Part shown: positions 1 to 64,000 of the stretch, piece after piece
How the letters are laid out: each line of letters begins with the position of its first letter
Position numbering within the stretch: position 1 is the first letter of the stretch
Source of the DNA: Brienomyrus brachyistius
Taxonomy: Eukaryota; Chordata; Actinopteri; Osteoglossiformes; Mormyridae
NCBI RefSeq assembly: GCF_023856365.1
Contig: NW_026042457.1
Span: 62,001-126,000, forward strand
DNA length: 64,000 nt
Direction of reading: 5' to 3'
Made by a program: the position numbers and the translations under genes
Notes under the pieces: generated by a model
Database searches by the model: none
What the model saw: the letters and a program-made list of their open reading frames with translations, nothing else
What the model was told of the DNA's origin: nothing

Positions 1-240
1 ATGTATATTTTGGGTTCATTATTAGGCAGGCTGGGCCTTTTGGCACCTGTAGTCTGGGTGCTGGATTGCCCATAGGGGTCTTTTTTATTGCTGTGATTTG
101 CTGTGTCATTCACTAGTGTGATTTGTGCTGGATGTGTTTTTAAGGTTGTGCTGTGGCGTGTACCTGAGCAAACTTTGGGCAACCTGTTCTCTTGTTGGCT
201 TTATTGACAAAGGGTGGATTAGTCTAATTACGGCCTGCTA
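1..240 (+). repeat. Tail of a decayed Gypsy-type element (copy A)
   Basis: This stretch is the direct continuation of the degenerate Gypsy material at 22440-23743, as seen at the copy junction. It is T-rich and non-coding and looks like the untranslated 3' part or LTR of that element. No clean LTR ends or target duplication are visible, so the assignment rests on adjacency. The same sequence is at 23744-23983. Confidence 0.35.
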
Positions 241-348
241 CAAATAGCTGCATATAACGTATAAAAAAAATCACCTTATGGGTGCTCCGTAGGGTAGCAA
301 GATCTTGAGTTTTTTTTACAGTACTCGGGTACGTTTTAAAATTTTCGA

Positions 349-470
349 CCAATCAGCAAACATTATTCTGACAGCATAGCTGGGAAACCAATGAAAAGTG
401 AGTGCAACGTTCTAGAACTTGACTTCGGGTTGACGCTCCCTATAAAAGAGCTGGGTACTGCTTCAAGGCG
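349..470 (+). promoter_or_regulatory. CCAAT/TATA promoter (copy A, intact)
   Basis: Two CCAAT boxes (349-353, 388-392) precede a TATAAAAG box at 441-448, and initiation would fall near 470. The spacing is that of a strong RNA polymerase II promoter of the kind seen upstream of histone-like genes. It points at the possible small basic gene starting at 540. This is a sequence-pattern call only. Confidence 0.5.
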
Positions 471-539
471 TTCAGTTGGCGCTACCTCCTGATAGAGTAG
501 CACTGTACGGCTCTTGTTCCGTAAAACAACATCAAAAGG

Positions 540-980
540 ATGAAAAAAAAAACAATATTTAAAGAAGACGAAAAAAATCAATTTTTAAAGAAGACGAAAA
601 AAACATCGTCTAAAAAAATAAGCCAAAAAAATAATATCCGAAGAAGGAAAAACATGCAAAGTAAAAAAAAACAAACAAAAATAAAAAACAATATCCAAAG
701 AAGAAGGAAAAAAACATCCAAAGGGAGAAAAGAAGAACTGAAGGGCCAACGAGGTAGGAGGAAATACAAATTTCGTTTCAGCACCGTTGGAGTGCCAAGC
801 CGTGAAAAGCATTTGGCCAGAAGACAAGGTAAGTGTTGTATCTGTTATTTTAAAACAGCGCTTTTCAAAATGCTGCTTTATAATCGTTTGAGATCGTTAG
901 CCAGTGTGACAGCTGAAGGCTTTTTGAGTTTACCAACATAAAGTTTTATTTCTGTATTAGGACATTGTCAGGAACAATGA
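540..980 (+). CDS. Possible small lysine/arginine-rich protein gene, two exons (copy A)
   Basis: The first ATG after the promoter opens a frame of 96 codons plus one base (540-828), ending at a strong donor (caag|gtaagt). A pyrimidine-rich acceptor (tctgtattag|g) lies at 960, giving a 132-bp intron. Splicing gives a 102-residue protein ending at TGA 978-980; without splicing the frame stops at 941. About 42% of exon-1 residues are Lys or Arg, with clusters such as RRRKK and GRRKYKFRF, which suggests a nucleic-acid-binding nuclear protein. I do not recognise a family. A-rich DNA favours Lys codons by chance, so the call rests on promoter, ATG and splice sites together. It could also be a transposon-borne leader. 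Confidence 0.35.
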
Positions 981-1840
981 TGTGTTCATCGCTATGATGT
1001 GGTCAAAAAGCGATGCATTGAATCTTAGAAACATTTGTGATTTTTCAAACGATGCTTTTCCTTTTATTTAATCAGTAAAATTTCCATCGGTTTTATATAG
1101 TGCCCCTTGAAATATGTCTTTAGCTCATTTTCCGGGCATTTTACTAGAATGCATCCTGAGAAATACACAAGCTCTGCTGCATTTCCGTGCCTCGATGTTT
1201 AGTGCCGAGTATAATTGTTGCAGTTGCCTTTTATATATTCCATGAGACCTGTTGGTACCAAGAGAAGTGTGAGACTGTCAGGGTGAATTTATCATACAAT
1301 CGCACGCATAAATACCTGAGGGTTGCCAGTCCTTTTGCGTTGTTACAGGAGGACTAGAGCTGACGAGTGTGTTTCTACACACTATCAAGGGCATTGTAGT
1401 ACAGTTTTCTCAGGTGGGAGAATGCTGCCGATCTCCTATTTGACAATACAGCCCTTGATATATTAGAATATTACAGAACTAGAAGCCTTTTGCAAGGAAG
1501 AATGTGAGAAAATCCCAAGTACAAGAACTGAAAGCCTTTCAGCTGGCTATAAGAAGCGCTTGTAAGCTGTGATATCTGGCAGAGGAGGTGTTACTAAGTA
1601 CTGATTACGTAGGGTGCCCAAACTTTTGCAGAGTGCCATAATAATGTTTTTATTTTGTAATTTTGTTCAATTTATGGCATAAAAAGTAACTATTCATCAA
1701 TGTTTGCTGAAAATATTGTGTATTTTTCCCCCAGTTCCTAAAGAGACTGTATTAACTGATATTGTTGCTTTTGTAATTGAAAAGATGTTATTTGTCAAGG
1801 GGTGCCAAACCTTTGCATAAGACTGTACACAGTGTGTGTA
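981..1840. other. Unassigned spacer (copy A; same at 28012-28870)
   Basis: AT-rich sequence between the basic-protein gene and the satellite region. I see no convincing reading frame, RNA gene or transposon end. It may include the 3' untranslated region of the upstream gene. Confidence 0.5.
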
Positions 1841-1955
1841 TGTGTTTATGTGAGTGTGTGTCTGTGTGTGTGTGTGTATATATATATATGTGTGTGTGTG
1901 TATATATTTCTGTATATGCATGTGTATATATATATTTATATATAGTTCACACACA
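1841..1955. repeat. GT/TA microsatellite (copy A; same at about 28872-28986)
   Basis: Mixed runs of GT, TA and TG dinucleotides lie immediately upstream of the satellite array. Open frames rich in His/Thr/Tyr/Ile across this stretch are artefacts of the repeat. Confidence 0.85.
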
Positions 1956-2039
1956 TTCAAACTTATTTGAATACACATTCAAAATTATTTTTATTATTAT
2001 TATTTTCGTTTTTTTTTTTTTTTGTGTTTTAAAATTTTT

Positions 2040-2662
2040 TATTTTTGCAATGGAAATAAAAATAAAGCAGTCCTCCGTAGAGGAGGGGTGGTGGAGGGAA
2101 TATATATATATATATACATATATATAAAATAATTGTCACACAACTGGGGTGACATGCCTTTCCTGCTCACCCAATTTTAGTGCACTTTAGTTATGCATAA
2201 TGACCTTCTAGTCTCGATACACCCATATATATATATGTATATATATATATAGTTTTTTTTGTTTTTTTTTTTGCAATAGACAATAAAAATAACGCAGTTC
2301 TCCATGAAGGAGGGATGGTGGATGGAATATATATATACATATATATAAAATAATTGTCACACAACCTGGGTGACATGCCTTGCCTGCTCACCCAGTTTTA
2401 GTGCACCTTAGTTATTCATAATGACCATCTAGTCTCGATACACCCATAAATATATATGTATATATATATAGTTTTTTTTGTTTTTTTTTTTGCAATAGAC
2501 AATAAAAATAACGCAGTTCTCCATAAAGGAGGGATGGTGGATGGAATATATATATACATATATATAAAATAATTGTCACACAACTTGGGTGACATGCCTT
2601 GCCTGCTCACCCAATTTTAGTGCACCTTAGTTATCCATACTGACCATCTAGTCTCGACACAC

Positions 2663-2707
<45 letters not shown>

Positions 2708-3009
2708 GATATTTTTTCTTTTTCTTGTGTTTTTTTTTCGCAATGGATATTAAAAATAAAGCAGTCCTCCGTAAAGGAGGGGTGGTGGAGGGAATATATA
2801 TATACATATATATATAAAATAATTGTCACACAACCTGGGTGACATGCCTTGCCTGCTCACCCAATTTTAGTGCAACTTAGTTATCCATAATGACCAACTA
2901 GTCTCGATACACCCATATATATATATATATATGTACATATATATAGTTTTTTTATTAGCAATAGAAAAGAAAAATAACGCAGTTCTCCGTAAAGGAGGGA
3001 TGGTGGATG

Positions 3010-3063
<54 letters not shown>

Positions 3064-3166
3064 TTATATAAAATAATTGTCACACAACCTGGGTGACATG
3101 CCTTGCCTGCTCACCCAATTTTAGTGCACTTTAGTTATCCATACTGACCATCTAGTCTCGACACAC

Positions 3167-3213
<47 letters not shown>

Positions 3214-3633
3214 GATATTTTTTCTTTTTCTTGTGTTTTTTTTTCGCAATGGATATTAAAAATAAAGCAGTCCTCCGTAAAGGAGGGATGGTGGATGGAA
3301 TATATATATAAAATAATTGTCACACAACCGGGGTGACATGCCTTGCCTGCTCACCCAATTTTAGTGCACCTTAGTTATTCATAATGACCATCTAGTCTCG
3401 ATACACCCATAAATATATATGTATATATATATAGTTTTTTTATTAGCAATAGAAAAGAAAAATAACGCAGTTCTCCGTAAAGGAGGGATGGTGGATGGAA
3501 TATATATATATATATATACATTTATATAAAATAATTGTCACACAACCTGGGTGACATGCCTTGCCTGCTCACCCAATTTTAGTGCACTTTAGTTATCCAT
3601 AATGACCATCTAGTCTCGATACACCCATGAATA

Positions 3634-3708
<75 letters not shown>

Positions 3709-3895
3709 TTTCTGTTTTTTTTTTGCAATAGACAATAAAAATAACGCAGTTCTCCGTAAAGGAGGGATGGTGGATGGAATATGTATATGCATATATATAA
3801 AATAATTGTCACACAACCTGGGTGACATGCCTTGCCTGCTCACCCAATTTTAGTGCACCTCAGTTATCCATACTGACCATCTAGTCTCGACACAC

Positions 3896-3940
<45 letters not shown>

Positions 3941-4882
3941 GATATTTTTTCTTTTTCTTGTGTTTTTTTTTCGCAATGGATATTAAAAATAAAGCAGTCC
4001 TCCGTAAAGGAGGGGTGGTGGAGGGAATATATATATACATTTATATAAAATAATTGTCACACAACTGGGGAGACATGCCTTGCCTGCTCACCCAATTTTA
4101 GTGCACCTTAGTTATCCATAATGACCAACTAGTCTCGATACACCCATAAATATATATATATATATGTACATATATATAGTTTTTTTATTAGCAATAGAAA
4201 AGAAAAATAACGCAGTTCTCCGTAAAGGAGGGATGGTGGATGGAATATATACATACATATATATAAAATAATTGTCACACAACCTGGGTGACATGCCTTG
4301 CCTGCTCACCCAATTTTAGTGCAACTTAGTTATCCATAATGACCAACTAGTCTCGATACACCCATAAATATATATGTATATATATAGTTTTTTTTTTTTC
4401 GCAATGGACAATAAAAATAACGCAGTTCTCCGTAAAGGAGGGATGGTGGATGGAATATATATATAAAATAATTGTCACACAACCGGGGTGACATGCCTTG
4501 CCTGCTCACCCAATTTTAGTGCACCTTAGTTATTCATAATGACCATCTAGTCTCGATACACCCATAAATATATATGTATATATATGTATTGTTTTTTTTT
4601 TTTTTTTTTTTTGCAATAGACAATAAAAATAGCGCAGTTCTCCATAAAGGAGGGATGGTGGATGGAATATATATATACATATATATAAAATAATTGTCAC
4701 ACAACCTGGGTGACATGCCTTGCCTGCTCACCCAATTTTAGTGCAACTTAGTTATCCATAATGACCAACTAGTCTCGATACACCCATATATATATATATA
4801 TATATGTACATATATATAGTTTTTTTATTAGCAATAGAAAAGAAAAATAACACAGTTCTCCGTAAAGGAGGGATGGTGGATG

Positions 4883-4952
<70 letters not shown>

Positions 4953-5057
4953 TTATATAAAATAATTGTCACACAACCTGGGTGACATGCCTTGCCTGCT
5001 CACCCAATTTTAGTGCACTTTAGTTATCCATACTGACCATCTAGTCTCGACACACCC

Positions 5058-5092
<35 letters not shown>

Positions 5093-5378
5093 GATATTTT
5101 TTCTTTTTCTTGTGTTTTTTTTTCGCAATGGATATTAAAAATAAAGCAGTCCTCCGTAAAGGAGGGATGGTGGATGGAATATATATATATAAAATAATTG
5201 TCACACAACCGGGGTGACATGCCTTGCCTGCTCACCCAATTTTAGTGCACCTTAGTTATTCATAATGACTATCTAGTCTCGATACACCCATAAATATATA
5301 TGTATATATATATAGTTTTTTTATTAGCAATAAAAAAGAAAAATAACGCAGTTCTCCGTAAAGGAGGGATGGTGGATG

Positions 5379-5426
<48 letters not shown>

Positions 5427-5538
5427 TTATATAAAATAATTGTCACACAACCTGGGTGACATGCCTTGCCTGCTCACCCAATTTTAGTGCACTTTAGTTA
5501 TCCAGAATGACCATCTAGTCTCGATACACCCATGAATA

Positions 5539-5593
<55 letters not shown>

Positions 5594-5780
5594 TTTCTGT
5601 TTTTTTTTTGCAATAGACAATAAAAATAACGCAGTTCTCCATAAAGGAGGGATGGTGGATGGAATATGTATATGCATATATATAAAATAATTGTCACACA
5701 ACCTGGGTGACATGCCTTGCCTGCTCACCCAATTTTAGTGCACCTTAGTTATCCATACTGACCATCTAGTCTCGATACAC

Positions 5781-5825
<45 letters not shown>

Positions 5826-6033
5826 TATATATAGTTTTTTTATTAGCAATAGAAAAGAAAAATAACGCAGTTCTCCGTAAAGGAGGGATGGTGGATGGAA
5901 TATATATATATATATATACATTTATATAAAATAATTGTCACACAACCTGGGTGACATGCCTTGCCTGCTCACCCAGTTTTAGTGCACCTTAGTTATCCAT
6001 AATGACCATCTAGTCTCGATACACCCATAAATA

Positions 6034-6065
<32 letters not shown>

Positions 6066-6274
6066 GTTTTTTTATTTTTTTCGTAATGGACAATAAAAAT
6101 AACGCAGTTCTCTGTAAAGGAGGGATGGTGGATGGAATATATATATACATATATACATTTATATAAAATAATTGTCACACAACCTGGGTGACATGCCTTG
6201 CCTGCTCACCCAGTTTTAGTGCACCTTAGTTATCCATACTGACCATCTAGTCTCGATACACCCATAAATATATA
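2040..6274. repeat. Satellite array, about 18 units of roughly 235 bp (copy A)
   Basis: Each unit contains the core gtcacacaacctgggtgaca, a conserved tgcctgctcacccaatttta block, tagtctcgatacaccca, a variable TA run, a T-run, then a gcaat...aaaaataa segment with CTCCGTAAAGGAG. Three subtypes can be told apart by the segment after the T-run: A (gcaatggatatt), B (gcaatagaaaagaa) and C (gcaatagacaat or gcaatggacaat). From the fourth unit the order is A B A B C A B C C B A B C B C. TGGGTGA and TCACCCA form a 7-bp inverted repeat with a 14-base loop in most units. TA runs vary from a few to more than 30 dinucleotides. The array ends at the Tc1 insertion, and a remnant unit reappears at 8717-8775. 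Confidence 0.9.
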
Positions 6275-7445
6275 TACTGAACAAAAATATAAACGCAACA
6301 CTCTTGTTTCTGCTCCCATTTTTCATGAGATGGACTTAAAGACCTACAATTCATTCCAGATACACAATATTACCATTTCTCTCAAACATTTCTCACAAAT
6401 CAGTCTAAATGTGTGATAGTGAGCACTTCTGCTTTGCTGAGATAATCCATCCCACCTCACAGGTGTGCCACATCAAGATGCTGATCTGACATCATGGGTA
6501 GTGCACAGGTGTACCTTATACTGCCCACAATAAATGGCCACCCTGGAATGTGCAGTTTTTTGCTTTATTGGGGGTCTGGGGACTCAGAACCGGTCAGTAT
6601 CTGGTGTGACCACCATTTGCCTCATACAATGCAACACATCTTCTTCGCATAGAGTTTATCAGATTGTCAATTGTGGCCTGTGGAATGTTGGTCCACTCCT
6701 CTTCAATGGCTGTGCGAAGTTGTTGGATATTAGTGGGAACTGGTACACGCTGTCGTATACGCCGGTCAAGCACATCCCAAACATGCTCAACGGGTGACAT
6801 GTCCGGTGAGTATGCTGGCCATGCAAGAACTGGGACATTTTCAGCTTCCAAGAACTGTGTACAGATCCTTGCAACATGGGGCCGTGCATCATCTGTCTGA
6901 GTGGCTGGTCTCAGACGATCTTGGAGGTGAACCTGCTGGATGTGGAGGTCCTGGGCTGGTGTGGTTACACGTGGTCTGCGGTTGTGAGGCCGGTTGGATG
7001 TACTGCCATATTCTCTGAAACGCCTTTGGAGACGGCTTATGGTTGAGAAATGAACATTCAATGCACGAGCAACAGATCTGGTTGACATTCCTGCTGTCAG
7101 CATGCCAATTGCACGCTCCCTCAATGCTTGTGGCATCTGTGGCATTTTGCTGTGAGACAAAACTGCACATTCCAGGGTGGCCTTTTATTGTGGGCAGTAT
7201 AAGGTACACCTGTGCACTACCCATGATGTCAGATCAGCATCTTGATGTGGCACACCTGTGAGGTGGGATGGATTATCTCAGCAAAGCAGAAGTGCTCACT
7301 ATCACACATTTAGACTGATTTGTGAGAAATGTTTGAGAGAAATGGTAATATTGTGTATCTGGAATGAATTGTAGATCTTTAAGTCCATCTCATGAAAAAT
7401 GGGAGCAAAAACAAAAGTGTTGCGTTTATATTTTTGTTCAGTGTA
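6275..7445 (-). mobile_element. Internally deleted Tc1/mariner element (copy A)
   Basis: Terminal inverted repeats start ctgaacaaaaatataaacgc and extend about 280 bp from each end (6277 to about 6558; about 7158 to 7443). TA dinucleotides flank both ends, as Tc1 integration requires. The left end lacks the two outermost bases (CA) present at the right end. The element sits in the last satellite unit. It carries only a shortened transposase frame and would need a transposase in trans. Confidence 0.88.
6594..7160 (-). pseudogene. Tc1 transposase remnant with central deletion (copy A)
   Basis: The 188-residue frame starts with the paired-like helix-turn-helix DNA-binding region (residues about 1-70; ARALNVHFSTISRLQRRF is the recognition-helix part). 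It then jumps, near residue 85, to the catalytic C-terminus with DDARPHVAR and YSPDMSPVEHVWDVLDRR. The first catalytic aspartate and most of the DDE core are missing, since family members are about 340 residues. The fusion is in frame, so a DNA-binding but catalytically dead protein is conceivable. Copy B has the same deletion. Confidence 0.85.
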
Positions 7446-7482
7446 TGTATATGTATACATATAGTTTTTTTTGTGTTTGTGA

Positions 7483-8716
7483 AAACGGGTCTTTAATCGG
7501 GGAAACGGAGCGGGTAGAGCAGGACGGAACGCAGGCATTGACAAACTACAATGACGGACAGGGCAAACAGGTAAGACCAGGACTTAAAATAGGTCATGAC
7601 TAATCAAAGTAATCGGGCAAAGCAGGAGACGATCAGGGAAGCACACGTGGGTAATCAGGGGGCGTGGCACACACGAGGAGCGGACAAGCCGGGCATATAT
7701 GTATATCTATATAAAACCTCATTAATGAGGGACAGGGAACAGAACGGACAGACAGAACTGGCACAGGGGAAGGAGCCAGGACAAGACTTGACATAAGACA
7801 GGAAAGGCAGAGAAACAGATCAGAAAGGGGGACACGGAGGGAACAGGCAGGACAAAAGGACCGGGAGTGAACGAAGGGAACATCGGGGAAAGAGGAGCAG
7901 AAGCCAGAGGGACGAGGGACAAAGAGAGGAGGGACAGAGACAGGAGGAACAAAGCGAGGGGGAGCAGAGGCAGGAGGGACAAAGACGGGAGGCCAGGGAG
8001 AGAAGGAGGGGGAACCAAGAGGAGCCCGAGGGAGACCCAGCGGGCGACGGGAGGCAGCCGGAAGGGCTGCAGGCGGCCGGGAGGCCGGAGCCGGAGGGGC
8101 CGAGGAGACGGGGTGAGGGACAGACGCAGGGACGAAGGAGGGAGTCGGAGGGGAGACCAGGGAAGGGGACGAAGGAGCTGGAAGGGACCCTGGCGAGGGC
8201 AAGGAGAGAGGGGGAGCCGCAGCAGACGGCGACGTCCTCCGACACGCCAGAGCGGGAGGACCAGCAGGCGAATGAGGAGCCGCCGTCGGGGGGCCCGCAG
8301 GCAACCGATAAGACGCCGGAGGAGGGACCGAGGCAGGGCGACGAGGCCGCGGAGGGGGACCCGCAGACGACAGCCGACCCGGAGGGCCAGGACCCGCAGG
8401 TGCCGACCAAGCCCTAGCGCCGGCGAGGGAGGGCGAGCCAGGGGGCTGGGCGGGTGGGACCCCAGCTGTGCGTCTGTGTCCTCTCCCCTTATGGGACACA
8501 GACATAAGGACCTGCGGCCGGGGTCGGGCTCGTCGGGGTGAGGGTACCAGAGTCACAGGGGGAGAAGGGACTGGAGTGGGGCCAGGGACTGGAGCTGCAG
8601 GCTGCAGAGGGGGCGCCTGCCCGGGAGCTGCAGGCAGGGAAAGCGCCTCGGACGTGGGCGCGGTAGCTGCAGGCAGCGGAGACGGCTGCTCGGGCTCTGG
8701 GGCCGCAGGGGGCACT
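7483..8716 (-). mobile_element. Truncated antisense proline-rich LTR element (copy A)
   Basis: Read on the minus strand, this is a diverged relative of the LTR element at 24105-27387. The LTR-like part lies at about 7483-7697 and includes gcccggcttgtccgctcctc, the acgccccctgattacccacg block and gtccgtcatt, the counterpart of that element's proposed self-primer. The internal part follows up to 8716 with the APGQAPPLQP repeat coding. The 5' LTR and the first half of the internal region are missing. It interrupts a satellite unit, whose T-run lies just left and whose remainder resumes at 8717. Confidence 0.75.
7633..8715 (-). pseudogene. C-terminal part of the proline-rich LTR-element protein (copy A)
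   Basis: A 360-residue open frame matches the second half of the protein at 24404-26995: APGQAPPLQP, then SPRRARPRP, then MSVSHKGRGHRR, then a long Pro/Ala/Ser-rich tail. It starts at the truncation point and runs on into the LTR, so it is a fragment and not a full gene. High GC and a repetitive codon pattern keep several other frames open here. Function unknown. Confidence 0.6.
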
Positions 8717-8779
8717 TATTTTATTATATAAAATAAGTGTCACACAACCGGGGTGACATGCCTTGCCTGCTTGTGGGAT

Positions 8780-9230
8780 GAGGAAGACTCAGGGACTGGA
8801 AATGGGATTAAAACTGAAGATGTGCTCATTCCTTTGTGTATTTACAAATTTTCCTTCCGTCAGACATGAGGAGTTTGCTGCTATATTTGGCACTAATAGA
8901 GATTCTGATGCTGCTATTTTTATTGTCTATTAGTTTGTTATTATTTACAAGTTCTGTTGTGTTTTTGCATTTTTCTCTTCTGGTTAATTAACTGCTGTCT
9001 GTTTGCTGTGAAGTATGAGTGTGGTGAGTAAGACTCAGGGACTGGAAGTGGGATTACAACTAAAGATAACATGCTTATTCCTTTTTGTATTGTTTACAAA
9101 TTTCCTTCCGTCAAACATGAGGAGTTTGCTGCTATATTGTGCACTAACAGAGATTCTGATGCTGCTATTTTTATTGTTTATAAATGTGTTATTGTTTCCA
9201 AGTTGAGTATTCAATAAATGCTAAATTGAG
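8780..9230. repeat. Local direct duplication, two units of about 180-190 bp (copy A; same at 48431-48881)
   Basis: Bases 8780-8960 and 9014-9200 are similar direct copies: both contain gaagactcagggactgg or a close variant, then tccttccgtca, then gaggagtttgctgctatat, then gattctgatgctgctatttt. They differ at scattered positions, so this duplication is older than the 23.7-kb one. No protein family recognised. Confidence 0.75.
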
Positions 9231-9234
9231 AAAT

Positions 9235-9395
9235 TTTGTGTATCGTTTGTTATTATTAGTGTGATATTTTACCATGCAAATAGAGGGGAAAACGTCCAAT
9301 TATCGGCCAAAAAAAATCAGCAGCATATATCGGCCATCGCCTGACCCTTGACTTGAAAAACCCATATCGGTCGACCTCTAGTAACAGTACATTCT
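9235..9395. repeat. Possible dispersed DNA-transposon fragment (copy A; same at 48886-49046)
   Basis: The segment has paired atcggcca / tatcggcc motifs and ends with atatcggtcgacctctagt, a string I associate with terminal parts of dispersed fish DNA transposons. No complete terminal repeats were found. Family not determined. Confidence 0.3.
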
Positions 9396-9527
9396 GTCCA
9401 ATTCATCCATCGAGTTAAGTCACACACCCACTTGAGGGGGCACTCCGGCAGACGTGAGGATGGGGATGTTCTTTCCGCTATAACATCCACTGCAGAAGTA
9501 CATCTCGCTCCTGTTCACAGGGCTTAC

Positions 9528-9709
9528 TTCAATGATGAAGCAGGGCTGGTTGTCTGGACAAGAAGTTGTCCTGCTGCTGGGTCTCGGTGCCGTTTTTCCA
9601 CCTAAGCTTGAAGGTGGAAATGTGTTCCAACTTGGTCCCTGGGACTGCAGCATAGCCAAACATCGCGAGCAGCGTCGGCCACACCCACCACCAGAACCAT
9701 CACACCGTC
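9528..9709 (-). other. Candidate orphan exon (copy A; same at 49179-49360)
   Basis: On the minus strand a pyrimidine-rich acceptor (tatgtgtatag|g) and a donor (gaa|gtaagc) bound 182 bp. One frame is open through it and beyond, ending in SCPDNQPCFIIE and continuing with a SEMYFCSGC stretch that faintly resembles the cysteine region of an Ig-like domain. Another frame is also partly open. There is no supporting neighbour exon, so this may be chance or a relic. Confidence 0.2.
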
Positions 9710-9739
9710 CTATACACATAAAGAAGAACTAAAACATAG

Positions 9740-10690
9740 AGTGTTGTGACAATCTATGCGTTAATGTTTGGCAGCATAGGTGATTCATTAAAATTATACC
9801 GAAGAATGGAAAATGTGATATTTAGAATATTTTTTGCCATTTAGTAGCTAATTTAAGCACTTACCCAATGCCTCAATTTGTTTTAGGTCAGTAATGTCTG
9901 AGCCAAAAGAATGAATGTATGAATTTAATACAATTCACCCACTCCCACCCACACACAAATCTGAAATTCAATTTAAGACACTTCTTAAACATTAGTGCAT
10001 TAACAAAAAAGGAAAATCTTAAGAGATTCAGTAGGATTTTCTATGTTAGACTTAAGCTAATAGTTCAATAGTTTTTACATATTTCAATATACCAATTTGA
10101 CTTTAATGTTGAAACAGATGCTAAAACATGGAATAATTTCATAACTAGAGAAACATGTTATTCACAAACACTAGCAAAGGTAGCTTATAGTTAAGCTTAC
10201 TTAAGTCAGCAAGTCAGGCTACAGTGTGTAAGAATAGTCGTAAACGATAATTTGTCTCAGTCTTACATGACAGAATAAGTAAACAGAAAATATAAAATGG
10301 CTGAAACAGCGTCATTAACGCCAGCTACAGTAGAGGCGCAGAAAAGGTGTCATGACTGAAGTATTCCCAAACTCTGGAAGACCGTATGCGAGCCTTTTTT
10401 GCCGCGTGTTTCTCCAGAGGCTCCGGAGCTCCGCTGGTTGACACAGCCATGTTGGTTCATGTGCAGGGGGACGAGCGGCAAATTTCTTTTTTGCAGGGTG
10501 GTAGGTGATGTCTCATTAATATTTATTAATTTACTTACAAAATGGTGCGGCACTGCATCCAAGCCTGCGGCACTCAGAGTCACAAATACAGTGGAAACCA
10601 TTTGTAGTAATTACGTCTGTCTGGCTGATTTCCAACTAATTGATATTTGTATATTTATTACATGAATATAAGGTAATATAAGGTAATAGA
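9740..10690. other. Unassigned AT-rich spacer (copy A; same at 49391-50341)
   Basis: No supported gene or transposon end. A GC-richer patch at about 10380-10570 contains short frames on both strands without recognisable domains. Confidence 0.5.
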
Positions 10691-11140
10691 AGAGGTATTT
10701 AATGGTTTTCCATCTGAGGAATTTGCAAAAAACTGCAGTGCATGATGGGTCGGACCTAAAGGCTGCCTTAACGTCCTCATCTGTATGACGACATACATCA
10801 AGACTAGGAAGGTGCATAATGTTCATGTCTGGTTGCGTTTGTTGGTCCAGAAAGTAATTCAATTTCGCCATGTAGGTTACGTTCTTAAAAACTGCTTGGA
10901 TATAGCCCGATTATATGCTGTGGGCCTTTTAATTTCTTTGTTTACCAGGTAGGCTACCTTCTTTAAACTGCGTTTTGTTAGACTACATATTTAGGGAGGT
11001 CTTTATAAATTTATAGTAGTCTTCATAAATATGTACATAGTTTAGCCTAACCCAGCCACTTAAGGGAGAAAGCCAGCTCAACTAGGTGTCGGTCCCAAGC
11101 CCGGATTAATGGGGAGGGTTGGCGTCAAGAAATAAAGAGA
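10690..11140 (+). repeat. Dispersed repeat X, forward copy (copy A; same at 50341-50791)
   Basis: The reverse complement recurs at 20790-21046 plus 21424-21450. Shared blocks include tttaatggttttccat, the gcagtgcatgatggg block, tagcctaacccagccactta and ggattaatgg...ggttggcgtcaagaaataaa. The forward copy lacks the SINE that interrupts the reverse copy. Family unknown and no coding capacity seen. Confidence 0.75.
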
Positions 11141-11394
11141 CTGTATCTTCACTGCATGACTGATGTCAAAATGTGTGAAATATGTGGTTGTATTAATAAA
11201 TGCATTAAAGTAGGTTAATGATTCTGTGCTGTCTAAATTGTATAGAAAATTTCTACGTATAGCCAAACAAATCTCCTCCTGTTTGAAAAGGCATAGAAAA
11301 AGCAATTTAGCCACTAAAACTTTACAGTTTTTGTGAGGGACAGTCGAATTCTCTCGTTTCTCTCGTCAAGTTTTTTTGTGATCCTGCACCTACA

Positions 11395-11545
11395 CTTTGC
11401 CGGCCCCAGGAGGATGGGCTCCCCCTTTGAGTTTGGTCCCTCCCAAGGTTTCTTCCTTCTTGGGAGTTTTTCCATGCTATCGGCGCCTATGGCTTACTCA
11501 CTGGGGGCTTTGGGTGGGCATGATATAAAGCAAAGCATTTTCCCT
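11395..11545 (+). repeat. L2 LINE 3'-end fragment (copy A; same at 51046-51196)
   Basis: It contains gccggccccaggaggatggg, then tttggtccctcccaaggttt, then cttactcactgggggctttg, a diverged match to the L2 3' untranslated region at 41850-41970. It ends shortly after the gggggctttgggt block and lacks the terminal stem and tail. It lies just downstream of the last exon of the minus-strand secreted-protein gene. Confidence 0.8.
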
Positions 11546-11580
11546 CCCAGTTTCCTCCTCTGGTCCACATTGCAGGACCA

Positions 11581-13768
11581 TCAGCCATCAGAAACAGCCA
11601 GACGGTCTCCTTCAGCTTCTTTAGTGTCCTTGGAAGCCAAGGCAGTTTTAGGTCTGAGAAGAGGTTTATCAGAAGGACACATATTACGTCGTTTGTCCTG
11701 AAATGTAACATGGGGAGGAAAAGTTAAGCGGTTTAGTCAGATTGGAGTCGTTTATTCAGCAGTGGCAGCGCCAGTGACTTAATGCTACAGGTGCTATAGG
11801 GGAGTGAGATTATTTAGACCGGGTGCTTTAGCTTTTCAGCTTATGTAGATGGTGTATAGAAGCACACAGCACGATAAGCTACAGCATGGATAAAATAGGA
11901 TAAAATATGAAATTCTAACGTCTAGCTCACAGAGCCTCTATGTGTACTTTGAAGAAAAAATACACTACAAGTATGCTGTAAAAACCGCAAAAATGTCTTA
12001 CACAATATACAGATTGTACAGATAGTTAAAGAAAAAATGAAACCAATATTTTGGGGGTGCTGTGGGGGTACTATGGTCATTGGAGGAGGAGCTAGAGCCC
12101 CCCCCCCCAAGCTTTTCCTTGGTGCTGCCACTGTTGTTCAGATTAAAAGTAACATTGTCATTAATAAACAGTACTCTGATCAAATTTTTGCATGTACAAA
12201 CACAATCAAAGTTTAACCACATGTTTAGACACAATTCACACACCTGTTACATTTCCATAATGCTAAGACTCTCTACACTTACTTCATCCACTTTCTTGTT
12301 TGGTACACAGTCATTTGATGGATGTGTAAGATCATTACCAGACCGTCTGCTGCAAACTCTACAGTTAATGAATGGCTGCAAAAACACACAGACACACAAA
12401 AACAGTATTTAAAGAGTGGTGGGCAATAAATACAGTGAGAGAAGGTGTAGTAAAGATATATCTAATGATTTAAGGCAGAGCTGCTGGAGTGCAGGGTTTA
12501 ATGACACAGAACAATTTTAGAGGAAAGAGCTTCCAAAGCAGGGTCACCATAAGGCTATATTATACAAAGCAAGTTCATCTAAAAGTATGAACAACAAATC
12601 CCGTTTAACTGAACACTGCTCTGTATTAAAATACTGTCCTCCGATCAAGCTAAGTGGTCCTGTAGTTCACTATTTAAAGAGGTAAATTTAAAGGGTAATT
12701 CACACTGCACATCTACCCTGCTCTGACCAGGTTTAATTACTGGCTTTCTAATTAAAACAAGAGTTAAGTCCTGCCCTTTCACCACAAAACACCACACTGC
12801 CATTTAAGGCTGATTTCAACAATGAGTTTTAGTTAACCTGGCTCGATTGAGTTAACTCTGGGTATGTAAAACCCGCTTTGTAGTACAGCCCACAGGTCTT
12901 TAAATAAGGCCAGCTAGGGTTCATAGCTCGAAGCATAATCTACAGGTCACCCCTCAGATGATTAGCATTTGCTTCTGCCTGGTAATCCAGCCTTTAAGCC
13001 TGTAAACCTACTAAAATTTGAGAATAAGGTGAAGGAACTGGCTCTTTGAGGCCACCTATGTATTTGTTACTTTATTGTTGGCTAACTTTCCCCCGCAGGG
13101 CATCAAAAAAGTTAACATGAACCTAAATTAATTTGCTAACTGATATGTCCAATGCTCACAGTCACAGTGACTCTTTACTTACCCTCTTGTCCATGAAAAT
13201 ACAGTCAGCCCGATGGTCTGTTGCAGTTGACTTTGGACATTTTGTTGCTCTCAAGAGAATCTCAATGTCAATGTATTCACTGCTGATCTAAATCACATAA
13301 ACACGTTATATACAAAATTGCCTACAACTGTTTTAAAGGCAATATAACAAACAATAATCACCCAAAAAATGGCAAACTGTCACAGACTTGACTGCAGCAG
13401 ATTCAGAGAGAAACTGTGAGAAGGTAAAATTGACCAGGGCTGAGATATACAACCATCACTTTCATTGTGAAGAGACATTAAGCATCATATGCATTGAAAT
13501 TAAAACATCAAAATCAATGTGATACTCATTAGTTCAGCTTGCAGATGATGAAAGTTTCACACTTTTGTAAACACTTTCTCAGCAGTTACCTTCGGACGGC
13601 CCTGGATGTTATAGAAATTCATGTGCTGACGGGTTCCTTGATGAGCATTTTCGACTGCGAGTTTAATGGCCGTCTTGTGAGTGCAGGGAGACTGTGGTAA
13701 TCTTGCTGGGCCTCTGTGGAGATAAGCAGAGCTCCATAAGCCAAAACCAGAAGCAGCAGGCGGGTCAT
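11581..13768 (-). pseudogene. Chemerin-like cystatin-fold secreted protein, four exons, exon 1 frameshifted (copy A)
   Basis: Minus-strand exons with canonical splice sites: exon 1 13590-13768, exon 2 13183-13287 (35 codons), exon 3 12283-12375 (31 codons), exon 4 11581-11697 (38 codons plus TGA); all junctions are phase 0. Exon 1 starts with a signal peptide (MTRLLLLVLAYGALLIST), then the cystatin-like AIKLAVENAHQGTR segment. Exons 2-4 hold six cysteines; the first four are spaced C-x11-C-x10-C-x2-C, close to chemerin (RARRES2), a secreted chemoattractant/adipokine. Cathelicidin-type proteins share the exon layout but usually have four cysteines. The signal-peptide frame and the AIKL frame are out of register between residues about 25 and 35, and the signal frame would stop within exon 1. 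Both copies share this, so it is an old lesion, an unrecognised exon structure or a shared assembly error. Confidence 0.5.
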
Positions 13769-13909
13769 CTTCCTCTCAGCTTTGAAGGGAGAAGCAGGAC
13801 TGAGGACACTGATCTGTGGTCCCCTTATCCAGCACGTCCAGGGGCGTGTCCTTCACTCGAAACAAACAGACCTTTGAACAACATTGGAAAACTCTTCAGG
13901 ATGAATTGA

Positions 13910-14092
13910 GGCAGGTGGTCAAGTGGGTTTATTGTTATTTCAGCAATATACACAGTACACAGTGAAAGGAAACATTGTTCCTCCTGGACCACGGTGCAAC
14001 ACAAAGAAGAAAAACAGAAACAACACAAGATGACACAAGTGCGGGCAAGATAGAACTATACAGAGTGAAAGGAGCACAAACAGAGGGAGAAA
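13910..14092. repeat. Probable LINE-derived spacer (copy A; same at 53562-53744)
   Basis: It contains tattgttatttcagcaatat, then acagtacacagtgaaaggaa, followed by a purine-rich stretch, the style of CR1/Rex1 LINE untranslated ends in fish. It lies directly before LINE coding fragments. Weak assignment. Confidence 0.3.
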
Positions 14093-14490
14093 GTGCAAGA
14101 TAAACACAAGAGCAACAATACAATACTACAGGACAAGACAGCGCAGTCAAGAACACAGAGTGCAGCCAGAGCTAACCTGAATAGGGGCATCAAGGTTGCC
14201 AGGCAGGCAGAGAAACAGAAAATAGAGGTCTACTTCACATACAACAACCCACAGTGGGTGTGGCAGGGAATACAACACATTACAAACTTCAAAGGCAACA
14301 ACACCGTCACTGTTAACAGCAACGCCCTTTTAGCAAAGGAGCTAAACAGCTTCTTTGCTCGTCTGGAGGAACACAGAGCAGACATAGCCACACTGCCCCC
14401 TCCCCCAATCTCCAGCACTCACAGACTCCCTCTGCAGGAACACCACGCGAGAAGGCACATTGCATCTCTAGGTGTGTGGAGTTTAAGACA
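14093..14490 (+). pseudogene. CR1/Rex1-type LINE ORF2 fragment, region between endonuclease and RT (copy A)
   Basis: The frame reads QWVWQGIQHITNFKGN, then LAKELNSFFARLEEHRADIA, the linker ahead of the reverse transcriptase in CR1/Rex1-like non-LTR elements. It has neither endonuclease nor RT catalytic motifs. It is cut at about 14490 by the next LINE fragment. Same at 53745-54142. Confidence 0.7.
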
Positions 14491-14493
14491 AGG

Positions 14494-15034
14494 CAAGTGA
14501 TGCTACGATAATATAATTCCTTGGTAAGACCCCACCTAGAATATTGCGTGCGGGTTTGGTTACCATACCTTAAGAAGGACATTGCTGCCTTGGAAAAGGT
14601 GCAACGTAGGGCAACGAGAATGATTCCTGGTCTTAGAGGAATGTCTAATGAGGAGAGGTTAGCTGAGCTGAATCTGTTTAGCCTCGAGCAAAGGAGACTA
14701 AGGGGGGACATAATCCAGGTGTTTAAGATTCTAACAGGTCTGGATGCTGTTCAGCCAAATGGCTATTTCAATGTTAGTTTAAATACCAGAACTCGTGGCC
14801 ATAAGTGGAAATTAGCTGGAGAACATTTTAAAACGAATTTGATGAAGCATTTCTGTACACAGCGTGTAGTTAGAGTATGGAATAGTCTTCCTGTTATTGT
14901 AACACAAGCTAAAACCCTGGGTTCTTTTAAATCAGAGCTAGATAAGATTTTTGAGCTATTAGCTAAGTTCTCCTCAAAGGAGCTTGATGGGCCGAATGGC
15001 CTCCTCTCATTTGTAAATCTCTTTGGTTCTTATG
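14494..15034 (+). pseudogene. C-terminal fragment of a CR1-like LINE reverse transcriptase (copy A)
   Basis: The frame reads VRPHLEYCVRVWLPYLKKDI, EKVQRRATRMIPGLRGM and LRGDIIQVFKIL, the typical post-RT C-terminus of jockey/CR1-type polymerases. The 3' end carries gatgggccgaatggcctcct and a ttcttatg tail. It is 5' truncated, as usual for LINE insertions. Same at 54146-54686. Confidence 0.75.
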
Positions 15035-15125
15035 AGTCAGCTTACAGAGATGAGGTCCAGAAACTGATAGGTTGGAGTTCAGCAAACAATTTGGCACTAA
15101 ACAGCACAAAGACAAAGGAATCACT
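15035..15125 (+). pseudogene. Short downstream piece of the interrupted Rex1-like RT (copy A)
   Basis: The frame encodes YRDEVQKLIGWSSANNLALN and STKTKE, the conserved segment just after the catalytic YxDD box in Rex1/CR1 polymerases. It belongs to the same family type as 14093-14490, so the CR1-like piece appears to lie inside an older, already deleted Rex1-like copy. Same at 54687-54777. Confidence 0.55.
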
Positions 15126-17295
15126 GACTTCAGGAAGGATGGAGGCGACACTGGCCTGCCTAGATGGATGGATGGATGTTTTTATTGACATTGTAAGTAC
15201 AATGAGATTTAGTTTGGAACGCGCCAGCAGCTACACAGTATATTTACAATTATATAGATTGTGAGGCATAAAATAAGGTGTGAGTAATATAACATAACGA
15301 CATAATATAAGTAATCATTAATTAATCATTACAGATGGTATGAGGTGTGAACCGCTAGGCTGCTATGGCATGTTTGGTATCAAACCGATGGAAAATCACT
15401 CCAGTTTCCAAATCTGGTCAGTGGTTACCACGAAAGTGAATATATCAAAAGTTACACCAGCCTAACGAAAATCATCAATACAAGGGAAATCACTCTGGTC
15501 ATAAATCTCAAAAGGACTGATACAGACCCCCTTCCGAAAGCCCGCCAAATGGATGGTCAGCCATTGGTCCAGGAGTCGAATTCCTGGTCACTCCTATTCA
15601 CGAACTTTACACTATAAAACCTGGCACCTCAGAACAAAGCCAGGAGAGGAGAAACAGAAGGGAGGAGAAAACAAAAGACCATCAGCACGAAGAGAGGCAG
15701 AGAACATCAGCCCAAGAGAAGAGAAGCCCACAAGAAGCCCTCCTGAAGCCTATCAGTGAAGACCCAGCTGGACAGAGAACTGCAACCAAGCCCAAGCTTC
15801 ACCAGGAGAGGGAATCAGAGGGGCTCCACTCCAACAACCGCTGCAAACACCGCGCCTCCCTGAGTGCCATCACCCATCAGCTCATCAGCCTCCGCAACCA
15901 ACTGCCAAGACCCCCCCCCCCCCACTCTGCAACCAAGTAAACAAACTTCCTTTCATTTATAACAACCTAAACTCCTATTCACCTGCTATATTACTTTAGG
16001 ACAGTATTTCCACAAATTGCTTGCTTTGCAGAACAGTATTTTCCCTTTTAAGGTTACTCATTTTAAATCTGGTCATTGCATTTTCATGATTACATTGTTT
16101 GTGTCCACTCCGTTATTTCGTGTTTATTGTTTGTTAGGTGTAATGTCTGTCTTATGTTAGTTATAGGAATAAATGCATGTCTTTTACACAACTTCAGCCT
16201 CCGTTCATTGAGTGCTCACAAGAATCCCTGCCTGTGCGATCTACGCTCTGAAACCTCAAATTCGCCTGAAATATCGCGAGACTCTCTCTCATTGGCCGTG
16301 AGGGGAGCTTCGCTACCGATCGTTTACATTACCTGGTGACGCAGCTCGTTGGACAAGCCTTCTATTCTAACCCAGGTTATTACGTGATACTGGTTATTAA
16401 TGAGTTCCATTTAAGTCACACATTAACAGACTCACGGTGTTTCGCAATTGAGTTTGAGCCGACCATTCAGCATAAAAATTGGTTAATAATCACAAGGCAC
16501 AAGGTTTAAACTTATTCTGAGCACACAATTTAAACTTTTTATGACCGAACGTGCAGTGAAGAAGCGCTACTGTCAACTGGTTGCAAAAGTCGCACTCATG
16601 GCAATCTGAAGGCATTTAAGCGGGATCATATGGGCTTATTATAGTTATTTTTATTTCTATTATTAGTAGTTATATTATTTTGTTTTATTTTCGGTGATTT
16701 CATTGTAGTTCTTTCGTATTAAACTGCAGTAAACTTTAACCCTATGTCTGACGAGATTCTCAGATGTAGCGCTTTGTTTCCAGGTTCAATTCGGACGAGT
16801 GTCTCCGTTTCTATATATCCTGGGAGAGATCTCTCTATTAGCGAACGGGAATACTTGTTATGAGGTTCTAACCTAAATTATGTTGCGCTTGGACATAAGA
16901 CCGATAGCTTAGTTACCTATCAGGATCATACTCGTATGTGTGTGCCTGCTTTAGACAAAGCAAGTTTAACACAACTTTGCGCTGTGAGCCAAGTGTGTGT
17001 CATTTAGAAATTGGGAGTCTCCTGTGCTTGAGACCCGCCGTGGTTAAGCACCATTTGCGACGAGATATAGTGCACTCACAATTTAAATCTGTCGCCGTAA
17101 CGCGTGCGCCGTCTCGCTTCAGTAATTGTTTTAAGGGGTGATGACGAAGATGACGAATTTACTTTCCTGAAGAGGAGCAGGATGGGTCACGCGTTCTGTA
17201 AGATTTGTCTCCCACGGGGAAGGAACGATGTCAGTCGGCATGAAAAATCCAAGTCATTAGTGAATGACAGAGCCGCATGAGTGAACATGAAAAAT
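15126..17295. other. Unassigned region with one promoter-like patch (copy A; same at about 54778-56950)
   Basis: At 15560-15620 an inverted CCAAT (attgg) precedes TATAAAA at 15613-15619, followed by a purine-rich stretch and a C-run near 15917. A short open frame crosses it but shows no domain. The rest is non-coding as far as I can see; the right part may be the 5' leader of the L2 at 17688. Confidence 0.3.
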
Positions 17296-17299
17296 TAAT

Positions 17300-17395
17300 A
17301 GAAAATAAATGACAAATGGTTATTTTATATTTTATATATTTTATATATTTATATTTATATTATATTTTATATAATTTATATTATTTTATATTTCC
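17300..17395. repeat. TATTTTATAT low-complexity tract (copy A; same at about 56955-57045)
   Basis: Irregular repeats of tattttatat and tatatttata are bounded on the right by cctgtcttaaaatgtaaggg. The same tract with the same right border recurs within the copy-B expansion (60620-60720 and 60900-60985), so it took part in the local rearrangement there. Confidence 0.8.
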
Positions 17396-17399
17396 TGTC

Positions 17400-19135
17400 T
17401 TAAAATGTAAGGGATACACATGGTCATTTCCGTTGTTTCCTGTTTCCTGCGAGAGTGATACTGACTGCTAGCGCGCGAACTTTGAAACCATAGATATCAC
17501 CTAAATAATAATTCGAGTTAAGTCATTGGGAAAAAGCTTCGCAAGATTAATAATCCTCCAAAATAAATAAATAAAATTTCCCAGACCCCGACGGATTAAT
17601 CACCTACGCAAGTACCGACCCACGATCTTCGTTCAATTAAGAAGGTGCTTCCAGCCTTACAGCCTCAGTTTACGTAAGTACAACGCCATGTCTACTGTTC
17701 CGTGTTCTGAGTGTAATATGTTTAGCTATTCTTCTCCAGTCATTAGCGGTATTTATACATGTGAGAAGTGTCAGTTAGTCGCTAGACTGACGGAGAAGAT
17801 TGTAGTGTTAGAGGGACGTATCCGGACGTTACATAACATTCAGGAGAATGAGAGTTTTATTGACTCAGTATTAGCGGCTCCGGATATGTCCGCGATAGCC
17901 AGTAAGTCTCCCCCTGCTCCGGCAGCAGAGCCTTCGCAGCAAGGCGAGTGGGTGACGACCCGGCGGCATAGTCGCAAATCCAAACCAAACTTACACCGGC
18001 ACCATTCGCCTATCCGCGTTTCCAACAGGTTCTCCCCACTCAGTGAAACTCCCACTGAGACGCCTGTTGAAAGTGCTCTAATAATTGGTGATTCTATTCT
18101 AAGAAACGTGAGAGTAGCGACTCCAGCGACCATTGTAAATTGTCTCCCGGGTGCCAGAGCGACCGACATCTCGGCAAATTTAAAAGTGCTGGCTAAAAGT
18201 AAACGTAAATACTCTCAGATAGTTATCCACGTCGGCACTAATGATGTCCGATTGAGGCAATCGGAGATCACAAAGGCAAATTTTAAAGAGGTGTGCAACA
18301 TTGCGAAGAAGATGTGTGTGTCAGTAACGTGCTCTGTCCAGACTAAAAACTCAAGTCCAGACTAAAAACACACCTGTTTAGTTTAGCGTATAGGGACACT
18401 AGTTCTAGCCCTAGCTAACTCTTCACTCCCAGGCAGACCTGTAGTGTGAGGTGTAGAGCTGGGTGGGGATCGGTGCCATTGGCTTTGGATGAACTGGATT
18501 GTCAGTGCTGTCACTCTAGCTTTGCAATCTCTTGTGGAACTGGAGTGCTGACATTTCAGGGACTCCCCATGCCGGCATTCCCACTTGCCTCTCCCTCCTA
18601 CTGATGCTGCCATAGCCATATCTGCCGGAGCTTGCAGATTGCACTTCATATTGTACTCACCTAGCTTTTAGCACTGCCAATAGCCTCCTCTACTATGCCT
18701 AATTGTACATTTTATTTCCCCTACTCCTCCTGGGGGTGATGCCTGGAGACCTCAATCTATCAAGATATCCAGCACACCCGACCACCACCAGTGACGTCCC
18801 TGCATCCAGCTCGCCGTTCTGATCTTCCATGTATGACCCGCTGCCTTACCTCTGGTTGCCTGGCAATTGGAAGAAGACTCGGCTTCGGCATTGGCTTATC
18901 TTCCTTGCTCTCCTCTCTCTATTTGACTATCCCTGCCGGCCCCTGGAGGATGGGCTTCCCCTTTGAGTCTGGTCCCTCTCAAGGTTTCTTCCTTCTAGGG
19001 AGTTTTTCCTTGCCACTGTCGCCTATGGCTTACTCACTGGGGGCTTTGGGTGAGGATACTGTAAAGCGCTTTGAGACAATGTAATGTTGTGATAATGCGC
19101 TATATAAAAATAAATTTGTTTGTTTGTTGTTGTTG
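17400..19135 (+). mobile_element. Internally deleted L2 LINE: ORF1 joined to the ORF2 end and 3' UTR (copy A)
   Basis: ORF1 starts at 17688. At about 18340-18365 the sequence switches to the last codons of ORF2 and then the L2 3' untranslated region, matching 41269-42040. The terminal gcgctatataaaaataaatt block and a TTG-rich tail close the element. The 5' limit is estimated. Such a copy can only move with proteins from a complete L2. Confidence 0.75.
17688..18365 (+). pseudogene. L2 ORF1 fragment with SGNH-esterase domain, truncated by deletion (copy A)
   Basis: The 225-residue frame begins with two CxxC pairs (PCSEC and TCEKC), a zinc-ribbon/PHD-like motif, followed by a short coiled-coil-like stretch and a basic/Pro linker. 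It then enters an SGNH hydrolase fold: GDSILRN at residues 134-140 (catalytic Ser block) and HVGTNDV at 182-188. ORF1 proteins of this type bind RNA and carry an esterase in CR1/L2 LINEs. The last SGNH block with the catalytic Asp/His is gone, and the C-terminus is a few residues of ORF2. Esterase activity is unlikely. Confidence 0.75.
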
Positions 19136-19227
19136 ATACTGGAGCCTGGTTGCGGTGGTGGGATGGCTCACGGCGGGTGCCGGAAAATTTCCTTTATTTT
19201 CAAATCCAAACCTTGACAGGTATGCTG

Positions 19228-20216
19228 CTGTTCCAAATCATGGGTGCATGTTACAAGTGCGGAACATATTTTAACTTAGTACTAACTTAGCATCATATTT
19301 GATCTGATTCGACTGAATATCCCAGGTTTCCATCTCTCATGCATCTGGTGTGACGTGTTTTCAGACTCTCAGGCTGGCGCAAAGAAATCTTACGGGAATT
19401 GAACGTCTCACTCCGGCCAGCTGACCAAAGTTGGTAACCTTGGTATTGTGTGTAGGAGATTCGGTATAACTATAATTTCGTTCTCCATTTACATGCCCGT
19501 AGTGTCTTTAAGTGTTATGTAGTTTTGCCTGAAACGCAAAAATAAAACAAAGCAATTAAAGCCGTAAGTGGCTCAAATTGTGCTGTAGCGATTGAAGAAC
19601 TTTTGTCGGAAGTTGGATTCGAACCCACGCCTTACTTGGGAGAACAGAATACCAGAATAGAGTAGGTTAAGTCCAGCCTTGGCTTCCAAGCTGACGTTTT
19701 TCTACATATGTGCTTGTGTATCATGGACAGTAAGAGGGGGCAGGCAAGGAGAGAATTTCTCTCTTTGGGGATCAATAGAGTGTTGTTATTATAACGTCTA
19801 AAAAGTATGATGGTCTGTCGATAAATCAATAACAATATCAATGAAGTCAATGTTTATCTAAAGGAATCAGAATTCAGGAAAAGCCAGGGGCCGGACCGAG
19901 TGTAGGGGGCGTGGCCAGAGACAGCCTGCTGACTGTTCCAAATCATGGGTGCATGTTACAAGTCCGGAACATATTTTAACTTAGTACTAACTTAGCATCA
20001 TATTTGATCTGATTCGACTGAATATCCCAGGTTTCCATCTCTCATGCATCTGGTGTGACGTGTTTTCAGACTCTCAGGCTGGCGCAAAGAAATCTTACGG
20101 GAATTGAACGTCTCACTCCGGTCAGCTGACCAAAGTTGGTAACCTTGGTATTGTGTGTAGGAGATTCGGTATAACTATAATTTCGTTCTCCATTTACATG
20201 CCCGTAGTGTCTTTAA
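19228..20216. repeat. Pair of 283-bp direct repeats (copy A)
   Basis: Bases 19228-19512 and 19933-20216 are nearly identical, both running from ctgttccaaatcatgggtgc to tgcccgtagtgtctttaa. They flank about 420 bp holding a tRNA-Leu-like relic and a ggcgtggccagagacagcct stretch. Copy B has three units (about 58880-59163, 61044-61327, 61754-62037), consistent with further unequal exchange there. Confidence 0.9.
19604..19695 (-). pseudogene. tRNA-Leu(UAA)-like pseudogene (copy A)
   Basis: The minus strand reads from gtcag to ttccgaca with a canonical B box (gggttcgaatcc) preceded by aaggcgt, and an anticodon-loop segment ggacttaacc. Length (92 nt) and 3' half match tRNA-Leu with its long variable arm. 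The anticodon stem and part of the acceptor stem do not pair and the A box is degenerate. It may be a tRNA-derived SINE head. Confidence 0.5.
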
Positions 20217-20789
20217 CCGGCTGCACAAACTGGATCCGCCTCCATTACGACACAACTTTGCCCTTATTGGCTTAAGAATTTAGTCACATACATGACGTAT
20301 ATCTGCTATTTCTCCCGAGAAGCAGGTAAAGCAGTGGTAACTGCTTTGTAGTTAATTTACCTGGTAAAATTAAGTTTAAATAAATGATATAAATACTGTA
20401 ATAGTACTCGTGAGCTTTGTTTATTTGTTATTAGTTATTGTAATGTTGCGCTGCTTTATTTGTTTAATCGTCTAGTCTGTGGAGACATTCAAGTTAATCA
20501 AATAAGAATTGCACTGTACACTGTACATGACCATAAAAACTTTGTATCCTTGAAATAAATGTTTTTGATCTTTTCCTTGGCAGTTATCTTTTTACACAGG
20601 GCCTCTATGTACACGATAGTTTTTTTTTTCACGACTAACAGTATGGATCAGGAGTTGGTTATTGTAAAAGAAGTAATGTGCATGCAGGTGATATTTGTAT
20701 AGATTTATCCACACCCTTGTAGCAGTGCTGCCATTGCAGTCAGATCTCGCAAACTAGGAGTATTAGTTGTCTTTATTTCTCTTTATTTC
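20217..20789. other. Unassigned spacer (copy A; same at 62037-62609)
   Basis: AT-rich, no supported gene. A short T-run lies at about 20620. Confidence 0.5.
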
Positions 20790-21046
20790 TTGACGCCAAC
20801 CCTCTCCATTAATCCGGGCTTGGGACTGGCACCTACCTGAGCTGGCTTGCTCCCTTAAGTGGCTGGGTTAGGCTAAACTATATATATATATTTACCAAGA
20901 CTACAATAAAACATCTCGAAATGTGTAGTCTAGCAAAACGCAGTTTAAAGAAGGTAGCCTACCTGGCGAAATTGCAAACAAATTAAGGGCGTTAGGCAGC
21001 CTTTAGATCCTACCCATCATGCACTGCAGTTTTTTGCTAATTCCTC
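20790..21046 (-). repeat. Dispersed repeat X, reverse copy, interrupted by a SINE (copy A; same at 62610-62866)
   Basis: Reverse complement of 10690-11140, from tttatttcttgacgccaacc to the ttcctcaaatggaaaac block. It resumes after the SINE at about 21424 with aaatggaaaaccattaaata. With the forward copy it makes an inverted pair about 9.7 kb apart. Confidence 0.75.
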
Positions 21047-21057
21047 AAATGGAAAAC

Positions 21058-21423
21058 TGTCCATCCATCCATCCATCCATTTTCCAAACCGCTTATCCTA
21101 CTGGATCGCGGGGGGTCTGGAGCCTATCCCGGAAGCAATGGGCACGAGACAGGGAACAACTCAGGATGGCGGGCCAGCCCATCGCAGGGCACACTCACAC
21201 ACTATTCACTCACGCATACACTCCTATGGGCAATTTAGCAACTCCAATTAGCCTCAGCATGTTTTTGGACTGTGGGGGAAACCAGAGTACCCGGAGGAAA
21301 CCCCACGATGACATGGGTAGAACATGCAAACTCCACACACATGTGACCCAGGTGGAGACTCGAACCCGGGCCCTAGAGGTGTGAGGCAACAGTGCTAACC
21401 ACTGCACCACCATGCTGCCCCCT
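21058..21423 (-). mobile_element. tRNA-headed SINE with 11-bp target-site duplication (copy A)
   Basis: Read on the minus strand the element starts with a tRNA-like head (ggtggtgcagtggttagcac, B box gggttcgag), continues with the body containing gggtttcctccgggtactct, and ends in repeated TGGA units. The 11-bp duplication aaatggaaaac flanks it (21047-21057 and 21424-21434), the mark of target-primed LINE-mediated insertion. Clean flanks imply a fairly recent insertion, before the 23.7-kb duplication. Confidence 0.85.
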
Positions 21424-21449
21424 AAATGGAAAACCATTAAATACAAAAG

Positions 21450-22210
21450 GAAAACAAAAGTGCTGTAAGACTGTATACTTATGTGTATGTTAGTAAAGGC
21501 TGTAGCTGACACAACGGACCCCACTAATTAGAAAGGGGTAATTGTACACATGTGGCATCCAGTATGTTCTTCTATAACAGTTTTTAAAAAAAAAAAAAAA
21601 CTCACATTACACAAATTGGCACTATCAAAACGAGGATTATGGGGAAAATGGGGACTGTGATGGAGATTACATACACGTAGGCATGGTATTTAGTTTTTTT
21701 TAATCTGGTCACCTTCCAGAGTAATTGTAAACTAAAACCATCTTCACCCTATTTGATTCTTTATAAATGGACAATCAGTCGTGCAGTAAATGGGGGTATA
21801 GAGAGACACAGAGCTTGTCTAACAAGAAACCCTGGGAAGCTAACATTAATAGGGTGGGTATGGATAGCAAAACCATTGATACAGATTACAGATTTATATC
21901 TCACCTGAACCCTGGCGGGCTCCGTGCCAATAGGGGTTGGGATTAGGGTTAGTTAACTTAAGTAGTAATATTGATGTGTATATTCTCCTATTCTCCAGTC
22001 AGTGAATCGTGAAACGTAATGTTAATATGTTTCTATACCTATATGTTCTGCTTAAAAACCCATAAAGGCAAGCACAGTGTTTAGACATTCTGTTACTTAG
22101 ACTAGTAAACACTAAGATCCTTCAGCTTTCAATTAACCTGACACAACAGTCTAAACAACAAATGTGTGCCATGTCATTTGTCATCTTTACATCTTGTATC
22201 CTTTATATGG
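21450..22210. other. Unassigned spacer (copy A; partly at 63270-64000)
   Basis: Contains an A-run near 21585 and otherwise unremarkable AT-rich DNA. No supported gene. Confidence 0.5.
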
Positions 22211-22439
22211 TAATTGGATTTTCAAGGTGGAATTGCAGGTCGATCATTTTAAGGATCTAGATGTAAACCTCCCTGGTGTTGCTTTAATATTTTTTTTGCA
22301 CAATTTGCTTCACACACTTCCTCCAGCAGAGAAGCTTACAATACTACACCCCACCAAATGACTGGATGATGCCTTTTTATTTAAGGTCTGGCTGTGAGCC
22401 TCGATTACCGATACACTATCTTCAGGCTCCTGCCGGGAT

Positions 22440-23040
22440 CAGTCAGTATGGTGGACCTTTGGAGGAATGGGTACAAAACCATCAGGAAAGTTTGCAGGTG
22501 CTTCAAGAGTATGTGAAGGCTTAGTTGGAGGAACAAGCCACACCACGAAATCGGAAACACAATGAGTTGGTTAATGATTAGGGGTTTGATGAAGGTCAGC
22601 TGGTGTGTTTGCGGAACCATGTTCGAGGTAAAATACAGGATCATTGGGATGCCTGTTTGTATATGGTAGTTCGGTGTCCCCAAGATCAGGGTGCAGTTTA
22701 CTCTGCAACTCCAATGGAGGGGGACGGGGTTGTCCGTCAAGTTCACCGAACAGAGTTGCGTCCAGTACCACAGGGGGTTGTTATGTCAGGGGAAGATGTT
22801 CTGGTAATGTCTCCTGAGTCTGGGTTGCCCACAGGGGCAACAGAAATGGAATCGGATGAGGACTCTGTGATTTTACGGGGACAGGGCTGGTGGGAGGGGT
22901 CGCAATAGAGCATCCACAAGTAGGCCTCGTATAATGGAGGAGGTTATGTCCCCCCCGAGGTGTAGAGACCAGTTAAACGTTCGGTGAGGTCCACCACTGG
23001 TCATCATACCAACCCTTATAAGTTACCACGGTCAGTGAAT
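22440..23040 (+). pseudogene. Decayed Gypsy integrase C-terminal region
   Basis: Conceptual reading shows the end of a Gypsy pol: QLVCLRNHVRGKIQDHWDA, then VYSATPMEGDGVVRQVHR, the chromodomain-less GPY-like tail seen in fish Gypsy elements, followed by a degraded Ser/Pro tail with TNPYKLPRSV-like remains. In-frame stops (near 22524 and 22580) and frameshifts make it non-functional. Imperfect 80-bp direct repeats at about 22218-22293 and 23546-23622 bracket it. Copy B's counterpart lies outside the window. Confidence 0.65.
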
Positions 23041-23743
23041 GATCGTTCGGTTGGGGAGGAAGACCAGTGGTTTGGGGATAGAATTCTTAGCTGTGATCGT
23101 TGGGTCATCAATTTCATTTTGGGGGATGGATTGTAGCCAGGCAATTATAGGCAGGTATAGGAACTGCAGTTCGGACTGGAGGCATAGCCGGGGCGAGATG
23201 GCTGTGCATGTTCCGATGGTAGGGCATATTGGCAAAGGAGCAGGCACGGGAAAGACAGGCAGGGTCCTGATAGATTTGGTGGAGCATCGGCGGGCATATT
23301 GAATTTGCAGTGTAGCAGCCTTTCTGTTTGCTTGTTTCAGGGGTGAACAATCTTATCCGCAAAGGGCCGGTGTGTATGCAGGTTTTCGCTGCAACTCCCT
23401 AATTAGATTTCTAATTAGAGGACTGATTAGCTGAAGAGTCCTCATACCTGGTTTTGAAGAGCTGACCTAAAGGTTACCCCAAAAACCTGTTTTTTTTTTG
23501 TTTGAATGGGGCAGTGAGTCATGGGGTAAACTACTGTTCTTTAGGGGTTTTCAAGGTGGAATTACGGGTCGATAATTTTAAGGATCAGGTTGTAAACCTC
23601 CCTGGTGTTGCTTTAATATGTTTTATCTGAGGTTGTATCGTGTATTATCAAGCCAGCCGGCTTAGTGGCCTCGGGAGCGGGGTTTAGTGGGAGCAGCTGG
23701 CTAGTTTTATTTTCTTTTTTGTTTGTGTCTTTTTCTTTGTTGT
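23041..23743 (+). repeat. Gypsy-derived 3' region up to the copy junction
   Basis: Non-coding T-rich sequence that continues without a break into copy B. It includes the second 80-bp repeat (aaggtggaattacgggtcga) and a ttttctttttt tract. Probably the untranslated/LTR part of the same Gypsy element; no clean LTR boundary seen. Confidence 0.4.
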
Positions 23744-24104
23744 ATGTATATTTTGGGTTCATTATTAGGCAGGCTGGGCCTTTTGGCACCTGTAGTCTGG
23801 GTGCTGGATTGCCCATAGGGGTCTTTTTTATTGCTGTGATTTGCTGTGTCATTCACTAGTGTGATTTGTGCTGGATGTGTTTTTAAGGTTGTGCTGTGGC
23901 GTGTACCTGAGCAAACTTTGGGCAACCTGTTCTCTTGTTGGCTTTATTGACAAAGGGTGGATTAGTCTAATTACGGCCTGCTACAAATAGCTGCATATAA
24001 CGTATAAAAAAAATCACCTTATGGGTGCTCCGTAGGGTAGCAAGATCTTGAGTTTTTTTTACAGTACTCGGGTACGTTTTAAAATTTTCGACCAATCAGC
24101 AAAC

Positions 24105-24401
24105 TGTCATGCCCGGCTCGTCCGCTCCTCCTGTGTGCCACGCCCCCTAATTACCCACGTGTGATTTCCTGATCCTGCCCAGTCGTGTCTTGTTTCCTGC
24201 TGTCTGGTTCCGTGTATTTAAGTCCTGGTCTCCCCAGTTTGCTTTGTCTGTCATTAATGTCAGTTGATGTCAGTCTGCGTTCAGTGTTCCCGGCTCCCCG
24301 AAGCCAGAATAAACCCCCGTTTTCCCGTATACTGTTGCCTGCCTGCTCCTTTCCCGCACGATCGCCGCTCTGCTCGCGATCGCTCACCTCGTCCCGTGAC
24401 A
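24105..24401 (+). repeat. 5' LTR with TATA box and poly(A) signal
   Basis: TATTTAA at 24215-24221 is followed about 31 bases after its start by gtctgtcatt (24246-24255), the expected start of R. AATAAA lies at 24308-24313. The E-box-like cacgtg is at about 24158. Confidence 0.85.
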
Positions 24402-24412
24402 GAATGACAGAC
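24246..24412 (+). promoter_or_regulatory. Self-primer pair: predicted RNA 5' end and complementary primer-binding site
   Basis: aatgacagac at 24403-24412, just inside the 5' LTR, is the exact reverse complement of gtctgtcatt at 24246-24255, which sits where transcription should start. No tRNA-like TGG primer site is present at the normal place. Tf1 of fission yeast and fish sushi elements prime reverse transcription by folding their own RNA 5' end onto such a site. The match here is 10 nt. Confidence 0.7.
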
Positions 24413-26995
24413 CCACCGAAGAAGAGGAAGCAGAGACGAAGAAAGGTACCGGAGGAATCGATCGCTTTAGGTGCCTGCTCGCTCTCAAGCCCTGGGCTCC
24501 CTAACAAGGGTAGAGAGCGAGAGCCGGTCCTAGCCCCAGAGGTCAAGCCGCTCCAGTCCGGAGCTTGTTTCCTGTCCCGGCTCTGGGATAATAGCGACGA
24601 TGAAGAGGAGGAGCTCGTCCTAATTCCGGGCGTTAATCCGCCTACGGAGGATGAGCTGCCACCCCTCGCACTGCACCAGTACTGCCCCAAGGGACTGAGT
24701 AATCGGGGCGGTATCCGCGCAGGTGGAGAGGCGATCCCGCGAGTACCCCGCTTCCCAAGGAGGACAGCGACCGTGCCTCCGCTGCCCGACGGGCCAGTCC
24801 CTCCTGTCGAGGTACCACCCTCGCCTCAGGAACGGTTGGCGCATAAGTTCTTCGCCCTCCAGGGCTTATTTTGGAGGGTGATCGGGGACCCAGCCATTCC
24901 CGAGGGTCCCGCAGCAACGCTCCTCACCGCAAGGCTCCAGAAAGGATTCGAGTCGTTCACCCCCAGGTCGGGACCGGACGAGCTCGAGCACCTCGCGGAG
25001 GACCTGCAGGAGCTACTTCGTCTTAGACGAGCTCCTGACCCCTTGCCGACGCCGCCGCTTCCGCCATCCGTACAACCCCCTTCTCTGCAGCCTGCTACTG
25101 AGAAGCAGGCACTTCCTCTATCCGCGGACCCGGCTCCCGAGCAGGCGCAACGACCGACGCCTGCGCAGCCGCCTCCGCTGGCAACTACGGCCCTTGAGCC
25201 CGGGCCGCCCTCTGCGCTGCCGTCTGCGCAGCCGCCACCGCTTGCGCAGCCACCCGTGCAGCCAGCGCAGCCCCCAGCTGCAGCAGCTCCCGGGCAGGCG
25301 CCCCCTCTCCCTGCTGCAGCAGCTCCCGGGCAGGCGCCCCCACTGCAGCAACCTGCAGCTCCCGGGCAGGCGCCCCCACTGCAGCAACCTGCAGCTCCCG
25401 GGCAGGCGCCCCCACTGCAGCAACCTGCAGCTCCCGGGCAGGCGCCCCCACTGCAGCAAGCTCCTGTCCCTGACCGCGCTCCTGTCCCTGACCGCGTTCC
25501 AGTTCCTGACCGCGCTGCAGCTCCCGGGCCGGCGCCCCCACGGCAACCACCTCCTGTTCCTGACCGCGCTGCAGCTCCCGGGCAGGCGCCCCCGCTGCAG
25601 CCGCCTGCTGCAGCTCCCGGGCAGGCGCCCCCGCTGCAGCCGCCTGCTGCAGCTCCCGGGCAGGCGCCCCCGCTGCAGCCGCCTGCTGCAGCTCCCGGGC
25701 AGGCGCCCCCGCTGCAGCCAGCTCCCGTTCCTGACCGCGCTCCAGTTCCTGCAGAGGCGCCCCCTCTGCAGCCAGCTCCCGTTCCTGACCGCGCTCCAGT
25801 TCCTGCAGAGGCGCCCCCTCTGCAGCCGCCTGCTGCAGCTCCCGGGCAGGCGCCCCCTCTGCAGCCGCCTGCTGCAGCTCCCGGGCAGGCGCCCCCTCTG
25901 CAGCCAGCTCCTGTTCCTGACCGTGTTCCAGTTCCTGACCGCGCTCCAGCTCCTGCAGAGGCACCCCCTCTGCAGCCGCCTGCTGCAGCTCCCGGGCAGG
26001 CGCCCCCACTGCAGCCACCTGCTGCAGCTCCCGGGCAGGCGCCCCCACTGCAGCCACCTGCTGCAGCTCCCGGGCAGGCGCCCCCACTGCAGTCACCTGC
26101 AGCTCCTGTCAGCGCTCCAGTTCCTGACCGCGCTGCAGCAGCTCCCGAGGCGCCCCCTGTGACAGTTTCTCCCTCGCCCCGGCGAACTCGACCCCAACCT
26201 GGGGTCATGTCTGTGTCCCGTAAAGGGAGGGGACACAGACGCAGGGCTGGGGTCCCGCCCGCCCTGCCCCCTGGCTCGCCCTGCCTCGCCTGCGCTGGGG
26301 CTCGGTTGGCGCCTGCGGGTCCTGGCCCTCCGGGTCGGCTGTCGCCTGCGGGTCCCTCTCCGGTGCCTCGTCGCCCTGCCTCGCTCCCCTCTCCGGGTCC
26401 TGGTCGGTCGCCTGGGGGTTCTCCGACGGCGGCTCCTCGGTCGCCTGCGGGGCCCCTACCTCCGGCCCTCCCCCGGACATCGCCGCCTGCTGCGGCTCTC
26501 CCCTCCTCCGTGCCTTCGCCCTGGCCCCTTCCAGCTCCCTCGTCCCCTTCCCTGGTGCTCCCTCCTGCTCCCTCCCTGGCCCCTCCGCGGGTCCCTCGCC
26601 CTGTCTCCTCAGCCCCTTCTCGGTCCCCTCCGGCTCCGGCCTCCCGGCCGCCTGCGGCCCCTCCGGCTGCCTCCCGTCGCCCGCTGGGGCTCCCACGGGC
26701 TCCCCTTTGTTCCCCCGCCTTCTCTCCCTTCTCTCCTGCCCTGGTCCCTCCTTTGTTTGCTCCTCCTCCTGTCTTTCCTCCTTTCTCCGTTCCTCGTTCC
26801 TTTGTTCCTCCCGTCTCTGTTCCTTGTGCCCCGGTGTACCCGCCTTGCACTCCTGGCCCCTTTGTTCCGCCGGTTCCCTCTGTGTCTCCCTTCCTGGTTT
26901 GCCTGTCTGCCTTCCCGACCCTCTGTCAGGTTTTGTCTTTTGTCTTGTCCCTCGCTCTGTTTTGTACCTCGGTCCTGTTCCCTGTCCTGCGTTAA
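24404..26995 (+). CDS. Proline-rich gag-like protein of the LTR element
   Basis: The ATG at 24404 overlaps the primer site and opens an 863-residue frame (an in-frame ATG upstream lies in the LTR and is not preferred). Order: a basic NLS-like start (PPKKRKQRRRK); an acidic segment; one ordered-looking helical region at about residues 145-210 (KFFALQGLFWRVIGD, DELEHLAEDLQELLRLRR); then many copies of APGQAPPLQP and PVPDRAPVP units; a basic patch (MSVSRKGRGHRRR); and a Pro/Ser/Leu-rich tail. No CCHC knuckle or enzyme motif. By position it replaces gag, but I cannot assign a capsid fold. Function unknown. Confidence 0.6.
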   Translation: MTDPPKKRKQRRRKVPEESIALGACSLSSPGLPNKGREREPVLAPEVKPLQSGACFLSRLWDNSDDEEEELVLIPGVNPPTEDELPPLALHQYCPKGLSNRGGIRAGGEAIPRVPRFPRRTATVPPLPDGPVPPVEVPPSPQERLAHKFFALQGLFWRVIGDPAIPEGPAATLLTARLQKGFESFTPRSGPDELEHLAEDLQELLRLRRAPDPLPTPPLPPSVQPPSLQPATEKQALPLSADPAPEQAQRPTPAQPPPLATTALEPGPPSALPSAQPPPLAQPPVQPAQPPAAAAPGQAPPLPAAAAPGQAPPLQQPAAPGQAPPLQQPAAPGQAPPLQQPAAPGQAPPLQQAPVPDRAPVPDRVPVPDRAAAPGPAPPRQPPPVPDRAAAPGQAPPLQPPAAAPGQAPPLQPPAAAPGQAPPLQPPAAAPGQAPPLQPAPVPDRAPVPAEAPPLQPAPVPDRAPVPAEAPPLQPPAAAPGQAPPLQPPAAAPGQAPPLQPAPVPDRVPVPDRAPAPAEAPPLQPPAAAPGQAPPLQPPAAAPGQAPPLQPPAAAPGQAPPLQSPAAPVSAPVPDRAAAAPEAPPVTVSPSPRRTRPQPGVMSVSRKGRGHRRRAGVPPALPPGSPCLACAGARLAPAGPGPPGRLSPAGPSPVPRRPASLPSPGPGRSPGGSPTAAPRSPAGPLPPALPRTSPPAAALPSSVPSPWPLPAPSSPSLVLPPAPSLAPPRVPRPVSSAPSRSPPAPASRPPAAPPAASRRPLGLPRAPLCSPAFSPFSPALVPPLFAPPPVFPPFSVPRSFVPPVSVPCAPVYPPCTPGPFVPPVPSVSPFLVCLSAFPTLCQVLSFVLSLALFCTSVLFPVLR

Positions 26996-27090
26996 TTCTG
27001 TTCTTGTTTTCCAGGTCCTGTCCTGCCTCGTCCCGTCCGTCGCCCCCTTCCTTGGCGCGCCCGGTGTAGCGCGCCTTTGGGGGGGGGTTC

Positions 27091-27387
27091 TGTCATGCCC
27101 GGCTCGTCCGCTCCTCCTGTGTGCCACGCCCCCTAATTACCCACGTGTGATTTCCTGATCCTGCCCAGTCGTGTCTTGTTTCCTGCTGTCTGGTTCCGTG
27201 TATTTAAGTCCTGGTCTCCCCAGTTTGCTTTGTCTGTCATTAATGTCAGTTGATGTCAGTCTGCGTTCAGTGTTCCCGGCTCCCCGAAGCCAGAATAAAC
27301 CCCCGTTTTCCCGTATACTGTTGCCTGCCTGCTCCTTTCCCGCACGATCGCCGCTCTGCTCGCGATCGCTCACCTCGTCCCGTGACA
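27091..27387 (+). repeat. 3' LTR
   Basis: Apparently identical to the 5' LTR. Its TATA box (about 27201) now lies upstream of the proximal half of the basic-protein promoter of copy B, so transcription could read out into that gene. Confidence 0.88.
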
Positions 27388-27392
27388 CAAAC

Positions 27393-27500
27393 ATTATTCT
27401 GACAGCATAGCTGGGAAACCAATGAAAAGTGAGTGCAACGTTCTAGAACTTGACTTCGGGTTGACGCTCCCTATAAAAGAGCTGGGTACTGCTTCAAGGC
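27393..27500 (+). promoter_or_regulatory. Proximal promoter of the copy-B basic-protein gene, split from its distal CCAAT box
   Basis: The second CCAAT (27419-27423) and the TATA box (27472-27479) remain next to the gene. The distal CCAAT box (24092-24096) is now about 3.3 kb away on the far side of the LTR element. Confidence 0.5.
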
Positions 27501-27570
27501 GTTCAGTTGGCGCTACCTCCTGATAGAGTAGCACTGTACGGCTCTTGTTCCGTAAAACAACATCAAAAGG

Positions 27571-28011
27571 ATGAAAAAAAAAACAATATTTAAAGAAGAC
27601 GAAAAAAATCAATTTTTAAAGAAGACGAAAAAAACATCGTCTAAAAAAATAAGCCAAAAAAATAATATCCGAAGAAGGAAAAACATGCAAAGTAAAAAAA
27701 AACAAACAAAAATAAAAAACAATATCCAAAGAAGAAGGAAAAAAACATCCAAAGGGAGAAAAGAAGAACTGAAGGGCCAACGAGGTAGGAGGAAATACAA
27801 ATTTCGTTTCAGCACCGTTGGAGTGCCAAGCCGTGAAAAGCATTTGGCCAGAAGACAAGGTAAGTGTTGTATCTGTTATTTTAAAACAGCGCTTTTCAAA
27901 ATGCTGCTTTATAATCGTTTGAGATCGTTAGCCAGTGTGACAGCTGAAGGCTTTTTGAGTTTACCAACATAAAGTTTTATTTCTGTATTAGGACATTGTC
28001 AGGAACAATGA
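27571..28011 (+). CDS. Possible small lysine/arginine-rich protein gene, two exons (copy B)
   Basis: Same 102-residue prediction as copy A: exon 1 27571-27859, donor caag|gtaagt, acceptor at 27991, stop 28009-28011. I see no coding difference between the copies. The promoter context differs because of the LTR insertion, so expression may differ even though the protein does not. Confidence 0.35.
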
Positions 28012-29071
28012 TGTGTTCATCGCTATGATGTGGTCAAAAAGCGATGCATTGAATCTTAGAAACATTTGTGATTTTTCAAACGATGCTTTTCCTTTTATTT
28101 AATCAGTAAAATTTCCATCGGTTTTATATAGTGCCCCTTGAAATATGTCTTTAGCTCATTTTCCGGGCATTTTACTAGAATGCATCCTGAGAAATACACA
28201 AGCTCTGCTGCATTTCCGTGCCTCGATGTTTAGTGCCGAGTATAATTGTTGCAGTTGCCTTTTATATATTCCATGAGACCTGTTGGTACCAAGAGAAGTG
28301 TGAGACTGTCAGGGTGAATTTATCATACAATCGCACGCATAAATACCTGAGGGTTGCCAGTCCTTTTGCGTTGTTACAGGAGGACTAGAGCTGACGAGTG
28401 TGTTTCTACACACTATCAAGGGCATTGTAGTACAGTTTTCTCAGGTGGGAGAATGCTGCCGATCTCCTATTTGACAATACAGCCCTTGATATATTAGAAT
28501 ATTACAGAACTAGAAGCCTTTTGCAAGGAAGAATGTGAGAAAATCCCAAGTACAAGAACTGAAAGCCTTTCAGCTGGCTATAAGAAGCGCTTGTAAGCTG
28601 TGATATCTGGCAGAGGAGGTGTTACTAAGTACTGATTACGTAGGGTGCCCAAACTTTTGCAGAGTGCCATAATAATGTTTTTATTTTGTAATTTTGTTCA
28701 ATTTATGGCATAAAAAGTAACTATTCATCAATGTTTGCTGAAAATATTGTGTATTTTTCCCCCAGTTCCTAAAGAGACTGTATTAACTGATATTGTTGCT
28801 TTTGTAATTGAAAAGATGTTATTTGTCAAGGGGTGCCAAACCTTTGCATAAGACTGTACACAGTGTGTGTATGTGTTTATGTGAGTGTGTGTCTGTGTGT
28901 GTGTGTGTATATATATATATGTGTGTGTGTGTATATATTTCTGTATATGCATGTGTATATATATATTTATATATAGTTCACACACATTCAAACTTATTTG
29001 AATACACATTCAAAATTATTTTTATTATTATTATTTTCGTTTTTTTTTTTTTTTTGTGTTTTAAAATTTTT

Positions 29072-29696
29072 TATTTTTGCAATGGAAATAAAAATAAAGC
29101 AGTCCTCCGTAGAGGAGGGGTGGTGGAGGGAATATATATATATATATACATATATATAAAATAATTGTCACACAACTGGGGTGACATGCCTTTCCTGCTC
29201 ACCCAATTTTAGTGCACTTTAGTTATGCATAATGACCTTCTAGTCTCGATACACCCATATATATATATGTATATATATATAGTTTTTTTGTTTTTTTTTT
29301 TGCAATAGACAATAAAAATAACGCAGTTCTCCATAAAGGAGGGATGGTGGATGGAATATATATATACATATATATTAAATAATTGTCACACAACTTGGGT
29401 GACATGCCTTGCCTGCTCACCCAATTTTAGTGCAACTTAGTTATCCATAATGACCAACTAGTCTCGATACACCCATATATATATATATATGTACATATAT
29501 ATATAGTTTTTTTATTAGCAATAGAAAAGAAAAATAACGCAGTTCTCCGTAAAGGAGGGATGGTGGATGGAATATATATATATATATATACATTTATATA
29601 AAATAATTGTCACACAACCTGGGTGACATGCCTTGCCTGCTCACCCAATTTTAGTGCACCTTAGTTATCCATACTGACCATCTAGTCTCGACACAC

Positions 29697-29749
<53 letters not shown>

Positions 29750-30051
29750 GATATTTTTTCTTTTTCTTGTGTTTTTTTTTCGCAATGGATATTAAAAATA
29801 AAGCAGTCCTCCGTAAAGGAGGGGTGGTGGAGGGAATATATATATACATATATATATAAAATAATTGTCACACAACCTGGGTGACATGCCTTGCCTGCTC
29901 ACCCAATTTTAGTGCAACTTAGTTATCCATAATGACCAACTAGTCTCGATACACCCATATATATATATATATATGTACATATATATAGTTTTTTTATTAG
30001 CAATAGAAAAGAAAAATAACGCAGTTCTCCGTAAAGGAGGGATGGTGGATG

Positions 30052-30121
<70 letters not shown>

Positions 30122-30229
30122 TTATATAAAATAATTGTCACACAACCTGGGTGACATGCCTTGCCTGCTCACCCAATTTTAGTGCACTTTAGTTATCCAT
30201 ACTGACCATCTAGTCTCGACACACCCATA

Positions 30230-30288
<59 letters not shown>

Positions 30289-30496
30289 GATATTTTTTCT
30301 TTTTCTTGTGTTTTTTTTCGCAATGGATATTAAAAATAAAGCAGTCCTCCGTAAAGGAGGGGTGGTGGAGGGAATATATATATACATATATATATAAAAT
30401 AATTGTCACACAACCTGGGTGACATGCCTTGCCTGCTCACCCAATTTTAGTGCAACTTAGTTATCCATAATGACCAACTAGTCTCGATACACCCAT
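29072..30496. repeat. Satellite array, left part (copy B), six units before the retrovirus
   Basis: Unit order by subtype is A-like, C, B, A, B, A. Copy A has A-like, C, C, A before the equivalent point, so this side gained about two units by unequal exchange. The array is broken at cccat by the retrovirus. Confidence 0.88.
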
Positions 30497-30966
30497 TGTT
30501 AGGTTGAAGAAACTGTTAGTAATCATTTGTTATCATTTCTGTATAATCAGCAATGAGTGTAAATATGTATATACATTATTTTGTTTTCCTTTACCTTCAT
30601 ACTTTAGATTATATTAGTTTACACGTATCCTGAGCACGTGTTTAAATAGTTGTCCACCTGAGTAAAACCAGAACTTCTTCTTACTCTCACAGTCTTTTCT
30701 TTGTTCTCACTCCAAGACCCCTGCCCCCCATTGACTATAAATAAAGGTGCCAAGGGGAACCACCCTTTGTAACACATTCCTTTGTAGCCTAGCATGCAGA
30801 GAGTGTGGTTACCCTTGTGCAAGTAAAACTCTAAGTGTGTTGTCTCGTAATTAATGGTGTGTACAGAGTTGGAGTGGAAAGCCTGTCGCTTTCTCCAACA
30901 TATACTGTACTGTAGTTTGGTCCTGTGTGCAGAGTTGGAGTGGAAAGCCTGACGCTTTCTCCAACA
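30497..30966 (+). repeat. Retroviral 5' LTR
   Basis: TATAAATA at 30736-30743 overlaps AATAAA at 30740-30745. The last part contains a repeat of its own end: cagagttggagtggaaagcc...ctttctccaaca occurs at 30864-30900 and again at 30930-30966. After the first copy comes tttggtcct (30916-30924), the same bases that begin the true primer site after the second copy. Confidence 0.92.
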
Positions 30967-30973
30967 TATAATT

Positions 30974-30991
30974 TGGTCCTTCGAGCCGGAT
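30974..30991 (+). promoter_or_regulatory. Primer-binding site complementary to tRNA-Tyr
   Basis: TGGTCCTTCGAGCCGGAT, seven bases after the LTR end. Its complement matches the CCA-tailed 3' end of vertebrate tRNA-Tyr, whose acceptor stem pairs CCUUCGA with UCGAAGG. The last base may be a mismatch. Confidence 0.75.
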
Positions 30992-31552
30992 TCGAGGACA
31001 CCTGACGACATCGCCAGCACACCGAGAGGAGCGACACTGAAGCCTGCCGGCAGCCACTCGGAGACGGGTGCAGAAAAGACCTGTGACGTGAATTCGTCAT
31101 CAGGCCGGTGGTTAGAACTGCGCTCGACGTCTGGTGATGTCTGACGGACCTCGGTGGCGGAACACAGGCACACAGGACAGGTGAGACAACAAAGGTTATT
31201 CAGCGAAATAACCGGGTCAATTGACGTGGGTTAGGCTTAGCCGTAATTAAGCAGAAAAGGGGTTAGGCTTAGCCGTAATTAAGCGAAATATGAACATGCA
31301 TGTATTGTGTGAATGACTGGACTAAGACTATTAAAGAGGCTTAGAGTTGCTTCTGTCAGTCCATTTCTTATTTTGCCTGGTGGGAAAGAAGTACTGGTGA
31401 TTGAAGGATCAAGGACGGGTTTCATCCCTGAAAACCGATACCGCTGCACGAACAGCGTGTAGTAGAAGGCCGTATTGGTGTCCTCCCATATATCTTGTAC
31501 CAGTGAATTTCCACCCAGGACCTGTGTAGTGCGGAGACGGGAAAGAAAAAAA

Positions 31553-33049
31553 ATGGGAAAGAATCAGAGTAAGAGGATTGAACTAGAGGGAGATGAGAAG
31601 TTTATGGAAGGATATAAACCAGGTTCAGGACAAATAAGTAATCAGAGGTGGAGAAAAAAACATGGGTTTGAAGGGAAACTCCACACTCCAGATATCTTAA
31701 AATTACAAGGAAATTTAAGACTAGAAATGTTACAAACCTTGAAGAAAGGAAAATTGGAGAAAAGGAAAAAAGAATATAAGTATTCAGATAATTGGTTGGA
31801 ACAAAGTAAGTTAAGAGATGTACGTAGAAAGCAGAAAAAGGATGATAGAAAGGATAAATTAACTGCAGCCGCTCTAATCACTTTAGATGATGAGACGGTG
31901 GCCAAAATAAAACATAGAGAAAATAGACCACCAACACCACCACTATTGCCTGCCCCTATGCAACCCGTAGATAGAAGGGAAATAAAACAACCATCAGCTA
32001 TGGGCACAATACCAAAGAAGCCATCAGCTCTTCCTTCTTCCCCCATTATAACTAGGAGTAGAGATCCTACGTTATACCCTGTGCGCGATCTAGCTACTGC
32101 TAAGATTCGATGGCATCCGCGAAATGAAGGCATTGATATTGATAGTGAAGAGGAAGAAATAGAATTACAATGCCCCCTAGTGGAGGTGGCAAACCCTAAT
32201 AGAGAGCCAGATGGAGGACCTGAAACAATGTTAGTCTATAGACCATGGACAGCTGAAGATAGAACGGCAGCATTAAAAGGAATACCTCCTGTTGATGAAG
32301 GGGTACCAGAATTTTGGACAGCAATATTGGAACTACAGAGCAGTTTCCACCTGAATGGTAGAGAAATGTTCCAGTGTTTAAGACAGCTGTTCAATCATAA
32401 ATGGGGAAGAGTAGCAGGAGACTTTACTGGTCATGGACCAGACAATCAACCACTTGCACATAATTCACAAGCTCTGCAACAGAGTATGGAGCAATTACAT
32501 GGAAGGATAGAGACAGTGTTTATGAGACGAGCAGATTATGGCAGAATTGCACAATGCAAGCAAAAAGATGGAGAAGAGCCAGAGGATTTTATGGATAGGA
32601 TGAGAGTGGTGTTTAGAGGGAATTCAGGAATTCCTTATAATGAGGAAAATGGAGGAGTTTATCAGCAACAGTTAAAACGTGCGTTCATCACAGGGCTAAA
32701 ACCTGAACTGAAGAGATACATAGATAAACATTGGGTACATCAGAATACTGGTTCAGTACAGCAAGCCCTAGAATATGCCCAACACGCCCATACAGCACAA
32801 AAACAGAAATCAGACGCAGTGTTTGCTGCTAATGATACTGTTGCAATAATACATATGAATCCTCCGGGGAGGGGAGGGTTCAGAGGAAGGTCACGAGGCC
32901 GAGGAAGGGGGAGAGGTGCTTTTAGGAGCAATCAGCGAAATTTATTACAGCAAGATAACACTTGCTGGACATGCGGAAAACTTGGGCACTTAGCTAGGCA
33001 ATGTAGAACCAAGTTTATAAACAACCCAAATTCCACAGAGAATCAATGA
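31553..33049 (+). CDS. gag: Retroviral Gag polyprotein
   Basis: The ATG at 31553 is chosen over an in-frame one at 31475 because it gives MGKNQSK, a myristoylation-type start. The product has 498 residues. An N-terminal basic matrix-like region is followed by a Pro-rich segment (PPTPPLLPAPMQP) and a capsid-like region with VYRPWTAEDRTAALKGIPP and a major-homology-like stretch (EEPEDFMDRMRVVF). A Gly/Arg-rich stretch (RGGFRGRSRGRGRGRG) precedes one CCHC zinc knuckle (CWTCGKLGHLARQC, residues 471-484). It drives particle assembly and RNA packaging. It ends at TGA 33047-33049; the same frame stays open after it. Confidence 0.92.
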   Translation: MGKNQSKRIELEGDEKFMEGYKPGSGQISNQRWRKKHGFEGKLHTPDILKLQGNLRLEMLQTLKKGKLEKRKKEYKYSDNWLEQSKLRDVRRKQKKDDRKDKLTAAALITLDDETVAKIKHRENRPPTPPLLPAPMQPVDRREIKQPSAMGTIPKKPSALPSSPIITRSRDPTLYPVRDLATAKIRWHPRNEGIDIDSEEEEIELQCPLVEVANPNREPDGGPETMLVYRPWTAEDRTAALKGIPPVDEGVPEFWTAILELQSSFHLNGREMFQCLRQLFNHKWGRVAGDFTGHGPDNQPLAHNSQALQQSMEQLHGRIETVFMRRADYGRIAQCKQKDGEEPEDFMDRMRVVFRGNSGIPYNEENGGVYQQQLKRAFITGLKPELKRYIDKHWVHQNTGSVQQALEYAQHAHTAQKQKSDAVFAANDTVAIIHMNPPGRGGFRGRSRGRGRGRGAFRSNQRNLLQQDNTCWTCGKLGHLARQCRTKFINNPNSTENQ

Positions 33050-33055
33050 CAATTA
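33044..33055 (+). promoter_or_regulatory. Predicted translational readthrough site CAA UGA CAA UUA at the gag end
   Basis: The stop is followed by CAA UUA, matching the stop-CAR-YYA rule defined for tobamovirus replicase readthrough, with CAA also before the stop. Protease is in the same frame, so readthrough would produce the Gag-Pro fusion. CCTGT (33057-33061) and ACAGG further down could form a weak stem, but I see no strong pseudoknot. Confidence 0.7.
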
Positions 33056-34021
33056 GCCTGTGAACTATCAAAAGAGCCAGATAAGCTGCAAAAACAGGAT
33101 GAGACAGAAGAGATAGATTTGCAAGCAGTTTACCAGCTGCTAGCACTAAAACAACTTGAAGAACTACCAAAACGAAGGCTTATTATAAATGGGAAAATAT
33201 ATGAGTGCCTATGTGATACAGGAGCCTGTAGGACAGTGTTAACCACTAGCCCTCCAAGGGTCACCTTTTCTTCGTCCTCCATAAATATCCGAACTGCAGG
33301 AGGCCAAGCTGAAAGTCATCAATTGACAAATCCAGTTAGCATAAAAGATGAGGAAACAGAGTTAGAATGTCACGCCCAAGTGCTAATAAGCCCTTCATGT
33401 CCAGTCAATCTGTTAGGAAGGGATCTTATGATACAAATGGGTATTAGTGTGATTGCAACACCCACTGGCATGAAGGCTATAGTAGAAAAGCAAACTTTCG
33501 TGATACATGGCATGTCAGCTCCACAGTATTATTGGTCCCTAGATCTGGGGGGGACAGCACAGACACGTGAAATATTGAGAAAAACTAGAGAAAAGCAGTC
33601 CCCTAAACAAACCCAGTTCATGCCTGACGATGCCTTACACGTCACTATGTGGTACAAAGGCACCCTAGGACCAGATTATGCCTATGACAAAACGTTTCAT
33701 GCCCTTCAAGACACTTGTATCACCTTACAACATATATATGTTAACTCCACTACTGGCTTTTCTGCTGCTTCAGTCATCTTATCTAATAAACAACAGGCTG
33801 TGTTCAGAGGGGAAACACCACACGTATCTCTATCAAAACCACCTCAGATGCAGTGGAGGGACGTAGAGATGTTCTTACGAGATTCCATGCACAGTTACAA
33901 TAACTACCAACCCGTACCTGGCTCCTTTTGGAGCTATGACAAAAAACACAATGTGTGGCGGTTTCCTTTGGGATGGAGAGTTCAAACCACTCTCACCACA
34001 CACTTGCAGGACCCAACCTGA
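33050..34021 (+). CDS. pro: Retroviral aspartic protease fused to a 2H phosphoesterase-like domain
   Basis: The frame is continuous with gag after its UGA: 323 codons to TGA 34019-34021. The protease part (about 33119-33500) has the active-site DTGA (from 33215) and the C-terminal LLGRDLM motif. About 140 further residues follow, which retroviral proteases do not need. They contain LHVTMWYKG (His codon 33638) and PHVSLSKPP (His codon 33821), 61 residues apart, with ITLQHIYV and FSAASVILSN between. That is the H-x-T/S pair and strand pattern of 2H phosphoesterases, closest in my judgement to the CNPase type. Such enzymes cut 2',3'-cyclic or 2',5'-linked nucleotides; substrate here is unknown. 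It has no start codon of its own, so it depends on readthrough. Confidence 0.8.
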   Translation, partial: QLACELSKEPDKLQKQDETEEIDLQAVYQLLALKQLEELPKRRLIINGKIYECLCDTGACRTVLTTSPPRVTFSSSSINIRTAGGQAESHQLTNPVSIKDEETELECHAQVLISPSCPVNLLGRDLMIQMGISVIATPTGMKAIVEKQTFVIHGMSAPQYYWSLDLGGTAQTREILRKTREKQSPKQTQFMPDDALHVTMWYKGTLGPDYAYDKTFHALQDTCITLQHIYVNSTTGFSAASVILSNKQQAVFRGETPHVSLSKPPQMQWRDVEMFLRDSMHSYNNYQPVPGSFWSYDKKHNVWRFPLGWRVQTTLTTHLQDPT

Positions 34022-37000
34022 CAAATTTTTCCAACCCTGGAGGAGGGATCATGTCCAGATCTAGATCGCCTCCCGGAAGGGTTGTGGTCGTCCTCCCCCA
34101 CTGATGTAGGACTGGTAAAGGGGTTTCCACCTTACAAAGTAATTGTGAAATCAGAACACCGTCCGGTAGTTAGACAATACCCGTTAAAACCTGAAGCAGA
34201 GAAAGGTATAGCCCCTGTAGTGCAGGATATGTTGGCATCAGGAATATTGCGAGAGGCTCCTGAGGCCACTTGCAATACTCCTATATTCCCCGTCCAGAAG
34301 GGACATACAGGGAAATGGCGCATGGTGCAGGATTTAAGACCAGTAAATGAAATAGTACAACATGCTGCACCAGATGTGCCTAATCCACACCTTTTGTTAA
34401 ATTCCTTGTCCCCTGACAAGAAGTATTTTTCAGTAGTGGATCTGAGTAATGCCTTTTTCTCAGTACCACTACATCCTGATTCACAACACTTATTTGGTTT
34501 CACTTATAAAGGACATAAATACACATACACTAGACTCCCTCAAGGGTTTTCAGAAAGTCCACATGTATATACAATGGCACTACGCTATTCAATGAGTTCC
34601 TGTAAAATACCATCCCATAGTCAAGTGCTATTGTATGTAGATGATATATTAATTGCTTCAGATACAAAACAGCATTGCAAAGAAGCCACACTGTTAGTGT
34701 TACAGCATTTGTATGATACAGGACATAAAGCATCAAAACAAAAATTACAGTATTGCAGAGAGGAAGTTATATATCTTGGACATAAACTCTCCCAACAAGG
34801 TCGATCATTATTAGAAACTAGAAAACAGGCAATACAAGAGGCACCAAAGCCAAAGACTAAACAGCAAATGATGTCCTTCTTAGGACTTTGCAATTATTGC
34901 AGGGAATGGTTACCTGATTATGCTGCACTCGTTCAACCTTTACAAACCCTGATTTATGGGAAGGACATGGCACTGAAAGATAAAATTCAGTGGACAAAAG
35001 AAGGAGAATTGGCATTCACAAACTTAAAAATGATGTTACAAACTAATGTGACACTTGCTCTGCCAGATTATCAACAACCATTTATTCTATGTGTTGATGC
35101 AAATCAAGGGTATATGAAGGCAGTATTAACACAGCCATTCGGCGCAAAAGAGAGGCCATTGGCGTTCTATTCTAAACGATTAGATGCAGTGGCAGCTGGT
35201 TTTCCGCAGTGTTTGCAGGCATGTGCAGCTGCTGCAGAAGCAGTGAAATTATCAGCAGAATTAGTGTTGTGTCACCCACTCACTTTGAAGGTGCCACATT
35301 CAGTTTCTTTAGTTTTACTGCAGACGCCACTGCCATTCCTCACACATGTTAGACATCTGACCCTAGTCTCACTCCTGCTTTCACAGTCAAACATCACAAT
35401 ACAGCGATGTGGTCCTCTCAACCCTAGCACCCTTCTTCCGACAGCGGAAGATGGAGAGCCACATTCGTGCAAAGCAGTTGTGGAAGAACAAACCAAACCA
35501 AGAGCAGATATTTTACAGACCCCAATACCAGATTCAACAGTTGTTTTTGTAGATGGATCAGCATCAAAAAATGACATGGGGAAGAACAAGGTCGGATATG
35601 CTGTAGTTACATCTACTGAAGTGTTGGAGGCCAATGCACTTCCCCCTGCTTGTTCAGCACAAGCGGCTGAACTCTATGCTGTAATTAGGGCATGTGAGCT
35701 CTTCAAAAACAAGCCACTTACAATATACACTGATAGTCAATATGTGTTTGGAGCTGTTCATCACCATGCAAGAGTGTGGAAAAATAGAGGATTCAAGACA
35801 TCGCAAGGAACATCTTTAACTCATACGAACCTATTACTCAGGTTGTTAGATGTTGTGCAATTACCAAATTGCCTTGCGATATGCAAATGTAAGGCACACC
35901 AAACTGATGCTTCCGCAATAGCTAAAGGAAACAGTTTTGCGGACATGACGGCAAAAAGTGCTGCACAAAAACAACCTGCCTTAAATGTTACAGATGTCTT
36001 GTTGATAGATAGTGATGTACTATGTGATGCACAGACTCATGCACCTAAAACAGAAATACAGAGCTGGATTAAGAGAGGAGCAATACAGCAAGGGAAAACT
36101 TATTATATGAATGACAAGCCCATCCTACCAAAAAATTTATACAAGACAGCTGCCTTAGTGAGCCATGGAAACACCCATGTCTCAACAGGAGGGATGGTAC
36201 ATATTATTCAACAATACTTTTATACTATAAATTTTTCTGATTATGCAAAACAATTTTGTCGAGCGTGCTTAATTTGCTGTAAACACAATGCACAAGGCAA
36301 CATAAGGCCAAAACGTGGCCAGTTTCCCGCAGCTGAGTATCCATTTCAAATTGTACATATGGATTTCATTGAATTATCTTGGTCACAAGGGAAGAAGTGT
36401 TGCCTAGTCGTTATAGACACCTTTTCTAAGTGGGTAGAAATATACCCTGTAAAACACTGTGATGCAATGACCGTTGCAAAATGTTTGGTAGGCCATTATT
36501 TCCCTACCTATGGCATACCTCATATTATAAGATCGGACAATGGGACTCATTTTGTAAATCAGACCATGTCCCTTTGCTCACAAGCATTAGGGTTTACGAT
36601 CAAAAATCATTGTGCTTATCACCCCCAGAGCGCAGGCTTGGTGGAAAGGACCAACGGCACCATTAAAACAAGGCTCAGAAAGACAGTGGAAGAGACAAAA
36701 AGACCGTGGCCAGAATGTTTGTCTCTAGTAAAATTATGGATGAGAATAACTCCCACTCCTGCAGGATTGACACCATTTGAAATAGTGTATGGTAGACCGT
36801 TTCCCTTAGCAACCGAAATGAGTGATATAGGAAAAGCAGACAGAGAAAATACGTTAGCCGATTGGATGCGTAAGCTATTATCATCACAACAAAAACATAA
36901 CCCCAGTAGTCTGCCAGTAAATTCTGTTTCTGTTCAACAGGATAATCTGCAGCCAGGAGATTGGATCCTGGTCAAGGTCCTGTTGCGAAAGGATTGGAGC

Positions 37001-37141
37001 ACGCCTCGGTGGGACGGACCTTATCAAGTCCTGCTCACAACACCAACAGCGGTGAAAATAGCAGAGCGACCTTCCTGGATACATAAGAGTCACTGTAAGC
37101 CCATCAAGCCCGTATCAGAGACCTCTGTACCTTCGGAGTAG
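34022..37141 (+). CDS. pol: Retroviral Pol: reverse transcriptase, RNase H, integrase
   Basis: Same frame as gag and pro; 1,039 codons follow the second UGA. RT: FSVVDLSNAFFSVPL, LPQGF, and catalytic YVDD (34634-34645). A gammaretrovirus-style connection region follows. RNase H: VDGSA, AAELYAV, YTDSQYV, and FADMTAKSA supply the acidic residues. Integrase: HHCC zinc domain (HGNTH ... CRACLICC), then D (36362), D (36536, SDNGTH) and E (36644, VERTNG) in a D,D-35-E array, and a GPY-type end (WDGPYQV). All catalytic residues are present with no internal stop. Expression depends on passing the UGA at 34019. It copies viral RNA to DNA and integrates it. Confidence 0.92.
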   Translation, partial: QIFPTLEEGSCPDLDRLPEGLWSSSPTDVGLVKGFPPYKVIVKSEHRPVVRQYPLKPEAEKGIAPVVQDMLASGILREAPEATCNTPIFPVQKGHTGKWRMVQDLRPVNEIVQHAAPDVPNPHLLLNSLSPDKKYFSVVDLSNAFFSVPLHPDSQHLFGFTYKGHKYTYTRLPQGFSESPHVYTMALRYSMSSCKIPSHSQVLLYVDDILIASDTKQHCKEATLLVLQHLYDTGHKASKQKLQYCREEVIYLGHKLSQQGRSLLETRKQAIQEAPKPKTKQQMMSFLGLCNYCREWLPDYAALVQPLQTLIYGKDMALKDKIQWTKEGELAFTNLKMMLQTNVTLALPDYQQPFILCVDANQGYMKAVLTQPFGAKERPLAFYSKRLDAVAAGFPQCLQACAAAAEAVKLSAELVLCHPLTLKVPHSVSLVLLQTPLPFLTHVRHLTLVSLLLSQSNITIQRCGPLNPSTLLPTAEDGEPHSCKAVVEEQTKPRADILQTPIPDSTVVFVDGSASKNDMGKNKVGYAVVTSTEVLEANALPPACSAQAAELYAVIRACELFKNKPLTIYTDSQYVFGAVHHHARVWKNRGFKTSQGTSLTHTNLLLRLLDVVQLPNCLAICKCKAHQTDASAIAKGNSFADMTAKSAAQKQPALNVTDVLLIDSDVLCDAQTHAPKTEIQSWIKRGAIQQGKTYYMNDKPILPKNLYKTAALVSHGNTHVSTGGMVHIIQQYFYTINFSDYAKQFCRACLICCKHNAQGNIRPKRGQFPAAEYPFQIVHMDFIELSWSQGKKCCLVVIDTFSKWVEIYPVKHCDAMTVAKCLVGHYFPTYGIPHIIRSDNGTHFVNQTMSLCSQALGFTIKNHCAYHPQSAGLVERTNGTIKTRLRKTVEETKRPWPECLSLVKLWMRITPTPAGLTPFEIVYGRPFPLATEMSDIGKADRENTLADWMRKLLSSQQKHNPSSLPVNSVSVQQDNLQPGDWILVKVLLRKDWSTPRWDGPYQVLLTTPTAVKIAERPSWIHKSHCKPIKPVSETSVPSE

Positions 37142-37232
37142 CAGTGGAAGTCCGCTACAAAGGCGCAGCAATCAATAGGATACTGACGTCTCAACCCGGT
37201 GAAGAAAACAGCTGATCTGCACTCCATTTAGA

Positions 37233-38660
37233 ATGGCTCTGATTGGGTGGGGATGTGGTAAGGTAACTCTCGGTGTAATTCTCTTTATGGGAATTGTTGG
37301 TCTGCTTCTGCACTCACCAGAGCAGGTGTTTCGCCCACCTAGATGGACACATGACGGCTCCCACCTGAGACCTATCTCCACAAATGAGACCCATCCTTTC
37401 CTACAAAACTACTGGTACCGTTATGTTTATGATTCAGCAAAGAAAGACAATTTAACTAATTGTTATGTCTGTACCCACATGCCATCTCATGCCGATGGAT
37501 TAACTATATATGGGAAACCTATGAATAAGTCACAAGCAAAGTGTGCTGCCTCTTTTGCAGGTGTAGGCTATCAGCATGATAATATAAAAATAAATGATAC
37601 AGATCCATATACTGCTGGTTTGGATAATGGCGTATGTGCACAGCAGTTTTGGATCGATTTTGCTATAAAAGTGTCAAATATATCCTTACCTTTATCTGTC
37701 CACCTGAACATGGACCCTAAAACATTTAATCACTCAATGTGTTATGACCAAATGAACGGCACCCATCATATGGGGAACACCACCAACTGTGCCCAAATAC
37801 TAGTACACGGAGAAGGTGCCCCGGTAAACATAAGTGGATTTAGTAATGGCACCTACTGGGTGCAAGGAGTAGCTTGGTTATGTGGACCCCGCGCATATTT
37901 CGTTTTGCCCTATAACTGGTATGGTGTGTGCGCTCCAATCTTTGTGTCAGACCATACTTTCCTGGTGTCACTGTCATCTACACCAGCGAACCGCAGGCGC
38001 CGGTCCATCATAACTACAGCTTCTCTCCATCCTCATGACAGTGTCTGGGGTTCAGATGTTCCCCAGGAGTTCAAACATTGGTCTACAGACCAGAAAGTAT
38101 TAATGTCTCTTTTTCCCTGGGTAGGAACAGCAAAGAATACGTTACGATTAGAAACTATTGATTATCGTTTGGGGCTGTTCATAAATAACTCCATCATAAT
38201 AAATGAGCAACAGAATGGTGAGATAGATGCTATTAAACAGATGGTCATTCAGAATAGAATGGTTTTAGACATACTTACTGCTGCACAAGGTGGTGTGTGC
38301 GTGCTTTTAAATAATACCTGCTGTACATATATTCCCGATAATGTGCACTCACCCAACATGACTACAGCCTTGGACCGTCTGCGAGAACTTCAAAAGATCA
38401 TGACCTTAGACCCTCATGCTGGCCCCTCATGGTTGGACTGGTTTCTTACTGGGTCCTGGTGGCAGTTACTGCTAAAGTTCTCACTCCCCATTCTTGTTAC
38501 ATTATTATTTGTATGTTGTTGTTTCATTTGTATTATACCCTGCCTCCGTTCCATGATACAACATACTTTTAGTTCTGTTTTTCTGCTATACACTGCAGAA
38601 GAACGAATGGATTTACTAACCTTGTCTAGCCCTCTTAATAATGATGATGATGTGATCTGA
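37233..38660 (+). CDS. env: Retroviral envelope glycoprotein
   Basis: The 475-residue frame begins 91 bases after pol, presumably from a spliced RNA. A hydrophobic signal (ILFMGIVGLLL) opens it. The surface subunit has CYVC (residues 77-80), a CxxC like that of covalently linked SU-TM complexes, and many N-glycosylation sites. A furin-type RRRR lies at 254-257. The transmembrane subunit has CVLLNNTCC (CX6CC, residues 356-364), a Trp-rich stretch (WLDWFLTGSWW), a hydrophobic anchor (LPILVTLLFVCCCFICII) and a short acidic tail. It is short for the family but complete. Whether the last residues are original or altered by the neighbouring L2 insertion is unclear. Confidence 0.9.
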   Translation: MALIGWGCGKVTLGVILFMGIVGLLLHSPEQVFRPPRWTHDGSHLRPISTNETHPFLQNYWYRYVYDSAKKDNLTNCYVCTHMPSHADGLTIYGKPMNKSQAKCAASFAGVGYQHDNIKINDTDPYTAGLDNGVCAQQFWIDFAIKVSNISLPLSVHLNMDPKTFNHSMCYDQMNGTHHMGNTTNCAQILVHGEGAPVNISGFSNGTYWVQGVAWLCGPRAYFVLPYNWYGVCAPIFVSDHTFLVSLSSTPANRRRRSIITTASLHPHDSVWGSDVPQEFKHWSTDQKVLMSLFPWVGTAKNTLRLETIDYRLGLFINNSIIINEQQNGEIDAIKQMVIQNRMVLDILTAAQGGVCVLLNNTCCTYIPDNVHSPNMTTALDRLRELQKIMTLDPHAGPSWLDWFLTGSWWQLLLKFSLPILVTLLFVCCCFICIIPCLRSMIQHTFSSVFLLYTAEERMDLLTLSSPLNNDDDVI

Positions 38661-38734
38661 ATGACGGTTGTGCTGAAAGTGTTTTTGCAATTTGTACAAT
38701 ACTGATGCTTCTGATCATACTGTCATGATAAACA

Positions 38735-41700
38735 GGACTCATCTCAGGACTTGCTGGCTCATCTCTTTCTAGTTCGTCACCCCAAATCACCATGGTTATT
38801 GTGTATAGACCGCCTGGGCCGTACAGTGATTTTCTTAAGGAATTTGCTGATTTTTTAACAAACCTGGTGGTCAGTACTGACAAAGCCGTTATTGTGGGTG
38901 ATTTTAACATTCATATGGAGAAGGATAATGATCCTTTAAAAACAGCGTTTGCAGCTATTCTTGACTCTGTAGGTGTATGTCAGAATGTAGTCGGGCCTAC
39001 TCATGTCTGTAACCATACCCTTGATTTGATCATTAGTCATGGCATCCTGGTAGAACATGTGTCTATTATGCCACAGAGTCCTCTGCTCTCAGATCATTAC
39101 TTGTTAACATTTGAAATCCAGTATAGCCTCCTGTTGACCACCACTCCAAAGTATAGAATCAGACGTTCTATTAAGGCACTAACTACAACAACATTTATGA
39201 AACAACTTCCACAGTCCTTTAGCCTTACATCTGAAGCATCGTGTGTAAATGAACTTGAACAGGCAACTTCAAACATGGAAAAATCCCTTCGCAGCACTCT
39301 AGATCTTGTGGCTCCACTTAAAAGGATAAAGCATAGCAATAACAAACCTGCCCCCTGGTACTCTGATAATACACGTGAACTCAAACAGGCATCACGCAAG
39401 CTAGAGCGAAAATGGCGCTCAACTAAACTGGAAGTTTTCAAATCTGCCTGGAAAGAGAGCCTCTCTAAATACAGACAAGCACTAGTAACTGCTCGGTCTG
39501 TGTATCTCTCCAGATTAATAGACATGAACAAAACCAATCCTAAATTCCTATTTGAATCCGTGGCTAGGATAACACAGAATTCCTCATTAAACTTGCAAAT
39601 CCCACAAGCTCTTAAGAGTGATGACTTTCTTACATTTTTTAATGGTAAGATAACTACAATTAGACAGACTATACAGTGCACACCTTTACCTACTTACGGC
39701 TGCCTGCCTCCTGCTAGTCTTATGCCTACCAATAATGAGACCTTTGAATCATTCATTCCTATTACACACTCAGAACTTTTGAGCTTAATTTTCTCCTGTA
39801 AATCCTCTACTAGCCTTGTAGACCCAATTCCTACAAAATTCTTCAAGGAAATTGCACCACAGATTGGCACTACCGTGTTAAATGTGTTAAACTCTTCTCT
39901 TAGGCTTGGATATGTTCCAAAACCTTTTAAAATGGCTGTTATCAGACCCGTCCTAAAGAAACCAAATCTTGAACCCAGTGTTTTAGGAAACTATAGACCT
40001 ATCTCAAATCTTCCTTTCATTTCAAAGATCATGGAAAAGGTTGTAGTTCGTCAGTTGTCCTCTTTCCTACAAAAAACTAATGCCAATGAATTATATCAGT
40101 CTGGCTTTAGACCAAACCATAGCACAGAAACTGCTCTAGTCAAAGTAATGAATGATCTACTTGTGGCTTCTGACCGTGGCTGTGTATCTCTGTTGGTATT
40201 GCTAGATTTAACTGCAGCGTTCGATACTGTGGACCATAATATCCTCTTGGACCGGTTAGAAGGTGTAGTTGGCATTACAGGGACAGCGCTCTCTTGGTTC
40301 CGCTCATATTTGTCTGATCGCTATCAGTATGCACATGTAAACAATGAATCATCCCAGGCCACTAAAGTTGAATATGGTGTCCCACAGGGATCAGTCCTGG
40401 GCCCGCTACTGTTTACCCTATACATGCTACCTCTTGGTAACATTATTAGAAATCATGGTATTGGGTTTCATTGTTATGCAGATGATACACAGTTGTACAT
40501 ATCTGTTAACCCTGATGATATATCACTGCTATCTCGGTTAGAAGACTGTCTATTAGATATCCAGTGCTGGATGGCAAAAAATTTCCTTATGTTAAACACA
40601 GAAAAAACAGAAGTTCTGGTAATTGGTCCCAAGGCTGCTAGAAATAAGTTCCACCACCTCAACGTTGGTAACCTTCCTACACAACCTAACATGGTAGTTA
40701 GAAATCTTGGCGTTCTTGTCGATTCAGATCTATGCTTTGATGCTCACATAAGAAGTATTACTAGAACTGCATTTTATCATCTACGGAACATAGCCAAGCT
40801 TCGTAAGATGCTCTCACTTAATGATGCAGAAAAACTAATACATGCCTTCGTAAGTTCCAGACTGGATTACTGTAATGCCCTCCTATCGGGTTGCCCGTCT
40901 GGATCCTTGCATAAACTTCAGATGGTACAGAATGCTGCAGCCAGAGTTCTAACAAACACTAAAAAATTTGATCATATTACACCGGTCTTATCCTCTCTTC
41001 ATTGGCTGCCAGTTAAGTCTCGAATTGACTATAAAATACTGCTATTAACTTATAAAGCACTAAATGGCCTTGCACCAGAATACCTTAGTGAACTGCTGAC
41101 CACATACAACCCTCCACGCTTGCTTCGCTCTCATGCCATGGGATATCTGTTAGTGCCTAGGGTAGAAAGAGCTACGGCAGGCTGCAGAGCTTTCTCCTAC
41201 AAAGCTCCTCTGCTGTGGAATGGTCTTCCACCGGATGTGCGGGTTTCAGGTTCACTCTCAATATTCAAGTCCAGACTAAAAACACACCTGTTTAGTTTAG
41301 CGTATAGGGACACTAGTTCTAGCCCTAGCTAACTCTTCACTCCCAGTCAGGCCTGTAGTGTGAGGTGTAGAGCTGGGTGGGGATCGGTGCCATTGGCTTT
41401 GGATGAACTGGATTGTCAGTGCTGTCACTCTAGCTTTGCAATCTCTTGTGGAACTGGAGTGCTGACATTTCAGGGACTCCCCATGCCGGCATTCCCACTT
41501 GCCTCTCCCTCCTACTGATGCTGCCATAGCCATATCTGCCGGAGCTTGCAGATTGCACTTCATATTGTACTCACCTAGCTTTTAGCACTGCCAATAGCCT
41601 CCTCTACTATGCCTAATTGTACATTTTATTTCCCCTACTCCTCCTGGGGGTGATGCCTGGAGACCTCAATCTATCAAGATATCCAGCACACCCGACCACC

Positions 41701-42050
41701 ACCAGTGACGTCCCTGCATCCAGCTCGCCGTTCTGATCTTCCATTTTTGACCCGCTGCCTTACCTCTGGTTGCCTGGCAATTGGAAGAAGACTCGGCTTC
41801 GGCATTGGCTTATCTTCCTTGCTCTCCTCTCTCTATTTGACTATCCCTGCCGGCCCCTGGAGGATGGGCTTCCCCTTTGAGTCTGGTCCCTCTCAAGGTT
41901 TCTTCCTTCTAGGGAGTTTTTCCTTGCCACTGTCGCCTATGGCTTACTCACTGGGGGCTTTGGGTGAGGATACTGTAAAGCGCTTTGAGACAATGTAATG
42001 TTGTGATAATGCGCTATATAAAAATAAATTTGTTGTTGTTGTTTGTTGAG
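38735..42050 (+). mobile_element. 5'-truncated L2 LINE inserted between env and the 3' LTR
   Basis: It contains most of ORF2, then a 3' untranslated region ending in aagcgctttgagac, gcgctatataaaaataaatt and TTG repeats. The 5' edge is approximate (between the env stop and about 38760). Only about six purine-rich bases (agggac) separate its tail from the 3' LTR, so it lies in or against the polypurine tract. No clear target duplication seen. The 3' half matches the internally deleted L2 copies at 18352-19135 and 58004-58787 at roughly 98% by eye. Confidence 0.85.
38792..41332 (+). CDS. L2 LINE ORF2 protein: partial endonuclease plus reverse transcriptase
   Basis: An 846-residue frame is open from the truncation to the natural end. 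The first ATG is just a methionine inside the endonuclease domain; the N-terminal third of that domain is missing. Retained endonuclease motifs are GDFNIH (residue 36 on) and SDHYLL. The RT has FRPNHSTETAL, LDLTAAFDTVDH, GVPQGSVLGPLLF and catalytic YADD (562-565), followed by the L2-type C-terminus (SSLHWLPVKSRIDYK). RT looks intact, but the element lacks ORF1, a promoter and a complete endonuclease, so it is probably inactive. The intact frame indicates a recent insertion. Confidence 0.85.
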   Translation: MVIVYRPPGPYSDFLKEFADFLTNLVVSTDKAVIVGDFNIHMEKDNDPLKTAFAAILDSVGVCQNVVGPTHVCNHTLDLIISHGILVEHVSIMPQSPLLSDHYLLTFEIQYSLLLTTTPKYRIRRSIKALTTTTFMKQLPQSFSLTSEASCVNELEQATSNMEKSLRSTLDLVAPLKRIKHSNNKPAPWYSDNTRELKQASRKLERKWRSTKLEVFKSAWKESLSKYRQALVTARSVYLSRLIDMNKTNPKFLFESVARITQNSSLNLQIPQALKSDDFLTFFNGKITTIRQTIQCTPLPTYGCLPPASLMPTNNETFESFIPITHSELLSLIFSCKSSTSLVDPIPTKFFKEIAPQIGTTVLNVLNSSLRLGYVPKPFKMAVIRPVLKKPNLEPSVLGNYRPISNLPFISKIMEKVVVRQLSSFLQKTNANELYQSGFRPNHSTETALVKVMNDLLVASDRGCVSLLVLLDLTAAFDTVDHNILLDRLEGVVGITGTALSWFRSYLSDRYQYAHVNNESSQATKVEYGVPQGSVLGPLLFTLYMLPLGNIIRNHGIGFHCYADDTQLYISVNPDDISLLSRLEDCLLDIQCWMAKNFLMLNTEKTEVLVIGPKAARNKFHHLNVGNLPTQPNMVVRNLGVLVDSDLCFDAHIRSITRTAFYHLRNIAKLRKMLSLNDAEKLIHAFVSSRLDYCNALLSGCPSGSLHKLQMVQNAAARVLTNTKKFDHITPVLSSLHWLPVKSRIDYKILLLTYKALNGLAPEYLSELLTTYNPPRLLRSHAMGYLLVPRVERATAGCRAFSYKAPLLWNGLPPDVRVSGSLSIFKSRLKTHLFSLAYRDTSSSPS

Positions 42051-42054
42051 GGAC

Positions 42055-42524
42055 TGTTAGGTTGAAGAAACTGTTAGTAATCATTTGTTATCATTTCTGT
42101 ATAATCAGCAATGAGTGTAAATATGTATATACATTATTTTGTTTTCCTTTACCTTCATACTTTAGATTATATTAGTTTACACGTATCCTGAGCACGTGTT
42201 TAAATAGTTGTCCACCTGAGTAAAACCAGAACTTCTTCTTACTCTCACAGTCTTTTCTTTGTTCTCACTCCAAGACCCCTGCCCCCCATTGACTATAAAT
42301 AAAGGTGCCAAGGGGAACCACCCTTTGTAACACATTCCTTTGTAGCCTAGCATGCAGAGAGTGTGGTTACCCTTGTGCAAGTAAAACTCTAAGTGTGTTG
42401 TCTCGTAATTAATGGTGTGTACAGAGTTGGAGTGGAAAGCCTGTCGCTTTCTCCAACATATACTGTACTGTAGTTTGGTCCTATGTGCAGAGTTGGAGTG
42501 GAAAGCCTGACGCTTTCTCCAACA
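42055..42524 (+). repeat. Retroviral 3' LTR
   Basis: Same length and internal repeats as the 5' LTR, with one seen difference at 42483 (A for G). It ends in ccaaca followed by the target duplication cccat. Confidence 0.92.
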
Positions 42525-42622
42525 CCCATATATATATATATATATGTACATATATATAGTTTTTTTATTAGCAATAGAAAAGAAAAATAACGCAGTTCTC
42601 CGTAAAGGAGGGATGGTGGATG

Positions 42623-42682
<60 letters not shown>

Positions 42683-42785
42683 TTATATAAAATAATTGTC
42701 ACACAACCTGGGTGACATGCCTTGCCTGCTCACCCAATTTTAGTGCACTTTAGTTATCCATACTGACCATCTAGTCTCGACACAC

Positions 42786-42846
<61 letters not shown>

Positions 42847-43266
42847 GATATTTTTTCTTTTTCTTGTGTTTTTTTTTCGCAATGGATATTAAAAATAAAG
42901 CAGTCCTCCGTAAAGGAGGGATGGTGGATGGAATATATATATAAAATAATTGTCACACAACCGGGGTGACATGCCTTGCCTGCTCACCCAATTTTAGTGC
43001 ACCTTAGTTATTCATAATGACCATCTAGTCTCGATACACCCATAAATATATATGTATATATATATAGTTTTTTTATTAGCAATAGAAAAGAAAAATAACG
43101 CAGTTCTCCGTAAAGGAGGGATGGTGGATGGAATATATATATATATATATACATTTATATAAAATAATTGTCACACAACCTGGGTGACATGCCTTGCCTG
43201 CTCACCCAATTTTAGTGCACTTTAGTTATCCATAATGACCATCTAGTCTCGATACACCCATGAATA

Positions 43267-43319
<53 letters not shown>

Positions 43320-43506
43320 TTTCTGTTTTTTTTTTGCAATAGACAATAAAAATAACGCAGTTCTCCGTAAAGGAGGGATGGTGGATGGAATATGTATATG
43401 CATATATATAAAATAATTGTCACACAACCTGGGTGACATGCCTTGCCTGCTCACCCAATTTTAGTGCACCTCAGTTATCCATACTGACCATCTAGTCTCG
43501 ACACAC

Positions 43507-43551
<45 letters not shown>

Positions 43552-44493
43552 GATATTTTTTCTTTTTCTTGTGTTTTTTTTTCGCAATGGATATTAAAAA
43601 TAAAGCAGTCCTCCGTAAAGGAGGGGTGGTGGAGGGAATATATATATACATTTATATAAAATAATTGTCACACAACTGGGGAGACATGCCTTGCCTGCTC
43701 ACCCAATTTTAGTGCACCTTAGTTATCCATAATGACCAACTAGTCTCGATACACCCATAAATATATATATATATATGTACATATATATAGTTTTTTTATT
43801 AGCAATAGAAAAGAAAAATAACGCAGTTCTCCGTAAAGGAGGGATGGTGGATGGAATATATACATACATATATATAAAATAATTGTCACACAACCTGGGT
43901 GACATGCCTTGCCTGCTCACCCAATTTTAGTGCAACTTAGTTATCCATAATGACCAACTAGTCTCGATACACCCATAAATATATATGTATATATATAGTT
44001 TTTTTTTTTTCGCAATGGACAATAAAAATAACGCAGTTCTCCGTAAAGGAGGGATGGTGGATGGAATATATATATAAAATAATTGTCACACAACCGGGGT
44101 GACATGCCTTGCCTGCTCACCCAATTTTAGTGCACCTTAGTTATTCATAATGACCATCTAGTCTCGATACACCCATAAATATATATGTATATATATGTAT
44201 TGTTTTTTTTTTTTTTTTTTTTTGCAATAGACAATAAAAATAGCGCAGTTCTCCATAAAGGAGGGATGGTGGATGGAATATATATATACATATATATAAA
44301 ATAATTGTCACACAACCTGGGTGACATGCCTTGCCTGCTCACCCAATTTTAGTGCAACTTAGTTATCCATAATGACCAACTAGTCTCGATACACCCATAT
44401 ATATATATATATATATGTACATATATATAGTTTTTTTATTAGCAATAGAAAAGAAAAATAACACAGTTCTCCGTAAAGGAGGGATGGTGGATG

Positions 44494-44577
<84 letters not shown>

Positions 44578-44682
44578 TTATATAAAATAATTGTCACACA
44601 ACCTGGGTGACATGCCTTGCCTGCTCACCCAATTTTAGTGCACTTTAGTTATCCATACTGACCATCTAGTCTCGACACACCC

Positions 44683-44717
<35 letters not shown>

Positions 44718-45001
44718 GATATTTTTTCTTTTTCTTGTGTTTTTTTTTCGCAATGGATATTAAAAATAAAGCAGTCCTCCGTAAAGGAGGGATGGTGGAT
44801 GGAATATATATATAAAATAATTGTCACACAACCGGGGTGACATGCCTTGCCTGCTCACCCAATTTTAGTGCACCTTAGTTATTCATAATGACCATCTAGT
44901 CTCGATACACCCATAAATAAATATGTATATATATATAGTTTTTTTATTAGCAATAAAAAAGAAAAATAACGCAGTTCTCCGTAAAGGAGGGATGGTGGAT
45001 G

Positions 45002-45051
<50 letters not shown>

Positions 45052-45163
45052 TTATATAAAATAATTGTCACACAACCTGGGTGACATGCCTTGCCTGCTC
45101 ACCCAATTTTAGTGCACTTTAGTTATCCAGAATGACCATCTAGTCTCGATACACCCATGAATA

Positions 45164-45218
<55 letters not shown>

Positions 45219-45405
45219 TTTCTGTTTTTTTTTTGCAATAGACAATAAAAATAACGCAGTTCTCCATAAAGGAGGGATGGTGGATGGAATATGTATATGC
45301 ATATATATAAAATAATTGTCACACAACCTGGGTGACATGCCTTGCCTGCTCACCCAATTTTAGTGCACCTTAGTTATCCATACTGACCATCTAGTCTCGA
45401 TACAC

Positions 45406-45478
<73 letters not shown>

Positions 45479-45684
45479 TATATATAGTTTTTTTATTAGC
45501 AATAGAAAAGAAAAATAACGCAGTTCTCCGTAAAGGAGGGATGGTGGATGGAATATATATATATATATACATTTATATAAAATAATTGTCACACAACCTG
45601 GGTGACATGCCTTGCCTGCTCACCCAGTTTTAGTGCACCTTAGTTATCCATAATGACCATCTAGTCTCGATACACCCATAAATA

Positions 45685-45716
<32 letters not shown>

Positions 45717-45925
45717 GTTTTTTTATTTTTTTCGTAATGGACAATAAAAATAACGCAGTTCTCCGTAAAGGAGGGATGGTGGATGGAATATATATATACA
45801 TATATACATTTATATAAAATAATTGTCACACAACCTGGGTGACATGCCTTGCCTGCTCACCCAGTTTTAGTGCACCTTAGTTATCCATACTGACCATCTA
45901 GTCTCGATACACCCATAAATATATA
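42525..45925. repeat. Satellite array, right part (copy B), 14 units
   Basis: Subtype order after the retrovirus is B A B C A B C C B A B C B C, identical to units 5-18 of copy A. TA-run lengths differ between matching units, for example much longer near 45400-45475 than near 5780-5820. Confidence 0.88.
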
Positions 45926-47096
45926 TACTGAACAAAAATATAAACGCAACACTCTTGTTTCTGCTCCCATTTTTCATGAGATGGACTTAAAGACCTACAA
46001 TTCATTCCAGATACACAATATTACCATTTCTCTCAAACATTTCTCACAAATCAGTCTAAATGTGTGATAGTGAGCACTTCTGCTTTGCTGAGATAATCCA
46101 TCCCACCTCACAGGTGTGCCACATCAAGATGCTGATCTGACATCATGGGTAGTGCACAGGTGTACCTTATACTGCCCACAATAAAAGGCCACCCTGGAAT
46201 GCGCAGTTTTTTGCTTTATTGGGGGTCTGGGGACTCAGAACCGGTCAGTATCTGGTGTGACCACCATTTGCCTCATACAATGCAACACATCTTCTTCGCA
46301 TAGAGTTTATCAGATTGTCAATTGTGGCCTGTGGAATGTTGGTCCACTCCTCTTCAATGGCTGTGCGAAGTTGTTGGATATTAGTGGGAACTGGTACACG
46401 CTGTCGTATACGCCGGTCAAGCACATCCCAAACATGCTCAACGGGTGACATGTCCGGTGAGTATGCTGGCCATGCAAGAACTGGGACATTTTCAGTTTCC
46501 AAGAACTGTGTACAGATCCTTGCAACATGGGGCCGTGCATCATCTGTCTGAGTGGCTGGTCTCAGACGATCTTGGAGGTGAACCTGCTGGATGTGGAGGT
46601 CCTGGGCTGGTGTGCTTACACGTGGTCTGCGGTTGTGAGGCCGGTTGGATGTACTGCCATATTCTCTGAAACGCCTTTGGAGACGGCTTATGGTTGAGAA
46701 ATGAACATTCAATGCACGAGCAACAGATCTGGTTGACATTCCTGCTGTCAGCATGCCAATTGCACGCTCCCTCAATGCTTGTGGCATCTGTGGCATTTTG
46801 CTGTGAGACAAAACTGCACATTCCAGGGTGGCCTTTTATTGTGGGCAGTATAAGGTACACCTGTGCACTACCCATGATGTCAGATCAGCATCTTGATGTG
46901 GCACACCTGTGAGGTGGGATGGATTATCTCAGCAAAGCAGAAGTGCTCACTATCACACATTTAGACTGATTTGTGAGAAATGTTTGAGAGAAATGGTAAT
47001 ATTGTGTATCTGGAATGAATTGTAGATCTTTAAGTCCATCTCATGAAAAATGGGAGCAAAAACAAAAGTGTTGCGTTTATATTTTTGTTCAGTGTA
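45926..47096 (-). mobile_element. Internally deleted Tc1/mariner element (copy B)
   Basis: Same insertion point and same deletion as copy A. A few substitutions distinguish it (for example 46184 aaaagg for aaatgg). Confidence 0.88.
46245..46811 (-). pseudogene. Tc1 transposase remnant with central deletion (copy B)
   Basis: 188 residues, differing from copy A at two positions (RVSTP for RVTTP, and FLETEN for FLEAEN). The DDE core is missing in the same way. Confidence 0.85.
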
Positions 47097-47133
47097 TGTA
47101 TATGTATACATATAGTTTTTTTTGTGTTTGTGA

Positions 47134-48367
47134 AAACGGGTCTTTAATCGGGGAAACGGAGCGGGTAGAGCAGGACGGAACGCAGGCATTGACAAACTAC
47201 AATGACGGACAGGGCAAACAGGTAAGACCAGGACTTAAAATAGGTCATGACTAATCAAAGTAATCGGGCAAAGCAGGAGACGATCAGGGAAGCACACGTG
47301 GGTAATCAGGGGGCGTGGCACACACGAGGAGCGGACAAGCCGGGCATATATGTATATCTATATAAAACCTCATTAATGAGGGACAGGGAACAGAACGGAC
47401 AGACAGAACTGGCACAGGGGAAGGAGCCAGGACAAGACTTGACATAAGACAGGAAAGGCAGAGAAACAGATCAGAAAGGGGGACACGGAGGGAACAGGCA
47501 GGACAAAAGGACCGGGAGTGAACGAAGGGAACATCGGGGAAAGAGGAGCAGAAGCCAGAGGGACGAGGGACAAAGAGAGGAGGGACAGAGACAGGAGGAA
47601 CAAAGCGAGGGGGAGCAGAGGCAGGAGGGACAAAGACGGGAGGCCAGGGAGAGAAGGAGGGGGAACCAAGAGGAGCCCGAGGGAGACCCAGCGGGCGACG
47701 GGAGGCAGCCGGAAGGGCTGCAGGCGGCCGGGAGGCCGGAGCCGGAGGGGCCGAGGAGACGGGGTGAGGGACAGACGCAGGGACGAAGGAGGGAGTCGGA
47801 GGGGAGACCAGGGAAGGGGACGAAGGAGCTGGAAGGGACCCTGGCGAGGGCAAGGAGAGAGGGGGAGCCGCAGCAGACGGCGACGTCCTCCGACACGCCA
47901 GAGCGGGAGGACCAGCAGGCGAATGAGGAGCCGCCGTCGGGGGGCCCGCAGGCAACCGATAAGACGCCGGAGGAGGGACCGAGGCAGGGCGACGAGGCCG
48001 CGGAGGGGGACCCGCAGACGACAGCCGACCCGGAGGGCCAGGACCCGCAGGTGCCGACCAAGCCCTAGCGCCGGCGAGGGAGGGCGAGCCAGGGGGCTGG
48101 GCGGGTGGGACCCCAGCCGTGCGTCTGTGTCCTCTCCCCTTATGGGACACAGACATAAGGACCTGCGGCCGGGGTCGGGCTCGTCGGGGTGAGGGTACCA
48201 GAGTCACAGGGGGAGAAGGGACTGGAGTGGGGCCAGGGACTGGAGCTGCAGGCTGCAGAGGGGGCGCCTGCCCGGGAGCTGCAGGCAGGGAAAGCGCCTC
48301 GGACGTGGGCGCGGTAGCTGCAGGCAGCGGAGACGGCTGCTCGGGCTCTGGGGCCGCAGGGGGCACT
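47134..48367 (-). mobile_element. Truncated antisense proline-rich LTR element (copy B)
   Basis: Counterpart of 7483-8716; its open frame (47284-48366) encodes the same 360 residues as copy A. A satellite remnant follows at 48368-48426. Confidence 0.75.
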
Positions 48368-51231
48368 TATTTTATTATATAAAATAAGTGTCACACAACC
48401 GGGGTGACATGCCTTGCCTGCTTGTGGGATGAGGAAGACTCAGGGACTGGAAATGGGATTAAAACTGAAGATGTGCTCATTCCTTTGTGTATTTACAAAT
48501 TTTCCTTCCGTCAGACATGAGGAGTTTGCTGCTATATTTGGCACTAATAGAGATTCTGATGCTGCTATTTTTATTGTCTATTAGTTTGTTATTATTTACA
48601 AGTTCTGTTGTGTTTTTGCATTTTTCTCTTCTGGTTAATTAACTGCTGTCTGTTTGCTGTGAAGTATGAGTGTGGTGAGTAAGACTCAGGGACTGGAAGT
48701 GGGATTACAACTAAAGATAACATGCTTATTCCTTTTTGTATTGTTTACAAATTTCCTTCCGTCAAACATGAGGAGTTTGCTGCTATATTGTGCACTAACA
48801 GAGATTCTGATGCTGCTATTTTTATTGTTTATAAATGTGTTATTGTTTCCAAGTTGAGTATTCAATAAATGCTAAATTGAGAAATTTTGTGTATCGTTTG
48901 TTATTATTAGTGTGATATTTTACCATGCAAATAGAGGGGAAAACGTCCAATTATCGGCCAAAAAAAATCAGCAGCATATATCGGCCATCGCCTGACCCTT
49001 GACTTGAAAAACCCATATCGGTCGACCTCTAGTAACAGTACATTCTGTCCAATTCATCCATCGAGTTAAGTCACACACCCACTTGAGGGGGCACTCCGGC
49101 AGACGTGAGGATGGGGATGTTCTTTCCGCTATAACATCCACTGCAGAAGTACATCTCGCTCCTGTTCACAGGGCTTACTTCAATGATGAAGCAGGGCTGG
49201 TTGTCTGGACAAGAAGTTGTCCTGCTGCTGGGTCTCGGTGCCGTTTTTCCACCTAAGCTTGAAGGTGGAAATGTGTTCCAACTTGGTCCCTGGGACTGCA
49301 GCATAGCCAAACATCGCGAGCAGCGTCGGCCACACCCACCACCAGAACCATCACACCGTCCTATACACATAAAGAAGAACTAAAACATAGAGTGTTGTGA
49401 CAATCTATGCGTTAATGTTTGGCAGCATAGGTGATTCATTAAAATTATACCGAAGAATGGAAAATGTGATATTTAGAATATTTTTTGCCATTTAGTAGCT
49501 AATTTAAGCACTTACCCAATGCCTCAATTTGTTTTAGGTCAGTAATGTCTGAGCCAAAAGAATGAATGTATGAATTTAATACAATTCACCCACTCCCACC
49601 CACACACAAATCTGAAATTCAATTTAAGACACTTCTTAAACATTAGTGCATTAACAAAAAAGGAAAATCTTAAGAGATTCAGTAGGATTTTCTATGTTAG
49701 ACTTAAGCTAATAGTTCAATAGTTTTTACATATTTCAATATACCAATTTGACTTTAATGTTGAAACAGATGCTAAAACATGGAATAATTTCATAACTAGA
49801 GAAACATGTTATTCACAAACACTAGCAAAGGTAGCTTATAGTTAAGCTTACTTAAGTCAGCAAGTCAGGCTACAGTGTGTAAGAATAGTCGTAAACGATA
49901 ATTTGTCTCAGTCTTACATGACAGAATAAGTAAACAGAAAATATAAAATGGCTGAAACAGCGTCATTAACGCCAGCTACAGTAGAGGCGCAGAAAAGGTG
50001 TCATGACTGAAGTATTCCCAAACTCTGGAAGACCGTATGCGAGCCTTTTTTGCCGCGTGTTTCTCCAGAGGCTCCGGAGCTCCGCTGGTTGACACAGCCA
50101 TGTTGGTTCATGTGCAGGGGGACGAGCGGCAAATTTCTTTTTTGCAGGGTGGTAGGTGATGTCTCATTAATATTTATTAATTTACTTACAAAATGGTGCG
50201 GCACTGCATCCAAGCCTGCGGCACTCAGAGTCACAAATACAGTGGAAACCATTTGTAGTAATTACGTCTGTCTGGCTGATTTCCAACTAATTGATATTTG
50301 TATATTTATTACATGAATATAAGGTAATATAAGGTAATAGAAGAGGTATTTAATGGTTTTCCATCTGAGGAATTTGCAAAAAACTGCAGTGCATGATGGG
50401 TCGGACCTAAAGGCTGCCTTAACGTCCTCATCTGTATGACGACATACATCAAGACTAGGAAGGTGCATAATGTTCATGTCTGGTTGCGTTTGTTGGTCCA
50501 GAAAGTAATTCAATTTCGCCATGTAGGTTACGTTCTTAAAAACTGCTTGGATATAGCCCGATTATATGCTGTGGGCCTTTTAATTTCTTTGTTTACCAGG
50601 TAGGCTACCTTCTTTAAACTGCGTTTTGTTAGACTACATATTTAGGGAGGTCTTTATAAATTTATAGTAGTCTTCATAAATATGTACATAGTTTAGCCTA
50701 ACCCAGCCACTTAAGGGAGAAAGCCAGCTCAACTAGGTGTCGGTCCCAAGCCCGGATTAATGGGGAGGGTTGGCGTCAAGAAATAAAGAGACTGTATCTT
50801 CACTGCATGACTGATGTCAAAATGTGTGAAATATGTGGTTGTATTAATAAATGCATTAAAGTAGGTTAATGATTCTGTGCTGTCTAAATTGTATAGAAAA
50901 TTTCTACGTATAGCCAAACAAATCTCCTCCTGTTTGAAAAGGCATAGAAAAAGCAATTTAGCCACTAAAACTTTACAGTTTTTGTGAGGGACAGTCGAAT
51001 TCTCTCGTTTCTCTCGTCAAGTTTTTTTGTGATCCTGCACCTACACTTTGCCGGCCCCAGGAGGATGGGCTCCCCCTTTGAGTTTGGTCCCTCCCAAGGT
51101 TTCTTCCTTCTTGGGAGTTTTTCCATGCTATCGGCGCCTATGGCTTACTCACTGGGGGCTTTGGGTGGGCATGATATAAAGCAAAGCATTTTCCCTCCCA
51201 GTTTCCTCCTCTGGTCCACATTGCAGGACCA

Positions 51232-53420
51232 TCAGCCATCAGAAACAGCCAGACGGTCTCCTTCAGCTTCTTTAGTGTCCTTGGAAGCCAAGGCAGTTTT
51301 AGGTCTGAGAAGAGGTTTATCAGAAGGACACATATTACGTCGTTTGTCCTGAAATGTAACATGGGGAGGAAAAGTTAAGCGGTTTAGTCAGATTGGAGTC
51401 GTTTATTCAGCAGTGGCAGCGCCAGTGACTTAATGCTACAGGTGCTATAGGGGAGTGAGATTATTTAGACCGGGTGCTTTAGCTTTTCAGCTTATGTAGA
51501 TGGTGTATAGAAGCACACAGCACGATAAGCTACAGCATGGATAAAATAGGATAAAATATAAAATTCTAACGTCTAGCTCACAGAGCCTCTATGTGTACTT
51601 TGAAGAAAAAATACACTACAAGTATGCTGTAAAAACCGCAAAAATGTCTTACACAATATACAGATTTTACAGATAGTTAAAGAAAAAATGAAACCAATAT
51701 TTTGGGGGTGCTGTGGGGGTACTATGGTCATTGGAGGAGGAGCTAGAGCCCCCCCCCCCCAAGCTTTTCCTTGGTGCTGCCACTGTTGTTCAGATTAAAA
51801 GTAACATTGTCATTAATAAACAGTACTCTGATCAAATTTTTGCATGTACAAACACAATCAAAGTTTAACCACATGTTTAGACACAATTCACACACCTGTT
51901 ACATTTCCATAATGCTAAGACTCTCTACACTTACTTCATCCACTTTCTTGTTTGGTACACAGTCATTTGATGGATGTGTAAGATCATTACCAGACCGTCT
52001 GCTGCAAACTCTACAGTTAATGAATGGCTGCAAAAACACACAGACACACAAAAACAGTATTTAAAGAGTGGTGGGCAATAAATACAGTGAGAGAAGGTGT
52101 AGTAAAGATATATCTAATGATTTAAGGCAGAGCTGCTGGAGTGCAGGGTTTAATGACACAGAACAATTTTAGAGGAAAGAGCTTCCAAAGCAGGGTCACC
52201 ATAAGGCTATATTATACAAAGCAAGTTCATCTAAAAGTATGAACAACAAATCCCGTTTAACTGAACACTGCTCTGTATTAAAATACTGTCCTCCGATCAA
52301 GCTAAGTGGTCCTGTAGTTCACTATTTAAAGAGGTAAATTTAAAGGGTAATTCACACTGCACATCTACCCTGCTCTGACCAGGTTTAATTACTGGCTTTC
52401 TAATTAAAACAAGAGTTAAGTCCTGCCCTTTCACCACAAAACACCACACTGCCATTTAAGGCTGATTTCAACAATGAGTTTTAGTTAACCTGGCTCGATT
52501 GAGTTAACTCTGGGTATGTAAAACCCGCTTTGTAGTACAGCCCACAGGTCTTTAAATAAGGCCAGCTAGGGTTCATAGCTCGAAGCATAATCTACAGGTC
52601 ACCCCTCAGATGATTAGCATTTGCTTCTGCCTGGTAATCCAGCCTTTAAGCCTGTAAACCTACTAAAATTTGAGAATAAGGTGAAGGAACTGGCTCTTTG
52701 AGGCCACCTATGTATTTGTTACTTTATTGTTGGCTAACTTTCCCCCGCAGGGCATCAAAAAAGTTAACATGAACCTAAATTAATTTGCTAACTGATATGT
52801 CCAATGCTCACAGTCACAGTGACTCTTTACTTACCCTCTTGTCCATGAAAATACAGTCAGCCCGATGGTCTGTTGCAGTTGACTTTGGACATTTTGTTGC
52901 TCTCAAGAGAATCTCAATGTCAATGTATTCACTGCTGATCTAAATCACATAAACACGTTATATACAAAATTGCCTACAACTGTTTTAAAGGCAATATAAC
53001 AAACAATAATCACCCAAAAAATGGCAAACTGTCACAGACTTGACTGCAGCAGATTCAGAGAGAAACTGTGAGAAGGTAAAATTGACCAGGGCTGAGATAT
53101 ACAACCATCACTTTCATTGTGAAGAGACATTAAGCATCATATGCATTGAAATTAAAACATCAAAATCAATGTGATACTCATTAGTTCAGCTTGCAGATGA
53201 TGAAAGTTTCACACTTTTGTAAACACTTTCTCAGCAGTTACCTTCGGACGGCCCTGGATGTTATAGAAATTCATGTGCTGACGGGTTCCTTGATGAGCAT
53301 TTTCGACTGCGAGTTTAATGGCCGTCTTGTGAGTGCAGGGAGACTGTGGTAATCTTGCTGGGCCTCTGTGGAGATAAGCAGAGCTCCATAAGCCAAAACC
53401 AGAAGCAGCAGGCGGGTCAT
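51232..53420 (-). pseudogene. Chemerin-like cystatin-fold secreted protein, four exons, exon 1 frameshifted (copy B)
   Basis: Exons at 53242-53420, 52835-52939, 51935-52027 and 51232-51348 with the same splice sites, six cysteines and exon-1 frame conflict as copy A. I see no exon difference between copies. Intron differences are small, such as one extra C in a C-run near 51750. Confidence 0.5.
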
Positions 53421-53744
53421 CTTCCTCTCAGCTTTGAAGGGAGAAGCAGGACTGAGGACACTGATCTGTGGTCCCCTTATCCAGCACGTCCAGGGGCGTG
53501 TCCTTCACTCGAAACAAACAGACCTTTGAACAACATTGGAAAACTCTTCAGGATGAATTGAGGCAGGTGGTCAAGTGGGTTTATTGTTATTTCAGCAATA
53601 TACACAGTACACAGTGAAAGGAAACATTGTTCCTCCTGGACCACGGTGCAACACAAAGAAGAAAAACAGAAACAACACAAGATGACACAAGTGCGGGCAA
53701 GATAGAACTATACAGAGTGAAAGGAGCACAAACAGAGGGAGAAA

Positions 53745-54777
53745 GTGCAAGATAAACACAAGAGCAACAATACAATACTACAGGACAAGACAGCGCAGTC
53801 AAGAACACAGAGTGCAGCCAGAGCTAACCTGAATAGGGGCATCAAGGTTGCCAGGCAGGCAGAGAAACAGAAAATAGAGGTCTACTTCACATACAACAAC
53901 CCACAGTGGGTGTGGCAGGGAATACAACACATTACAAACTTCAAAGGCAACAACACCGTCACTGTTAACAGCAACGCCCTTTTAGCAAAGGAGCTAAACA
54001 GCTTCTTTGCTCGTCTGGAGGAACACAGAGCAGACATAGCCACACTGCCCCCTCCCCCAATCTCCAGCACTCACAGACTCCCTCTGCAGGAACACCACGC
54101 GAGAAGGCACATTGCATCTCTAGGTGTGTGGAGTTTAAGACAAGGCAAGTGATGCTACGATAATATAATTCCTTGGTAAGACCCCACCTAGAATATTGTG
54201 TGCGGGTTTGGTTACCATACCTTAAGAAGGACATTGCTGCCTTGGAAAAGGTGCAACGTAGGGCAACGAGAATGATTCCTGGTCTTAGAGGAATGTCTAA
54301 TGAGGAGAGGTTAGCTGAGCTGAATCTGTTTAGCCTCGAGCAAAGGAGACTAAGGGGGGACATAATCCAGGTGTTTAAGATTCTAACAGGTCTGGATGCT
54401 GTTCAGCCAAATGGCTATTTCAATGTTAGTTTAAATACCAGAACTCGTGGCCATAAGTGGAAATTAGCTGGAGAACATTTTAAAACGAATTTGATGAAGC
54501 ATTTCTGTACACAGCGTGTAGTTAGAGTATGGAATAGTCTTCCTGTTATTGTAACACAAGCTAAAACCCTGGGTTCTTTTAAATCAGAGCTAGATAAGAT
54601 TTTTGAGCTATTAGCTAAGTTCTCCTCAAAGGAGCTTGATGGGCCGAATGGCCTCCTCTCATTTGTAAATCTCTTTGGTTCTTATGAGTCAGCTTACAGA
54701 GATGAGGTCCAGAAACTGATAGGTTGGAGTTCAGCAAACAATTTGGCACTAAACAGCACAAAGACAAAGGAATCACT
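53745..54777 (+). pseudogene. Nested LINE ORF2 fragments (copy B)
   Basis: Counterpart of 14093-15125: Rex1-like linker, CR1-like C-terminal piece, and the short post-YxDD Rex1-like piece. One silent-looking difference lies near 54199 (T for C). Confidence 0.7.
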
Positions 54778-57051
54778 GACTTCAGGAAGGATGGAGGCGA
54801 CACTGGCCTGCCTAGATGGATGGATGGATGTTTTTATTGACATTGTAAGTACAATGAGATTTAGTTTGGAACGCGCCAGCAGCTACACAGTATATTTACA
54901 ATTATATAGATTGTGAGGCATAAAATAAGGTGTGAGTAATATAACATAACGACATAATATAAGTAATCATTAATTAATCATTACAGATGGTATGAGGTGT
55001 GAACCGCTAGGCTGCTATGGCATGTTTGGTATCAAACCGATGGAAAATCACTCCAGTTTCCAAATCTGGTCAGTGGTTACCACGAAAGTGAATATATCAA
55101 AAGTTACACCAGCCTAACGAAAATCATCAATACAAGGGAAATCACTCTGGTCATAAATCTCAAAAGGACTGATACAGACCCCCTTCCGAAAGCCCGCCAA
55201 ATGGATGGTCAGCCATTGGTCCAGGAGTCGAATTCCTGGTCACTCCTATTCACGAACTTTACACTATAAAACCTGGCACCTCAGAACAAAGCCAGGAGAG
55301 GAGAAACAGAAGGGAGGAGAAAACAAAAGACCATCAGCACGAAGAGAGGCAGAGAACATCAGCCCAAGAGAAGAGAAGCCCACAAGAAGCCCTCCTGAAG
55401 CCTATCAGTGAAGACCCAGCTGGACAGAGAACTGCAACCAAGCCCAAGCTTCACCAGGAGAGGGAATCAGAGGGGCTCCACTCCAACAACCGCTGCAAAC
55501 ACCGCGCCTCCCTGAGTGCCATCACCCATCAGCTCATCAGCCTCCGCAACCAACTGCCAAGACCCCCCCCCCCCCACTCTGCAACCAAGTAAACAAACTT
55601 CCTTTCATTTATAACAACCTAAACTCCTATTCACCTGCTATATTACTTTAGGACAGTATTTCCACAAATTGCTTGCTTTGCAGAACAGTATTTTCCCTTT
55701 TAAGGTTACTCATTTTAAATCTGGTCATTGCATTTTCATGATTACATTGTTTGTGTCCACTCCGTTATTTCGTGTTTATTGTTTGTTAGGTGTAATGTCT
55801 GTCTTATGTTAGTTATAGGAATAAATGCATGTCTTTTACACAACTTCAGCCTCCGTTCATTGAGTGCTCACAAGAATCCCTGCCTGTGCGATCTACGCTC
55901 TGAAACCTCAAATTCGCCTGAAATATCGCGAGACTCTCTCTCATTGGCCGTGAGGGGAGCTTCGCTACCGATCGTTTACATTACCTGGTGACGCAGCTCG
56001 TTGGACAAGCCTTCTATTCTAACCCAGGTTATTACGTGATACTGGTTATTAATGAGTTCCATTTAAGTCACACATTAACAGACTCACGGTGTTTCGCAAT
56101 TGAGTTTGAGCCGACCATTCAGCCTAAAAATTGGTTAATAATCACAAGGCACAAGGTTTAAACTTATTCTGAGCACACAATTTAAACTTTTTATGACCGA
56201 ACGTGCAGTGAAGAAGCGCTACTGTCAACTGGTTGCAAAAGTCGCACTCATGGCAATCTGAAGGCATTTAAGCGGGATCATATGGGCTTATTATAGTTAT
56301 TTTTATTTCTATTATTAGTAGTTATATTATTTTGTTTTATTTTCGGTGATTTCATTGTAGTTCTTTCGTATTAAACTGCAGTAAACTTTAACCCTATGTC
56401 TGACGAGATTCTCAGATGTAGCGCTTTGTTTCCAGGTTCAATTCGGACGAGTGTCTCCGTTTCTATATATCCTGGGAGAGATCTCTCTATTAGCGAACGG
56501 GAATACTTGTTATGAGGTTCTAACCTAAATTATGTTGCGCTTGGACATAAGACCGATAGCTTAGTTACCTATCAGGATCATACTCGTATGTGTGTGCCTG
56601 CTTTAGACAAAGCAAGTTTAACACAACTTTGCGCTGTGAGCCAAGTGTGTGTCATTTAGAAATTGGGAGTCTCCTGTGCTTGAGACCCGCCGTGGTTAAG
56701 CACCATTTGCGACGAGATATAGTGCACTCACAATTTAAATCTGTCGCCGTAACGCGTGCGCCGTCTCGCTTCAGTAATTGTTTTAAGGGGTGATGACGAA
56801 GATGACGAATTTACTTTCCTGAAGAGGAGCAGGATGGGTCACGCGTTCTGTAAGATTTGTCTCCCACGGGGAAGGAACGATGTCAGTCGGCATGAAAAAT
56901 CCAAGTCATTAGTGAATGACAGAGCCGCATGAGTGAACATGAAAAATTAATAGAAAATAAATGACAAATGGTTATTTTATATTTTATATATTTTATATAT
57001 TTATATTTATATTATATTTTATATAATTTATATTATTTTATATTTCCTGTC

Positions 57052-58787
57052 TTAAAATGTAAGGGATACACGTGGTCATTTCCGTTGTTTCCTGTTTCCT
57101 GCGAGAGTGATACTGACTGCTAGCGCGCGAACTTTGAAACCATAGATATCACCTAAATAATAATTCGAGTTAAGTCATTGGGAAAAAGCTTCGCAAGATT
57201 AATAATCCTCCAAAATAAATAAATAAAATTTCCCAGACCCCGACGGATTAATCACCTACGCAAGTACCGACCCACGATCTTCGTTCAATTAAGAAGGTGC
57301 TTCCAGCCTTACAGCCTCAGTTTACGTAAGTACAACGCCATGTCTACTGTTCCGTGTTCTGAGTGTAATATGTTTAGCTATTCTTCTCCAGTCATTAGCG
57401 GTATTTATACATGTGAGAAGTGTCAGTTAGTCGCTAGACTGACGGAGAAGATTGTAGTGTTAGAGGGACGTATCCGGACGTTACATAACATTCAGGAGAA
57501 TGAGAGTTTTATTGACTCAGTATTAGCGGCTCCGGATATGTCCGCGATAGCCAGTAAGTCTCCCCCTGCTCCGGCAGCAGAGCCTTCGCAGCAAGGCGAG
57601 TGGGTGACGACCCGGCGGCATAGTCGCAAATCCAAACCAAACTTACACCGGCACCATTCGCCTATCCGCGTTTCCAACAGGTTCTCCCCACTCAGTGAAA
57701 CTCCCACTGAGACGCCTGTTGAAAGTGCTCTAATAATTGGTGATTCTATTCTAAGAAACGTGAGAGTAGCGACTCCAGCGACCATTGTAAATTGTCTCCC
57801 GGGTGCCAGAGCGACCGACATCTCGGCAAATTTAAAAGTGCTGGCTAAAAGTAAACGTAAATACTCTCAGATAGTTATCCACGTCGGCACTAATGATGTC
57901 CGATTGAGGCAATCGGAGATCACAAAGGCAAATTTTAAAGAGGTGTGCAACATTGCGAAGAAGATGTGTGTGTCAGTAACGTGCTCTGTCCAGACTAAAA
58001 ACTCAAGTCCAGACTAAAAACACACCTGTTTAGTTTAGCGTATAGGGACACTAGTTCTAGCCCTAGCTAACTCTTCACTCCCAGGCAGACCTGTAGTGTG
58101 AGGTGTAGAGCTGGGTGGGGATCGGTGCCATTGGCTTTGGATGAACTGGATTGTCAGTGCTGTCACTCTAGCTTTGCAATCTCTTGTGGAACTGGAGTGC
58201 TGACATTTCAGGGACTCCCCATGCCGGCATTCCCACTTGCCTCTCCCTCCTACTGATGCTGCCATAGCCATATCTGCCGGAGCTTGCAGATTGCACTTCA
58301 TATTGTACTCACCTAGCTTTTAGCACTGCCAATAGCCTCCTCTACTATGCCTAATTGTACATTTTATTTCCCCTACTCCTCCTGGGGGTGATGCCTGGAG
58401 ACCTCAATCTATCAAGATATCCAGCACACCCGACCACCACCAGTGACGTCCCTGCATCCAGCTCGCCGTTCTGATCTTCCATGTATGACCCGCTGCCTTA
58501 CCTCTGGTTGCCTGGCAATTGGAAGAAGACTCGGCTTCGGCATTGGCTTATCTTCCTTGCTCTCCTCTCTCTATTTGACTATCCCTGCCGGCCCCTGGAG
58601 GATGGGCTTCCCCTTTGAGTCTGGTCCCTCTCAAGGTTTCTTCCTTCTAGGGAGTTTTTCCTTGCCACTGTCGCCTATGGCTTACTCACTGGGGGCTTTG
58701 GGTGAGGATACTGTAAAGCGCTTTGAGACAATGTAATGTTGTGATAATGCGCTATATGAAAATAAATTTGTTTGTTTGTTGTTGTTG
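57052..58787 (+). mobile_element. Internally deleted L2 LINE (copy B)
   Basis: Counterpart of 17400-19135 with the same ORF1/ORF2-end junction at about 57992-58017, so the deletion predates the 23.7-kb duplication. Confidence 0.75.
57340..58017 (+). pseudogene. L2 ORF1 fragment with SGNH-esterase domain (copy B)
   Basis: The 225 residues appear identical to copy A, including the two CxxC pairs, GDSILRN and HVGTNDV, and the same truncated C-terminus. Confidence 0.75.
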
Positions 58788-59256
58788 ATACTGGAGCCTG
58801 GTTGCGGTGGTGGGATGGCTCACGGCGGGTGCCGGAAAATTTCCTTTATTTTCAAATCCAAACCTTGACAGGTATGCTGCTGTTCCAAATCATGGGTGCA
58901 TGTTACAAGTGCGGAACATATTTTAACTTAGTACTAACTTAGCATCATATTTGATCTGATTCGACTGAATATCCCAGGTTTCCATCTCTCATGCATCTGG
59001 TGTGACGTGTTTTCAGACTCTCAGGCTGGCGCAAAGAAATCTTACGGGAATTGAACGTCTCACTCCGGCCAGCTGACCAAAGTTCGGTAACCTTGGTATT
59101 GTGTGTAGGAGATTCGCTATAACTATAATTTCGTTCTCCATTTACATGCCCGTAGTGTCTTTAAGTGTTATGTAGTTTTGCCTGAAACGCAAAAATAAAA
59201 CAAAGCAATTAAAGCCGTAAGTGGCTCAAATTGTGCTGTAGCGATTGAAGAACTTT

Positions 59257-59348
59257 TGTCGGAAGTTGGATTCGAACCCACGCCTTACTTGGGAGAACAG
59301 AATACCAGAATAGAGTAGGTTAAGTCCAGCCTTGGCTTCCAAGCTGAC
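59257..59348 (-). pseudogene. tRNA-Leu(UAA)-like pseudogene (copy B, first)
   Basis: Matches the relic at 19604-19695, with the same broken anticodon stem. Confidence 0.5.
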
Positions 59349-59684
59349 GTTTTTCTACATATGTGCTTGTGTATCATGGACAGTAAGAGGGGGCAGGCAA
59401 GGAGAGAATTTCTCTCTTTGGGGATCAATAGAGTGTTGTTATTATAACGTCTAAAAAGTATGATGGTCTGTCGATAAATCAATAAGAAAATAAATGAAGT
59501 CGTTTTCGCGAACACGCTGGAAAAGCCAGGGGCCGGACCGACTGTAGGGGGCGTGGCCAGAGACAGCCTGCTGACCATAGCTGTCAAGTCTCCCGTTTTG
59601 GCCGGGAAACTACCGTATTTTACTTCTCTTTCCCGCCGTCCTCCCGTATTAGTATTTTCCCGTAAATCTCCCTTATATTATATA

Positions 59685-59758
59685 GTTGCTGGATAGTGTA
59701 GTGGTAAGATCGCCGCCTTTCACACGGGAGACCGGGGTTCGAATCCCGGTTGTGGCCA
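59685..59758 (+). pseudogene. tRNA-Glu-like sequence (first copy)
   Basis: 74 nt with an A-box-like tagtgtagtgg, a loop ctttcac (anticodon UUC) and a perfect B box ggttcgaatcc. The acceptor stem and both ends of the anticodon stem mispair, so it is probably a tRNA-derived SINE head and not a working tRNA. A TA-rich tract with T-runs follows. Confidence 0.45.
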
Positions 59759-60547
59759 AAAATATATTTTATATATTTTATATATTTTATATATTTTATA
59801 TATTTTATATATTTTATATATTTTATATATTTATATTTATATTTATATTATATTTTATATAATATATATATCATCATCCCCACATTCCGAGATTGGGTAC
59901 CAAGCCCCATATATATTAGTAGGCTGAATACAAGAGCAGCTGACCTGAGAAATAAGAAATAAGCTAAGCTGGAAACCTGGACCCTCCGACCAAGAATGCG
60001 TGAAGTACCCTCAGAAGGTCTACTAGAAGATGTACGTAGAAGACTACTACAGATCAGCTGATCTACACCACAGCAACAGTGATCCTTGAGCTGGAGCCGG
60101 ACCGTCTTTGAAGACTCCGTAAATCTCCGTATAATAATATATATCTACGGGAACGAGAAAGCAGAAAGCAGAGAACAAGAACAAGATTTGTAAATGTAAG
60201 ATTTGAAGGACCCGGCATGAAAAATAGAATAGTTCTCGTCATTAGTGAACATGTGTCTCGTCATTGTGTATCATGGACAGTAAGAGGGGGATCAATAGAG
60301 TGTTGTTATTATAACGTCTAAAAAGTATGATGGTCTGTCGATAAATCAATCAGATAAATAATGAAGTCGTTTTCGCGAACACGCTGGAAAAGCCAGGGGC
60401 CGGACCGACTGTAGGGGGCGTGGCCAGAGACAGCCATCTCAGGCTGTCAAGTCTCCCGTTTTGGCCGGGAAACTACCGTATTTTACTTCTCTTTCCCGCC
60501 GTCCTCCCGTATTAGTATTTTCCCGTAAATCTCCCTTATATTATATA

Positions 60548-60621
60548 GTTGCTGGATAGTGTAGTGGTAAGATCGCCGCCTTTCACACGGGAGACCGGGG
60601 TTCGAATCCCGGTTGTGGCCA
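60548..60621 (+). pseudogene. tRNA-Glu-like sequence (second copy)
   Basis: Identical by eye to 59685-59758, including about 100 bp of upstream sequence, so it arose by local duplication and not by independent insertion. Confidence 0.45.
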
Positions 60622-61423
60622 AAAATATATTTTATATATTTTATATATTTATATTTATATTTATATTATATTTTATATAATTTATATTATTTTATATTTC
60701 CTGTCTTAAAATGTAAGGGATACTGGAGCCTGGTTGCGGTGGTGGGATGGCTCACAGCGGGTGCCGGAAAATTTAGAATAGTTCTCGTCATTAGTGAATG
60801 ACAGAGTGAACATGAAAAACATGAAAAATTAATAGAACTTAATTACTGATTCGACTGATTCGACTAATCGATTAATATATATATATTATTATTATTTATT
60901 TATTTATATATATTTTATATATTTAAATTTATATTTATATTATATTTTATATAATTTATATTCCTGTCTTAAAATGTAAGGGATACTGGAGCCTGGTTGC
61001 GGAAAATTTCCTTTATTTTCAAATCCAAACCTTGACAGGTATGCTGCTGTTCCAAATCATGGGTGCATGTTACAAGTGCGGAACATATTTTAACTTAGTA
61101 CTAACTTAGCATCATATTTGATCTGATTCGACTGAATATCCCAGGTTTCCATCTCTCATGCATCTGGTGTGACGTGTTTTCAGACTCTCAGGCTGGCGCA
61201 AAGAAATCTTACGGGAATTGAACGTCTCACTCCGGCCAGCTGACCAAAGTTGGTAACCTTGGTATTGTGTGTAGGAGATTCGCTATAACTATAATTTCGT
61301 TCTCCATTTACATGCCCGTAGTGTCTTTAAGTGTTATGTAGTTTTGCCTGAAACGCAAAAATAAAACAAAGCAATTAAAGCCGATCAGTGGCTCAAATTG
61401 TGCTGTAGCGATTGAAGAACTTT

Positions 61424-61515
61424 TGTCGGAAGTTGGATTCGAACCCACGCCTTACTTGGGAGAACAGAATACCAGAATAGAGTAGGTTAAGTCCAGCCTT
61501 GGCTTCCAAGCTGAC
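61424..61515 (-). pseudogene. tRNA-Leu(UAA)-like pseudogene (copy B, second)
   Basis: Third occurrence in the window of the relic at 19604-19695. Confidence 0.5.
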
Positions 61516-62877
61516 GTTTTTCTACATATGTGCTTGTGTATCATGGACAGTAAGAGGGGGCAGGCAAGGAGAGAATTTCTCTCTTTGGGGATCAATAGAG
61601 TGTTGTTATTATAACGTCTAAAAAGTATGATGGTCTGTCGATAAATCAATAACAATATCAATGAAGTCAATGTTTATCTAAAGGAATCAGAATTCAGGAA
61701 AAGCCAGGGGCCGGACCGAGTGTAGGGGGCGTGGCCAGAGACAGCCTGCTGACTGTTCCAAATCATGGGTGCATGTTACAAGTCCGGAACATATTTTAAC
61801 TTAGTACTAACTTAGCATCATATTTGATCTGATTCGACTGAATATCCCAGGTTTCCATCTCTCATGCATCTGGTGTGACGTGTTTTCAGACTCTCAGGCT
61901 GGCGCAAAGAAATCTTACGGGAATTGAACGTCTCACTCCGGTCAGCTGACCAAAGTTGGTAACCTTGGTATTGTGTATAGGAGATTCGGTATAACTATAA
62001 TTTCGTTCTCCATTTACATGCCCGTAGTGTCTTTAACCGGCTGCACAAACTGGATCCGCCTCCATTACGACACAACTTTGCCCTTATTGGCTTAAGAATT
62101 TAGTCACATACATGACGTATATCTGCTATTTCTCCCGAGAAGCAGGTAAAGCAGTGGTAACTGCTTTGTAGTTAATTTACCTGGTAAAATTAAGTTTAAA
62201 TAAATGATATAAATACTGTAATAGTACTCGTGAGCTTTGTTTATTTGTTATTAGTTATTGTAATGTTGCGCTGCTTTATTTGTTTAATCGTCTAGTCTGT
62301 GGAGACATTCAAGTTAATCAAATAAGAATTGCACTGTACACTGTACATGACCATAAAAACTTTGTATCCTTGAAATAAATGTTTTTGATCTTTTCCTTGG
62401 CAGTTATCTTTTTACACAGGGCCTCTATGTACACGATAGTTTTTTTTTTCACGACTAACAGTATGGATCAGGAGTTGGTTATTGTAAAAGAAGTAATGTG
62501 CATGCAGGTGATATTTGTATAGATTTATCCACACCCTTGTAGCAGTGCTGCCATTGCAGTCAGATCTCGCAAACTAGGAGTATTAGTTGTCTTTATTTCT
62601 CTTTATTTCTTGACGCCAACCCTCTCCATTAATCCGGGCTTGGGACTGGCACCTACCTGAGCTGGCTTGCTCCCTTAAGTGGCTGGGTTAGGCTAAACTA
62701 TATATATATATTTACCAAGACTACAATAAAACATCTCGAAATGTGTAGTCTAGCAAAACGCAGTTTAAAGAAGGTAGCCTACCTGGCGAAATTGCAAACA
62801 AATTAAGGGCGTTAGGCAGCCTTTAGATCCTACCCATCATGCACTGCAGTTTTTTGCTAATTCCTCAAATGGAAAAC

Positions 62878-63243
62878 TGTCCATCCATCCATCCATCCAT
62901 TTTCCAAACCGCTTATCCTACTGGATCGCGGGGGGTCTGGAGCCTATCCCGGAAGCAATGGGCACGAGACAGGGAACAACTCAGGATGGCGGGCCAGCCC
63001 ATCGCAGGGCACACTCACACACTATTCACTCACGCATACACTCCTATGGGCAATTTAGCAACTCCAATTAGCCTCAGCATGTTTTTGGACTGTGGGGGAA
63101 ACCAGAGTACCCGGAGGAAACCCCACGATGACATGGGTAGAACATGCAAACTCCACACACATGTGACCCAGGTGGAGACTCGAACCCGGGCCCTAGAGGT
63201 GTGAGGCAACAGTGCTAACCACTGCACCACCATGCTGCCCCCT
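62878..63243 (-). mobile_element. tRNA-headed SINE (copy B)
   Basis: Same insertion as 21058-21423, with aaatggaaaac duplications at 62867-62877 and 63244-63254. Confidence 0.85.
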
Positions 63244-64000
63244 AAATGGAAAACCATTAAATACAAAAGGAAAACAAAAGTGCTGTAAGACTGTATACTT
63301 ATGTGTATGTTAGTAAAGGCTGTAGCTGACACAACGGACCCCACTAATTAGAAAGGGGTAATTGTACACATGTGGCATCCAGTATGTTCTTCTATAACAG
63401 TTTTTAAAAAAAAAAAAAAACTCACATTACACAAATTGGCACTATCAAAACGAGGATTATGGGGAAAATGGGGACTGTGATGGAGATTACATACACGTAG
63501 GCATGGTATTTAGTTTTTTTTAATCTGGTCACCTTCCAGAGTAATTGTAAACTAAAACCATCTTCACCCTATTTGATTCTTTATAAATGGACAATCAGTC
63601 GTGCAGTAAATGGGGGTATAGAGAGACACAGAGCTTGTCTAACAAGAAACCCTGGGAAGCTAACATTAATAGGGTGGGTATGGATAGCAAAACCATTGAT
63701 ACAGATTACAGATTTATATCTCACCTGAACCCTGGCGGGCTCCGTGCCAATAGGGGTTGGGATTAGGGTTAGTTAACTTAAGTAGTAATATTGATGTGTA
63801 TATTCTCCTATTCTCCAGTCAGTGAATCGTGAAACGTAATGTTAATATGTTTCTATACCTATATGTTCTGCTTAAAAACCCATAAAGGCAAGCACAGTGT
63901 TTAGACATTCTGTTACTTAGACTAGTAAACACTAAGATCCTTCAGCTTTCAATTAACCTGACACAACAGTCTAAACAACAAATGTGTGCCATGTCATTTG

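What the first reader, a model, noticed from the sequence alone, without database searches (positions are those of the whole stretch)
33600..33960. A 2H phosphoesterase-like (CNPase-type) domain lies between protease and RT in a fish endogenous retrovirus
After the protease LLGRDLM motif the frame continues for about 140 residues that no standard retroviral protein explains. LHVTMWYKG and PHVSLSKPP, 61 residues apart, supply the two H-x-T/S motifs of 2H phosphoesterases, and the strand pattern between them fits CNPase-like members. Established knowledge: viral 2H enzymes in coronaviruses and rotaviruses destroy 2',5'-oligoadenylate and blunt the OAS/RNase L response, and cellular CNPase hydrolyses 2',3'-cyclic nucleotides. 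Inference: the provirus captured a host 2H domain and makes it as part of Gag-Pro. I do not know of this arrangement in retroviruses, but cannot search.
Basis: partly seen in the sequence, partly recalled or inferred. Interest (0 to 1): 0.87.

Follow-up and report, generated by a model that had tools for sequence, protein, structure and literature searches.

The report
Swappable CNPase-like domain in fish retrovirus
An endogenous retrovirus in what is likely a fish genome carries, between its protease and reverse transcriptase, a domain that is probably a CNPase-type phosphoesterase; related copies are mosaics for this block and show protein-level selection on it, so it would likely act on a host nucleotide signal.

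Summary
Frame 33050-34018 runs from retroviral protease into about 160 further residues with LHVTM and TPHVSL, the two histidines 61 residues apart. Pfam and NCBIfam name none of that part. A profile of five viral sequences aligns with 30 vertebrate CNPase domains with both HxT/S motifs in register; 0 of 300 column shuffles match the score. The similarity is remote, and the supporting model is low-confidence and was built on an alignment containing CNPases. CNPase genes in fish epsilon-like retroviruses are in print (Basta 2009, seen only through a review), so the domain itself is not new.

Added here: (1) gag, pro-2H and pol share one frame, separated by two UGA stops, the second kept in three lineages; (2) the window's copy is a mosaic: a 0.77-kb block with both catalytic motifs, the second stop and the RT start groups with another lineage (breakpoints near 33575 and 34342); (3) dN/dS between lineages is about 0.1 for 2H (0.19 for one more distant copy), like protease and pol.

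Most likely it is an active 2H phosphodiesterase, carried in virions, acting on a 2'-linked or 2',3'-cyclic nucleotide. The OAS/RNase L reading is weak: no OAS domain was detected in this genome, STING was.

The parts
30497..30966 (+). 5' LTR, starts TGTTAGG, ends CCAACA; preceded by target-site duplicate CCCAT
   Evidence: 469/470 identical to 42055-42524; TSD
31466..33046 (+). gag frame (stop-to-stop) with CCHC zinc knuckle
33047..33049 (+). gag stop TGA in context CAA TGA CAA TTA, the CARYYA type I readthrough context
   Evidence: only 1 of 3107 stop trinucleotides on the + strand of the window has CARYYA after it; motif defined in PMC3542737 (passage)
33152..33497 (+). retroviral aspartyl protease (CDTGA ... 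LLGRDLM)
   Evidence: Pfam RVP E 1.1e-11
33521..34018 (+). CNPase-like 2H domain
   Evidence: profile comparison with 30 CNPase domains, 0 of 300 shuffles reach the score, done with 5 and with 7 viral sequences
33635..33649 (+). first 2H motif LHVTM (His197 of the ORF)
33818..33832 (+). second 2H motif PHVSL (His258 of the ORF)
33575..34342 (+). mosaic block that groups with lineage B: inside it A equals B at 201 of 220 informative sites, outside at 41 of 489 (B = L088, C = L086)
   Evidence: breakpoints 33568-33583 and 34339-34345; repeated with other B and C copies
34019..34021 (+). second in-frame stop TGA (TGA CAA), between 2H and pol
   Evidence: TGA in 40 of 41 stretches of lineages A and B and in 5 of 5 lineage C loci read
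34022..37141 (+). pol (RT, RNase H, integrase), same frame as gag and pro-2H; first Met at residue 70, inside RT
37203..38660 (+). env frame, TLV_coat match
42055..42524 (+). 3' LTR, followed by CCCAT

Best explanation
The stretch is likely a compact CNPase-type 2H phosphoesterase domain of a young provirus, predicted to be made at an intermediate level as Gag-Pro-2H by reading through the gag UGA, and to reach Pol only by reading through a second UGA. Shown: the position between protease and RT, one shared frame with two UGA stops, both H-x-T/S motifs kept in the three lineages read, dN/dS of about 0.1-0.2 between lineages A and B, and a mosaic block holding the domain. Inferred: the 2H fold, the readthrough, packaging in virions through Gag, transfer by template switching, and the activity. 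The mechanism I commit to is that the two histidines hydrolyse a 2'-linked or 2',3'-cyclic nucleotide in the producer cell or the incoming core, removing a host signal or RNA end that would limit the virus, much as the dUTPase placed after protease in betaretroviruses (recalled) adjusts the nucleotide pool.
Confidence: 0.62

Rival explanations
1. The domain is a 2',5'-phosphodiesterase that destroys 2-5A and blunts OAS/RNase L, as coronavirus NS2 and rotavirus VP3 do.
Against: OAS1_C gave no match in this genome while STING did (OAS rang in none of the control genomes either, so absence is not proven); some teleosts lack OAS in PMC2852836 (passage); in the biased model the nearest chains are CNPase, not the 2-5A enzymes.
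Confidence: 0.08
2. The domain hydrolyses cyclic dinucleotides (2',3'-cGAMP) and protects reverse transcripts from cGAS-STING.
For: LigT-like 2H enzymes of avian poxviruses and phage Acb1 cleave cGAMP (PMC11410667 passages); STING is present in this genome; reverse transcription makes DNA that cGAS senses (recalled).
Against: Four tested 2',5'-PEs did not cleave cGAMP (PMC8406329 passage); no specific sequence tie to the cGAMP-cleaving members was tested or seen.
Confidence: 0.2
3. It is a decayed or purely structural relic of a 2H domain, kept as a spacer between PR and RT or as a decoy for host CNP, without catalysis.
For: The CNPase Arg before the second His is not conserved in the window (alignment); short domain; no activity data.
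Against: Both HxT/S motifs are kept in lineages A, B and C across dN 0.34 while many neighbouring positions change.
Confidence: 0.12
4. The two UGA stops are not readthrough sites; pro-2H or pol is made from spliced mRNA, as foamy viruses make Pol (recalled).
For: Two successive leaky stops would give very little Pol (inference); no strong RNA structure.
Against: gag, pro-2H and pol lie in one frame; pol has no Met before residue 70; the gag stop of A and C has the type I context.
Confidence: 0.2

Closest known systems
CNPase-bearing epsilon-like endogenous retroviruses of fish (Basta et al. 2009, J Virol 83:10152)
   Same: Fish class I retroviruses with a CNPase-like reading frame, according to one sentence of PMC4977317.
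   Different: The 2009 paper is not held and I saw nothing of it, so position, stops, exchange and selection cannot be compared; the double UGA and the mosaic block are described here from this genome.
CNPase / RICH catalytic domain (PF05881; mouse 2xmi, goldfish 2i3e)
   Same: Two H-x-T/S motifs, the strand between them, 16% identity over 124 residues in the (biased) model.
   Different: No kinase domain before it and no C-terminal CaaX tail; shorter before the first His (alignment); no Pfam match; Arg before the second His replaced.
Betaretroviral dUTPase, in the pro frame before RT (recalled)
   Same: A nucleotide-acting enzyme carried between protease and RT at an intermediate expression level; Beta- and Deltaretrovirus need two recoding events (PMC3542737 passage).
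   Different: Another fold and chemistry; frameshifts there, two in-frame UGA stops here.
Viral 2H/LigT-like phosphodiesterases (coronavirus NS2/NS4b, rotavirus VP3, avipox and phage Acb1)
   Same: 2H chemistry expected from the motifs.
   Different: Weak Z to VP3; 'retrovir' has 0 hits in the main texts of PMC8406329 and PMC11410667 (word searches).
Gamma- and epsilonretroviral readthrough of the gag stop
   Same: Same-frame stop after gag.
   Different: Listed as UAG, type III with RNA structure (PMC3542737 Table 5, passage); here UGA with CARYYA in lineages A and C, and a second UGA after 2H.

Membership tests
2H phosphoesterase superfamily | two conserved H-x-T/S motifs | tested here: met
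   LHVT and PHVS, 61 apart; kept in A, B, C and P0001-P0004; exceptions are broken copies such as L073
2H phosphoesterase superfamily | two-lobed fold with both His in one cleft | tested here: inconclusive
2H phosphoesterase superfamily | phosphodiesterase activity | not testable with these tools
   no experiment
CNPase family (PF05881) | profile match over the curated cut-off | tested here: not met
   no match for 4 viral sequences; only remote profile-profile similarity
CNPase family (PF05881) | N-terminal kinase-like domain and C-terminal CaaX tail (recalled; kinase-type Pfam domains are listed for most CNPases) | tested here: not met
   protease precedes it and the ORF ends THLQDPT
Type I stop-codon readthrough | CARYYA directly after the stop | tested here: met
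   gag stop of lineage A (28 of 28 stretches) and of C in L086, L093, L094 (L085 reads TGA TAA TTA; L087 not read); not met in lineage B nor at the second stop
Type I stop-codon readthrough | measured readthrough | not testable with these tools
   no experiment
Epsilon/gamma-like class I retrovirus | gag-pro-pol order with class I integrase and env domains | tested here: met
   MLVIN_C and TLV_coat above cut-off
Epsilon/gamma-like class I retrovirus | RT phylogeny inside Epsilonretrovirus | not tested
   no reference RTs fetched

The most novel reading that the evidence does not exclude
A class I retrovirus lineage carries a swappable anti-signalling enzyme: a CNPase-derived 2H cassette between two read-through UGA codons, packaged with protease, that hydrolyses 2',3'-cGAMP (or a related 2'-linked signal) made against its own reverse transcripts, and that is exchanged between co-infecting lineages as a block.
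Probability: 0.15. Interest if true: 0.88.

Novelty: new variant of a known kind. Interest (0 to 1): 0.62.

Why it matters
If active, it would be a 2H phosphodiesterase built into a retroviral Gag-Pro, and so delivered with the core; the two papers on viral 2H enzymes that I searched by word do not mention retroviruses. Exchange of the domain between lineages would mark it as a module that viruses gain from swapping, as expected of a part that meets the host, though one mosaic block may also be chance. The double UGA would be a three-level expression scheme for a retrovirus without frameshifts. Isolated domains of lineages A, B and C, with and without their histidines, make the substrate question directly testable.

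Tried and rejected
Viral-only AlphaFold model of the whole ORF: pLDDT 37, in Foldseek only proteases stood out. PDB sequence search: no 2H hit from the single sequence or the profile. Viral contigs: no relative of pro-2H or RT by tblastn; two RT-motif scans brought 8 contigs, of which one gave a chance-level tblastn match to 2H (E 0.025, 20% identity) and none matched RT. BFVD gave one match under 1e-3, Q2VF30_1 (E 4.3e-4), unnamed by the tool; I recall it may be salmon swim bladder sarcoma virus, which I could not check. RNA structure after the stops: not significant. Host CNP: the search did not complete; cGAS was not searched. A host-capture tree was not tried because the similarity is too remote. 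Literature: 10 searches; none was aimed at double stop readthrough, so I make no claim that it is unpublished.

Results against or qualifying: copies within lineage A (27 pooled) give dN/dS 0.86, which fits decay after insertion, with selection confined to viral replication (inference). L088, a more distant B copy, gives 0.194 for the 2H core. In the first mosaic test L088 aligns poorly beyond 34901 (identity 0.37-0.62); the repeat with two other B copies gave the same pattern, but their pol stays about 90% like the window beyond the block, so the downstream contrast is milder there (A=B 14-20, A=C 42-43 in 34343-34900). Selected data: 2H dN/dS used 5 of 13 fetched B copies; pol used 2 of 3 (L080 dropped because it lacks part of RT).

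Full report
The observation. Frame +, 33050-34018, is open between two TGA codons and encodes 323 residues. Residues 40-133 match the retroviral protease (RVP, E 1.1e-11); the rest has no match in Pfam (E up to 10) or NCBIfam (E up to 1) and none of note in PHROGs. The domain begins near 33521, earlier than reported. gag ends at TGA 33047-33049, pol begins after TGA 34019-34021, and all three lie in one frame. The element is a young provirus: LTRs 30497-30966 and 42055-42524 match at 469 of 470 positions with CCCAT at both ends.

Relatives. Two protein searches gave P0001 and P0003 (protease plus the domain), P0002 (Goodea atripinnis) and the shorter P0004-P0006 (Xenoophorus captivus). The 5 sequences that reach both motifs, the window included, keep them. 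P0001, P0002, P0003 and the window end at the same place, 5 residues after a conserved TH; for the database proteins I saw the protein end, not the DNA. In the host genome (985 Mb, unnamed; taken for a fish from its nearest relatives) the first look saw 655 candidate places; the best 150 were scored and 2 have a stop inside the domain. Of 25 spacings between copies on 18 contigs that I picked are 119-133 kb, so many copies appear to have been copied with host segments and are not independent insertions.

Three lineages and a mosaic block. From 40 fetched stretches and further loci I separated A (window), B (336-aa frame) and C (324-325 aa). With L088 for B and L086 for C: A and C are 86-98% alike in gag and protease and again 89-100% in RT from about 34361, but 56-70% over 33551-34090. 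A and B are the reverse: 56-82% in gag and protease, 82-94% over 33551-34360. Of 709 informative sites, A equals B at 201 of 220 inside the block and at 41 of 489 outside; the two-breakpoint fit gains 249.6 log units over none, with breaks at 33568-33583 and 34339-34345. L088 aligns poorly beyond 34901, so I repeated the count, pieces apart, with B copies C3b and C58b (their 2H taken from B copies L061 and L065) and C copies L086 and L094. In the four combinations A equals B at 5-16% of informative sites in the three stretches of 32201-33574, at 159-163 of 161-165 sites in 33575-34018 and at 64-66 of 68-70 in 34019-34342, and mostly equals C again in 34343-34900 (42-43 against 14-20). The block holds both catalytic motifs, the second stop and the start of RT. 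The simplest reading is template switching between co-packaged genomes (inferred).

Selection. Between the window and 5 of 13 fetched B copies the domain has dN 0.016-0.019, dS 0.172-0.197, ratio 0.093-0.101, bootstrap 0.028-0.221 for one pair. The more distant L088 gives 0.194 for the 2H core (142 codons, dS 0.30). Protease, from the other side of the break, has dS 1.45-1.54 and ratio 0.11-0.12; pol has 0.070-0.076 in 2 copies. Against lineage C the core differs by dN 0.34-0.36 with saturated dS, and both HxT/S motifs remain. Copies within lineage A, 27 pooled against the window, give 0.86, as expected for decay after insertion.

Expression. The gag stop reads CAA TGA CAA TTA. It is the only one of 3107 stop trinucleotides on the window's + strand followed by CARYYA, the type I readthrough context, which can act on UGA too (PMC3542737 passage). 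TGA CAA TTA is present in 28 of 28 lineage A stretches and in L086, L093 and L094 of lineage C; L085 has TGA TAA TTA. B has CAA TGA CC in 11 of 13 and TTA in place of TGA in 2. The second stop is TGA CAA in 40 of 41 A and B stretches and in the 5 lineage C loci, although the residues before it differ widely. UGA followed by C is called leaky in the same review. pol has no Met before residue 70, so full RT needs Gag-Pro-2H-Pol or a spliced message. RNA folds after the stops are not remarkable. Readthrough is inferred.

Function. The committed mechanism is an active 2H phosphodiesterase at Gag-Pro level. For the target, OAS1_C gave no match in this genome while STING rang in three pieces; the tool warns that OAS rang in no control, so absence is not shown. 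Avipox LigT-like enzymes cleave cGAMP (PMC11410667 passages), four other 2H enzymes do not (PMC8406329 passage). I leave the substrate open between 2',3'-cyclic phosphates and cGAMP-like signals.

Literature. PMC4977317 (passages) says that fish epsilon-like ERVs occasionally encode a CNPase or macro domain, citing Basta et al. 2009, which is not held. Hence the class 'new variant of a known kind'.

Noticed in passing
38732-41332: A LINE-like ORF of 866 aa (endonuclease and RVT_1) sits between env and the 3' LTR; the stretch 41265-42049 recurs at 18351-19136 and 58003-58788 at 99%.
   Followed up: partly
G000, e.g. C14, C119, C162, C182: Near-identical proviral copies recur at 119-133 kb in 12 of 25 spacings looked at, which suggests a giant repeated segment carrying proviruses.
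   Followed up: partly
2902-19933 and 42516-59575: A 17-kb segment of the window is duplicated at 99.2% identity.
   Followed up: no
30974-30990: The sequence after the 5' LTR, TGGTCCTTCGAGCCGGA, looks complementary to the 3' end of tRNA-Tyr (recalled, not checked), possibly an unusual primer.
   Followed up: no
L071: One copy (G000 C58) lacks the second stop, so its pro-2H frame runs on (1363 aa open).
   Followed up: partly
BFVD Q2VF30_1: The 2H model matches a 1072-aa piece of an unnamed viral protein (E 4.3e-4) and weakly a walleye epidermal hyperplasia virus 1 polyprotein (E 0.97); exogenous epsilonretroviruses may carry the domain too.
   Followed up: partly
29000-30500 and 42520-45930: A minisatellite with TA-rich cores flanks the provirus on both sides; the predicted empty-site sequence occurs 7 times in the window.
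   Followed up: no
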